Below, in pieces: positions 1 through 36,287 of a stretch of 36,287 bases of DNA. The number at the start of each line of letters is the position of its first letter. Position 1 is the first letter of the stretch. The stretch comes from Lentisphaera araneosa HTCC2155 (lineage in GTDB: Bacteria > Verrucomicrobiota > Lentisphaeria > Lentisphaerales > Lentisphaeraceae): contig CAMCSH010000004.1 of NCBI GenBank assembly GCA_945877655.1, positions 1-36,287 on the forward strand. Direction: 5' to 3'. The notes under the pieces were generated by a model that was given only the letters and a program-made list of their open reading frames with translations, did not search any database and was not told the DNA's origin. Both the position numbers and the translations under genes were made by a program.

Positions 1-1367
1 TCCGCGCCCACCCAATCACCACCGAGGGCGGCAGCATCGCCGCCGAATACCTGATGGAATACGCCGCCGATCGGGTCACCACCTACAGCACAGCCGTGCT
101 CGGCCTCAGCGTCGGATGTGCCCGTTGCCACGATCACAAATACGACCCGATCAACCAGAGCGATTTCTACAGCCTGATGGCCTACTTCAACTCCTCCACC
201 GAAACCCATTCTGAAAACGGCCAGGGCACCGCCTTCGCCCCGATGATCGAATGCGCTTCGCCGCTGTTGCCGGGTGGCCCCAAGGTCAAGGTCATGGTGA
301 TGGATGAAGCGCAGCAAGCGAAGGCCACCTTCGTCCACACCCGCGGCCAATACGATGCGCCCGACGCCAAGCGCCCGGTGAGCCGCAGCCCCCCCGCATT
401 TTTGAGTGGCGGCAAGGAGCAATTCGGGGCTGACCGCCTCGGCCTGGCGCAATGGACCTTCAGCGCCGATAACCCGCTCACCGCCCGAGTCGAAGTCAAT
501 CGATTGTGGATGCAGCTCTTCGGCACCGGCCTGGTCCGGACCCAAGAAGATTTTGGCCTGCAGGGAGAGTATCCCAGCCACCTCGAAGTTCTCGATTGGC
601 TGGCGGTCGAATTCCGCGATCAAAAATGGAGCCGCAAGCAGCTTATCCGCAGCATCGTCAAGTCCGCCACCTTCCGCCAAAGCGCGGTGCGGACGCCGCA
701 AATTCTCGCCATGGATCCCGAGGGCCGCCTGCTCGCCTGTTTCCCTCGTCACCGCCTTCGCGCCGAAGCGGTGCGTGACCAAGCCCTCGCAATGAGCGGT
801 CTTTTGGTGGAAAAACTAGGAGGTTCTCCGGTCAAACCGCCGCAACCCGCTGGCCTTTGGGAGGAAAAAGCCAATGGGGCCAGTAACACGTCGGTATTTG
901 TCGCTGATACAGGGGAATCTGTTTATAGAAGAAGTCTTTACACCTTTAGTAAGCGAAATGCTCCTTCGCCGCAAATGAGCATTTTCGACCAGCCCGAACG
1001 CAGTAGCTGCAATGTCCGCCGCAACTGCGCCAATACTCCGCTGCAAGCCTTGATGCTGCTCAACGAGACGCAGATGCTCGAAGCCTCCCGCGCCCTCGCC
1101 GGACGCTGTCTGACCGAGGCTCAGGACGACTCATCCCGCCTTGATCGACTCTGGCTCCTGTGCACTGGCAAAAACCCCGACGACGCCTGCCGCAAGCTTC
1201 TGACCAAGGCACTGGCCGATTTCCAGCAGCGTTATCAGGGCCGCGACAAGGAAGCGCAAGCCCTCGCTCAGGACCTGGCCAAGAGCCATAATCCGGCCAT
1301 CGCCGCCGCCTGGGTCCTCCTCGCCAACGCGGCCCTCAACGCCGATGAGACGCTCAATGTCCAGTGA
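1..1367 (+). CDS. DUF1549/DUF1553 (PSD1-type) protein, 5'-truncated by window edge
   Basis: The frame is open from position 3, so the gene starts before the window and only its C-terminal part is seen. A CxxCH motif (C-A-R-C-H, codons at about 117-131) lies in the GLSVGCARCHDHKYDP stretch typical of DUF1549. The DUF1553 signature follows (NPLTARVEVNRLWMQLFG, then EDFG, HLEVLDWLA, KQLIRSIVKS and NTPLQALMLLN). These domains occur in the large exported 'planctomycete cytochrome C' proteins of 800-1100 residues, which are abundant in PVC bacteria and often encoded next to DUF1501 genes. Their biochemical role is poorly known; a link to polysaccharide use is often proposed. The DUF1501 partner follows after 46 bp, so the two are probably co-transcribed. 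The family call is firm and the function is open. Confidence 0.9.
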   Translation, partial: RAHPITTEGGSIAAEYLMEYAADRVTTYSTAVLGLSVGCARCHDHKYDPINQSDFYSLMAYFNSSTETHSENGQGTAFAPMIECASPLLPGGPKVKVMVMDEAQQAKATFVHTRGQYDAPDAKRPVSRSPPAFLSGGKEQFGADRLGLAQWTFSADNPLTARVEVNRLWMQLFGTGLVRTQEDFGLQGEYPSHLEVLDWLAVEFRDQKWSRKQLIRSIVKSATFRQSAVRTPQILAMDPEGRLLACFPRHRLRAEAVRDQALAMSGLLVEKLGGSPVKPPQPAGLWEEKANGASNTSVFVADTGESVYRRSLYTFSKRNAPSPQMSIFDQPERSSCNVRRNCANTPLQALMLLNETQMLEASRALAGRCLTEAQDDSSRLDRLWLLCTGKNPDDACRKLLTKALADFQQRYQGRDKEAQALAQDLAKSHNPAIAAAWVLLANAALNADETLNVQ

Positions 1368-1413
1368 GTTCATCGCTCCATTCTTAATTCCTAATTCTTA
1401 ATTCCGAGGTCTT

Positions 1414-2832
1414 ATGTTCAATCGCCGTCAATTCCTCCAAGCCGGGGCCGTGGGCCTGCTCGGCAATGCCGCTATGTCGGAACTCTTCGCTGCCGAAAGC
1501 GCGGCGCAAGGCCCGGGTTTGCCCGGTCTGCCGCACTTCAAGCCGCGTGCCAAAAGAGTGATTTATCTGACCATGGAAGGCGGGCCGTCGCAGCTCGACA
1601 CCTTCGACCACAAGCCGGATCTGATGAAGCTTGCCGGGCAGGAATTGCCGCCCTCGGTGCGTGGCACGCAGCGCCTTACCGGAATGAGCTCCGGCCAGGG
1701 CAAGTTACCGATCGGCCCCAGCCCCTTCAAATTCGACCGCTACGCCAACAATCAAGACGGCATCTGGTTGCCGGAATTCCTCAAACACACCGGCGGCGTC
1801 GCCAAGGATCTTTGCGTCATCCGCACGCTCAACACCGAGCAGATCAATCATGGTCCGGCAGTGACCTACATGCAGACCGGCTTCCAGTTGCCGGGTCGTC
1901 CCTCGATGGGAGCCTGGCTGTCCTACGGCCTCGGCAGCGTCAACCGCAATCTCCCCAGCTTTGCCGTCCTGATCTCGCAAGGCGGCGGTCAGGGTCAGGC
2001 CTTGTTCACCCACTTCTGGGGCTCTGGCTTCCTGCCCAGTCAGCACCAGGGCGTGCAGCTGCGCGCCGGCAAGGAGCCTGTGCTCTTCCTCAACGATCCC
2101 GATGGCGTGACGCGCGCCGATCGCAGGGCTCAGCTCGATCTCATCGGCGGCCTCAACGGCCTCAGCCAGGAGAAGTTCCATGATGCCGAAACCGAGGCCC
2201 GCATCGCCCAGTCGGAGATGGCCTTCCGGATGCAGGCCTCGGTGCCTGAACTCAGCGACTTGAGCCAGGAACCCAAGCATGTTCTCGACCTCTACGGCCC
2301 CGATGTCACCAAGCCCGGCACCTTCGCCTACAACTGCCTGATGGCGCGCCGCATGGCCGAGCGCGACGTCCGCTTCATCCAGCTCTATCACCGCAACTGG
2401 GACCAGCACGGCAACATCAACGGCGAGCTGCCGAAGCAATGCCGCGACATCGACCAGGCCGAGGCGGCGCTGATCACCGATCTGAAGCAGCGCGGCTTGC
2501 TCGACGACACCCTGGTGATCTGGGGCGGCGAATTCGGCCGCACTTCCTACTGCCAGGGCGGCTACAATCCGCAGCGCATCGGTCGCGACCACCATCCCCG
2601 CTGCTTCAGCGTCTGGGTCGCCGGCGGCGGCTTCAAGCCCGGTGTCGTCCATGGCAGCACCGACGAATTCTCCTACAACATCGCCGAGGGCGGGGTTTCA
2701 GTCAACGATTTCCACGCCACCCTGCTCAACCAGCTCGGCATCGACCATGTGCGCCTGTCGCAAAAGGTGCAGGGCCTCGACATGCGTCTCACCGGCGTCG
2801 CCGGCAAGGTGCGGAGGGAGCTGCTGGGCTGA
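1414..2832 (+). CDS. DUF1501 protein with Tat signal
   Basis: The 472-residue product begins with a twin-arginine signal (NRRQFLQAGAVGLLG, residues 3-17), so it is probably exported folded. The body has DUF1501 features: YLTMEGGPSQLDTFDHKPDL near the start, NHGPAVTYMQTGFQLPGRPS in the middle, and late WGGEFGRT and GRDHHPRCFSVWVAGGG segments with conserved Asp and His. DUF1501 proteins are distantly related to the alkaline phosphatase/sulfatase fold and are nearly always partnered with DUF1549/DUF1553 proteins, as here. The length is normal and the gene looks intact. The start follows a GAGG-like ribosome site. A substrate cannot be named. Confidence 0.93.
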   Translation: MFNRRQFLQAGAVGLLGNAAMSELFAAESAAQGPGLPGLPHFKPRAKRVIYLTMEGGPSQLDTFDHKPDLMKLAGQELPPSVRGTQRLTGMSSGQGKLPIGPSPFKFDRYANNQDGIWLPEFLKHTGGVAKDLCVIRTLNTEQINHGPAVTYMQTGFQLPGRPSMGAWLSYGLGSVNRNLPSFAVLISQGGGQGQALFTHFWGSGFLPSQHQGVQLRAGKEPVLFLNDPDGVTRADRRAQLDLIGGLNGLSQEKFHDAETEARIAQSEMAFRMQASVPELSDLSQEPKHVLDLYGPDVTKPGTFAYNCLMARRMAERDVRFIQLYHRNWDQHGNINGELPKQCRDIDQAEAALITDLKQRGLLDDTLVIWGGEFGRTSYCQGGYNPQRIGRDHHPRCFSVWVAGGGFKPGVVHGSTDEFSYNIAEGGVSVNDFHATLLNQLGIDHVRLSQKVQGLDMRLTGVAGKVRRELLG

Positions 2833-3049
2833 GCCTAACTGGGACACGACTGGGACGGACGAGGCGCTACCCTAGGGATCTAGGCAATGGCCTCGTGCCC
2901 CATCGGGGTTTCATCCGGCTGGTGCTCCCCAGAGCATGGAACGAGACGAAGCCGTTAGGAGAGGCGCCAACCCTGGGCTTTGGGCCGTAACGCTCGGTTG
3001 AGCATCGAGCAGGGTGTCGCCGGACGCCGTTACGCCGCTTGAGGCCGGT
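2833..3049. repeat. Gene-free spacer with degraded inverted-repeat element
   Basis: This gap separates two convergent genes. It starts with a short GACTGGGAC-type repeat (about 2836-2858) related to those near 10361 and 23345. Further on, CAACCCTGGGCT (2968-2979) and AGGGTGTCGCCGGA (3011-3024) match the outer ends of one arm of the element at 30608-30773, and between them lies a small hairpin (GCTCGGTTGAGCATCGAGC, near 2992-3010). I read it as a decayed copy of that element. I see no coding region. Confidence 0.5.
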
Positions 3050-5134
3050 TTACGGTTGTTTCTTGTCATCGGCGATCAGCGAGGGCACCGTTGGTGCATC
3101 GCTTGCCCGATTGCGCTTTGCCTGAACATGAGTGCCGTCTTTCTGGCGCACCACGGCGTCGAGATGTGAGCCTTCGGCGCGATTGTCTTGCACGATGGCT
3201 TGGCGCACGTTGCGGAGCTCGACCATGACCGTGGGTTTGCCTTCGGTTCCCAGATGCTTGGCGCGGTTGTCCTGGAATTGCAGGCCGCTGACCCACTCGG
3301 CCCTGATGGCGGGGGCCGGACAGTTCTCGATGGTGTTTCCAGAAATGAGAAGATTGGCCGAACCCGCCACATCAATCGCGGCTTCGGGCATTTTCAATTG
3401 AAACAGATTCCGGCAATAGTTGCCGGTGATCTGCACCCGGTCGCTGTTGTGCACAAGGATCGCCCCGGCACTGGAACCGTCGAAGCGGTTGTTGCGGATG
3501 ACGATGTCGCTGTTGGGATACGAGGCTGGGAAGGCTGAGATGGGCGGCGTGCCGTTGCGCACACTCAGGGCTGCGCGGCCCGAACCCCATAGCGCGCCGT
3601 GGCTGGTATTGATGAAAACATTGTCGGCGATCAGCACATTGTGGACGGTAGCTCCTTGCCACCACCACGAGTCGGTGACGACGTCCAGCCCTCCGGCGAG
3701 TCGCACGAAGTGATTATTGGTCAGTTCCAGCCGCTTGCCGCTCTGAATCATCACGCGCACGCCCGCATCCGACCAAAGGCAGTTGCGCATCACGAGTTCC
3801 ATTTGGCGGTCGGCCACGTCTTCGACCAAGGTGCCGCGTTCCAAATCAAGGTCCCGGTCGAAAGTCAATCGCCAGAACGCTCGATAGCGAGTTGGGTCTT
3901 GGAACTTCAGGGTGGTGCGGATGAACTCCGCCGCCGGTTCGATCCAGGGCTTGGCCTCGGCGTCGGGCACGCGCTGAGCCGACACCAGTTTGGCGTTGGT
4001 AAGCGGCGTGAAATCTTTTTGGTAAAACGCGAAGGGGCTGCCGGGTTCGTTGTCTTGGTGGCGGTGAAAGATGTTGCTCCACACCACCAGTTCGCGCGGC
4101 CCTGTCTTTTGCCACACCATGTCCATGCTGCTAGAGGCCATATCGAGCAGGTCGTCTTGCGAAGTCCGAAATTCGCAACTGTCCAGCGTCACGCGGCATT
4201 TGCGCGTTGTCGACTGCCATCCGCCGCCGCCATAGAGGCGGTTGGTGCCAGGCCGCCTGCACCCGCGAACGCGCGTCAAGGTGCAAGTCTCCGTGGCGTT
4301 GCGATAGCAAAAGCCGCCGCCGTAGAAATCGAGGTCGCGCACCGTCAGATTGCCGACTTCTTCCAGCACAAAAAGCCAATCCGGCCCGGATGGCCCAATG
4401 GCCGTGAGATTGCCGGGGCTGTAAAGCCGATCCCAGTAGTCGCGTTGCATGTCTTTGCCTGCCGAAAAGGTCACGCTGCGCCCGTCTGCGCTGAGCGCGG
4501 CGTCGTTCCAGGCGAACTGCGACCAGGAAATGTTGGGCAGCCAGATGCCGCTGGGGCTGTAGGCGTAGAACAACTCATCTTTGTCCGCTTTGGCCACCAA
4601 GGCGCGATAGCCCGGCGCAACTTCCACCGTCACGCGGCGCTTCTCGAAGTCACTGGCAACGATGCGCCCTTGCGAATACGGCAGCGGATCGAAATCCACC
4701 ACCACCGGCCCCACGATCTCGAAAGATTTCACCCGCCAGAGCGAAAACAAAGGCCGCTTGATGGATTCCATGATGAGTTCGCAATGCGGCAGGTACAAGG
4801 TGAATGCGTCGACGGTGTTAATTCCGAAATCGCTGCCTTCAGGCAGGCGATAGACGCCAGGCGCAGCATGAAACTCGGATTTCTTGGCAGCGACCGCCTC
4901 GCGGAATTCCTTCACTAACTTTATCCCGGCCCGGCGCTGCTCCTCGACTTGCTCTGCCGAATACGCCTTCGGATAAGCCGGGGCCTTGGCATCGTAAGAC
5001 TCGGCGGGATCGTAGAGCGTGGAGCCTTGCCGTGGCATCGACGGGACTGCCGCCAAGGGCGGCGTGGCCTTCAGGCAGCCAAACAGGCAACTGGTGCACA
5101 TGATAACAATCAGCAGGAAGCGCAATGGTGACAT
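3050..5134 (-). CDS. Right-handed beta-helix lipoprotein
   Basis: The start is set at the ATG at 5132-5134, preceded by AAGGAA; the frame is open further upstream, but that part looks non-coding. The 694-residue product begins with MSPLRFLLIVIMCTSC and a lipobox LFGC (Cys at residue 20), so it is a predicted lipoprotein. The C-terminal half has repeated Asn-rich turns spaced 20-25 residues apart (LTNNHFVRL, IADNVFIN, IRNNRFDGSS, ITGNYCRNL, ISGNTIENCP, QDNRA), the ladder pattern of parallel beta-helix proteins of the pectate-lyase/NosD type. Such folds are common in polysaccharide-active and surface proteins of PVC bacteria. No catalytic residues can be assigned. It converges on the DUF1501 gene. 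Confidence 0.8.
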   Translation of the reverse strand: MSPLRFLLIVIMCTSCLFGCLKATPPLAAVPSMPRQGSTLYDPAESYDAKAPAYPKAYSAEQVEEQRRAGIKLVKEFREAVAAKKSEFHAAPGVYRLPEGSDFGINTVDAFTLYLPHCELIMESIKRPLFSLWRVKSFEIVGPVVVDFDPLPYSQGRIVASDFEKRRVTVEVAPGYRALVAKADKDELFYAYSPSGIWLPNISWSQFAWNDAALSADGRSVTFSAGKDMQRDYWDRLYSPGNLTAIGPSGPDWLFVLEEVGNLTVRDLDFYGGGFCYRNATETCTLTRVRGCRRPGTNRLYGGGGWQSTTRKCRVTLDSCEFRTSQDDLLDMASSSMDMVWQKTGPRELVVWSNIFHRHQDNEPGSPFAFYQKDFTPLTNAKLVSAQRVPDAEAKPWIEPAAEFIRTTLKFQDPTRYRAFWRLTFDRDLDLERGTLVEDVADRQMELVMRNCLWSDAGVRVMIQSGKRLELTNNHFVRLAGGLDVVTDSWWWQGATVHNVLIADNVFINTSHGALWGSGRAALSVRNGTPPISAFPASYPNSDIVIRNNRFDGSSAGAILVHNSDRVQITGNYCRNLFQLKMPEAAIDVAGSANLLISGNTIENCPAPAIRAEWVSGLQFQDNRAKHLGTEGKPTVMVELRNVRQAIVQDNRAEGSHLDAVVRQKDGTHVQAKRNRASDAPTVPSLIADDKKQP

Positions 5135-5300
5135 CTGAGGATTCCTTGGTTGCAATTTCAACGCAAAATTATGAGGACGATCTTCAGTCCTTCCCGGGCG
5201 GCGCTGACGGGTAGGGCCCTGAGCTACGCGCAAGTGAGTTGAGGAGTCTGAGTACTCCCTCACTCCCCTTGTTCCCTCACTCCCGGAGCTGCACTCCTGA

Positions 5301-5375
5301 TTCCGAGTCATACTAGTCGCCACCTCCCTCCTCACCAAGGAGTACCGCAAAGGCTGGGACTTCCGCATGAGCTGA
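5301..5375 (+). pseudogene. Possible 3' remnant of a lost gene ahead of a terminator
   Basis: In the frame ending at TGA 5373-5375 the translation closes with TSLLTKEYRKGWDFRMS, whose composition looks protein-like. It is cut off upstream by a stop at 5298-5300, next to the short-unit repeat at 5254-5285. A hairpin (GCTGAG/CTCAGC, about 5371-5390) and a strong terminator follow at once. One explanation is that repeat-mediated rearrangement removed the body of a plus-strand gene and left its tail and terminator. A chance frame is an equal possibility, because the piece is only 25 codons long and I do not recognise a family. Confidence 0.25.
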
Positions 5376-5400
5376 GGCCAAGACTCAGCCAAAACAGGCT

Positions 5401-5432
5401 CCCCCGGTAGCAATGCCGGGGGAGGTTTTTAT
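5401..5432 (+). terminator. Rho-independent terminator
   Basis: CCCCCGG and CCGGGGG form a GC-rich stem around an 8-nt loop and are followed by AGGTTTTT. Read on the plus strand this is a classical intrinsic terminator. No intact plus-strand gene lies upstream, so it may belong to the possible gene remnant just before it or to an unrecognised short transcript. Confidence 0.65.
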
Positions 5433-5792
5433 GCGACCTATATCACTCCATTTTGATCTTGGATTCTCTTCGCCGTCAGCGTCAAACTAGGGAGTGAGGG
5501 AGGTAGGGAGTGAGGGAGTAAGGCAGGAGCGCATAAGAGTTCACTCCCCAACTCCCTCGTTCCCTCACTCCCAAACCTAGAGATTAGAATCCCGAGTGAT
5601 ACAGCTCGTTTTTATGGGATTCAGTCCAAGCGCAACCTTGGGCCACAAAGGACACAAAGAACATAGATATTCGCAAGCGCATCTTCTTGCTCCCAAGCCT
5701 CAGCCAGGTCCAAGTGTCTGCGTAATACATTCTTGCCGCCCACTCGCCCTCGCACTAAGTTCGAGTTCATCCAACAACCCGAGGAGAACGTC

Positions 5793-6038
5793 ATGAGCGA
5801 CAAGATCAGACACAAACTCAATGCTCCTGGTCCTTGGTATTGCACCGATCCTTCCGATCCAAGCGGCGAAGGCTGCATCGTCTGCGGCCTCTGCCCCAGC
5901 GCCGCTCCCGAGTTCTTCCGCGAAGACGAGGAGGGCTATGCCTACGTCTGGAAACAGCCAGTCACCGACGCGGAGATCGCCCTCTGCGAAGAACAGCGGC
6001 AGGATTGCCCGGTCAACTCGATCGACAAAACCAGCTGA
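5793..6038 (+). CDS. Small single-cluster ferredoxin
   Basis: The ATG at 5793 follows GAGGAG with good spacing and gives 81 residues; an upstream ATG at 5733 is less likely. Three cysteines sit in CIVCGLC and a fourth in DCPVNSI near the end, giving C-x2-C-x2-C...C-P for one [4Fe-4S] cluster, as in Bacillus-type ferredoxins (CxxCGxC...CP). The acidic segment (FFREDEEGYAYV) between them is also typical. It is a cytoplasmic one-electron carrier. The siroheme reductase at 6600-8966 needs such a donor, but lies on the other strand behind a REPIN and a terminator, so a partnership is only a guess. Confidence 0.88.
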   Translation: MSDKIRHKLNAPGPWYCTDPSDPSGEGCIVCGLCPSAAPEFFREDEEGYAYVWKQPVTDAEIALCEEQRQDCPVNSIDKTS

Positions 6039-6083
6039 ATCCGCCGTCGCCAGTATCTTGCCGGAAACCCCTCAGGATCTGCG

Positions 6084-6260
6084 ATGACTGCCGCCCTCCT
6101 CTCTGTCCGTCGACGCCTTTACGCCGTCTCCTTGCTGCGCTCCATCAGCGCCGCCGGCAGCATCACCGCCCCCTTGATCGCCGGCGCCAGCCTGAAGATC
6201 TTCTACGACTTCGCTCTCTGGTCGCAGTGCCGCAAGGTGAAACCGCCGGAGGAGAGGTGA
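6084..6260 (+). CDS. 58-aa membrane peptide resembling an MFS transporter tail
   Basis: The frame opens at ATG 6084, 45 bp after the ferredoxin, and encodes 58 residues with one hydrophobic stretch. Its end (GASLKIFYDFALWSQCRK, then VKPPEER) resembles the last helix and cytoplasmic tail of many MFS permeases, which end in patterns like LKI-YDLLL-FR-RPPEE. That comparison is from memory and was not searched. It could be the fossil 3' end of a transporter gene, or a genuine small membrane protein co-transcribed with the ferredoxin. A REPIN starts 55 bp after its stop. Confidence 0.4.
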   Translation: MTAALLSVRRRLYAVSLLRSISAAGSITAPLIAGASLKIFYDFALWSQCRKVKPPEER

Positions 6261-6315
6261 GATGGGGGGTATGAGCACTCCGTGCGGTGTTTAGTTTTCC
6301 AGCTCCCTTTAGGCC

Positions 6316-6465
6316 GGAGCGCGGCAGTCCGCGCAGCGACTGCGGCCGGGATGTCCGGGATCGGGTCGTGGCGACGATACCTGACTGACGCGATCAGATG
6401 TCTTCTGCCGCTTGTTGGTGCCGGAAATTGAGGGGCCGCAGTCGCTACGCGGACTGCCGCGCTCC
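6316..6465. repeat. REPIN 1: inverted pair of 32-nt REP hairpins
   Basis: The left arm (6316-6347) begins GGAGCGCGGCAGTCCGCG and the right arm (6434-6465) is its reverse complement except for one loop base. Each arm is itself a hairpin: GCAGTC pairs with GACTGC around an 8-nt loop. The 86-nt interior begins with ATGTCCGGGA and ends near GCCGGAAATTGA, and it is largely shared with the element at 10193-10342. It sits between a plus-strand gene end and the terminator of the reductase gene. Two facing REPs in one mobile unit is the REPIN layout known from Pseudomonas and other bacteria; a candidate mobilising RAYT gene lies at 20403. Confidence 0.9.
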
Positions 6466-6531
6466 ATTCACGGTCACATGGCATCTCTCTGACCTCGAGA
6501 CCTTGTAACCAGCAAGGCAAAGCCAAGCGCA

Positions 6532-6567
6532 AAAAACCGCGGCACCTTTTCAGGTGCCGCGGTTTTT
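6532..6567 (-). terminator. Bidirectional intrinsic terminator after the reductase gene
   Basis: A 15-bp perfect stem (AAAAACCGCGGCACC with GGTGCCGCGGTTTTT) surrounds a 6-nt loop. With an A-tract on one side and a T-tract on the other, it can end transcription from both directions. It lies 33 bp past the stop of the siroheme reductase gene. Confidence 0.9.
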
Positions 6568-6599
6568 GAACTCATCTCGAGCTGGAAGCTCGAGCCACG

Positions 6600-8966
6600 T
6601 CAGCCCTTCAGGCCGTCTTTGACCAGGATCAGTGAGTACTGGGTGTCTTCGTTGATCGGGGCGAGCTGGACGATGCGGTGGCCGTCGTTTTTCAGCGAGG
6701 CGGGGATGTTGCGGTAGGGATCGCCGGTGTCGACCAGGATTTCGATCTCGGCGCCGGCGCCGAGGGTCGCCAAGGCGTGACGGGCCTTGATGAAACCGAT
6801 GGTGCTGGTGACGCCGCTGAGGTCGAGCTTGGGGCGACCATCAACGATCGGCAACTGCAGATCGACTTGGGGCTTGCAGTTTTCGCGTTCATTGCGGTAC
6901 ATACGCACCCAAGTGTCGACAAAGCCCTTGCTGGCGGCGAGGAGGCTGGCTGCCTCGTCCTTGCTGTAGCTGGCGGCGGCTGCAGCGAGGAGCGACTCGG
7001 GGACGGCGGGGAGCTTGCCGTTGAGGCCGTAGAAGCGGATGTAGGCTTCGAGAGCGGGAGTCAGCTCGGCGATGGCTTCGCCGGCTTCGATCAGGGTGGC
7101 GCGCAGAGCGTGGCGCAGGGCCTCGCGGGCGTTGAAGACGGTGTCGGCGAAGTAGCCCTTCTCTTGAACTTGAGCGCCCATCTTGAGGAAGTTGAGAGCG
7201 TCGTCGAAGGCTTCGGTGACCAGGTTGAGGGCGCCGCCGGCGCATTCACCCATGCCGACCGCGGGCGAATACTCGTCGCCTTCGGCTTGTTCGTAGTCGC
7301 GGTAGAGATCGAGGTCGCTGGCTTCGACGGTGTCGAAAGGCTTCACCAAGGCTTGAACTTCCTTGACATCGACCTGGCCGAGCCATTCGTCGAAGCTGAC
7401 CGGGCTGCTCAGAGCCTTGTAGTGGGCGATGATCGCCTTGACCGCGGCAGGGGCCTTCTTGGCGGTGACGCGACCGACGCGGCGGGAGAGACGGCGGGCG
7501 CCGTCAAAGACCTTGCCGCCGATGGAGAGCATGGCGCAGGGGACGGCCTTGCCTTCGACGACGCGGGACGAGCCGTTGAAGCCGAGCGAGGCGACGCCGT
7601 GCTGGCCGCAGCCGTTGTGGCAGCCGGAGATGTGGATGCGGCCGTCTTCGACGCCGGCGGCGAGCTCGGGCTCGTTCTCGAAGATGTCGATGAGGACGTC
7701 AGCGAGGCCTTTCGACGAGGTGACCGAGAGGTTGCAGGTGCTGCGGCCGGGGCAGGCGACGACGTTGGAGATGTGCGAGTAACGAGGGTCGGCGAGCTTC
7801 AGACCTTCGAGGCGGCGCTTGGCGTCGGCGAGGTTGCCGAGGGGGATGTTGGGGATGACCATGTTCTGGTTGACGGTGAGGCGCATTTCGCCGTTGCCGA
7901 GTTGTTCCGCAAGGTCGCAGAGCGAGCGCATGGCGGTGGAGTCTATGTCGCCCATGCGGATGCGGACGCGGAGGCCGTAGGTGTCGACCTTGTTCTGAAC
8001 GAAGACGCAGGCCTTGGCCCAGGATTCGCCGACGAGGGCAGCGGCCTTGCCGAAGTCGGCACTGGCTTTGGGCAGTTCGAGCTTGGCGTCGGGCAGTTCG
8101 ATGATCAAGGATTTACCGTATTCCGAGGCGGCGAGGCGGTCGAACTCAGCGCGGTATTGGGCGTTGAACCACTCGGCGCCGCGCTCGAGCTTGATGAACT
8201 TCATGCGAGCCTTGTTGCGGTCCTTGCGGTTGCCGAACTCGTTGAAGACGCGCATCAGGGCGGTGGCGCAGAGAAGCAGTTCGGCGGGGCGGAGTGCGGG
8301 GTGAACACAGTCGGCAGCGACCGGGCGGCCACCAAGACCGCCGGCGGCCCAGACGTCGAAGGCGGGCAGGCCATTCGCGTCGCGGACGGCGACGAAGCCG
8401 ATGTCGTGCATGGCGGAGAGGCCGTGGTCGCCGTGGTTGTCTCCGGAGAAGCTGATTTTGAACTTACGGGGGAAGTTCTGGGTGTAGGGGTTGCGCAGGC
8501 AGTGATGGACCAGGGCTTCGGCGGCGGGGATGATGTCGAAGACCTGCTCGGGGGTGATGCTGGCGTAGGGGTCGGCGGATACGTTGCGGACGGTGTTGCC
8601 GCAGGCTTCACGCGAGGTGAGGCCGCAGTCGGCCATCATTTCGAGGAGCTTGGGGGTGAGGCCGCGGGGGATGTAGTGGAGCTGGATGGCCGAGCGGGTG
8701 GTGATGTGCAGGATGCTGTTGGTCAGGGTGTCGGCCATGCCGCACATGGCGCGCAGCTGCTTGGCATCGGTGACGCCGTAGGGGATCTTGATGCGGACCA
8801 TCTGGACGCCGGGCTGGCGCTGGCCGTAGATGCCTTGCCAGAGGCGGCGCTTCTGCCATTCGGATTCATGGAGTTTGCCGGCTTCAAAGCCTTCGAGGGT
8901 TTCGCGGAAATCGCGGATCTCTTCATCAACAACGGCAGTGCGGACAAAATCAATGGCTCGGCTCAT
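6600..8966 (-). CDS. Siroheme nitrite/sulfite reductase with TusA-like C-terminal domain
   Basis: The 788-residue cytoplasmic protein reduces nitrite or sulfite with six electrons. Two half-domains of the family are visible (about 45-290 and 310-530). The siroheme/[4Fe-4S] ligands are C405 and C411 (ACPGRSTC) and C449 and C453 (SGCHNGCG). Beyond residue 570 there is an added all-helical segment (about 575-695) and then a TusA/SirA-like fold (about 711-788: LDLSGV, IEILVDTGDP, DGHRIVQL). In TusA the Cys of the CP motif is catalytic; here Ser721-Thr722 stand in its place, so sulfur transfer is unlikely. Families without these extras are about 500-600 residues. The NsrR-like regulator just upstream favours nitrite as substrate, but sequence alone does not decide between nitrite and sulfite. 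The start has an AGGAG site. Confidence 0.88.
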   Translation of the reverse strand: MSRAIDFVRTAVVDEEIRDFRETLEGFEAGKLHESEWQKRRLWQGIYGQRQPGVQMVRIKIPYGVTDAKQLRAMCGMADTLTNSILHITTRSAIQLHYIPRGLTPKLLEMMADCGLTSREACGNTVRNVSADPYASITPEQVFDIIPAAEALVHHCLRNPYTQNFPRKFKISFSGDNHGDHGLSAMHDIGFVAVRDANGLPAFDVWAAGGLGGRPVAADCVHPALRPAELLLCATALMRVFNEFGNRKDRNKARMKFIKLERGAEWFNAQYRAEFDRLAASEYGKSLIIELPDAKLELPKASADFGKAAALVGESWAKACVFVQNKVDTYGLRVRIRMGDIDSTAMRSLCDLAEQLGNGEMRLTVNQNMVIPNIPLGNLADAKRRLEGLKLADPRYSHISNVVACPGRSTCNLSVTSSKGLADVLIDIFENEPELAAGVEDGRIHISGCHNGCGQHGVASLGFNGSSRVVEGKAVPCAMLSIGGKVFDGARRLSRRVGRVTAKKAPAAVKAIIAHYKALSSPVSFDEWLGQVDVKEVQALVKPFDTVEASDLDLYRDYEQAEGDEYSPAVGMGECAGGALNLVTEAFDDALNFLKMGAQVQEKGYFADTVFNAREALRHALRATLIEAGEAIAELTPALEAYIRFYGLNGKLPAVPESLLAAAAASYSKDEAASLLAASKGFVDTWVRMYRNERENCKPQVDLQLPIVDGRPKLDLSGVTSTIGFIKARHALATLGAGAEIEILVDTGDPYRNIPASLKNDGHRIVQLAPINEDTQYSLILVKDGLKG

Positions 8967-9064
8967 GGGGACTCCTGATGTGGTCTGGCGGTTCAGATCA
9001 ACTTAGACCAAGTCAGCCAGTCCCCAAGGGGCTATGACGATCGCTTAGGCGAATTTCAGCGTCA

Positions 9065-9541
9065 TCATTTGGCGCTGCGGCTCTTTTTCGGCTCCGGCTG
9101 GATCGGCAGCAGCGGTTTTCTGAGTGCCTCGGCATCGATACCTTCCATCGCATCGGCGAGGGTGTAGAGCTCGAGATGCTGGATAAAGGTGCGGAGTGCG
9201 CGGCCGATGATGCGCTGCAGGCCGCAGTTGCCGGAGAGCTTGCAGGTGTTCTCGACGGGGTTCATGCATTCGACCAGGATGAAGGTCGGCTCGAAGTCGC
9301 GCACCACGTCGGAGATGCGGATAAGCTTCGGCTCGCGGGCGAGGGCCAAGCCGCCTCCATAGCGACCTCGCTTCAGTTTCATGTAGCCCATGTGGCCGAG
9401 GCGGTTGACCACCTTGGTGAGGTGGCTGCGCGAGATGCCGAAGCTGTCGCTGATCTCGCTGGTCAGGACCAGGCGCTCCGGATGAGCCGCGACATAGATC
9501 AGGGTCCGCAAGGCGTAATCGGTCATCATCGCGATTTGCAT
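9065..9541 (-). CDS. Rrf2-family regulator, NsrR-like
   Basis: The 158-residue protein starts MQIAMMTDYALRTLIYVA, matching the winged-helix N-terminus of Rrf2 regulators, with the recognition region SFGISRSHLTKVVNRLG and the wing RGRYGGGLALA. Three cysteines at 92, 100 and 106 (EC, then TC, then NC) have the NsrR arrangement that holds an NO-sensitive iron-sulfur cluster; IscR has a different, tighter spacing. NsrR proteins repress nitrosative-stress genes. Here the gene is followed after 98 bp on the same strand by the siroheme reductase and is divergent from a membrane protein gene, so both are likely targets. The AGGAAGA ribosome site supports the start. Confidence 0.88.
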   Translation of the reverse strand: MQIAMMTDYALRTLIYVAAHPERLVLTSEISDSFGISRSHLTKVVNRLGHMGYMKLKRGRYGGGLALAREPKLIRISDVVRDFEPTFILVECMNPVENTCKLSGNCGLQRIIGRALRTFIQHLELYTLADAMEGIDAEALRKPLLPIQPEPKKSRSAK

Positions 9542-9608
9542 GATTCTTCCTGTGCTTGAAGCATTTGATTTGACCGAGAATAAATCCTCCTCTCGGACCG
9601 ATACAAGT

Positions 9609-9627
9609 GCGACATTGCAGTTGTCGC
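9609..9627. promoter_or_regulatory. Candidate operator between the regulator and the divergent gene
   Basis: GCGACA and TGTCGC form a perfect dyad around a 7-nt spacer (TTGCAGT), with weaker symmetry further out (CAAG and CTTG). It lies in the divergent promoter region and directly abuts a TTGACA hexamer at 9629-9634, which is 17 nt from a weak TTATTC -10 match. A repressor bound here would block that promoter. The adjacent Rrf2 protein is the obvious candidate, although the half-sites do not look like the AT-rich NsrR consensus of enterobacteria. Confidence 0.5.
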
Positions 9628-9691
9628 CTTGACATTCCTAGCCATTGGCGCTTATTCCGTGCGTCACAGAAACCCGAAGGAAGCCCCCACC

Positions 9692-10135
9692 ATGATGTCG
9701 CGCTACGCCATTTATTACCCGATGCATTTCCTTGGCATCGCCATGATCGTGCTCGCCCTTGGCGCCTTTGCCGGCCATTATTTCGGCGGCGCCACCGAGC
9801 CCCATCCCCGCAAGAAACTCCTCGCCATCGTCCACGGCATCGGCCTGGTTCTGGCCATCGTCGGCGGCTTCGGGCTGATGAAAGTCTTCGGCATCAAGCA
9901 CAGTTCATACTTGCAGAATCCCTGGCTTTTGGCCAAGACCCTGATCTGGGTCTTCCTCGCCATGGCCCCCTTCCTGATGCGCAAGGCGCCTCGTCAAGCC
10001 CTGCTGATCTTCTTCCTCTGCATCGCCAGCTTCGTCTTCGCCGCTTCCGCCGCCAAGTTCAAGAGCTTCGAAGCCTGGTCAGCCAACTTCAAAACGGCCC
10101 CGGCGGAAGCCAAGCCGGCTGAAAGCAAGCCCTGA
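9692..10135 (+). CDS. Four-helix integral membrane protein (SirB-like in look)
   Basis: The start at 9692 (MMSRYAIYYPMHFLG) follows GAAGGAAG and gives 147 residues; the open frame further upstream overlaps the promoter. Four hydrophobic segments are visible (about 8-27, 42-61, 75-94 and 101-120), followed by an Ala/Lys/Pro-rich tail (APAEAKPAESKP). The helix layout recalls small SirB/DUF420-like membrane proteins, but I cannot assign a family with confidence. It is transcribed away from the Rrf2 gene and is followed within 10 bp by a terminator, so it is probably a single-gene unit under shared control. Confidence 0.7.
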   Translation: MMSRYAIYYPMHFLGIAMIVLALGAFAGHYFGGATEPHPRKKLLAIVHGIGLVLAIVGGFGLMKVFGIKHSSYLQNPWLLAKTLIWVFLAMAPFLMRKAPRQALLIFFLCIASFVFAASAAKFKSFEAWSANFKTAPAEAKPAESKP

Positions 10136-10169
10136 GAAAAAAGCCGCCTCGACCGAGGCGGCTTTTTCG
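10136..10169 (+). terminator. Intrinsic terminator
   Basis: GAAAAAAGCCGCCTCG pairs with CGAGGCGGCTTTTT around a very short loop, right after the stop of the membrane protein gene. The flanking A and T tracts make it functional in both directions. Confidence 0.9.
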
Positions 10170-10192
10170 TAGCTGGGATCGCCCTTTAGACC

Positions 10193-10342
10193 GGAGCGCG
10201 GCAGTCCGCGGAGCGACTGCGGCCGGGATGTCCGGGATTGGGTCGTGGCGACGATAGCTGACTGACGCAATCAGAGGTTTTCCTCCGCTAACACGTGCCG
10301 GACATTGAGGGGCCGCAGTCGCTACGCGGACTGCCGCGCTCC
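10193..10342. repeat. REPIN 2: inverted pair of REP hairpins
   Basis: The arms lie at 10193-10224 and 10311-10342. The left arm has G instead of C at loop position 19 (CCGCGGAGC); the right arm has the standard T. The interior is nearly the same as in the element at 6316-6465 for its first 50 nt and near its right end, so both are recent copies of one ancestor. It sits between the terminator of the membrane protein gene and the 3' end of flgL. Confidence 0.9.
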
Positions 10343-10360
10343 ACCTTGTTGAGCTTACCC

Positions 10361-10405
10361 AGTTGTGTCCCGACTGTGTCCCAACTGTGTCCCAGTCGTA
10401 TCCCT
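10361..10405. repeat. Short tandem repeat (11-nt unit, GTGTCCCAACT type)
   Basis: Four to five copies of an approximately 11-nt unit (AGTTGTGTCCC, GACTGTGTCCC, AACTGTGTCCC and so on) run up to the flgL stop. The reverse-complement unit recurs at 23345-23386 and once or twice at 2836-2858. Confidence 0.8.
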
Positions 10406-10406
10406 G

Positions 10407-11330
10407 TCAAATGTATTTCAGGATCGACATGTCGTTGCTTCTGGAGACCATCTGCATCGAGGCCTGGAAGGAGGTCTGCAGCTGCGACAGCTCCATGATC
10501 GCCTTGCTCATGTCGACATCCTTCAGCAGGCTGATCTGTTGCTGGTTGGTCTCTTGCACCGAAATCAGGGTGTTGTTCTGCTGCTCGAACCACTGCTGAC
10601 GGACGCCGTTGGAGGAGATCCGGTTGATGACGTGGTCGAGGTTGTTCTCGAGCTGTTTCTGGTCGTTGACATCAACTTGGGCACCGGTCTTCAGGACGTC
10701 ACGCAATTTGATCAAGTTGGCAAAGAGATCGACGCCTTTATCGGTGGCGATGAAGGTGCCATTGGTGCCTGCCGCGAGGTCGCCGTAAGGAACGACGGAG
10801 CCGTGGTCGATCTGGGTCTGGCGGCGTTCGGTGGAGGCGTCGGCGTTGCTGGTGACGCCGGTGATCAGGCCGCTGACCGGGTCGCGAGTGGCGGTGAGGG
10901 GCTCCTGGGCGTCGGTGCCGGAGAAGAGGTAGGTGCCGGCGTATTGCGAGTTGCCGGTCTGGTAGAGTTGCTCGATCAAGGCGTCCATCTGTTCGCCGAT
11001 GTCCATGCGGGCGCTGGCGGGGATGGTACCGTTGTTCGACTGGGTGATCAGTTCGAGGGCTTTCTGCACCGTGTCGACGCTGTCTTGCGTGCGTGCCTGG
11101 GTGGCGGCGAGCCAGGAGCCGGCTTCGGTGACGTTGCCGCCGAACTGCTTGGTCTCTTCGTTGCTGCGCTCGATCAAGGCGGATTCCGAGGCGTCGGCGG
11201 GGGCTTCGGAGCGGTTGATCCAGCTTCTGCCGGAGGAGATCTGGGCCTGTTTCTGGCCGTAACGCGCCTGGGTGTCGAGGACTCGGGAGGCCAAGTCGTC
11301 GTACTGGGCGCCGGTGCTGATGCGGTTCAT
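10407..11330 (-). CDS. flgL: Flagellar hook-filament junction protein FlgL
   Basis: The product of 307 residues begins MNRISTGAQYDDLASRVLDT and ends in ISLLKDVDMSKAIMELSQLQ and a coiled C-terminus (MQMVSRSNDMSILKYI), the paired D0/D1 helices of the flagellin/FlgL family. FlgL (HAP3) joins the hook-associated region to the filament outside the cell. The ATG at 11328-11330 overlaps the stop of the upstream nucleotidyltransferase gene by 4 bases and has a CGGAGG site. The open frame extending to 11693 antisense to that gene is not used. It is the last gene of the flagellar cluster. Confidence 0.93.
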   Translation of the reverse strand: MNRISTGAQYDDLASRVLDTQARYGQKQAQISSGRSWINRSEAPADASESALIERSNEETKQFGGNVTEAGSWLAATQARTQDSVDTVQKALELITQSNNGTIPASARMDIGEQMDALIEQLYQTGNSQYAGTYLFSGTDAQEPLTATRDPVSGLITGVTSNADASTERRQTQIDHGSVVPYGDLAAGTNGTFIATDKGVDLFANLIKLRDVLKTGAQVDVNDQKQLENNLDHVINRISSNGVRQQWFEQQNNTLISVQETNQQQISLLKDVDMSKAIMELSQLQTSFQASMQMVSRSNDMSILKYI

Positions 11331-12442
11331 GGCTGACCTCCGGGGGGAATGGGGAAGGGATAGACGGCGGCACTCATTGCGGCGGCCGCAAGTTTGGCGC
11401 GGCAGTAGCGATCGGCTTCGGCGATTTCGGTGTGCTGGCCGATGTCTTTCCAGTACTCGAGAATGGGGAAGGCGCCGACTTTCTGACTGAGGCTGCGCGC
11501 CTTGTTCATCAAAGACACCATGTCGTAGAAACGGCCCTTGGGAATGAGGTCGATGACCTCGGGATTGATCATGTAAATGCCGGCGTTGACGAGGAAGGGG
11601 ATTTCCGGCTTTTCGTCGATGCCGGCGACGCTGCGGTCGTCTTCGAGGCGGACGACGCCGTAGGGGATGCGGTAAGAGAAGCGGCGGACGCACATGGTGA
11701 TGGCGTTGCCGGACTCCTGGTGGAAGGTCGAAAGGGCTCGGAAATCGAGCTCGGTGAGGAGGTCGCCATTCATCACCAGGAAGGCGTGTTGCGGCCGGGG
11801 ATTGAGCAGGGCTAGGGCACCGGCGGTGCCGAGTGCGGTCTCCTCGTGGACGTAGTTGACATGGAGGTCGTGGGAATCGCCGGCGCCGACGTGGTCGCGG
11901 ATCTTGTCGGCGAGGTAGCCGACGGTGAGGACGACGTCTTTGACGCCGTTGCGGCGGAGCTTGCCGAGGATGTCATCGAGGATGGTCTGATCGCCGACCA
12001 TCAGCAAGGGCTTGGGGGTGTCCTGAGTCAAAGGCATGAGACGCTGGCCGCGGCCGCCGGCCATGACCACGGCTTCGGCAACACCATCTTCATCAAGGCG
12101 GTCCTTGAAGAGTTCGAGAGCGACCGGGCGGCCTTGCTCATCGACCACGGGAACCTGGCGGATCTTGCGGGCGACCATCAGGCGCAGGACGTCTTCGCTG
12201 GTGGCCTCGGTGCCGACGCGGATCGGATCGCGGGTCATCACCTGATCGATCGGGGTGTCGAGCGAGGCGCCGCCGAGGAAGGCGCGGCGGATGTCGCCAT
12301 CGGTGACCATGCCGATGAGGACGCCGGATTCATTGATGACGAGGGCGCATTCGGCCTTCATGGCGCGCAGGGTGGCGGCGAGACTGGTGCTGGGTCGCAC
12401 CAGAGACGAAAGTAGAAGATCGCCCTGTACCTGCGCGGTCAT
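11327..12442 (-). CDS. CBS-domain sugar-1-phosphate nucleotidyltransferase
   Basis: The 371 residues hold two CBS motifs (about 10-115, with MVTDGDIRRA and IRQVPVVDEQGRP) and then a nucleotidyltransferase domain from residue 124 (VVMAGGRGQRLMPLTQDTPKPLL, containing the GG-x-G-x-RL nucleotide loop; NGDLL later). This architecture matches PtmE-type enzymes, which activate glucosamine-1-phosphate with GTP in the legionaminic acid route used for flagellin glycosylation in Campylobacter. The gene is embedded between flgK and flgL and is translationally coupled to flgL, so a role in decorating flagellin is a reasonable inference. The exact sugar and nucleotide are not readable from sequence. Confidence 0.85.
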   Translation of the reverse strand: MTAQVQGDLLLSSLVRPSTSLAATLRAMKAECALVINESGVLIGMVTDGDIRRAFLGGASLDTPIDQVMTRDPIRVGTEATSEDVLRLMVARKIRQVPVVDEQGRPVALELFKDRLDEDGVAEAVVMAGGRGQRLMPLTQDTPKPLLMVGDQTILDDILGKLRRNGVKDVVLTVGYLADKIRDHVGAGDSHDLHVNYVHEETALGTAGALALLNPRPQHAFLVMNGDLLTELDFRALSTFHQESGNAITMCVRRFSYRIPYGVVRLEDDRSVAGIDEKPEIPFLVNAGIYMINPEVIDLIPKGRFYDMVSLMNKARSLSQKVGAFPILEYWKDIGQHTEIAEADRYCRAKLAAAAMSAAVYPFPIPPGGQP

Positions 12443-12445
12443 GGG

Positions 12446-12610
12446 TCAGCGTCCGGGGCGGCCGCCGACGGGCTTGCCGGGGCGGGTGCTGAGATTTTGC
12501 AGAGCCTTGAGGTAGTTCTGCAGGCTGCCGCCGAGATTGCCTAAGCTGCCGCCGAGACCGCCGGGGTTCTGAGAGCGGCTGCCGTTGTCCTGAGTCTTCT
12601 GGGTGTTCAT
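12446..12610 (-). CDS. 54-aa Gly/Asn/Ser-rich small protein
   Basis: The ATG at 12608-12610 is preceded by AGGAGA at good spacing, and the frame ends 3 bp before the nucleotidyltransferase start, so tight coupling supports a real gene. The product reads MNTQKTQDNGSRSQNPGG, then a repeated GGLGGSL/GGSLQNYLKALQNL stretch and a basic PGKPVGGRPGR tail. It has no signal or membrane segment. I know no family. A small cytoplasmic role linked to flagellar assembly is possible from its location only. Confidence 0.6.
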   Translation of the reverse strand: MNTQKTQDNGSRSQNPGGLGGSLGNLGGSLQNYLKALQNLSTRPGKPVGGRPGR

Positions 12611-12660
12611 GATCAGATCTCCTGTCGGTATGGTGTTTTGCAAGAAGCGGGCCATTTCAG

Positions 12661-12770
12661 TTAAGAATTAAGAATTAAGAATTAAGAATTAAGAATTAAG
12701 AGCGATGCATCTGATTCAGGCGGCCGTTGTTCGTCGTTCATTTTTAATTCTTAATTCTTAATTCTTAATT
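12661..12770. repeat. Facing arrays of 7-nt TTAAGAA units
   Basis: A 40-nt run of TTAAGAA heptamers (12661-12700) faces its reverse complement (TTAATTC units, 12744-12770) across 43 nt of ordinary sequence. The arms can pair over 27 bp. A shorter related run lies at 1380-1404. It fills the gap between flgK and the 54-aa gene, where it may act as an mRNA hairpin. Confidence 0.9.
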
Positions 12771-12774
12771 GAGC

Positions 12775-14157
12775 TCAGACCATGCCGATGACGGTCTGCA
12801 TCATCTGGTCGACGATGGAGACGAATTTGGCGGAGGACTGGAAGGCGCGTTGGTACTCGAGCATGTTGGTCATTTCCTGTTCGACGTTGACGCCGGAGCG
12901 TTCGTCGATGATGGCCTTGAACATCTTTTGGGTGCTGGTCGCGGTTTCGAGATTGGCCTGGGCGCGGGAGCGCTCGACTGCGACGGCGTCGACGATGCGG
13001 TCGGCGCGGTCGACTGCGGCGTCGTTGCCGAGGGCGGCGGAGGGAGTTTTCAAGGTGTTCCACATCGCCAAGGCGTTGCCGCCGTCGCCGGAGTTGGTGG
13101 CGTTGTCGGCGGCGGCGACGAGTTTGCTGTCGGAGATCAGGGCCTTCATCTGGCCCGGCACGGTGACGTCAAAAAGGGCGGTGCCGGCGGCGCCGTTTTT
13201 GTCGAAGCCGGCGGCGTGCTGGGTGTTGAGCATCGTGGCGAATTCAGTCGCGAAGTTGTCGGTGTCGGTGATCTTGCCCTGGATGTAGTTGTAGGAGTCG
13301 ACCAGGCCGGACATCTCGCCCAGATCCTGGCCTACATCCGAGCTGTCGCTAGCCCATTTGAGCGAGGCGACATTGCCGGTGACATCGGCTTGCAAAGTGT
13401 CGGCGACGGCGGCGCCTGCGACGAAGTCCTTGCCGTTGATCTGGACGGTGTAGCTGCGGTCTTGCTGTTCGGCGACGGTGATGTTGACCAGTTTGGCGAG
13501 GTCGCTGACGGCGCGGTCGCGCTCGTCGCGGAGCTCGATGGCGAGCTGATTATTGTTCTGCCAGAAGCCGAGTTCCACCTTGGTGATGCGGTCGTTGAGG
13601 TCGGCGATGCGGGTGGCGAGAGTGTTGGCTTCGACCACTTTGTCGGGCAGGGCGCCGACGGTGGCGGAAGTGGCGATGCCGTCGCGGACGTCAGTGAGGA
13701 GGCTGTGTTGCAGATTGAAGGCCGAGGCGACCCGTTCGGCGCTGGCGAGGAAGGTGGAGCGGTGGACCTCGCTCTCGGGGTTATTGGAGAGAGACTGAAG
13801 ACTGGCGGCCAATTCGCCGATGGCGCCTGTCAAGGGCGAAGTGCCGTCGTTGGAAACTGCGGCTTCGGTCATGCCGAGATAGCGCTCGAATTGATCCTGA
13901 TAGCCGCCTTCCATGATTGAGTTGCGCAGATTGCCTTCGAGGGCGACATCGAAACTGCGGACGACGTTCTGGACATGGACGCCCGAGCCGAGCTGCAGGT
14001 TGCCTTTGTCGAGGGGGATGTTTGCATCGACGGTGGCGGTCTGGCGGTGGTAGCCGGCGCGGTCAGAGTTGGCGACGTTGTTGCCGACGGTGCGGAGCTG
14101 CACCTGACGGGTGAGGAGAGAGCTTTCGCCGATCCAGAGGCTGTTGGAAAGTGACAT
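12775..14157 (-). CDS. flgK: Flagellar hook-associated protein FlgK
   Basis: The 460-residue product has the FlgK N-terminal signature (SLLTRQVQLRTVGNNVANSD, then RAGYHRQTATVD) and the C-terminal helix (MTNMLEYQRAFQSSAKFVS, then QMMQTVIGMV). FlgK (HAP1) caps the hook and carries FlgL in the export-dependent extracellular axial structure. The length is within the family range (about 450-650). An AAAGGA ribosome site precedes the ATG. It is separated from flgN by a repeat-filled 183 bp gap but lies on the same strand. Confidence 0.95.
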   Translation of the reverse strand: MSLSNSLWIGESSLLTRQVQLRTVGNNVANSDRAGYHRQTATVDANIPLDKGNLQLGSGVHVQNVVRSFDVALEGNLRNSIMEGGYQDQFERYLGMTEAAVSNDGTSPLTGAIGELAASLQSLSNNPESEVHRSTFLASAERVASAFNLQHSLLTDVRDGIATSATVGALPDKVVEANTLATRIADLNDRITKVELGFWQNNNQLAIELRDERDRAVSDLAKLVNITVAEQQDRSYTVQINGKDFVAGAAVADTLQADVTGNVASLKWASDSSDVGQDLGEMSGLVDSYNYIQGKITDTDNFATEFATMLNTQHAAGFDKNGAAGTALFDVTVPGQMKALISDSKLVAAADNATNSGDGGNALAMWNTLKTPSAALGNDAAVDRADRIVDAVAVERSRAQANLETATSTQKMFKAIIDERSGVNVEQEMTNMLEYQRAFQSSAKFVSIVDQMMQTVIGMV

Positions 14158-14183
14158 GGCGGCGTTCCTTTATCCTAAACTCA

Positions 14184-14333
14184 GTTGAAAGGTTGAAAGG
14201 TTGAAAGGTTGAAAGGTTGAGCTGCAGCGGCACTTAACCAAGCGGCAGGAGACACTGCCAAAGATCCGAACTATCGTTTGCTTATTGTTGTCGTTCACGT
14301 GTTTGCCTTTCAACCTTTCAACCTTTCAACCTT
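14184..14333. repeat. Facing arrays of 8-nt GGTTGAAA units
   Basis: GGTTGAAA units fill 14184-14220 and their reverse complement (CCTTTCAA) fills 14306-14333; 85 nt of non-repeat DNA lie between. The arms could form a 28-bp stem in the flgN-flgK intergenic mRNA. The layout is the same as at 12661-12770 but the unit is unrelated. Confidence 0.9.
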
Positions 14334-14340
14334 GTTTCCT

Positions 14341-14790
14341 TTATCCGGCGCAATCGAGCAGGCGTGAACCGCCGCGGGCGCCGAGGCGTCCCGCCTTGTC
14401 GTAGACCCGGCGTCCGGGGCTGGAGGCGGCGCTGTTGGCGAGGGCGCGTTCGACGGCGCCGAGATAGCTGCGGGCGAGGCCGTAGTTGACTTGTTCGCGG
14501 ATGCTGACGCGGCCGATCAGGGCGCGCAATTCAGCGCGGGCGGCGGGCAGCTCGGGTGAGACGATGGCACCGCCATCGATCACCCGTTTCCACACTCCGG
14601 CAAGTTGCTCGAGCGCGGCGGCGCGTTCCTGCTGCTGCGCCAGCAATTCCCAGATCTCCTGGGTGCGGCGGTGGATGAGGGCGTTCTGCAGATTGTCGGC
14701 CGATTCGAGAAGCAGGGCCGCGGCGTTCCACAGGCGCTCGGCGAGGCCGCCGACGCGCTGCACCGATTCGGGCATTTCGGGCGTGCTCAT
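14341..14790 (-). CDS. flgN: FlgN-like flagellar export chaperone
   Basis: The 149-residue protein is mostly helical with heptad character (LLESADNLQNALIHRRTQE, then IWELLAQQQERAAALEQL) and a late SYLGAVERAL segment followed by a Gly/Arg-rich tail (YDKAGRLGARGG), the plan of FlgN. FlgN chaperones FlgK and FlgL for export, and both genes lie just downstream. Its start overlaps the stop of the FlgJ-like gene by 4 bases. Sequence similarity in this family is weak, so the call rests on helical pattern plus neighbours. Confidence 0.75.
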   Translation of the reverse strand: MSTPEMPESVQRVGGLAERLWNAAALLLESADNLQNALIHRRTQEIWELLAQQQERAAALEQLAGVWKRVIDGGAIVSPELPAARAELRALIGRVSIREQVNYGLARSYLGAVERALANSAASSPGRRVYDKAGRLGARGGSRLLDCAG

Positions 14791-15089
14791 GATTGGGCTC
14801 CCTGCTGCTGCATTTTCAGGCTTTGGTAGATGGCGTCGGCGAGGCCGCCGTCCATGTTGCTGGCGACATGCTTGGACAGCTGTTCCCAGGCCATGTCCTT
14901 CCAGGCACCACTGCTGGCTTCGCCGTCTTCATTGTCGGCCAGCGCCTTGGCGCTCTCCATGCCCTGTTTCAGCAGGGTGCCGGTGAGGACTTCCTCGAAA
15001 TTCTTCGCCACCTGGCGGAGCTGTGCATCCTCCTTGTCGGCACCGCGGAGAATGGCGCCGGAAGAGGGGCTGGTTGAGGTGATGATCAT
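14787..15089 (-). CDS. flgJ: FlgJ-like rod-binding protein
   Basis: With the ATG at 15087-15089 (AGGAG site upstream) the product is 100 residues. It carries the rod-binding signature LRQVAKNFEEVLTGTLLKQGMES and later WKDMAWEQLSKHVASN and GLADAIYQSL. This is the N-terminal half of classical FlgJ; the C-terminal muramidase half is missing, as in many non-enteric bacteria where the rod-binding domain stands alone. It is the first gene of the cluster and lies 31 bp after a sigma-54 promoter match. Confidence 0.88.
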   Translation of the reverse strand: MIITSTSPSSGAILRGADKEDAQLRQVAKNFEEVLTGTLLKQGMESAKALADNEDGEASSGAWKDMAWEQLSKHVASNMDGGLADAIYQSLKMQQQGAQS

Positions 15090-15120
15090 GGTCGGACTCC
15101 TGATTTGTGATTTCTTACAA

Positions 15121-15136
15121 TGCAGGGTCCGTGCCA
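15121..15136 (-). promoter_or_regulatory. Sigma-54 (RpoN) promoter for the flagellar cluster
   Basis: Read on the minus strand the site is TGGCACGGACCCTGCA. The consensus is TGGCAC, then R-N4, then TTGCA, and the site departs from it in one base of the -12 element. The GG and GC doublets are exactly 10 nt apart. It lies 31 bp before the flgJ-like start codon, leaving room for a short leader with its AGGAG site. Hook-filament genes under RpoN are known in several flagellated phyla. Confidence 0.75.
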
Positions 15137-15291
15137 GCGGGAAAACAGAGAAGCTCCATGAGGGATTAAGGGAAATACTTTCCGTGAATGAGCATGGGTG
15201 AGGATTTTCAGGGAAGCCCAAAAAGAACGACAAAGACGCGACACGATGATGTGCCTTGATTTTCTAGGGGATGAAATTTCTCGGAGCTTCG

Positions 15292-15335
15292 TCGATGTCT
15301 ATCGATATCTGTCGATATCATCGATAGCTATCGGA
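15292..15335. promoter_or_regulatory. Cluster of ATCGAT/GATATC dyads, possible activator site
   Basis: CTATCGAT (15299-15306) and ATCGATAG (15320-15327) face each other across 13 nt that contain further TCGATATC repeats. The cluster lies in the 266-bp gap between the mqnD stop and the flgJ-like gene, about 160 bp upstream of the sigma-54 promoter. That distance suits binding of an NtrC-type enhancer protein. It might instead be part of the mqnD transcript end. The rest of the gap shows nothing else I can name. Confidence 0.35.
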
Positions 15336-15355
15336 ACTCGGCAAAAAAAGGTTTC

Positions 15356-16141
15356 TCAGAGCAGTCGCTTCAACTCCACCAAGGCCCGGCGGCCTTCGTC
15401 CGACAGCTCGATCGACTCGCTGTTGACGTAGGTGCGGATGTGCTGGTCGAGGACCTCTTCCGACAGCTCCTGGGCATGGCCACGGATGAACTCAGCGAGC
15501 TCCGGCTGGTCGCGCCAGGGACGGCTCAGGGCCAGGGCGACGCTGCGGCCGAGGGCGGCGCTGAACTCCTGACGAAGCGACGCCGGCAGATCGCGTCGGG
15601 CGACGATACAGCCGAGGGGGATCGGCAGGCCGCTTTCCTCCTCCCACCACGCGCCGAGATCGCGCACCAAATTCAGGCCGTGTTGCGGGTAGGTGAAGCG
15701 CGATTCATGGATGATCAATCCCGCGTCAGCTTCGCCCGACGCGAGGGCAGGCATAATCGCCGAGAAGATCTTTTCCGTCGGACGAAAATCCCGTCCGAGA
15801 AAGCCGCGCAAAAGCAGGAAGGCGGTAGTGCTGCGTCCGGGAATCAGGATCTCGGATCGAGCCAATTCGGCCGCGGATTTATGTCCGCGGGACACCAACA
15901 AGGGACCGCAGCCGCGTCCAAGCGCCGCGCCAGCGGCGAGGATCTCATGCGTCGCGTCGAGTCGCAGCGCTTCGGCGCAAGAGACCTTGGCGAAATCGAC
16001 CTCGCCGGAGGCCGCGAGTCGATTCAGCTCGGCGATGTCGCTGAGGCGCAGCTCGAGACGATCCCGCCACTGCGGATCCCGCAAAAGACCGTGGAACATG
16101 AAGGTGTCGTTGGGGCAGGGAGAGATGGCGAGACGAATCAT
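15356..16141 (-). CDS. mqnD: 1,4-dihydroxy-6-naphthoate synthase MqnD
   Basis: With the ATG at 16139-16141 the product is 261 residues, close to the usual 270-290. It begins MIRLAISPCPNDTFMFHGLL, the MqnD signature, and has VDFAKVSCAEALRL, a Ser/Thr-rich PGRSTTAFLL loop and GLIIHESRFTY, which carries the conserved His. MqnD converts cyclic de-hypoxanthine futalosine to 1,4-dihydroxy-6-naphthoate in the futalosine route to menaquinone. No other mqn gene is in the window. It follows the MATE gene by 50 bp on the same strand. The upstream extension of the frame overlaps the MATE end and is not used. Confidence 0.93.
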   Translation of the reverse strand: MIRLAISPCPNDTFMFHGLLRDPQWRDRLELRLSDIAELNRLAASGEVDFAKVSCAEALRLDATHEILAAGAALGRGCGPLLVSRGHKSAAELARSEILIPGRSTTAFLLLRGFLGRDFRPTEKIFSAIMPALASGEADAGLIIHESRFTYPQHGLNLVRDLGAWWEEESGLPIPLGCIVARRDLPASLRQEFSAALGRSVALALSRPWRDQPELAEFIRGHAQELSEEVLDQHIRTYVNSESIELSDEGRRALVELKRLL

Positions 16142-16191
16142 GGGCAGGCCGGGGTTGTTGGAGGCGGCCAATATAGAGCCGGAAAAGCGCC

Positions 16192-17577
16192 TCACTCCTC
16201 GATCATCCGCAGGCTCCGCCAGGGACCGAGGCGGAAGCGCAGGTAGAGCACGGTGCCGAGAATCAGCATCGAGACGATGAACAGGCTCCACAAGGCAAGA
16301 GGTCCGTAGCCGAGGTGGACGCCGAGCAGGGTCAAGCCCGCGAGGCCCCAGAAAATCAGGGCGCTGGTGACCAGGGTGAAGCGGACATCGCCGGCGCCTT
16401 TGAGGACGCCGCCGAAGATCAGATGTGCTGAATCCGCAAGCAGATAAATGGCGCAGAGCCGCAGCATGTCGGAGGCGAGCGACACGGCCTCAATCGAGCC
16501 TTTCTGACCGGCGAAAACCGCGGCGAGCTGGGGGGCGAAAATCAGGAAGAGAACGGCCATAAATGCCGAGTAGCTCCAGGCCACCCGCAAGCCGTTGAAA
16601 GCGGCGCGTTCCGCGGAGGCCGGATCGTCGGCGCCGAGACAACGGGCGCTCACCGACGACACGGCGATTTGCAATCCGGTCATCGGCAAAAAGGCGAGCA
16701 GCTCCCAGTTGAAGCAAATGGTCACCGCCGCCGCCGACAAGACTCCGGCCGACTGGAAGGCGAGGATGAAGCCGTTGAAACCGGCCATCATCAAGAGGAA
16801 TTCCGCTCCGCCAGGCAGGCCGTAGCGCAGCAGACGACGCATCAGTTCGCCGTCCCAGCGCAGGCCCGAAACGGTGCCGAATTCGCGTCGGCAAGCCGGC
16901 GAAAAAGCCTGCGACGCAAGCAGGGCGACGCCGAGCATTCCAGCGCAGCCGGTGGCGATTGCTGCGCCCTTCAATCCGAGGCTGGAAAAGAGGCCGCCGC
17001 CGGTGATCAGCAGCCAGGCGAGTGGGACATTCAGCAGGGCGACTCCGAGACTGGCGCCCATCACCAGTCGGGTCCGTCCGAGGGCGGTGAAAAAGGCGCC
17101 GAAGCTGGCTTTGAAGAGCATCGGGATGTGGGCGAAGCTCATCCAGAAATAATAATCGAGCTCGAGGCGCAGCAACTCGCCCTCATGGCCGAAGGCGCGG
17201 AAAAGCAGTCCGGCGAGCGGCGCACTGAGGGGCAGCAGAGGCGCCACCAGGCAGGTGAAAAACAACGACTGCCCGAGCACCGCTCCGGCGCGTTCGGGAC
17301 GGCCGGCGCCGAGGTATTGACTGGCGAGTGGCGTTGCTGCGCCGAGGACGCCGAGGAAGAAGCAGGCGGTGAGGAAGGACGTGAGGCCGCCGGAGAAGGC
17401 CGCCGCCATCTCCAGCATGCCGCGTTGCGACAGCAGCCAGCGGTCCCAGAACAGCATCAAGGTGTCGCTTGCCGAAGACACCACCATCGGCAGCGCGATC
17501 GGCAGCAATTCAGCCAGGCCACCGGGGCCATCCCAATGGCGGCCGGCGAGGCGGCGGATGAAGAGGGGAAAATGCAA
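16192..17577 (-). CDS. MATE-family efflux transporter
   Basis: The 461-residue inner-membrane protein has about twelve hydrophobic helices in two similar halves and MATE features such as LLPIALPMVVSSASDTLMLF and LGAATPLASQYLGAGRPE in the first half and LPGGAEFLLMMAGFNGF opening the second. It should export cationic compounds or drugs by Na+ or H+ antiport. The only start ahead of the first helix is a TTG (17575-17577), because an in-frame stop lies about 30 bp further upstream; the ribosome site there is weak, so the start is uncertain. It may share a transcript with mqnD. Confidence 0.88.
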   Translation of the reverse strand: MHFPLFIRRLAGRHWDGPGGLAELLPIALPMVVSSASDTLMLFWDRWLLSQRGMLEMAAAFSGGLTSFLTACFFLGVLGAATPLASQYLGAGRPERAGAVLGQSLFFTCLVAPLLPLSAPLAGLLFRAFGHEGELLRLELDYYFWMSFAHIPMLFKASFGAFFTALGRTRLVMGASLGVALLNVPLAWLLITGGGLFSSLGLKGAAIATGCAGMLGVALLASQAFSPACRREFGTVSGLRWDGELMRRLLRYGLPGGAEFLLMMAGFNGFILAFQSAGVLSAAAVTICFNWELLAFLPMTGLQIAVSSVSARCLGADDPASAERAAFNGLRVAWSYSAFMAVLFLIFAPQLAAVFAGQKGSIEAVSLASDMLRLCAIYLLADSAHLIFGGVLKGAGDVRFTLVTSALIFWGLAGLTLLGVHLGYGPLALWSLFIVSMLILGTVLYLRFRLGPWRSLRMIEE

Positions 17578-17690
17578 AAGAGATCTGCCGTGAAAAGGGT
17601 TTCGGATTCAAGGCAGGCAATAGACCGCCGAAAAGCCGGGCGGCGAGCGGCGGGCGGCTCCATGGCTCCTTGAAGCACGGCAAAAGCACT

Positions 17691-17857
17691 GGAGCGCGGC
17701 AGTCCGCGCAGCGACTGCGGCCGTAATGTCCGCAACTGTCAAAGCAAAGAAACCGCAGGATTGCGGCAGTTGCAAATCATGAAAGCAGTTCGCTTCAATC
17801 TTCGGACGGACGCCGGAAATAGAAGGGCCGCAGTCGCTACGCGGACTGCCGCGCTCC
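17691..17857. repeat. REPIN 3: inverted pair of REP hairpins
   Basis: Arms at 17691-17722 and 17826-17857 match the other copies and differ from each other at loop position 19 (C left, T right). The 103-nt interior keeps the ATGTCCG edge and the GCCGGAAAT edge but is otherwise different from the elements at 6316 and 10193. It lies between the 3' end of the PLP enzyme gene and the start of the MATE gene. Confidence 0.9.
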
Positions 17858-17868
17858 ATTTTTTCAGC

Positions 17869-19671
17869 TTACATCGCCCCGGCATGGCGGCGGTGGATGT
17901 CGAGGTAGATCTGGGCGTAGAGCTTTTTCGCTGCGGCCTCGCTCGGGAAGCCTTTTGAGAAGCCCTTGCTCACGGGGTCGAGTACCAGTTTTGCGGCGTC
18001 CGCGAGGTGGCGCAGGAGGAGACGGGGATCGTCGTCGCCGACCGCGACGCGCACCGTGCTGCGGCTGATGCCGGCACGCAAAAGCGCCTCTTCGCTGAGC
18101 TCGGAGTGCGAGGTCAAGGCGGGACAAAGGACGACGGTGTTGACCTGACCAAGCGACACCTGCAGACCGAAGGCGGGTTCGAGGAGGTCGAAGAAGCGTT
18201 TGAAGGCGTCGATCGGCATCCCTTGCGCGAGGGCCGGGCCGAGGTCGAAGGTGAAAAGCGGCGACGGCATTCCGAGGTAAAGCAGGCGCTTGGCGAGTTC
18301 GTGATTGGGATCCTCGGGCAAGGCGGGACAGTGAACCTTGAGCAGCGGGTGGCTGGCCAGGGCGCGCGACAGGAAGCTGGTGTTCACCGCCTTGCGGATG
18401 AGGCGCAGCTCGAGGGTGCGCATGCCGGTGAGCACTTCGAAGGCGGTGTCGGCATCGAGGAAGGCGCCTTTGATGTAGTAGACATTCCAGAACAGCGACT
18501 CGTTCCAGTGGCGGATCACCGGGCGGCCCATGGCGTCGCGTCCGGGAATCTCGGCGCCTTTGGGCAGGAACATCCGCTCGTTGCGGGCGATCACCGTGCC
18601 GGCGGTGGCGTTGCCGGTGCCGCAAATGTCCTTGGTCAACGAGTGGACGACGAAGTCGGGACGGCTGGCCTCGTCATCACAGCGCAGCACCGGGTGGAGG
18701 AAGGGCGTGCCGACGGTGGCGTCGCAGATCAGCTCGGCGCCGGCTTCGTGCGACAGGCGCGAGATGGCGGGCACGTCGAGCACATAGCCGTGCGGGTTGC
18801 AGGGGGATTCGATGAAGACGTAGAGGCGGCGCCCCGATTTGAGCGCGGCGGCGTGTTTTTTCTTCACCGCTTTCAGGGCTTTGGCGAAGGAAGGAGCGTC
18901 GTGGCCGTCGAAGAATTCCAGTTGGATGCCGAGGTTGGCGGGGCGGGCGTACCAGTCGTGCAAGAGCTGCCAGGTGCCGCCGTAGATATTGCGCGAACAC
19001 ATGACGATGTCGTCACGGCCGAAGAGGTGCGAGAAGACGGCGTCGAGCGCGGCCATGCCGGAGTTGAAATTGAGGGCGAAATATTGATCGGCGAGGGCGC
19101 CGGCTTCGACATCGACGAGCTGGTTGGCGAGGGCGATGGAAGTCGGGTTCATCAAGCGCGAATAGATTTCGTGCATCAGCTCCTTGCCCTGGAAGGCGTC
19201 TTCGACCCATTCGGTGCAGGCGTAGAGGTAGGTGGCGGTGCGGCAGATGACCGGTTGCGACGAGAAGATGGCGGCGACGTTGTCGAAGACCGGCCAAGGG
19301 CCTTTGGGCAGTCGTTGGCCGGGTTCGGTGATCAGCGACTGGTAGGAGGCGCGCAGCGGGTTCTGCAGGTTGTCGAGGATCTTCGCCATCTGGAAGCAGA
19401 GGAAGCGCTTGGCGTTGAAGTAGGCGACCTTCTCGCTGCGGCTGAGTTTCGGCAGCAGGGCCGACGAGGCAGCCCAGAGCTCCTTCAGGTCGGCATTGGC
19501 CTCGTAGAGGCGGGCGGCGAGGGGTTTGAGCAGGCGATGCTCTTGACTTTCCGGTGCGATGCCGAAGTGGGCGAGCTGCTCTTCGGCCAGGTCCACAGCG
19601 CTCAGGATCTGGGTGCTTTTGCGACGGGGCGAAAGCTGACGGCGGGCTTCTTCACGTTGTTGACGCGACAT
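17869..19671 (-). CDS. Large Cys/Met-metabolism-type PLP enzyme with extensions
   Basis: The 600-residue protein contains the fold-type I core of the cystathionine gamma-synthase family (about 165-500): YSRLMNPTS near the core start, NFNSGMAALDAVFSHL for phosphate binding, YVFIESPCNPHG, ICDATVGTPF with the Asp that pairs the PLP nitrogen, and HSLTKD with K347 as the likely Schiff-base Lys. Core-only members are about 380-420 residues; here about 160 N-terminal and 90 C-terminal residues are added. Relatives act on homoserine esters, cystathionine or methionine; the substrate cannot be chosen. An AAGGAGG site precedes the ATG, with a TATACT -10 and TGGACA -35 match further upstream (19698-19727). 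Confidence 0.85.
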   Translation of the reverse strand: MSRQQREEARRQLSPRRKSTQILSAVDLAEEQLAHFGIAPESQEHRLLKPLAARLYEANADLKELWAASSALLPKLSRSEKVAYFNAKRFLCFQMAKILDNLQNPLRASYQSLITEPGQRLPKGPWPVFDNVAAIFSSQPVICRTATYLYACTEWVEDAFQGKELMHEIYSRLMNPTSIALANQLVDVEAGALADQYFALNFNSGMAALDAVFSHLFGRDDIVMCSRNIYGGTWQLLHDWYARPANLGIQLEFFDGHDAPSFAKALKAVKKKHAAALKSGRRLYVFIESPCNPHGYVLDVPAISRLSHEAGAELICDATVGTPFLHPVLRCDDEASRPDFVVHSLTKDICGTGNATAGTVIARNERMFLPKGAEIPGRDAMGRPVIRHWNESLFWNVYYIKGAFLDADTAFEVLTGMRTLELRLIRKAVNTSFLSRALASHPLLKVHCPALPEDPNHELAKRLLYLGMPSPLFTFDLGPALAQGMPIDAFKRFFDLLEPAFGLQVSLGQVNTVVLCPALTSHSELSEEALLRAGISRSTVRVAVGDDDPRLLLRHLADAAKLVLDPVSKGFSKGFPSEAAAKKLYAQIYLDIHRRHAGAM

Positions 19672-19697
19672 GGGCGACCTCCTTGGGGCTCTGATTC

Positions 19698-19727
19698 AGT
19701 ATACGCCCAAGGAGTCCTCGCTGTCCA
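19698..19727 (-). promoter_or_regulatory. Sigma-70-type promoter for the PLP enzyme gene
   Basis: On the minus strand TGGACA (19722-19727) and TATACT (19698-19703) are separated by 18 nt and lie just upstream of the AAGGAGG-ATG of the PLP gene. Both hexamers are close to consensus. Confidence 0.5.
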
Positions 19728-19790
19728 GTTTTTCCGCCGTTTATTCGGGACAAGGCGATAACTCGGGCTTCCAAAAACCGGCGGCGGCCT

Positions 19791-19818
19791 TTGCCAGCGG
19801 CGTCTGGCGAGCTAAAAT
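19791..19818 (+). promoter_or_regulatory. Sigma-70-type promoter for the zinc-ribbon-like gene
   Basis: TTGCCA (19791-19796) and TAAAAT (19813-19818) are 16 nt apart and lie 26 bp before the ATG at 19845. This is a good match to the housekeeping consensus. Confidence 0.5.
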
Positions 19819-19844
19819 GCGCCCCCCTGAAAGAGCCCAAAACC

Positions 19845-20072
19845 ATGCAGTCCCCCCATCAGCCCGCAAGCAGCAGCTTCCCGATTACCTGGGAGCTGTC
19901 GTCGTGCCCGCTCTGCGGCCGCTTGCCGCGGGCCTATCAGGCGCCCTTGCTGTCGCCGGCCTGGTTCTGGTTTGCCTGTCCCTGCACCAGCACCGAGCCA
20001 TCCCGCGTCGATGCCGAAGCCGCGGCGGAATGGCAGCGCCTGGCGTATCTGTCGACGCCGCCGCTGTTCTGA
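19845..20072 (+). CDS. 75-aa protein with two Cys pairs, zinc-ribbon-like
   Basis: The frame beginning MQSPHQPASSSFPITWELSS has two cysteine pairs, SSCPLCG and ACPCTS, separated by about 27 residues with an aromatic FWF before the second; this looks like a small metal-binding ribbon. The tail is EAAAEWQRLAYLSTPPLF. The ribosome site (AAAGAG) is modest, but a promoter match precedes it and the stop lies 6 bp before a REP arm, where REPs usually sit. I know no family name. The overlapping frame through the REP is discarded. Confidence 0.5.
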   Translation: MQSPHQPASSSFPITWELSSCPLCGRLPRAYQAPLLSPAWFWFACPCTSTEPSRVDAEAAAEWQRLAYLSTPPLF

Positions 20073-20078
20073 TAAACT

Positions 20079-20302
20079 GGAGCGCGGCAGTCCGCGCAGC
20101 GACTGCGGCCCTTCCATTTCCGGCGTCAGTACGAAGAGCCGAACAAGTAGCCGACTTCGCGATTTGAGGTGGCGGTAAAAATCGTTCAAGATGGAGCGCG
20201 GCAGCCGACTTCGCGATTTGAGGTCGCGGTAAAAACGCGTTTTCTTCGCCTGATCTATCGCGGACATTACGGCCGCAGTCGCTACGCGGACTGCCGCGCT
20301 CC
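20079..20302. repeat. REPIN 4: rearranged inverted REP pair with internal duplication
   Basis: A left arm (20079-20110) and right arm (20271-20302) enclose an enlarged 160-nt interior. Inside, a 33-nt stretch (starting AGCCGACTTCGCGATTTGAG) occurs twice, at 20149-20181 and 20203-20235, with one mismatch. A broken REP head (GGAGCGCGGCAG, 20193-20204) lies between the copies. The simplest reading is a nested insertion or slippage in an existing REPIN. The element adjoins the truncated REP array next to the RAYT gene. Confidence 0.85.
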
Positions 20303-20398
20303 ATTTTGCTACGGACTGCCGCGCTCCATTTTGCCACGGACTGCCGCGCTCCTTTTTGCTGCGGACTGCCGCGCTCCTTTTTGCCGTGGACTGCGGCG
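20303..20398. repeat. Tandem array of truncated REP heads beside the RAYT gene
   Basis: Three 25-nt units (20303-20327, 20328-20352, 20353-20377) and a decayed fourth (20378-20398) follow one another. In RAYT orientation each reads GGAGCGCGGCAGTCCG, two or three variable bases, GCAAAAA or GCAAAAT. Only the first half of the REP hairpin is kept; the second stem strand (GACTGCGGCC) is replaced by the A-run. The array ends 4 bp from the RAYT stop codon and runs directly into an intact REP at 20271-20302. Confidence 0.9.
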
Positions 20399-20402
20399 TT
20401 CT

Positions 20403-21479
20403 TCAGCTCTGATGGCCACCATCGAAGAAGCTGCTCCATTGCCAGTCCTCGGCCCGTTTTACCAGTCCCGCCTTCAAAGGATTGTCCCGCACGTATTCCT
20501 TCGCCTTGAGCAAATGCAGCTCATCGCGAATGATGCGATCGTGATATTCCTCCTGCCAAAACGGCTCGGGCAAAGACGGCGACAAGCCCTGCGCGGCAAG
20601 TCGCGAAACCCGGCGGTTCAAGGCCCATTTCCACAGCCAGACGAGATAACCAAGCGAGAAAACGCGTTGACGGATCACGATGTGAAAATGATTCGGCATG
20701 ATCACCCAGGCGATGAGATCGTATTTGCGACCATCATCTTTCTTCAAAACCTGAATCAGGGCCACCGCGATTTGCGGATGGCGCAAAAGGCAGCAACCGT
20801 GGCCAGCATCGCTGAGGGCTTCGAGTCGCTGACGATAACGACGATTGAGCTCCGGATCGACCAAGCGGCTAGGGCCGATTTCTTCGATAAGCCTGGCCAA
20901 GAGAGGCGCGGGTAGAGAATCATGCAGACGACAGGTGATGCCTTGAATCCTTCCGGGTGCATCATGATGGGGAAGGTAGCCGCGACTGTGCCAATTTTCT
21001 GGCGTGGGTGCCTCAGCTTCATCTTCGTCGATCAAGGGGCTTTCTTCCTTCGCCTCGTCTCGGACATTCCGGCCGCAGTCGCTACGCGGACTGCCGCGCT
21101 CCTTTTCTTGTGGCACCGCCTTCTTGTCGCCGCGCAGCCAATGGGTGGCCCAGCCTTTTTCCACCCCGGCATCGCCGCTGCGGCTGAAGCGCAGCAAGCC
21201 CTTCGTTTTGCCCCAGCCGTGATAGGCGGTGAAGCTGTTGCGCCAGCCGCAATCCTTTGCCACCTGGCGAAGCGCTTTCATCGCCATGCTGATCTTGCTC
21301 AGATTGGTGCCGATCACTTTTTCAAGAAAGGCCACCTTGCCCTGTCGCCAGGCTTCGTAATCCTTCTTCTGCAGCCAGCCGAGACGCTGCACCAATTCCA
21401 CCGGCGCCACATGCCCCCGCTCCGTCATCAAAGCCGTGGCATGAAGCCGAACCTTCTGGCGCAATTCCTGATCGTTCAC
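20403..21479 (-). CDS. RAYT (REP-associated HUH transposase) fused to an N-terminal domain
   Basis: The product has 358 residues with a GTG start. Residues about 163-358 form a Y1_Tnp/RAYT domain: WHSRGYLPH and RIQGITCRLHDSLP at the start, the HUH pair H264 and H266 in MPNHFHIVI, and the likely nucleophile Y329 in KEYVRDNPLKAGLV, which aligns with the Tyr of the YIYINP segment of E. coli TnpA-REP. RAYTs cut and join single-stranded REP DNA. Residues 1-120 are a different domain (TERGHVAPVELVQRLGW, FLEKVIGTNLSK, LLRFSRSGD) that I recall as a standalone protein in other PVC bacteria. The linker (about 127-142, ERGSPRSDCGRNVRDE) is the in-frame translation of an intact REP. Catalytic residues are present, so the transposase may be active. 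Confidence 0.88.
   Translation of the reverse strand: MNDQELRQKVRLHATALMTERGHVAPVELVQRLGWLQKKDYEAWRQGKVAFLEKVIGTNLSKISMAMKALRQVAKDCGWRNSFTAYHGWGKTKGLLRFSRSGDAGVEKGWATHWLRGDKKAVPQEKERGSPRSDCGRNVRDEAKEESPLIDEDEAEAPTPENWHSRGYLPHHDAPGRIQGITCRLHDSLPAPLLARLIEEIGPSRLVDPELNRRYRQRLEALSDAGHGCCLLRHPQIAVALIQVLKKDDGRKYDLIAWVIMPNHFHIVIRQRVFSLGYLVWLWKWALNRRVSRLAAQGLSPSLPEPFWQEEYHDRIIRDELHLLKAKEYVRDNPLKAGLVKRAEDWQWSSFFDGGHQS
21071..21102. repeat. REP inside the RAYT coding sequence
   Basis: A full 32-nt REP, identical in sequence to the right arms of the REPINs, lies within the RAYT frame and is followed (minus strand) by the usual edge GAATGTCCGAGA. It keeps the frame open and encodes the linker between the two protein domains. 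Its orientation is the same as that of the gene. Confidence 0.93.
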
Positions 21480-21504
21480 AAGTGGTCCTCAAAAAACTAT
21501 GGAG

Positions 21505-21536
21505 AGCCGCAGTCGCTACGCGGACTGCCGCGCTCC
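21505..21536. repeat. Solo REP upstream of the RAYT gene
   Basis: This single REP has the right-arm loop (GCGTAGC on the minus strand) and one change at its outer end. It lies 25 bp upstream of the RAYT GTG and 8 bp past the stop of the next gene, with no inverted partner nearby. It points the same way as the RAYT gene. Confidence 0.9.
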
Positions 21537-21544
21537 AATTTGAT

Positions 21545-23266
21545 TCATCCCTTCCCCGGTTTCTCCACATAGTTGCCTTGCTCGGTCACAGCCGGCAGGA
21601 GTGGCGATTCATTGATCAGGGAGCGCAGTTTCGAGCGGAAGCTGTGGTTGCGCAGGTGCTGGTTGCGCAAGGTGGTGAGCAGGCCGAGGCCTTCTATGCG
21701 GCCACCGGCGAGGAAGCAGGCTTCGGCGAAGCCGACGGCCATGCGAGCGGCTTTGTCGAAGGCGTGCTCCCAGCCGGCGCTGAGAATGGCCTTGACCCGG
21801 TCGAGGCAGACGGTGCGGGCGGTGGCGAGGAAGAGCTCGCGCTGCGACTTGCTCGGCTTGTGGCGGCGCAAAGCCGGCATCATCGCGTCGAGATAGCCAA
21901 AGATCTTACCGCTTTCCGCCAACTGGTTCTGCCAGCGGATGAAGAGGGTGTTATTGGCTTCCACCAGGGCGGCGATGGAGCTGCCTTCCGGGATGTCCTT
22001 GAGGCCGGCGCCGGCGACGAGGAGGAAGGTGTAAACCAGCGGACCGGGATGGGATTCGGGGGTCCAGCCGAGGGGGTCGGCGGCGAGGATCGCCTTGCGC
22101 GGCACTTCGTATTCGCCGCGCAGAATCTCCAGCATGCTGATCAGGCGGGAGTAGCGGGGATTCTGCTGGCCATGGAGGAATCCGACCTCTTCGGCAAGCT
22201 GATCGTCGGGCAGAGCCGCGGCGCTGGTGGCGCACCAGGAAATCAAGCGCAGCTGGGTCGGCTCGAAACGCCAGGCCTGGCGGCGGAAGTCGAGCGCCAT
22301 CTTGCGGTCGCCATCCTGGAAGGCGAGCTCGGCCAGCCAGTCGGCGAGCACCGCTTTTTCATGCGGCTCCTGCAGGATTTTAATGCCGCTGCGACAGGCC
22401 TCTTCGGCTTGTTTCACTTCGCCGGCGCTGACCAATTGCGCCACCAGATCGTACCAGGCCTCGGCATGGGCCGGACCTTCGCGCTCGGCCAGCTCGCGCA
22501 GGCCAGCCAGGCCGCCTTGCAGCTGCACCGCTTCGCGCAAGAGCGAGCGACGGGTGTCTTCGAAGCCGTCGACGCTGGCATCGGCGGCCGCCTTCTCCAA
22601 TTCGGCGATCCACGACTTGAGGAATTTATCGCGTCCGCCAAGCTCGTCATCGGCGGCTTTTTCGACCTCGGCCAGGCCGATGCGGCTGCCGAAGGCGACG
22701 TCGCGACGCAGGGCCTCAAGGACTTTCGCGGCGCGGTCTTTCGCCGTCGAGGTTTCGTAGAGGGAGCGGAGATGGCGGGCCTTGACGGCGTTGATGTCGG
22801 TGACGACGATGTCCTGGGCGGAGTACATGCTGTGCTCGACCGCGATGTTTTCAGCCAGGTGCAGGCTGTCGAGGAGGATGCCGTAGGCCTTGGCCGCGAC
22901 CTTGTAATCGCAATGAACGAAGGACTGGTCGGCGCGGTCGAAGAGGACATCCATGTCGTCGACCCAGGCCGGCACTTCGCTGGGGTTGGCGATGTCGAGT
23001 TCATGAGTGTAGGCGCCGGCGCGGATGGCGGCGGCAAAGGTTTCGCAATCGGTGGCGAGACCGCGGTCGGGTTCGGGCTTTTCGTTTTCTTCGGCGTCTT
23101 CGCCGAGGACGAGCATCTGCAAGAGTTCGAGTCGGCGGCTCGGCGGCAGGTCGCTGGCGTAGGTCAACAAGGCCGCTTTGATTTGACGGGCCGGCATGAT
23201 CGCCACTGCTTCCTGCAACTCACTGAGAAAGGCATTGGCAGGGAGATTGTCATCGTTGCGGCTCAT
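21545..23266 (-). CDS. 573-aa helical-repeat protein of unknown function
   Basis: The start has a GGAGG site. The product has no signal or membrane segment and is almost entirely alpha-helical, with TPR-like pairs in the middle (GPAHAEAWYDLVAQLVSAGE, VKQAEEACRSGIKIL, EKAVLADWLAELAFQDGD, RKMALDFRRQAWRFEPTQ). An acidic patch lies near residue 55 (GEDAEENEKPEPD). I do not recognise the family. It is a single gene between the divergent lut genes and the RAYT gene. A scaffolding role is the usual guess for such folds but is not shown here. Confidence 0.75.
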   Translation of the reverse strand: MSRNDDNLPANAFLSELQEAVAIMPARQIKAALLTYASDLPPSRRLELLQMLVLGEDAEENEKPEPDRGLATDCETFAAAIRAGAYTHELDIANPSEVPAWVDDMDVLFDRADQSFVHCDYKVAAKAYGILLDSLHLAENIAVEHSMYSAQDIVVTDINAVKARHLRSLYETSTAKDRAAKVLEALRRDVAFGSRIGLAEVEKAADDELGGRDKFLKSWIAELEKAAADASVDGFEDTRRSLLREAVQLQGGLAGLRELAEREGPAHAEAWYDLVAQLVSAGEVKQAEEACRSGIKILQEPHEKAVLADWLAELAFQDGDRKMALDFRRQAWRFEPTQLRLISWCATSAAALPDDQLAEEVGFLHGQQNPRYSRLISMLEILRGEYEVPRKAILAADPLGWTPESHPGPLVYTFLLVAGAGLKDIPEGSSIAALVEANNTLFIRWQNQLAESGKIFGYLDAMMPALRRHKPSKSQRELFLATARTVCLDRVKAILSAGWEHAFDKAARMAVGFAEACFLAGGRIEGLGLLTTLRNQHLRNHSFRSKLRSLINESPLLPAVTEQGNYVEKPGKG

Positions 23267-23344
23267 AGGACCTCCGTCGTTTCTGTGTCTACTTCAGTAT
23301 GAGGCCGGATGCGCCGCTGGCTAGAGTGAGGCGGAAGAAAAAGC

Positions 23345-23386
23345 GGGGACACGACTGGGACACGACTGGGACACAGTTGGGACACG
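23345..23386. repeat. Short tandem repeat (11-nt unit, GACTGGGACAC type)
   Basis: Four units of GGGACACGACT or close variants run 23345-23386 in the divergent gap between the helical-repeat gene and lutB. It is the reverse complement of the array at 10361-10405. The rest of the 198-bp gap shows the lutB ribosome site but no promoter I would defend. Confidence 0.85.
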
Positions 23387-23464
23387 ATGCGTGAATTGAT
23401 TGTCATCACCCTACCGCAAGCGCAAAAGGTCGGTATCTTCACAGGGAAACAACTGGAGAGAATC

Positions 23465-24823
23465 ATGGGCCACGCTGAAGCTGCGACCAAGTTCAACCTC
23501 GATGCCGAGCGCACCGGCTGGCATGACAAAGCCTTGTGGTTTGTCCGCGCCAAGCGCGATAAAGCCGCCGCCTCGATCCCGGAATGGGAGCAGCTCCGCA
23601 CCCTCGCCGAAGGGATCAAGGCTGAGACCCTCAACCGCTTGCCCGAGCTGCTTGAACAATTCGAAGCGGCCTGCACTCGCAATGGCGTCAAGGTCCATTT
23701 TGCGGTCGACGCAAAAGAGCACAACGCCATCGTCCTCGGGCTGCTGCAGAAAGCTGGCGCCAAAAAAGTGGTCAAGTCGAAGTCGATGCTGACCGAGGAA
23801 TGCGGCCTCAACCCGGTGCTCTACAAAAACAACATCGAAGTGGTAGACACCGACCTCGGCGAGCGCATCGTCCAGCTCCGTCACGAGCCGCCTTCGCACA
23901 TCGTCCTGCCGGCGATCCACACCAAGCGCGAGGAGATCGCCGAGCTCTTCGCTAAGGAGCTGGGCACCGACCCGGCCAACGCCGATCCGACCTATCTCAC
24001 CCGGGCTGCCCGCGGCGACATCCGCAAGCGCTTTCTCGAGGCCGATGCCGGCATCACCGGGGTCAACTTCGCCATCGCCGAAACCGGCGGCATCGTCATC
24101 TGCACCAACGAAGGCAACGCCGACCTCGGCACCTCGCTGCCGAAGCTGCACATCGCCTGTATGGGTCTGGAGAAATTCCTGCCCAAGCTCGAGGACCTCG
24201 GCGTCTTCACCCGCCTTCTCGCCCGCAGCGCCACCGGCCAGAACATCACCACCTACACCTCGCTCTTCCACAAGCCCCGCCCCGGCGCCGAGATGCACAT
24301 CGTCATCGTCGACAACGGCCGCTCCGCCATGATGGGCCGCGAGGAATACCGCAAATCCCTCGGCTGCATCCGCTGCGGCGCCTGCATGAACACCTGCCCG
24401 GTGTACCGCCGCTCCGGCGGCCACAGCTACGGCTCGGTCATCCCCGGCCCGATCGGCTCGGTCCTGTCGCCCGGCATGGACCCCGCCGCCCACTCGTCGC
24501 TGCCCTTCGCTTCGACCCTGTGCGGCTCCTGCACCGACGTCTGCCCGGTGAAGATCAACCTGCACGAACAGCTCCTTGCATGGCGCGGCGACCTCGCCAA
24601 GGCAGGTCACGTTCACATCGCCAAACGCCTCGCCCTCAAGGCCGCCTCGAAGGTGCTCAGCAACACCACCCTCTACCGCATCGCCGCCAAGGCCCTGCGC
24701 CTCACCCCAGGCGTCCTGATGCGCAACAAGACCCTCAACCCTTGGGAACGCAGCCGCGACCTGCCGCCGGTGCCGCCCAAAACCTTCCGCCAGCTGTGGA
24801 AGGAAAGGAAACCGCAGTCCTGA
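23465..24823 (+). CDS. lutB: L-lactate oxidation iron-sulfur protein LutB
   Basis: The start at ATG 23465 follows GGAGAG and gives 452 residues, near the family's 470; the open frame to 23387 runs into a repeat. The N-terminal LUD domain includes GITGVNFAIAETGGIVICTN. Two ferredoxin-like clusters follow: C301, C304, C307 and C311 (CIRCGACMNTCP) and C353, C356 and C360 (CGSCTDVCP). The C-terminal PLPP-like tail (RDLPPVPPKTFRQLW) is typical. LutABC oxidises L-lactate to pyruvate on the inner membrane face. lutC follows, but the expected lutA upstream is absent. Confidence 0.92.
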   Translation: MGHAEAATKFNLDAERTGWHDKALWFVRAKRDKAAASIPEWEQLRTLAEGIKAETLNRLPELLEQFEAACTRNGVKVHFAVDAKEHNAIVLGLLQKAGAKKVVKSKSMLTEECGLNPVLYKNNIEVVDTDLGERIVQLRHEPPSHIVLPAIHTKREEIAELFAKELGTDPANADPTYLTRAARGDIRKRFLEADAGITGVNFAIAETGGIVICTNEGNADLGTSLPKLHIACMGLEKFLPKLEDLGVFTRLLARSATGQNITTYTSLFHKPRPGAEMHIVIVDNGRSAMMGREEYRKSLGCIRCGACMNTCPVYRRSGGHSYGSVIPGPIGSVLSPGMDPAAHSSLPFASTLCGSCTDVCPVKINLHEQLLAWRGDLAKAGHVHIAKRLALKAASKVLSNTTLYRIAAKALRLTPGVLMRNKTLNPWERSRDLPPVPPKTFRQLWKERKPQS

Positions 24824-24830
24824 AATCGCC

Positions 24831-24860
24831 GATCGGTCGGATCCGACTGATCAGACCGAT
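24831..24860. repeat. Intercistronic hairpin of GATCGGTCG-type units
   Basis: ATCGGTC (24832-24838) pairs with GACCGAT (24854-24860), and a GTCGGATCCGAC palindrome lies between. The sequence is made of three near-repeats of a 9-nt unit (GATCGGTCG, GATCCGACT, GATCAGACC). It separates lutB and lutC and may stabilise or attenuate the mRNA. Confidence 0.6.
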
Positions 24861-24904
24861 TTGCCGCTCCCTCTCGCAACTCCACCTTACCGGAGCCCAC
24901 GATC

Positions 24905-25492
24905 ATGACCTCCCGCGACACCATCCTCGCCTCGCTTCGCCAGAACCGTCCGCCTGCTCCCGAAGCGGTGCGTCCGCCGTCTGATTACGGCATCACTTAC
25001 CCCGACAAGCAAGCTCGTCTCGCCGAGGCCTTGTTGCCGGCCGGGGGCGAGCTCATTCCCTGCTCTCGCGCCGAGCTGGCGGAACGCGTCCGCGCCGCCT
25101 GGCCCGAGGCGAAAAAAATCTTCGCTCCCAGCCTGCCAGAGCTGCACAACGTGCCCATGCCCGAAGCCGGCATCGACCCGAAGATCTACGACAATCTTGA
25201 CCTCTGCTTGATCGAAGGACGCTTCGCCGTCGCTGAAAACGCCGCCGTCTGGATCCCTCATGAAGACGGCAAACACCGCAGCGCTCCCTTCCTCGCCACC
25301 AATCTCGCCCTGATCGTTCCCGACGGCCAGATTCTCGACAACATGCACCAAGCGATGGCTCGCATCGCGGCCAGTCCCTTGCCCGAAGCCGGCGCCTTCA
25401 TTGCCGGGCCGAGCAAGACCGCCGACATCGAGCAGTGCCTTGTCATCGGCGCGCACGGACCCTGCATGATGCGCTTGTTCTTGGTGAAGTGA
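24905..25492 (+). CDS. lutC: LutC (LUD-domain) protein
   Basis: The 195-residue protein is a LutC/YkgG-type LUD domain: MTSRDTILASLRQNRPP at the start, then LIEGRFAVAENAAVWIP, NLALIVPDGQILDNMHQAM, and the late AGPSKTADIEQCLVIGAHGP motif that marks the family. It acts with LutB in L-lactate use. It lies 81 bp after lutB, and TTACCGGAG before its ATG is a good ribosome site. The length is slightly shorter than average but complete. Confidence 0.93.
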   Translation: MTSRDTILASLRQNRPPAPEAVRPPSDYGITYPDKQARLAEALLPAGGELIPCSRAELAERVRAAWPEAKKIFAPSLPELHNVPMPEAGIDPKIYDNLDLCLIEGRFAVAENAAVWIPHEDGKHRSAPFLATNLALIVPDGQILDNMHQAMARIAASPLPEAGAFIAGPSKTADIEQCLVIGAHGPCMMRLFLVK

Positions 25493-25576
25493 AAAATGGC
25501 CTGATCGATTTCCGCCGCGCAAATTCCTTAGCTGCGGCGAAGTTATGCGATTCTTTATTTTTCCGGAGATCGCACT

Positions 25577-27892
25577 GTGTCCCCACTGCTCCCCCTCTTG
25601 CTGCTCGGATTCGCCGCTGAAGAAGCGAAGCCGGATCCGCTGAACGACCTGGCGGCAAAAGGCGAGGCGGCCTTGGAGCGGTTGGACAAGGGCGACGGCT
25701 CGAAGGATCCGGCGATCCGGGCCGAGGCCTTGCGACTGGCCGAAGGTTTGCGCCGCGGCATCCTGCCGGGCACGCCGCCGGCGATGGTCGCTCGTCTGGA
25801 GCATCTCGCTGCGCTGCAAGGATCGGAGCTCGACAAGGAGCTGAAGGATTTCGCCGAGCAGCCGGGAGCCTGGCGGCATTTGCGGCTACTCGCCTTCACG
25901 GCGCCGGACGCCGAACTAAGAAAAAGCATACGCTCTTTGGCGCCCTTGAGTGTGCGTCAGCTGCTCAGCGGCGAGCGTCGCGCCGAGCTGCTGGCCGCCG
26001 CCGAAACCGCGGCCTTGAGCGATGCCAGCGGCGGCTCGGCAGCAATCTGGGCCGACCTGGTGCGCGGCGACAAGGATGCCGGCCGCTCCCTCGAACAGAG
26101 ACTGGCTTTGCTGCGTCCCGAATCCGAACTGGCCGGAGCCTATCTCGTCTGCCTGGTGATGCTTCGACTGGGCACGCCGGAGGGCGAGGCGGCCTTGGCG
26201 GCGCTGAGTCGCAACGGCTATGCCCCCGAGATCTGCCGTCGCCTGACCCTGCTGCAAGCGCTGCGCCTCAAGCCTGACGGCACAAGCGCCATCGAGCTGC
26301 TGCTCAAAGGCAATGATGAAGACCACCTGCGGGCCGCCACTTTGTCGCTTTGGCAAGACAGTCGGCGTTCGGCCCGCAAGACGGCCTTGGCCGTGGCGGA
26401 ATCGGGTCATCTGTTGGCGGCGGCCTCGGGCCTGATCCTGATCGCGGGCGATGCCTCGGAAGCAATACAAGTCAACCCCGGCGGCTTGAGCTCGGAACTA
26501 CTCCTCGAAATCGGCGAATTCTCGCCGGTCCGTGCCGGACTCAAGAGCGACACTGAAGCCTATTGCCGGATTGAGCTGGAAATGCGCGGAGCGCAAACTT
26601 TGCCGGATCTCGACGGCACCGGTCAAATCACCATCAAGCAACGGCTGAACCCCCTGCCCGGCCATTTCCTCGCCCATCAAGCCGCGCTTCTGCCGGGCGG
26701 AGACAGCGCGGCCATCGCAGCGGCGAACGCTTCGCCGGCAGCCATCGAGCTGCTGCAGATCCTCAACGACACCGGACTGGATACCGAAGAGGCTTGGCAG
26801 ATCTGGTCGGTCCTGATCCTCAGCAACCAGCAGGACGACATGGCCTGTTCCTCGGCACGGCAGATCGACCTCATTCCGACTCTGGTGGGAGCGCAGCGTC
26901 AACGCGCCATCATCTTACAAGCTCAGATCGCGCTTGAAAACCGCCTGCCGCTGGCCAGTCTGCTGATGCTTGAGCGCCTGGAGGGCGGGGTGAATTCCCT
27001 CGACAAACTCCTGGGGCGGGCCCAGGCGCAATTGCTCGTCGGCAACTTCAAGCCGGCGGCGATCAATCTCGTGGCGCTATCCGAAGGGCGCGACAACTGC
27101 ATCGCGCTCGCCGTCGCGGCGGGCGCCTACGATCTGGCCGGCGCCCGGGCCGAGAGCCGGGAAGCCCTCGACAATTGCGTCAAGCTGGCCCTGGGCCGTC
27201 CGCAGGAATGGCGTCCCCTGATCCGCGACCTGAACCTACGCCGCCAGAGCCGGGCCCTGTGCCTCTTGACCGCCCCCTTGGCCGCCGCGACCTGGCTGCC
27301 CGACGGCGTCGCCAGTGATCTGCTCGACGCCCTAGCCAAGACGGCCACGCCCGGCGATTTCAAATCCTGCCAGGGAATTCTCCCGCTGCTGCGCCGCAGC
27401 GCCCTTTGCGACCCGCTTCCCGGGCCGGAACAATGCTGGCGCCGTTTGCGCTTGGCGCATCTGGTCCTGACCGCGAATGCCGCGCCGGAGGCGAAGTGGA
27501 GTCGCGACCTGTACGAGCGGGCGGCTCCCTACGACGTCGCAGCGGCCGCCTTGAGCTCACCGTCGGGAGTGAAGAAAGATCTCCTTGAGCGGATCGAAGA
27601 TGCTCTCGAAGACTACCCGAAATCGCCCTGGCTCTTGCAGCGGCAGGCGCGCTGCCTCTTGCTGCTCGGCCGCAAAGAAGAGGCGCTGATCTCGGCGCGG
27701 AAGGCGCAGACGCTTGTGTCCGGATTGCCGGAAGAAGATACATTGGTCCTCTGTCTTGAGGCGAACGGAGACAAAGCGGAAGCCCTCCGGCATCTGCAGC
27801 GGCGTCTCTCCCTCGCCCCCCTGAGCCCCGAACTCGAAACGGTCGCCAGCCGCCTCCTTCCCTACAACACTCAACTCGTCAAGAATCCATGA
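25577..27892 (+). CDS. 771-aa helical-repeat protein with N-terminal signal
   Basis: A GTG start after CGGAGA gives a product beginning MSPLLPLLLLGFAAEEAKPD, a short hydrophobic signal. The body is Ala/Leu-rich and all helical. The C-terminal 130 residues look like TPR pairs (DLLERIEDALEDYPKSPWLL, QRQARCLLLLGRKEEALISA, NGDKAEALRHLQRRLSLAPL). It is probably exported and anchored or periplasmic. I do not recognise a specific family. Its stop overlaps the next start by 4 bases (ATGA), so the two are translationally coupled. Confidence 0.8.
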   Translation: MSPLLPLLLLGFAAEEAKPDPLNDLAAKGEAALERLDKGDGSKDPAIRAEALRLAEGLRRGILPGTPPAMVARLEHLAALQGSELDKELKDFAEQPGAWRHLRLLAFTAPDAELRKSIRSLAPLSVRQLLSGERRAELLAAAETAALSDASGGSAAIWADLVRGDKDAGRSLEQRLALLRPESELAGAYLVCLVMLRLGTPEGEAALAALSRNGYAPEICRRLTLLQALRLKPDGTSAIELLLKGNDEDHLRAATLSLWQDSRRSARKTALAVAESGHLLAAASGLILIAGDASEAIQVNPGGLSSELLLEIGEFSPVRAGLKSDTEAYCRIELEMRGAQTLPDLDGTGQITIKQRLNPLPGHFLAHQAALLPGGDSAAIAAANASPAAIELLQILNDTGLDTEEAWQIWSVLILSNQQDDMACSSARQIDLIPTLVGAQRQRAIILQAQIALENRLPLASLLMLERLEGGVNSLDKLLGRAQAQLLVGNFKPAAINLVALSEGRDNCIALAVAAGAYDLAGARAESREALDNCVKLALGRPQEWRPLIRDLNLRRQSRALCLLTAPLAAATWLPDGVASDLLDALAKTATPGDFKSCQGILPLLRRSALCDPLPGPEQCWRRLRLAHLVLTANAAPEAKWSRDLYERAAPYDVAAAALSSPSGVKKDLLERIEDALEDYPKSPWLLQRQARCLLLLGRKEEALISARKAQTLVSGLPEEDTLVLCLEANGDKAEALRHLQRRLSLAPLSPELETVASRLLPYNTQLVKNP

Positions 27893-28719
27893 TCCAAAGC
27901 ACCTACGAACTGATTGACTCCGGCGACTACGCCAAGCTCGAAAAAATCGGGCCGCACCTGATCGTCCGCCCCTGCCCGCAAGCCGTCTGGGAGCCGCGCG
28001 ATCCGGCCGCCTGGAAGAAGGCGACAGACACCTATGTGCGCAACAACACCGGCTCCGGCAAGTGGCAAAAGGGCTGTCTGCCCGATGAGTGGCACATCGA
28101 CTACCACGGCCAGAAGATGCTCATCCGTCCCACCGCCTTCGGCCACCTCGGCCTCTTCCCCGAACACGCCCGCAACTGGGATTGGGTCGCCGAGCAATGC
28201 ACCCCGCCCGGCTGCCGCGCGATGAACCTCTTCGCCTACACCGGCGGCCTGTCTCTGGCGATGGCCCGCGCCGGCGCCCAGGTCGCCCACGTCGACGCCG
28301 CCAAGGGCATCTGCGACTGGGCCCGCGACAACGCCGAACTGAACAAGATCTCCAACATCCGCTGGATCGTCGACGACGTCCTGAAGTTCCTGCAGCGCGA
28401 AGCCCGCCGCGATTCGAAATACGACGCCATCGTCCTCGATCCGCCGACTTACGGACGAGGACCCAAGGGCGAGATCTGGAAGATCGAAGAGCAGATCAAT
28501 CCGCTCCTCAAGGACATCAAGGCGGTCTTGTCGGACAAGCCCCGTTTTGTCCTCTTCTCCTGCCACACGCCGCACTTCACCCCGAAGGCGCTGGAGAACC
28601 TCTGCCACTCGGTCTTCGGCGACAAGATCAAGGTCGACGCCTTTGAGATGACGGTGCCCGAGAAGAACTCGAAACGGGTCGTCCCCTCGGGCTTCTGCTG
28701 CCGGGTGACCTTCGCTTGA
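27889..28719 (+). CDS. RlmI-like class I SAM-dependent methyltransferase
   Basis: The 276-residue protein has a SAM-binding motif at 113-124 (NLFAYTGGLSLA), an acidic motif after it (VAHVDAAKGICDWARDNAEL) and a catalytic D184-P-P (VLDPPTYGRGPKG), then FVLFSCHTPHFTP. This matches the RlmI/Methyltrans_SAM group that makes 5-methylcytosine in 23S rRNA. It lacks the N-terminal PUA domain of RlmI (about 396 residues), so the exact target is uncertain. It is coupled to the preceding TPR gene. Confidence 0.88.
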   Translation: MIQSTYELIDSGDYAKLEKIGPHLIVRPCPQAVWEPRDPAAWKKATDTYVRNNTGSGKWQKGCLPDEWHIDYHGQKMLIRPTAFGHLGLFPEHARNWDWVAEQCTPPGCRAMNLFAYTGGLSLAMARAGAQVAHVDAAKGICDWARDNAELNKISNIRWIVDDVLKFLQREARRDSKYDAIVLDPPTYGRGPKGEIWKIEEQINPLLKDIKAVLSDKPRFVLFSCHTPHFTPKALENLCHSVFGDKIKVDAFEMTVPEKNSKRVVPSGFCCRVTFA

Positions 28720-28790
28720 ACCTAAAAAAGTCTTGAAAGGTGTTTTGTGATGAGAGTCCACTACCACAGCAAACTAGGAGTTACCCGTTC

Positions 28791-29777
28791 ATGTCCGCAC
28801 TGACCCGCCGCAATCTTTTCAGCGCCGCCGCATTCGCCGGAGCCGCTGCTGCTATTCCTGTCGCCGCCGCCGAGGCTGCTAGTGCTGCCGCCAAAGCTCC
28901 GGAAGACGCCGGTTTGGCCGGCTTCCGCCCCCTCTTCAAGCCTCGTTACGGTCAGGCCCTGTGGGAGCTCGGCGTTGCCCAATGGTCGCTTCGCGATCTC
29001 CATAACAAAGGCGAGCTCGACAACCGTGACTTCGGCCGCTTCTGCAAAGAGAAGTTCGGCATCTCCACGGTCGAATGGGTCAACGGCTTCTTCAAGGACA
29101 AAGGCACCCATTTCAGCTACCTGGCTGAAATGAAGCAGCGTTGTGATGACGTGGGTGTCCGCACCAATCTGATCATGGTTGACGGCGAAGGCTCACTTGG
29201 TGAGGCAGACGCCGCCAAACGCACCCAGGTTGTCGACAACCACAAGAAGTGGGTGGTCGCCTCTAAGCTTCTTGGTGGCCACGCCATCCGTGTCAATGCG
29301 CATTCGCACGGAAGCTTTGACGAGCAAGCTAAAAATGCCGCCGACGGCCTTAGGCAGCTTACCGAATTTGCTCGTACCTTCGGAATCACCGTCTGCGTTG
29401 AAAATCACGGCGGCTACTCTTCCAACAAGGAATGGCTCGTCAAAGTGATGAACACCGTCGCGCTTCCTGAATGCGGCATCCTTCCCGACTTCGGCAACTG
29501 CGGCCGCGGCGGCAACGAAACCGAACGCTACTCGACCATCGATGCCTTTATGCCCTTCGCTCAATCGGTCTCGGTCAAGAGCTGGAAGTTCAACGACGAT
29601 GGTTCGCACCCCGACTTTGATCTCACTCGTATGATGCGCATCGTCAACAGCCACGGCTGGAATGGCGTCTGCGCCATCGAATCCGAGGGTGCCCCAGGTG
29701 GCGCCCGTGCCGTCGAGCTGACGCTAGCCGCATTGAAGCAGGCTGAGAAAACCCTGCGAGCTGAAATGGGGATCTGA
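28791..29777 (+). CDS. Tat-exported xylose-isomerase-like TIM-barrel protein
   Basis: The ATG at 28791 follows TAGGAG and starts a 328-residue protein with a Tat signal (LTRRNLFSAAAFAGAAAA). The mature part is a sugar-phosphate isomerase/AP-endonuclease-2-like barrel: ELGVAQWSLRDLHNKGELDN, RVNAHSH, ITVCVENHGGYSS with the Glu-Asn metal region, ILPDFGNCG and a final CAIESEG. Such proteins are very numerous in planctomycetes and verrucomicrobia and presumably act on sugars outside the cytoplasm. The substrate is unknown. Confidence 0.9.
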   Translation: MSALTRRNLFSAAAFAGAAAAIPVAAAEAASAAAKAPEDAGLAGFRPLFKPRYGQALWELGVAQWSLRDLHNKGELDNRDFGRFCKEKFGISTVEWVNGFFKDKGTHFSYLAEMKQRCDDVGVRTNLIMVDGEGSLGEADAAKRTQVVDNHKKWVVASKLLGGHAIRVNAHSHGSFDEQAKNAADGLRQLTEFARTFGITVCVENHGGYSSNKEWLVKVMNTVALPECGILPDFGNCGRGGNETERYSTIDAFMPFAQSVSVKSWKFNDDGSHPDFDLTRMMRIVNSHGWNGVCAIESEGAPGGARAVELTLAALKQAEKTLRAEMGI

Positions 29778-29798
29778 GTTCACCAGTCCCGCAGGCTC

Positions 29799-29837
29799 GG
29801 CGCCGTTTTTCCTTAGGAAAGGCGGCGCTGGTTTTTT
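29799..29837. terminator. Terminator between convergent genes
   Basis: GGCGCCG and CGGCGCT pair around an inner CC-TTA-GG loop flanked by T and A runs, followed by GGTTTTTT. It serves the TIM-barrel gene and possibly also the convergent minus-strand gene. Confidence 0.8.
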
Positions 29838-29843
29838 GGTAGA

Positions 29844-30506
29844 TCACATCCAGTTGGCTGTCTTGATCGGCTCTTTCAGGTCGATTTTGCCGGCGGCGAG
29901 GTCGATCTGGAATTGTTTCAGGGCTGGCAGGAGGGTATCGAGCCAGAGTTTGCTTTCGAGGAATTTATCAGGGTTTTGGCAGTCGAAGGAGACGCCTGCC
30001 GGCATCGGCACGATGAAGCACTTGCCCATCGCCGGCAGGTCTTTTTTCTTGACTGTTTTGCCGTCGTCGGTGGGTTCTTGAACGGTTCGCTGCGGCAACT
30101 CAAGGGCGAGGAAGAGCTTGGCATGTTTGTCGCCGCCGGTTTTGCAGGCGGATTTGCCGATGTTCTGGGCATTGTAGAAGATGCCGCGGGGGAGGACGAC
30201 AAAGCCGGCACTGTCGGGAGAGACCGCGATTTCCAGGGTATCGCGCGTCTCATAGACCTTCGGCTTTTCGGCAAAAACCAGGATATGCAAGAGGTCGGGG
30301 ACGGGCTTGGTCTGCCAGGTCACTTGGACGAAAGCACCTGGGACTTCGAAGGTTTTATGATGATAAAGCGGCTTATTGCGGAGGACATTAAAGACTAGGG
30401 CGAGAGGCATGATGCAGCTGACAGCGACGAGGATGAAGACTAGTCGCAGGCCGCTTTGGACGCCGGCTTTCTGCTGCTCGGGAGTGGGGATGGGCTTGTC
30501 GGACAT
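29844..30506 (-). CDS. 220-aa single-pass membrane protein after the oxidase operon
   Basis: One hydrophobic segment lies near the N-terminus (LRLVFILVAVSCIMPLALVF, about 21-40), followed by a domain of about 180 residues that should lie outside the cytoplasm. Two pairs of late cysteines are visible (ACKTGG, and KCF...DCQ). The start lacks a strong ribosome site. It is on the same strand as the cox genes but lies beyond their terminator and a 330-bp repeat region, so it may have its own promoter. I know no family; a link to oxidase assembly is conjecture. Confidence 0.7.
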   Translation of the reverse strand: MSDKPIPTPEQQKAGVQSGLRLVFILVAVSCIMPLALVFNVLRNKPLYHHKTFEVPGAFVQVTWQTKPVPDLLHILVFAEKPKVYETRDTLEIAVSPDSAGFVVLPRGIFYNAQNIGKSACKTGGDKHAKLFLALELPQRTVQEPTDDGKTVKKKDLPAMGKCFIVPMPAGVSFDCQNPDKFLESKLWLDTLLPALKQFQIDLAAGKIDLKEPIKTANWM

Positions 30507-30571
30507 GGGGGTTGCAGGGGTTGGATGGGTTTTGAGGGCAAGCTAAACAACTGTCGAACTTGTGTGAGCTC

Positions 30572-30800
30572 AGCTGAAGCTCGACCCCGAAGCGGGTCGG
30601 TGACTACAGCCCAGGGTTGAGCCGTTTCGGCGACACCCTGGGTATAAGGCGGGAATGATATCGGACCCTGAAGGGGTCAAAGGATGGCGGTATCCGGTAT
30701 TCCTCGACCGTTGGGATCGGTTTTACAACTCCTTCTGACCCAGGGTGTCGCCGAAGCGGCTCAACCCTGGGCTAAAATCCACGACTCCTTTGGAGTCAGC
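30572..30800. repeat. Second inverted-pair element (AGCCCAGGGTTGAGCC family)
   Basis: Two 36-nt arms (30608-30643 and 30738-30773) are reverse complements at 35 of 36 positions; each also has internal symmetry (CCCAGGG/CCCTGGG). Smaller hairpins lie outside and between: CGACCCCGAAGCGGGTCG (about 30581-30599), GACCCTGAAGGGGTC (30664-30678) and GACTCCTTTGGAGTC (30783-30797). The layout is REPIN-like but unrelated in sequence to the REPs of the RAYT locus. A decayed copy is at about 2968-3024. It fills the gap between the coxD-like gene and the 220-aa gene. Confidence 0.85.
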
Positions 30801-30808
30801 GACAAAAA

Positions 30809-30837
30809 AGAAAGGGAGCCGAGGGGCTCCCTTTCTT
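30809..30837 (-). terminator. Terminator of the cytochrome oxidase operon
   Basis: AAGAAAGGGAGCC and GGCTCCCTTTCTT form a 13-bp perfect stem with a GAG loop, 5 bp past the stop of the coxD-like gene. An A-run on the plus side gives a T-run in the minus-strand transcript. Confidence 0.9.
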
Positions 30838-30842
30838 GAGGC

Positions 30843-31370
30843 TCAGTGAGCGTGGCCTTCGTGGCCGTGGCCTTCATGGCCTTTGATCGCTTCGCCGTTA
30901 TCCTGGTAGCCGGCTTTGGCGGGGACGAGTACCGCTTTGCCTGGCAACTCGGAAGCGCGTTTGAAATCTGCCGGGGCGTAATCCTTGATGAATTCAGGAG
31001 AGGCGGCGGTGCGGCGGGTCATGGTGTCGGAGAGGATGAAGAGGAAGAAGAAGCCGAGGAAGATGGTGCCGCTGATGAAAGTCAGGCGGTTGACCGGGGT
31101 ATCGGCGATGATGTGCATGAAGAGGCCGACGACGAGCATGCCGCAGACCGTGGCACCGCCCATGATGACAATGTTGTAGACCACACTGTATTCAGCGGCG
31201 GAGTTAGGGACATTGAGGAACTTTTCGATCAGGTGCGGGACGCAAACCGAGACGAAAACATTGAAGAGGGTGAAGGCGATGAGGAGGAAGGTGACGCCGA
31301 AGGCGGCCTTGACGGAGATGGCATGAGGCTCGTGTTTGGCCTCGACGAGGTGGTGGTCGTGTTCAGACAT
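30843..31370 (-). CDS. Cytochrome c oxidase subunit IV-like protein with His-rich ends
   Basis: The 175-residue protein has three hydrophobic helices (about 22-44, 65-87 and 97-114) as in the prokaryotic subunit IV (CoxD/CyoD-like) group, and it lies directly after coxC. Typical members have about 100 residues; here a 60-residue C-terminal extension ends in GHEGHGHEGHAH, and the N-terminus is also His-rich (EHDHHLVEAKHEPH). These could bind Cu or Zn. An AGGGAA site precedes the ATG. A terminator follows. Confidence 0.8.
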   Translation of the reverse strand: MSEHDHHLVEAKHEPHAISVKAAFGVTFLLIAFTLFNVFVSVCVPHLIEKFLNVPNSAAEYSVVYNIVIMGGATVCGMLVVGLFMHIIADTPVNRLTFISGTIFLGFFFLFILSDTMTRRTAASPEFIKDYAPADFKRASELPGKAVLVPAKAGYQDNGEAIKGHEGHGHEGHAH

Positions 31371-31388
31371 GGTGAGTATTCCCTAAAA

Positions 31389-32063
31389 TTACTTGATGAG
31401 ATAGAACATGGGGAAGAGGAAGATCCAGATCAATTCGACCAAGTGCCAGTACATACCGGTGAGTTCGACCGGAGTGTAGTAGTCCTTGTAGAAGTGGCCG
31501 CGCGAGGCGCGGTAAGAGCACCAAAGGATGGCGGTCATGCCGATGATGACGTGGAGCACGTGGGTGGCGGTCATGACGAAGTAGAGAGAGAAGAAGATGT
31601 GGGCATTGGAGTAATGAGCGCCGTCGAAGGAGAAGTTTTCGCCGGGGAAGATGCCGAGGTGGAACTTGTGGGCGTACTCGAAGTATTTGACGATCAAGAA
31701 GCCAGCGCCGCAGAGGACTGTGGCGAGAAGCATCTTGACGGCGGTCTTCTTGTCGCTCATCTTGACGGCGCGGATGGCGAGCGACATGGTGAGCGAGCTG
31801 ACGATTAGAATGCAGGTGTTGACGAGACCCAGCTTCCAGTCCATGATGGTGGCGCAGTGCTTGAAGGTCTCGGGGTACCAGAGGCGATAGACGACCCAGG
31901 CGACGAAGAGGCCGCCGAAGAGCATGATTTCGGTGAGGAGGAACATCCACATGCCGAATTTGCAGGCGTCGAATTCCTGGTCGGCGGTGGCGAAGTGGTG
32001 AGCGACGAAACGAGTCTTGAAGAAGTCGTTGCCGATCTTGGTGATTTGTTTTTCAGTAGCCAT
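31389..32063 (-). CDS. coxC: Cytochrome c oxidase subunit III
   Basis: The 224-residue protein has about five to six helices and subunit III motifs: FGMWMFLLTEIMLFGGLF, FEYAHKFHLGIFPGENFSFD, TATHVLHVIIGM, and the C-terminal GMYWHLVELIWIFLFPMFYL with the conserved H/E pattern. It stabilises subunit I in the membrane. CGGAGTA lies before the ATG. It is 15 bp after the coxA stop, in the operon order coxB-coxA-coxC-coxD. Confidence 0.95.
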   Translation of the reverse strand: MATEKQITKIGNDFFKTRFVAHHFATADQEFDACKFGMWMFLLTEIMLFGGLFVAWVVYRLWYPETFKHCATIMDWKLGLVNTCILIVSSLTMSLAIRAVKMSDKKTAVKMLLATVLCGAGFLIVKYFEYAHKFHLGIFPGENFSFDGAHYSNAHIFFSLYFVMTATHVLHVIIGMTAILWCSYRASRGHFYKDYYTPVELTGMYWHLVELIWIFLFPMFYLIK

Positions 32064-32078
32064 TTTGGTGTACTCCGA

Positions 32079-33749
32079 TCAATGGTGGCCGGTGTTTTTG
32101 CCGTAGATGTAAGGATCGCGATCGATCGAGACATCGTGGTCGAAGTTGAGGGTCGGCGGCGGGGTGGCCGCGGTCCATTCGAGGGTGGTGCCGCCCCAGG
32201 GGTTGTCGCTGGCTTTTTTGCCGGTGTAGACCGCGACAATCAAGTTGACGAATGAGACGAGGACACCGAAGCCGAGGATCATGGCGCCGATGGAGGAGAA
32301 GCCGGACATGGTGCGCCAGACGTCGCCGAGTTCATGGTCGACACCGTAGGAGTAGTAGCGGCGGGGGAAGCCGGCGAAGCCGAGGAAGAACTGAGTGAAG
32401 AAGCAGAGGTTAAAGCCAACGAAGATGGTCAGGCAGCAGCACTTGGCGATGAACTCGTTGTACATGCGACCGAACATCTTCGGCCACCAGTAGTGGAGGC
32501 CGGCGAAGAAGGCGATGATGGTGCCGCCGAACATGACGTAGTGGAAGTGGGCGACGACGTAGTAAGTGTCATGGAAGACGATGTCGGTGGACAAGGTGGC
32601 GAGGGGGATGCCAGTGAGGCCGCCGATGGTGAAGAGGAAGAGGAAGCTCAGTGCGTAGAGCATGGGGGTATCGAGGCTGATCGAGCCTTGGTAGAGAGTG
32701 GCGACCCAGTTACACACCTTGATTGCGGTGGGGATGGCGACGGCGAAGGTGAGGAAGGAGAAGACGGCGCCGGCGTAGGTGGTCTGGCCGGACATGAACA
32801 TGTGGTGACCCCAGACGACGAAGGAGATGACGGCGATGGCGATGGAGGAGTTGGCGATGGCCTTGTAGCCGAAGATGACTTTCTTCGACTGGGCCGAGAT
32901 AATTTCGGAGATGACGCCCATGCCGGGGAGGATCATGATGTAAACGGCGGGGTGGGAGTAGAACCAGAAGAAGTGCTGGAAGAGGATCGGGTCACCGCCC
33001 TTGGCGGGGTTGAAGATGTGGATAATGTCGCAGCGCTCCATGATCAGGAGTAGCAAAGTGATACCGAGGACGGGGGTGGCGAGAACCTGGATGATGGCGG
33101 TGGCGTAGACGGCCCAGAGGAAGAGCGGCATGCGATACCAGCCCATGCCGGGGCAGCGCATCTTGTGGATGGTGGCGACGAAGTTCAGACCGGTGAAGAT
33201 CGAGGAGAAGCCGAGGATGAAGGCGGCGCTGACGGCGAGGATAACCGGGCCGGAGGTGGTGAGCGAGTAGCTGGTGTAGAAGGTCCAACCGGTGTCGAGA
33301 CGGCCCCACCAGCCCAAGTTACCGCCGAGGATGGCGACGATGGCCATGATAGCTCCAATCCAGTAGAGGTAGAAGCTAGCTAGGTTGAGTTTCGGGAAGG
33401 CGACATCCTTGGCTCCGAGCTGGAGCGGCAGGAAGAAGTTGCCGAGAGCGGCGGGAATGCCGGGGATGATCACTAGGAAGACCATGATGACGCCGTGCAG
33501 GGTGAAGAACTCGTTGTACATGTTCTTGCCTTCTGCAGTCTGCGGCAGGAAGCCGTGACCCGGGAAAGCGAGCTGGAGGCGGATCAAGAGGGCAAAGGTG
33601 CCGCCGACCAGCAGGAAGAACATCACTGACCAGAGGTACATCAGACCGATGCGCTTGTGGTCGAGAGTCAGAAGCCAGTTGCCGATGCCCTTGGAGGCGT
33701 TCAGGTAGTTCACGCCGGTGTCAGCGTGGTGGGTGTCGTGAGTGCTCAT
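32079..33749 (-). CDS. coxA: Cytochrome c oxidase subunit I, A2 type
   Basis: The 556-residue protein is the catalytic subunit that reduces O2 and pumps protons. The low-spin haem ligands are H85 ([11 protein letters not shown]) and H403, the high-spin haem ligand is H401 ([10 protein letters not shown]), and the CuB ligands are H266, H315 and H316. The residue that is Glu in GHPEVY of A1 oxidases is missing: the sequence is YSHPAVY (264-270), the Tyr-Ser motif of A2-type oxidases such as the Rhodothermus caa3 enzyme. About twelve helices are visible. It follows coxB by 20 bp. Confidence 0.96.
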
Positions 33750-33769
33750 TTGTGCAGGGGCCTTTGTGC

Positions 33770-34981
33770 TTACTTGACAGACTTGAGGTATTGAATGAGG
33801 TAGACCATTTCTTCATCGCTTACAGCGATGGGTGGCATGACGGGCGGGAAGCCTTCTGCGATTTTAGCCGTCGGATTTTTGATCGACTCAATCATATAGG
33901 CATCATCACCAGCAACTTCACCAGCGTTGGTTTTGTGTTTGGTGCCAAAGAAATTGAAGAGCGAGGGGCCGATAATTTTCTTGCCTTCTTCGAGGGAGTG
34001 GCAGGAGCTGCACTTGTTCTTGTAGCAGTCTTTACCAGCAACCAGGGGGTCGACGACATTGATATCCTTGAGGAATTTCTGATAATCGGCCATGCTGACT
34101 ACTTTCATGTAGCCGATCATGTACGAGTGGTCGGTTCCGCACATCTCGTTACAGGTGTAGAGGTAGTGGCCTTCTTTGACGGGAGTGAACCAAGTCGAAC
34201 GGAACTGGCTGCCAGGGATGGCGTCACGTTTGACACGCATCGAAGGGATGGCGAAGCTGTGCAGAACATCTTCGGATTTGATGTGGAGGCGGACCGGGGT
34301 GTTGACCGGGACGACGAAATAGTTGGCTTTCGGGTCGGTAGTTTTCTGATAAACCCAAAGGTCCGAGGACTTCGGGTCGTCGAGTTTTTTGCTGGCTGCA
34401 GCTTCAGCTTTGACCCATTCGCCCTTGTCGGTCAGGGTGAAATCGTTTTTGCCGGCAAGACGAATTGAGTCGCCTGCTGTGAAATCCTTATCCTTGCCGC
34501 TAGCCTTGAAAGCGGCCAGGTCGGCGATTTTCTCAAGGCCGGTATTTTTCTCATTGCGCAGCGAGGAGCGCGAGTTGACTTTGCCACCCTGGGGATAGAC
34601 GAAGTCCCAGTTCCATTTGCGGCCAGTGACATAGATGTCGACGGCGCCATGGACATTGGCAGGCGGTTCGTTGATTTCGGCGTAGGTCTTGTAGCCGAAG
34701 AAGAAGAGGCCGAAGAGGAAGACCATGGGTATGACCGACCAGATCACTTCCAGTGTCAGGTTGTGGGAGATGTGGGGCGTTTCGTCGTGTTCCGTCTTGC
34801 GGCGGTATTTGAAGACGAAGTAGAGCATGGCGGCGGTGATCAGGATGAGCGATATCAGGCTGACCCAGTTGATGACATCAAGGACGATGTCAATCTGCGG
34901 GGCATGCGCCGAGCCTTGGGGGGCTTGGAGGAGCGTGGCTTGTTCCTGCGGCGCCTGTGTGAGTGGGGCTGTGTCGTTCAT
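33770..34981 (-). CDS. coxB: Cytochrome c oxidase subunit II with fused cytochrome c (caa3)
   Basis: I chose the ATG at 34979-34981 (403 residues); a TTG at 35033-35035 would add 18 residues and overlap the sco stop. Two helices anchor the N-terminus (about residues 34-55 and 77-97). The cupredoxin domain has the CuA ligands in [12 protein letters not shown] and [13 protein letters not shown], and an aromatic entry ([11 protein letters not shown]). A cytochrome c domain follows with CSSCH and a likely Met axial ligand in [10 protein letters not shown]. About 70 residues are inserted between the aromatic strand and the rest of the cupredoxin fold. It takes electrons from a c-type donor. Confidence 0.93.
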
Positions 34982-35031
34982 GGATGGCGTGGCTCTCGTC
35001 TTGCTGGTTGGCTGGGGTTGATGAGATCGGA

Positions 35032-35967
35032 TCAAGCTCCGGGAGGGAGGGTAGCGGCTTGTTCTTCTTTGCGTGCTTCGGCGTACCAGAGGCTGCCGAG
35101 GAAGAGGACAACGAGGAAAAGGGTGACGGAGCCAGCGGCAGACATCAAGCGCATGGCGTTGCGGACGTAACCCTTGGCGGCGGGGTTGTAGGCATAGCAG
35201 AATTGAAGGACGCGGTCCTTGAAGGTGCCGACCTTGCCTTGACCAGCTTCGGTGACGGCAAGCCGCAGATCTTGAGCTTCGAAGCTGATGCCGTAGAGGT
35301 AGCGGCAGATCTTGCCTTCACCGGAGAGGACATGGGTGAGATTGGCGTGGATATATTCTTTCATCCCCTCATCCCACTTGTAGCGGAAGCCGAGGCTGTT
35401 GGTGACGGCTTTGATCACAGCTTCGTCGGCGGTGACGAAGTTGACGGCGTCATTCTCACTTGTATTGAGGGAGAATTCCTTGGCGTAGGAAGTTCGTTTG
35501 GCAGCGGCGACTTCAGCAGTCTCTTTCGGGTTGAAGGAGATGTTGAGGATGCGGAAGTCCTTGCCTAGGCGGAGGCCGGTATCGGCGTCCTCCAGCTTTT
35601 TGGCGGTGGTGAGCGTGCTGTTGATGATGACCGAGCAAGTGCGCGGGCAATAGAAGTATACGAGGTTGACGATCACCGGGCGCTTGCCATCGAAATAGTT
35701 TTTCAGCGGCTGGCTTTTGCCGGACTCGTCTTGCACCATGAGGTTAAGATTGAGCGACTCGCCGAACTTCTCATCGACGCCGACGCCTTCGAGGCGGGTG
35801 GGATCGTCTTTCAGATCCTGGCCGATGTTGAAGCTTTTGACTGAGTTGTCCTTGCCGCCACTGTGATCAGCGATGGGATCGCTAAGGACTGACCGGGCAC
35901 CCAAAGCCAAAGCCAGCAGGGCGGTGAGCCCTGTGGCAATGGCGATTTTCTGGGATTTTCCGGCCAT
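35032..35967 (-). CDS. SCO1/SenC-family copper chaperone with C-terminal anchor
   Basis: The 311-residue protein has an N-terminal signal (IAIATGLTALLALALGARSV) and a thioredoxin-like SCO domain with C107-P-R-T-C111 (the CxxxC copper site) and a downstream His (H212 in NLTHVLSG, with H207 nearby). SCO proteins deliver copper to the CuA site of CoxB, encoded next. Unlike standard SCO, a C-terminal membrane helix (SAAGSVTLFLVVLFLGSLWY) is added, as often seen in oxidase operons of this kind. GAAGG precedes the ATG. Confidence 0.92.
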   Translation of the reverse strand: MAGKSQKIAIATGLTALLALALGARSVLSDPIADHSGGKDNSVKSFNIGQDLKDDPTRLEGVGVDEKFGESLNLNLMVQDESGKSQPLKNYFDGKRPVIVNLVYFYCPRTCSVIINSTLTTAKKLEDADTGLRLGKDFRILNISFNPKETAEVAAAKRTSYAKEFSLNTSENDAVNFVTADEAVIKAVTNSLGFRYKWDEGMKEYIHANLTHVLSGEGKICRYLYGISFEAQDLRLAVTEAGQGKVGTFKDRVLQFCYAYNPAAKGYVRNAMRLMSAAGSVTLFLVVLFLGSLWYAEARKEEQAATLPPGA

Positions 35968-35976
35968 GCCTTCAGA

Positions 35977-36252
35977 TCACTTGTGGTCTTTGAGGGCTTG
36001 GTTAACTTGGTCGAGCTTGGCGGCGTCGTCGGTCTTGACGGCGGCGGCGGCTTCGGCGCTTTGGGCGCGGAATTTGCCATCGGACTCTTTATCCCGCTTG
36101 GCGATGAAGGCGCGGTCGAAGTAGTACAAGCCGATCATCGAGACTATGATGAAGGCAACGGTGCCGAAGGCGACGGCGTAGGCAGCACCAGTGTGCGGAC
36201 GGTCTTCTTCGAACTTGCCGCCGGCGAGGAGCTTATTGGGATCGTAGGACAT
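35977..36252 (-). CDS. 91-aa single-pass membrane protein at the head of the oxidase operon
   Basis: One helix (about 24-44, AYAVAFGTVAFIIVSMIGLY) is followed by a charged Lys/Asp/Ala-rich tail likely to form a coiled coil (AAAAVKTDDAAKLDQVNQAL). It ends 9 bp before the sco start on the same strand and has an AGAGG site, so it is part of the operon. I do not know a family. In related genomes this position often follows alternative complex III genes, which would lie beyond the window edge. Confidence 0.75.
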   Translation of the reverse strand: MSYDPNKLLAGGKFEEDRPHTGAAYAVAFGTVAFIIVSMIGLYYFDRAFIAKRDKESDGKFRAQSAEAAAAVKTDDAAKLDQVNQALKDHK

Positions 36253-36287
36253 GTTGTGAACCTCTTAGTAGTTTTCAAACTTGAGGC

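Follow-up and report, generated by a model that had tools for sequence, protein, structure and literature searches.

The question raised by this locus is what the inverted repeats scattered along it are and what spreads them. The DNA analyzed here is a 36,287-nt stretch (the window) of Lentisphaera araneosa HTCC2155, which is contig C4 of a 3.9-Mb draft genome in 370 contigs. We put the probability at roughly 0.9 that the repeats belong to a REPIN/RAYT system (a "REPtron" plus dispersed REPINs) and that the RAYT gene at positions 20403 to 21035 is their probable mobilizer.

The 32-nt REP unit of the window is GGAGCGCGGCAGTCCGCGNAGCGACTGCGGCC. The sequence-only reading proposed four inverted pairs of a single REP of this length, and all four are exactly where it placed them. 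REPIN 1 (6316 to 6465, 150 bp) consists of two 32-nt REPs with their GGAG feet pointing outward, and REPIN 2 (10193 to 10342, 150 bp) is 91% identical to it. REPIN 3 (17691 to 17857, 167 bp) lies 12 nt past the stop codon of a Cys/Met-metabolism gene on the minus strand (17869 to 19671), and REPIN 4 (20079 to 20302, 224 bp), which has an internal duplication with 54-nt spacing, lies 3′ of the RAYT gene. As proposed, the pairs are intergenic and at gene ends, the right edge being 12 to 135 nt past the stop codon of a minus-strand gene in 4 of 4 cases. The interiors of REPINs 1 and 2 are alike, and that of REPIN 3 is diverged, as is that of REPIN 4. The interiors vary continuously, and the proposed generations do not separate into discrete ones.

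Three further elements in the window, all on the minus strand, had been overlooked. These are a full REP at 21071 to 21102, within the extended reading frame of the RAYT (in-frame translation ERGSPRSDCG); a full REP at 21505 to 21536, ~26 nt ahead of the point where the fused open reading frame (ORF) starts; and a tandem array of half-REPs at 20287 to 20386, between REPIN 4 and the RAYT stop codon, which repeats the foot and the 5′ stem half with a 25-nt period. One window REP falls inside an open frame, while the four pairs lie between genes. Nearly all reading frames of the REP sequence are free of stop codons, and a REP can be accommodated within an open frame; the extended frame of the RAYT itself is one case. 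A search of the window against Rfam gave zero matches.

A 17-mer core of the REP occurs in the draft genome in 57 exact copies and in 65 with one mismatch, while the reversed control has 0 exact matches and 1 with one mismatch, and composition alone predicts 0.004 exact copies. Copies beyond the window account for 46 of the 57 exact cores, so that the absence of copies elsewhere, which had been named as grounds for giving up the proposal, is not what is observed. Of 54 full-length REPs that could be read, 36 form 18 inverted pairs of 143 to 224 bp. In all 18 opposite-strand neighbors the GGAG foot points outward, and among the same 18 (from 54 copies) there are no foot-inward pairs. The remaining 18 REPs are unpaired, which is a singlet/doublet ratio of 1.0 and is under the value of 2 below which doublets are taken to predominate. 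Of the 18 unpaired REPs, 11 are no more than 330 nt from a contig end, so REPINs break the assembly, and all of these counts are lower bounds.

The REP ends are more conserved than the spacer between them. The GGAG foot is present in 54 of 54 full copies. Positions 18 to 32, which played no part in the copy search, are constant across the 54 copies except for the loop base N (T in 32, G in 9, C in 8, and A in 5), one G-to-A change, and a terminal C/T. Whole REPINs are 61 to 96% alike, while their 32-nt ends barely vary. Conserved ends with a variable interior are the signature described for REPINs (PMC3116915). Two same-contig pairs, the two REPINs on contig C345 (96%) and window REPINs 1 and 2 (91%), are both in the top four of 153 comparisons. 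The most similar REPINs tend to share a contig (P of about 0.01), which is suggestive of spread over short range. The sequence-only reading had extrapolated from a density of about one pair per 4 kb to a genome-wide family. The family is indeed genome-wide, but that density is true of this contig only. The window holds 4 of the 18 pairs, compared with 0.17 expected from 18 pairs per 3.9 Mb, although this is an unfair test since the window was picked for its pairs. The window pairs are a local cluster around the RAYT and do not represent the density of the genome.

None of the relatives searched shares this repeat. In 97 relatives, all outside the genus, the core has 0 to 1 one-mismatch matches per genome, which is the control level, and the family is also absent from 16 further genomes. 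RAYTs of the same kind are present in 24 of the 97. The sequence-only reading had asked whether the repeats might be equally abundant where the RAYT is missing; across the 97 relatives searched, those without this RAYT are without the REP. These data bear on a regulatory explanation, in which the pairs are transcription-terminator or mRNA 3′-end hairpins that have multiplied in a regulatory role, the RAYT being either coincidental or a domesticated housekeeping protein. The four window pairs are directly 3′ of genes and have strong folds, as this would predict, and, as Quentin et al. (2018, PMC6006769) discuss, RAYTs as a group give the impression of maintained genes more than of selfish ones. 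Nevertheless, both REP arms are near-invariant while the interiors diverge, the family is exclusive to the genome that has this RAYT, and REPs both flank the RAYT and occur within its frame. We therefore consider regulatory amplification very improbable.

The candidate mobilizer is encoded on the minus strand at 20403 to 21035 and is a RAYT/TnpA-REP (Y1 HUH transposase) of 210 amino acids, counted from a TTG codon. It has the motifs NHFH (HUH), WQ, and Y-x3-NP (YVRDNP), and equivalents of the foot-binding residues W94, Q95, and R104. The His, Tyr, Asn, and Pro motif columns are invariant across 45 homologues, and the protein is 34 to 46% identical to RAYTs from many phyla. A profile search of the PDB finds 4er8 as the nearest solved sequence (E value of 4.6e-13), and the predicted structure (pLDDT of 88) also has 4er8 as its top fold match (E value of 3e-8, with 18% identity over the match). 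4er8 is E. coli TnpA-REP bound to a REP hairpin (PMC8266576). The Pfam Y1_Tnp score of the RAYT is slightly under the cutoff, which could mean that the protein is degraded, although every motif is intact. The gene is single copy in the genome and has its own REP family on both sides and within its extended frame.

That extended frame is an ORF at 20403 to 21479 on the minus strand, in which residues 1 to 118 (21126 to 21479) are a conserved small protein that is encoded by a stand-alone 137-amino-acid gene in a relative (G087). The small protein lies upstream of the RAYT and is joined to it in frame through the REP at 21071 to 21102. The TTG at 21035 is preceded, ~8 nt upstream, by GGAAG and is a candidate start for a separate RAYT. 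Since the RAYT could be started there, a true fusion protein is no more than possible.

The genome has other Y1 transposase genes. Two are RAYT paralogues, on contigs C172 and C180, each with a different REP family. The C172 RAYT has its own REP in 4 copies, with an inverted pair in frame between HUH and Tyr, while the C180 RAYT has its own REP in 19 copies, two of them in frame before HUH. The window REP family was not found around or inside either gene, and the pattern within the genome is one REP family per RAYT. Five further Y1_Tnp genes (on C11, C64, C254, C159, and C166) are IS200-like or of the TIR type, and score better in Pfam than the window RAYT does, which lends some appeal to the idea that the repeats are MITE-like and are mobilized in trans by one of these five. 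However, none of the five adjoins a window REP, and most have unrelated flanking inverted repeats of their own. We rejected these genes as mobilizers on this basis, and mobilization in trans is scarcely credible.

The sequence-only proposal of REPINs with a cognate RAYT is supported by the number of copies, their pairing and orientation, the conserved ends, the linkage to one RAYT, and the fold of the protein, and the RAYT probably spreads the REPINs. Whether it still does so is a separate matter. Most pairs have diverged interiors, the RAYT gene runs on in frame from that of another protein, and its own start would be a weak TTG, as might be expected if the RAYT is now inactive and the REPINs are fossils left by an earlier burst. 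Set against this are the intact catalytic motifs, the recent duplicates that are 96% and 91% alike, and REP ends that are nearly free of mutations across 54 copies. We regard the fossil explanation as unlikely, though deserving of some weight, and continue with the reading that the RAYT is the probable mobilizer.

The predicted REP hairpin consists of GC, a G·G mismatch, GCAGTC, a bulged C, GC, and a GNA loop. Its tip is a GCGNAGC mini-hairpin in which N is the variable REP position. GNA loops closed by two G-C pairs form unusually stable DNA mini-hairpins with any N (PMC4686876), and the freedom of this one REP position fits such a structure. Single-strand folds of whole REPINs are stronger than those of shuffled sequences (z of −9.4 for REPIN 1 and −6.1 for another), while the single-REP hairpin is no stabler than shuffled sequences under standard DNA parameters (z of −0.5 to −1.1), and with C as the loop base a different fold is predicted. 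The foot departs from that of known systems. GTAG or subclass 2.4 REPs are defined by a canonical GT[AG]G foot, and GGAG takes its place here; other repeats of the RAYT clade start with GGGAGCGC, GGGAACGC, GTAGCGC, or GTGGC. E. coli TnpA-REP does not tolerate any change of its GTAG, and the GGAG foot counts against the assignment in this respect.

What is known of E. coli TnpA-REP and IS608 leads us to infer, by analogy, binding, cleavage, and transposition by the RAYT and a preference for single-stranded DNA. The product of the single-copy gene, as a Y1 HUH single-strand DNA transposase, would most likely recognize the 32-nt REP as a single-stranded hairpin with its GGAG foot, imperfect stem, and GCGNAGC tip. 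Nicks made next to two inverted REPs would then allow the REPIN of ~150 to 170 nt to be moved or copied while single-stranded at the replication fork.

REPIN/RAYT systems are known passengers of bacterial genomes. What is unexpected is that readable relatives of this RAYT lie well inside essential genes, for example that for leucyl-tRNA synthetase (LeuRS). RAYTs of the window clade, bracketed by REPs, lie in frame inside genes for DUF1156 methylases, LeuRS, IspG, MetH, ValRS, CarB, HypF, and HsdR. Among the best-scoring 80 named loci, six carry a RAYT that shares its frame with a DUF1156-type (PF06634) DNA methylase (five identified by Pfam and L109 by matching sequence). The insertions are at two sites, site 1 in L127, L140, and, with a shorter frame, L109, and site 2 in L099, L122, and L128; in an alignment of five of these sequences, each group is intact where the other is interrupted. 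The named loci also include RAYTs nested in ValRS, a DinG-like helicase, MetH, and a WYL-type regulator (this host was identified by eye only), and relatives within the class have them in Eco57I-type and PglX-like methylases, RarA (two genera), and NspC.

In a scan of the phylum, RAYTs of the window clade were found in 196 of 387 genomes, and 41 of the 150 RAYT matches listed have frames of at least 560 amino acids. We checked 20 of these long frames, and all 20 have recognizable host domains that adjoin the RAYT or are split by it, although 20 of 20 is not a rate since the frames were selected for their length. The hosts include LeuRS (4), MetH (2), ValRS, IspG, CarB, HypF, HsdR (2), and radical-SAM/B12 proteins (3), and in most of the 20 the RAYT is closely bracketed on both sides by repeats that recur at the locus. 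The four LeuRS insertions all occupy one loop of the editing domain, both IspG insertions are at the same place, and uninterrupted orthologues of both genes are found in the same genome family. The possibility that the interrupted genes are dispensable second copies was rejected for LeuRS and IspG only, each being the sole copy, in 4 of 4 and 2 of 2 genomes, respectively.

The nested RAYTs have kept HUH in 36 of 36 cases and the Tyr motif in 35 of 36. Most fall in the sister clade of the window RAYT's, with those in DUF1156 genes on the window side, in a rapidly built tree that has many weak branches. Host labels cluster on this tree beyond shuffled labels (0 of 200 shuffles as low), which fits vertical descent, favored sites, or both. 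The nested carriers are known from assemblies, mostly metagenomic. Misassembly was rejected as the source of nesting: there are many genomes, including a single-contig one (G347, locus L255), the two DUF1156 sites control for each other, and four LeuRS genes share one site and two IspG genes another, in alignments that include uninterrupted orthologues. Within a limited literature search we found no report of RAYTs nested in frame in host genes; a 2018 survey (PMC6006769) had discarded RAYT proteins that were "unexpectedly long", treating them as products of fusion or misannotation. Judging from these frames, we think it somewhat probable that the REP-bracketed RAYT, beyond mobilizing REPINs, is a read-through element that can sit in the middle of a host gene, intein-like by position only, and persist with its catalytic residues in single-copy essential genes, and that the window RAYT is a C-terminal case. 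If so, the repeated presence of RAYTs in equivalent host loops, and in DUF1156 genes of different phyla, would mean either vertical persistence in essential genes or repeated insertion at favored, tolerant sites. Nesting in essential genes is a possible answer to how RAYTs persist without obvious benefit, and the nested RAYTs offer natural examples of large inserted domains that essential enzymes can tolerate.

The system extends REPIN/RAYT pairs, with a different foot, to an uncharacterized PVC-type lineage, and the combination of a GGAG foot with a loop whose sole free base is that of a GNA mini-hairpin allows recognition of the foot and of the loop to be tested directly. The sequence-only reading held that REPs in PVC genomes are little described, which is incorrect: GTAG REPs of Opitutus terrae (Verrucomicrobia) and Rhodopirellula baltica (Planctomycetes), some within open frames of host genes, were already catalogued (Di Nocera 2013, PMC3733652). 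Those families have GTAG feet, and the GGAG family is not described in the part of that catalogue considered here. Like the REPINs of Pseudomonas fluorescens SBW25 (Bertels and Rainey 2011, PMC3116915), the window family is predominantly inverted doublets with conserved ends and a looser spacer, is linked to a RAYT, has a strong single-stranded hairpin, and includes recent duplicates. It differs in its GGAG foot, far lower copy number, and PVC-type genome, and in unit length, which is 143 to 176 bp in most copies compared with 71 bp between the first bases of the 16-mers in SBW25. The E. coli TnpA-REP/BIME system (4er8; PMC8266576) is the best fold and profile match and shares an imperfect stem with unpaired bases and a 5′ tetranucleotide foot; identity is only 18%, the foot differs, and the window loop is a GNA mini-hairpin. 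The TnpA-REP subclass 2.4 REPtrons (Quentin et al. 2018, PMC6006769) share the Y1 HUH, WQ, and Y-x3-NP motifs and the flanking REPs. For this subclass, REPs that lie inside the RAYT gene without breaking its frame have been described (PMC6006769); they are placed between HUH and Tyr, as they are in the C172 paralogue, while those of C180 are before HUH. In the window RAYT, by comparison, the internal REP is N-terminal to the catalytic core and joins it to a conserved protein. Because its GGAG foot departs from GT[AG]G, we file the system as a variant REPIN/RAYT system and claim no formal membership in subclass 2.4.

Tracing homologues of the window RAYT (20403 to 21035, minus strand), a Y1 HUH transposase of the TnpA-REP kind, led to RAYTs nested in frame within host genes, some of which are essential and single copy, and repeats bracket most of these RAYTs. 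The hosts encode LeuRS (loci L243, L246, L247, and L251), IspG (L255 and L271), ValRS (L249 and L162), MetH (L250, L257, and L172), a DUF1156 protein (L099, L109, L122, L127, L128, and L140), an Eco57I MTase (L190 and L258), a PglX-like protein (L191), RarA (L192 and L193), and NspC (L194); further nested RAYT loci are L239 to L242, L244, L245, L248, L252 to L254, and L256. The draft genome that contains the window has two other RAYTs, on contigs C172 (L027 and L199) and C180 (L026 and L200), each of which has its own REP family, with the REPs in frame within the RAYT gene itself.

The window also holds other repeats. A tandem array with a 25-nt period (20287 to 20386) has as its unit the REP foot plus the 5' half of the stem, without the loop. 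Arrays of GTGTCCCRACT-like units lie in opposite orientations at 10365 to 10404 and 23346 to 23385, and TTAAGAA-unit arrays with an inverted layout lie close to gene ends at 12657 to 12781 and 1370 to 1426.

An inverted pair unlike the window REP (30596 to 30643 and 30738 to 30785), with arms that contain GCTCAACCCTGGGCTAAAATC, belongs to a repeat family that also flanks an IS200-like gene on contig C159 (L024). At three further loci (L021, L022, and L023), inverted repeats of ~65 nt lie on either side of IS200-like genes, an arrangement similar to that of TIR-type Y1 elements.

Follow-up and report, generated by a model that had tools for sequence, protein, structure and literature searches.

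A chimeric RAYT gene and its REP repeats

The window, that is, the whole 36,287-nt stretch of Lentisphaera araneosa HTCC2155 DNA that was analysed, carries at 20403-21479 on the minus strand one open frame of 358 codons with zero internal stops. In it an N-terminal domain (N-domain), a linker that includes a translated REP, and a RAYT transposase follow one another. RAYT genes are usually described as stand-alone and partly domesticated. The features of the locus are as follows.

20403..21479, minus strand: chimeric ORF of 358 aa, GTG start, single stop at 20403-20405
21126..21479, minus strand: N-domain, aa 1-118, of an unnamed family whose other members were found without a RAYT; model pLDDT 89.8
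21071..21102, plus strand: intact 32-nt REP as translated linker, about aa 127-136 (extended repeat 21058-21102), disordered in the model
21033..21035, minus strand: candidate internal TTG start of the RAYT (aa 149) with AAGGAAG before it, from the sequence
20406..21002, minus strand: RAYT domain, about aa 160-358 (H264, H266, Y329), from NCBIfam and 4er8 matches and the model
21506..21536, plus strand: REP copy immediately upstream of the chimeric ORF start
20287..20411, plus strand: half-REP tandem array of 25-nt units adjoining the RAYT stop
20272..20302, plus strand: REP copy downstream of the RAYT stop
20079..20109, minus strand: outer REP copy in inverted orientation

With one mismatch allowed, the REP occurs ten times in the window, compared with 0 in 100 shuffles, and the genome as a whole holds 58, compared with 0 for a reversed-pattern control. 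Many of the genomic copies form inverted pairs about 120-140 bp apart, and the 45-nt extended repeat at 21058-21102 is common to other REP copies. The RAYT thus has REPs on both sides and a cognate REP present in many copies, as expected of a RAYT, and presumably still acts on the 58 genomic copies. The window REP was absent near those of the genome's other RAYT loci that were fetched. Another RAYT of the genome (L133, G000:C172) has at about 500-580 copies of a different repeat of its own, in frame within its coding sequence.

Other repeats were seen in the window. Two 162-nt units (6305-6466 and 10182-10343), 91% identical, are each a REPIN-like inverted REP pair, and similar inverted REP pairs lie at 17691-17857 and 20079-20302. 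An inverted repeat unrelated to the REP occupies 30596-30785 (48 nt, 88% complementary, 94 nt between the arms), and a TTAAGAA tandem repeat with an inverted partner at 12657-12772 forms an AT-rich island in this GC-rich window. Rfam and tRNA scans of the window gave no matches.

Two independent halves joined by a REP

The first-pass annotation had proposed that the protein consists of two distinct domains, and structure modelling bears this out. The AlphaFold2 model of the full-length chimera contains two confident domains separated by residues 120-150 with pLDDT below 50, the linker in which the translated REP lies, and the N-domain modelled alone reached a pLDDT of 89.8 and a pTM of 0.82. 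The intact 32-nt REP is found exactly at 21071-21102, as had been reported. Its product had been placed at residues 127-142, which is too long for the 32-nt REP alone (about residues 127-136, ERGSPRSDCG) and suits the 45-nt extended repeat (about 127-141).

The RAYT half, with a core at about aa 160-352, matches the NCBIfam model REP_Tyr_transpos (NF047646) at 2.3e-21 and 76.2 bits, slightly under the curated cut-off of 80. It also matches PDB 4er8, a TnpA-REP/REP-hairpin complex, by sequence (2.6e-5) and by fold (1.6e-7); the Pfam Y1_Tnp match is weak. The His-hydrophobic-His motif of the Y1 HUH core is present as H264-F265-H266 and the catalytic tyrosine as Y329, so the earlier reading of an intact active site stands. 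A compact stand-alone gene is usual for a RAYT, if not strictly defining; here the gene is a 358-aa fusion with no upstream ATG and, as far as its sequence tells, is set apart by this as a RAYT variant.

The N-domain has a history of its own. It had been suggested that standalone homologues be sought, and among 388 genomes of the phylum we found eight good ones, all eight without a RAYT and most in open frames of about 130-160 aa; the fused pairing was seen only in the genome of the window. More distant homologues come from plasmids of Bradyrhizobium and Legionella, whose annotation treats them as genes in their own right. Were the N-domain an ordinary part of RAYTs, every RAYT homologue should share it, the outcome that the first-pass annotation had held decisive against a fusion; the N-domain was absent from the sampled RAYTs of the phylum. 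Conservation among the homologues stops near residue 116, and the homologues themselves run to the fusion point or a little beyond it, which indicates that the REP joined at a variable tail. The proposed chimera is therefore upheld: a gene of a separate N-domain family continues into a RAYT, and the REP serves as linker where members of that family vary, at the C-terminal tail. GC3 is 0.78 in the N-domain, 0.62 in the RAYT and 0.81-0.85 in neighbouring genes, a contrast that fits a resident gene and a more recently arrived RAYT. A contig search found no close relative of the locus, and no empty site was available in a close relative, the N-domain being missing from all five family genomes.

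Searches for a function of the N-domain gave no Pfam, PHROGs or PADLOC matches for any of the nine family members, no match to phage sequences and nothing convincing by sequence in the PDB. A Pfam match to UBact (E 0.1) was rejected as chance. A Foldseek comparison of its fold with solved structures returned nothing significant, several of the weak best matches being winged-helix DNA-binding proteins.

RAYTs in frame inside host proteins of the phylum

We searched the phylum for relatives of the RAYT. Among the 150 matches listed, 35 lay in open frames of 500 aa or more, and about 40 long ones were fetched. Host identity was established by reading through the long frames and by a Pfam scan, which showed host domains around the RAYT in one open frame. 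A stop-free RAYT was found between the two halves of LeuS, ValS, CarB, MetH, PriA, IspG (the second half of which was confirmed after the RAYT), the CCA-adding enzyme, HsdR and Eco57I-type methylases. Further hosts were a family-4 glycosyltransferase (GT4) in three genomes and radical-SAM/B12 proteins in four. For CarB and two methylases the Y1_Tnp match was too weak to be reported, and the position of the RAYT was taken from its match to that of the window. C-terminal RAYTs, as in the window, follow HsdS and two hosts identified by eye, a DUF1156-like protein and, probably, a TatD-like one. Loci with a named host include:

LeuS: L082, L083 (its frame of 2175 aa is inflated by masked bases after LeuS), L084, L086, L129
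MetH: L089, L090
IspG: L139
CarB: L091
PriA: L094
ValS: L092
CCA-adding enzyme: L148
GT4: L137, L138, L145
Radical SAM/DUF4080: L096, L140, L146, L149

In the GT4 and radical-SAM families RAYTs occur in several genomes, at sites that are the same or different.

In family f22, 5 of 60 genomes carry a RAYT in LeuS, always in one and the same loop, which follows the editing domain; in all five the RAYT-bearing LeuS is the only LeuS found, and genus-mates have an uninterrupted LeuS. In other genomes (L116, L120, L130, L131) the loop holds just an in-frame REP-like remnant or pair, and in the LeuS of genome G403 it holds a REP whose 3' junction is identical to that of the RAYT insert of G240. Derivation of the G240 insert from the genus's sampled free RAYT (L172) was also considered, and shared REPs gave it no support. 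The RAYT-bearing MetH (two genomes), IspG, CarB and PriA are likewise the only copies found, the carrier genomes, including those for LeuS, being 96-98% complete.

An ATG was present among the 25 codons that precede the core in 0/31 fused RAYTs and in 34/45 free ones (Fisher p = 2e-12), in a comparison for which the ATG was not a selection criterion and whose rows are related and not fully independent. Within the larger clade only, the counts were 0/25 and 18/21 (p = 5e-10). Every embedded RAYT that was scored retains the HUH motif, and almost every one the tyrosine motif, which the RAYT in PriA (L094) has apparently lost. The fused RAYTs are usually bordered by matching REPs: inverted repeats of 12 nt or longer flank 21 of 33, as against about 5% in mismatched-flank controls. 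Of the long frames that span a RAYT, 34 share the frame of the RAYT and 0 use any of the other five, long own-frame cases having been sought out. Because embedded cases were picked by their long open frame, the lost stop codon was not used as independent evidence.

In a quick tree, read without a direction of change, fused and free RAYTs are intermixed, with 14 changes between the two states, at least 9 of them on well-supported branches. LeuS inserts occupy several positions in this tree, so that repeated insertion into the loop is probable. An initial tree had placed the fused RAYTs in nearly one clade and was rejected as a sampling artefact, since only long-frame members of that clade had been sampled; adding 20 compact members mixed the labels. 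In the sequenced genomes, therefore, in-frame host-RAYT chimeras exist in many genes, including the sole copies of essential ones, with the active site kept and the ATG absent, and the insertions apparently leave the host proteins unbroken.

A RAYT probably riding on host genes

How much can the window gene itself tell? The REP is open in 5/6 frames and 105-nt stretches of the window are open 53% of the time, so that an in-frame join would arise by chance with a probability of about 1/3 x 0.5, or roughly 1 in 6 by our own estimate. The window alone therefore proves little and cannot separate a meaningful fusion from read-through. Together with the phylum-wide evidence, we favour, at a probability of roughly 0.7, the reading of the window gene as one more coding-tolerant RAYT riding on a host gene, here at the C-terminus, and as part of a wider habit of the phylum. 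A REP-RAYT element would have fused with a host gene at its 3' end, the frame being kept; the host gene would have lost its own stop and its variable tail, and the REP would have turned into a disordered linker.

The strongest competitor is accidental read-through, in which a RAYT, together with its 5' REP, inserted downstream of the N-domain gene, in frame by luck, and is made from the TTG at 21035, the fusion being an inconsequential by-product. The permissive frames of the REP and of 105-nt stretches of the window make such luck cheap. Moreover, the in-frame TTG follows an SD-like AAGGAAG and sits where free RAYTs begin, so it could start the RAYT alone, and the N-domain-RAYT pairing was seen in a single genome. 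Free RAYTs, however, mostly start with ATG (34/45), and that of the window has none, like the embedded ones. There is also no stop between the N-domain and the RAYT, so that a ribosome starting at the GTG must make the fusion: the N-domain has no other stop and its product must include the RAYT. With relatives showing open-frame RAYTs inside essential genes as well, we consider read-through improbable, if by some way the more serious of the alternatives.

The first-pass annotation had raised a domestication or a functional fusion, with an N-domain that may retarget the transposase. On such a view the N-domain would redirect the RAYT or regulate it, and selection would have favoured the chimera as a new protein. 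Both domains do appear intact and fold confidently, and the weak winged-helix likenesses of the N-domain, none of them significant, would suit a DNA-binding partner. Against this, the N-domain has no confident function or fold match and the pair does not recur in 388 genomes, which leaves retargeting unsupported. The RAYTs of the phylum join very different host proteins, making the RAYT side the common factor. With dozens of in-frame host-RAYT chimeras in the phylum, riding in host genes explains the chimera better, and we hold selection for a new protein to be very unlikely. Least credible of all is an assembly artefact: the junction lies within a repeat of 32-45 nt with 58 genomic copies in a single MAG of 370 contigs, where two loci could have been misjoined, but such repeats are shorter than ordinary short reads, and in other RAYT chimeras the host frame continues beyond the RAYT, which a misjoin would not produce.

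Under the favoured reading of a RAYT riding on host genes, the RAYT elements concerned have, by their sequences, frame-permissive REP ends, no start and usually no stop of their own, and lie in loops or tails of host proteins. They probably arrived as REP-RAYT-REP units. An insertion into coding DNA would survive only with the frame kept and no stop introduced, and the in-frame loop and tail positions may thus be what selection left. Having no start of their own and keeping the active site, the embedded RAYTs seem dependent on host translation, and we infer from their sequences that their only product is the RAYT-bearing host protein. Once it is translated along with an essential gene, a RAYT would be hard to delete or to silence.

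Rickettsia palindromic elements (RPEs) offer a parallel as in-frame repeats tolerated within functional proteins; to our knowledge they carry no transposase, unlike the embedded RAYTs. Intragenic REPs were already known, including those of Opitutus terrae (uvrA and others) and the RPEs (PMC3733652); these too are palindromic repeats that lie in frame within host genes and are translated with them, but they span about 20-82 aa, whereas here a whole transposase is carried in frame. REPtron/RAYT systems (TnpA-REP, an IS200/IS605-like Y1 HUH transposase) share the intact HUH and Tyr, the 4er8 fold and the flanking cognate REPs. The RAYTs described here differ in being fused to or embedded in host ORFs and in having no ATG of their own, the embedded ones also no stop. 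In the open-access literature we came upon no description of an entire RAYT lying in frame within a host gene.

Inteins with a homing endonuclease are similar in that a nuclease-like element lies in frame in essential genes and the same site is repeatedly occupied. An in-frame insertion in an essential single-copy gene was found in relatives (LeuS, MetH, IspG, CarB, PriA). Pfam scans of the window and of the embedded cases contained no intein/Hint splicing domain, and the insert is accordingly expected to remain in the protein and not to splice itself out. We give about even odds to a broader proposal, that REP-RAYT units without start or stop have adapted to essential genes, are made solely as a permanent domain of the enzyme that hosts them and continue to transpose from there, as a non-splicing counterpart of inteins.

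A survey of the TnpA-Y1 superfamily noted a few unexpectedly long proteins in each subclass, which it set aside as gene fusions or annotation errors (PMC6006769); embedded RAYTs may account for the long RAYT proteins dropped there. Whether tRNA synthetases or PriA function with an internal transposase domain, and whether the element is still mobile, are questions that these chimeras raise. The repeated occurrence of RAYTs in coding genes provides a concrete case of a selfish element persisting in gene-dense genomes.
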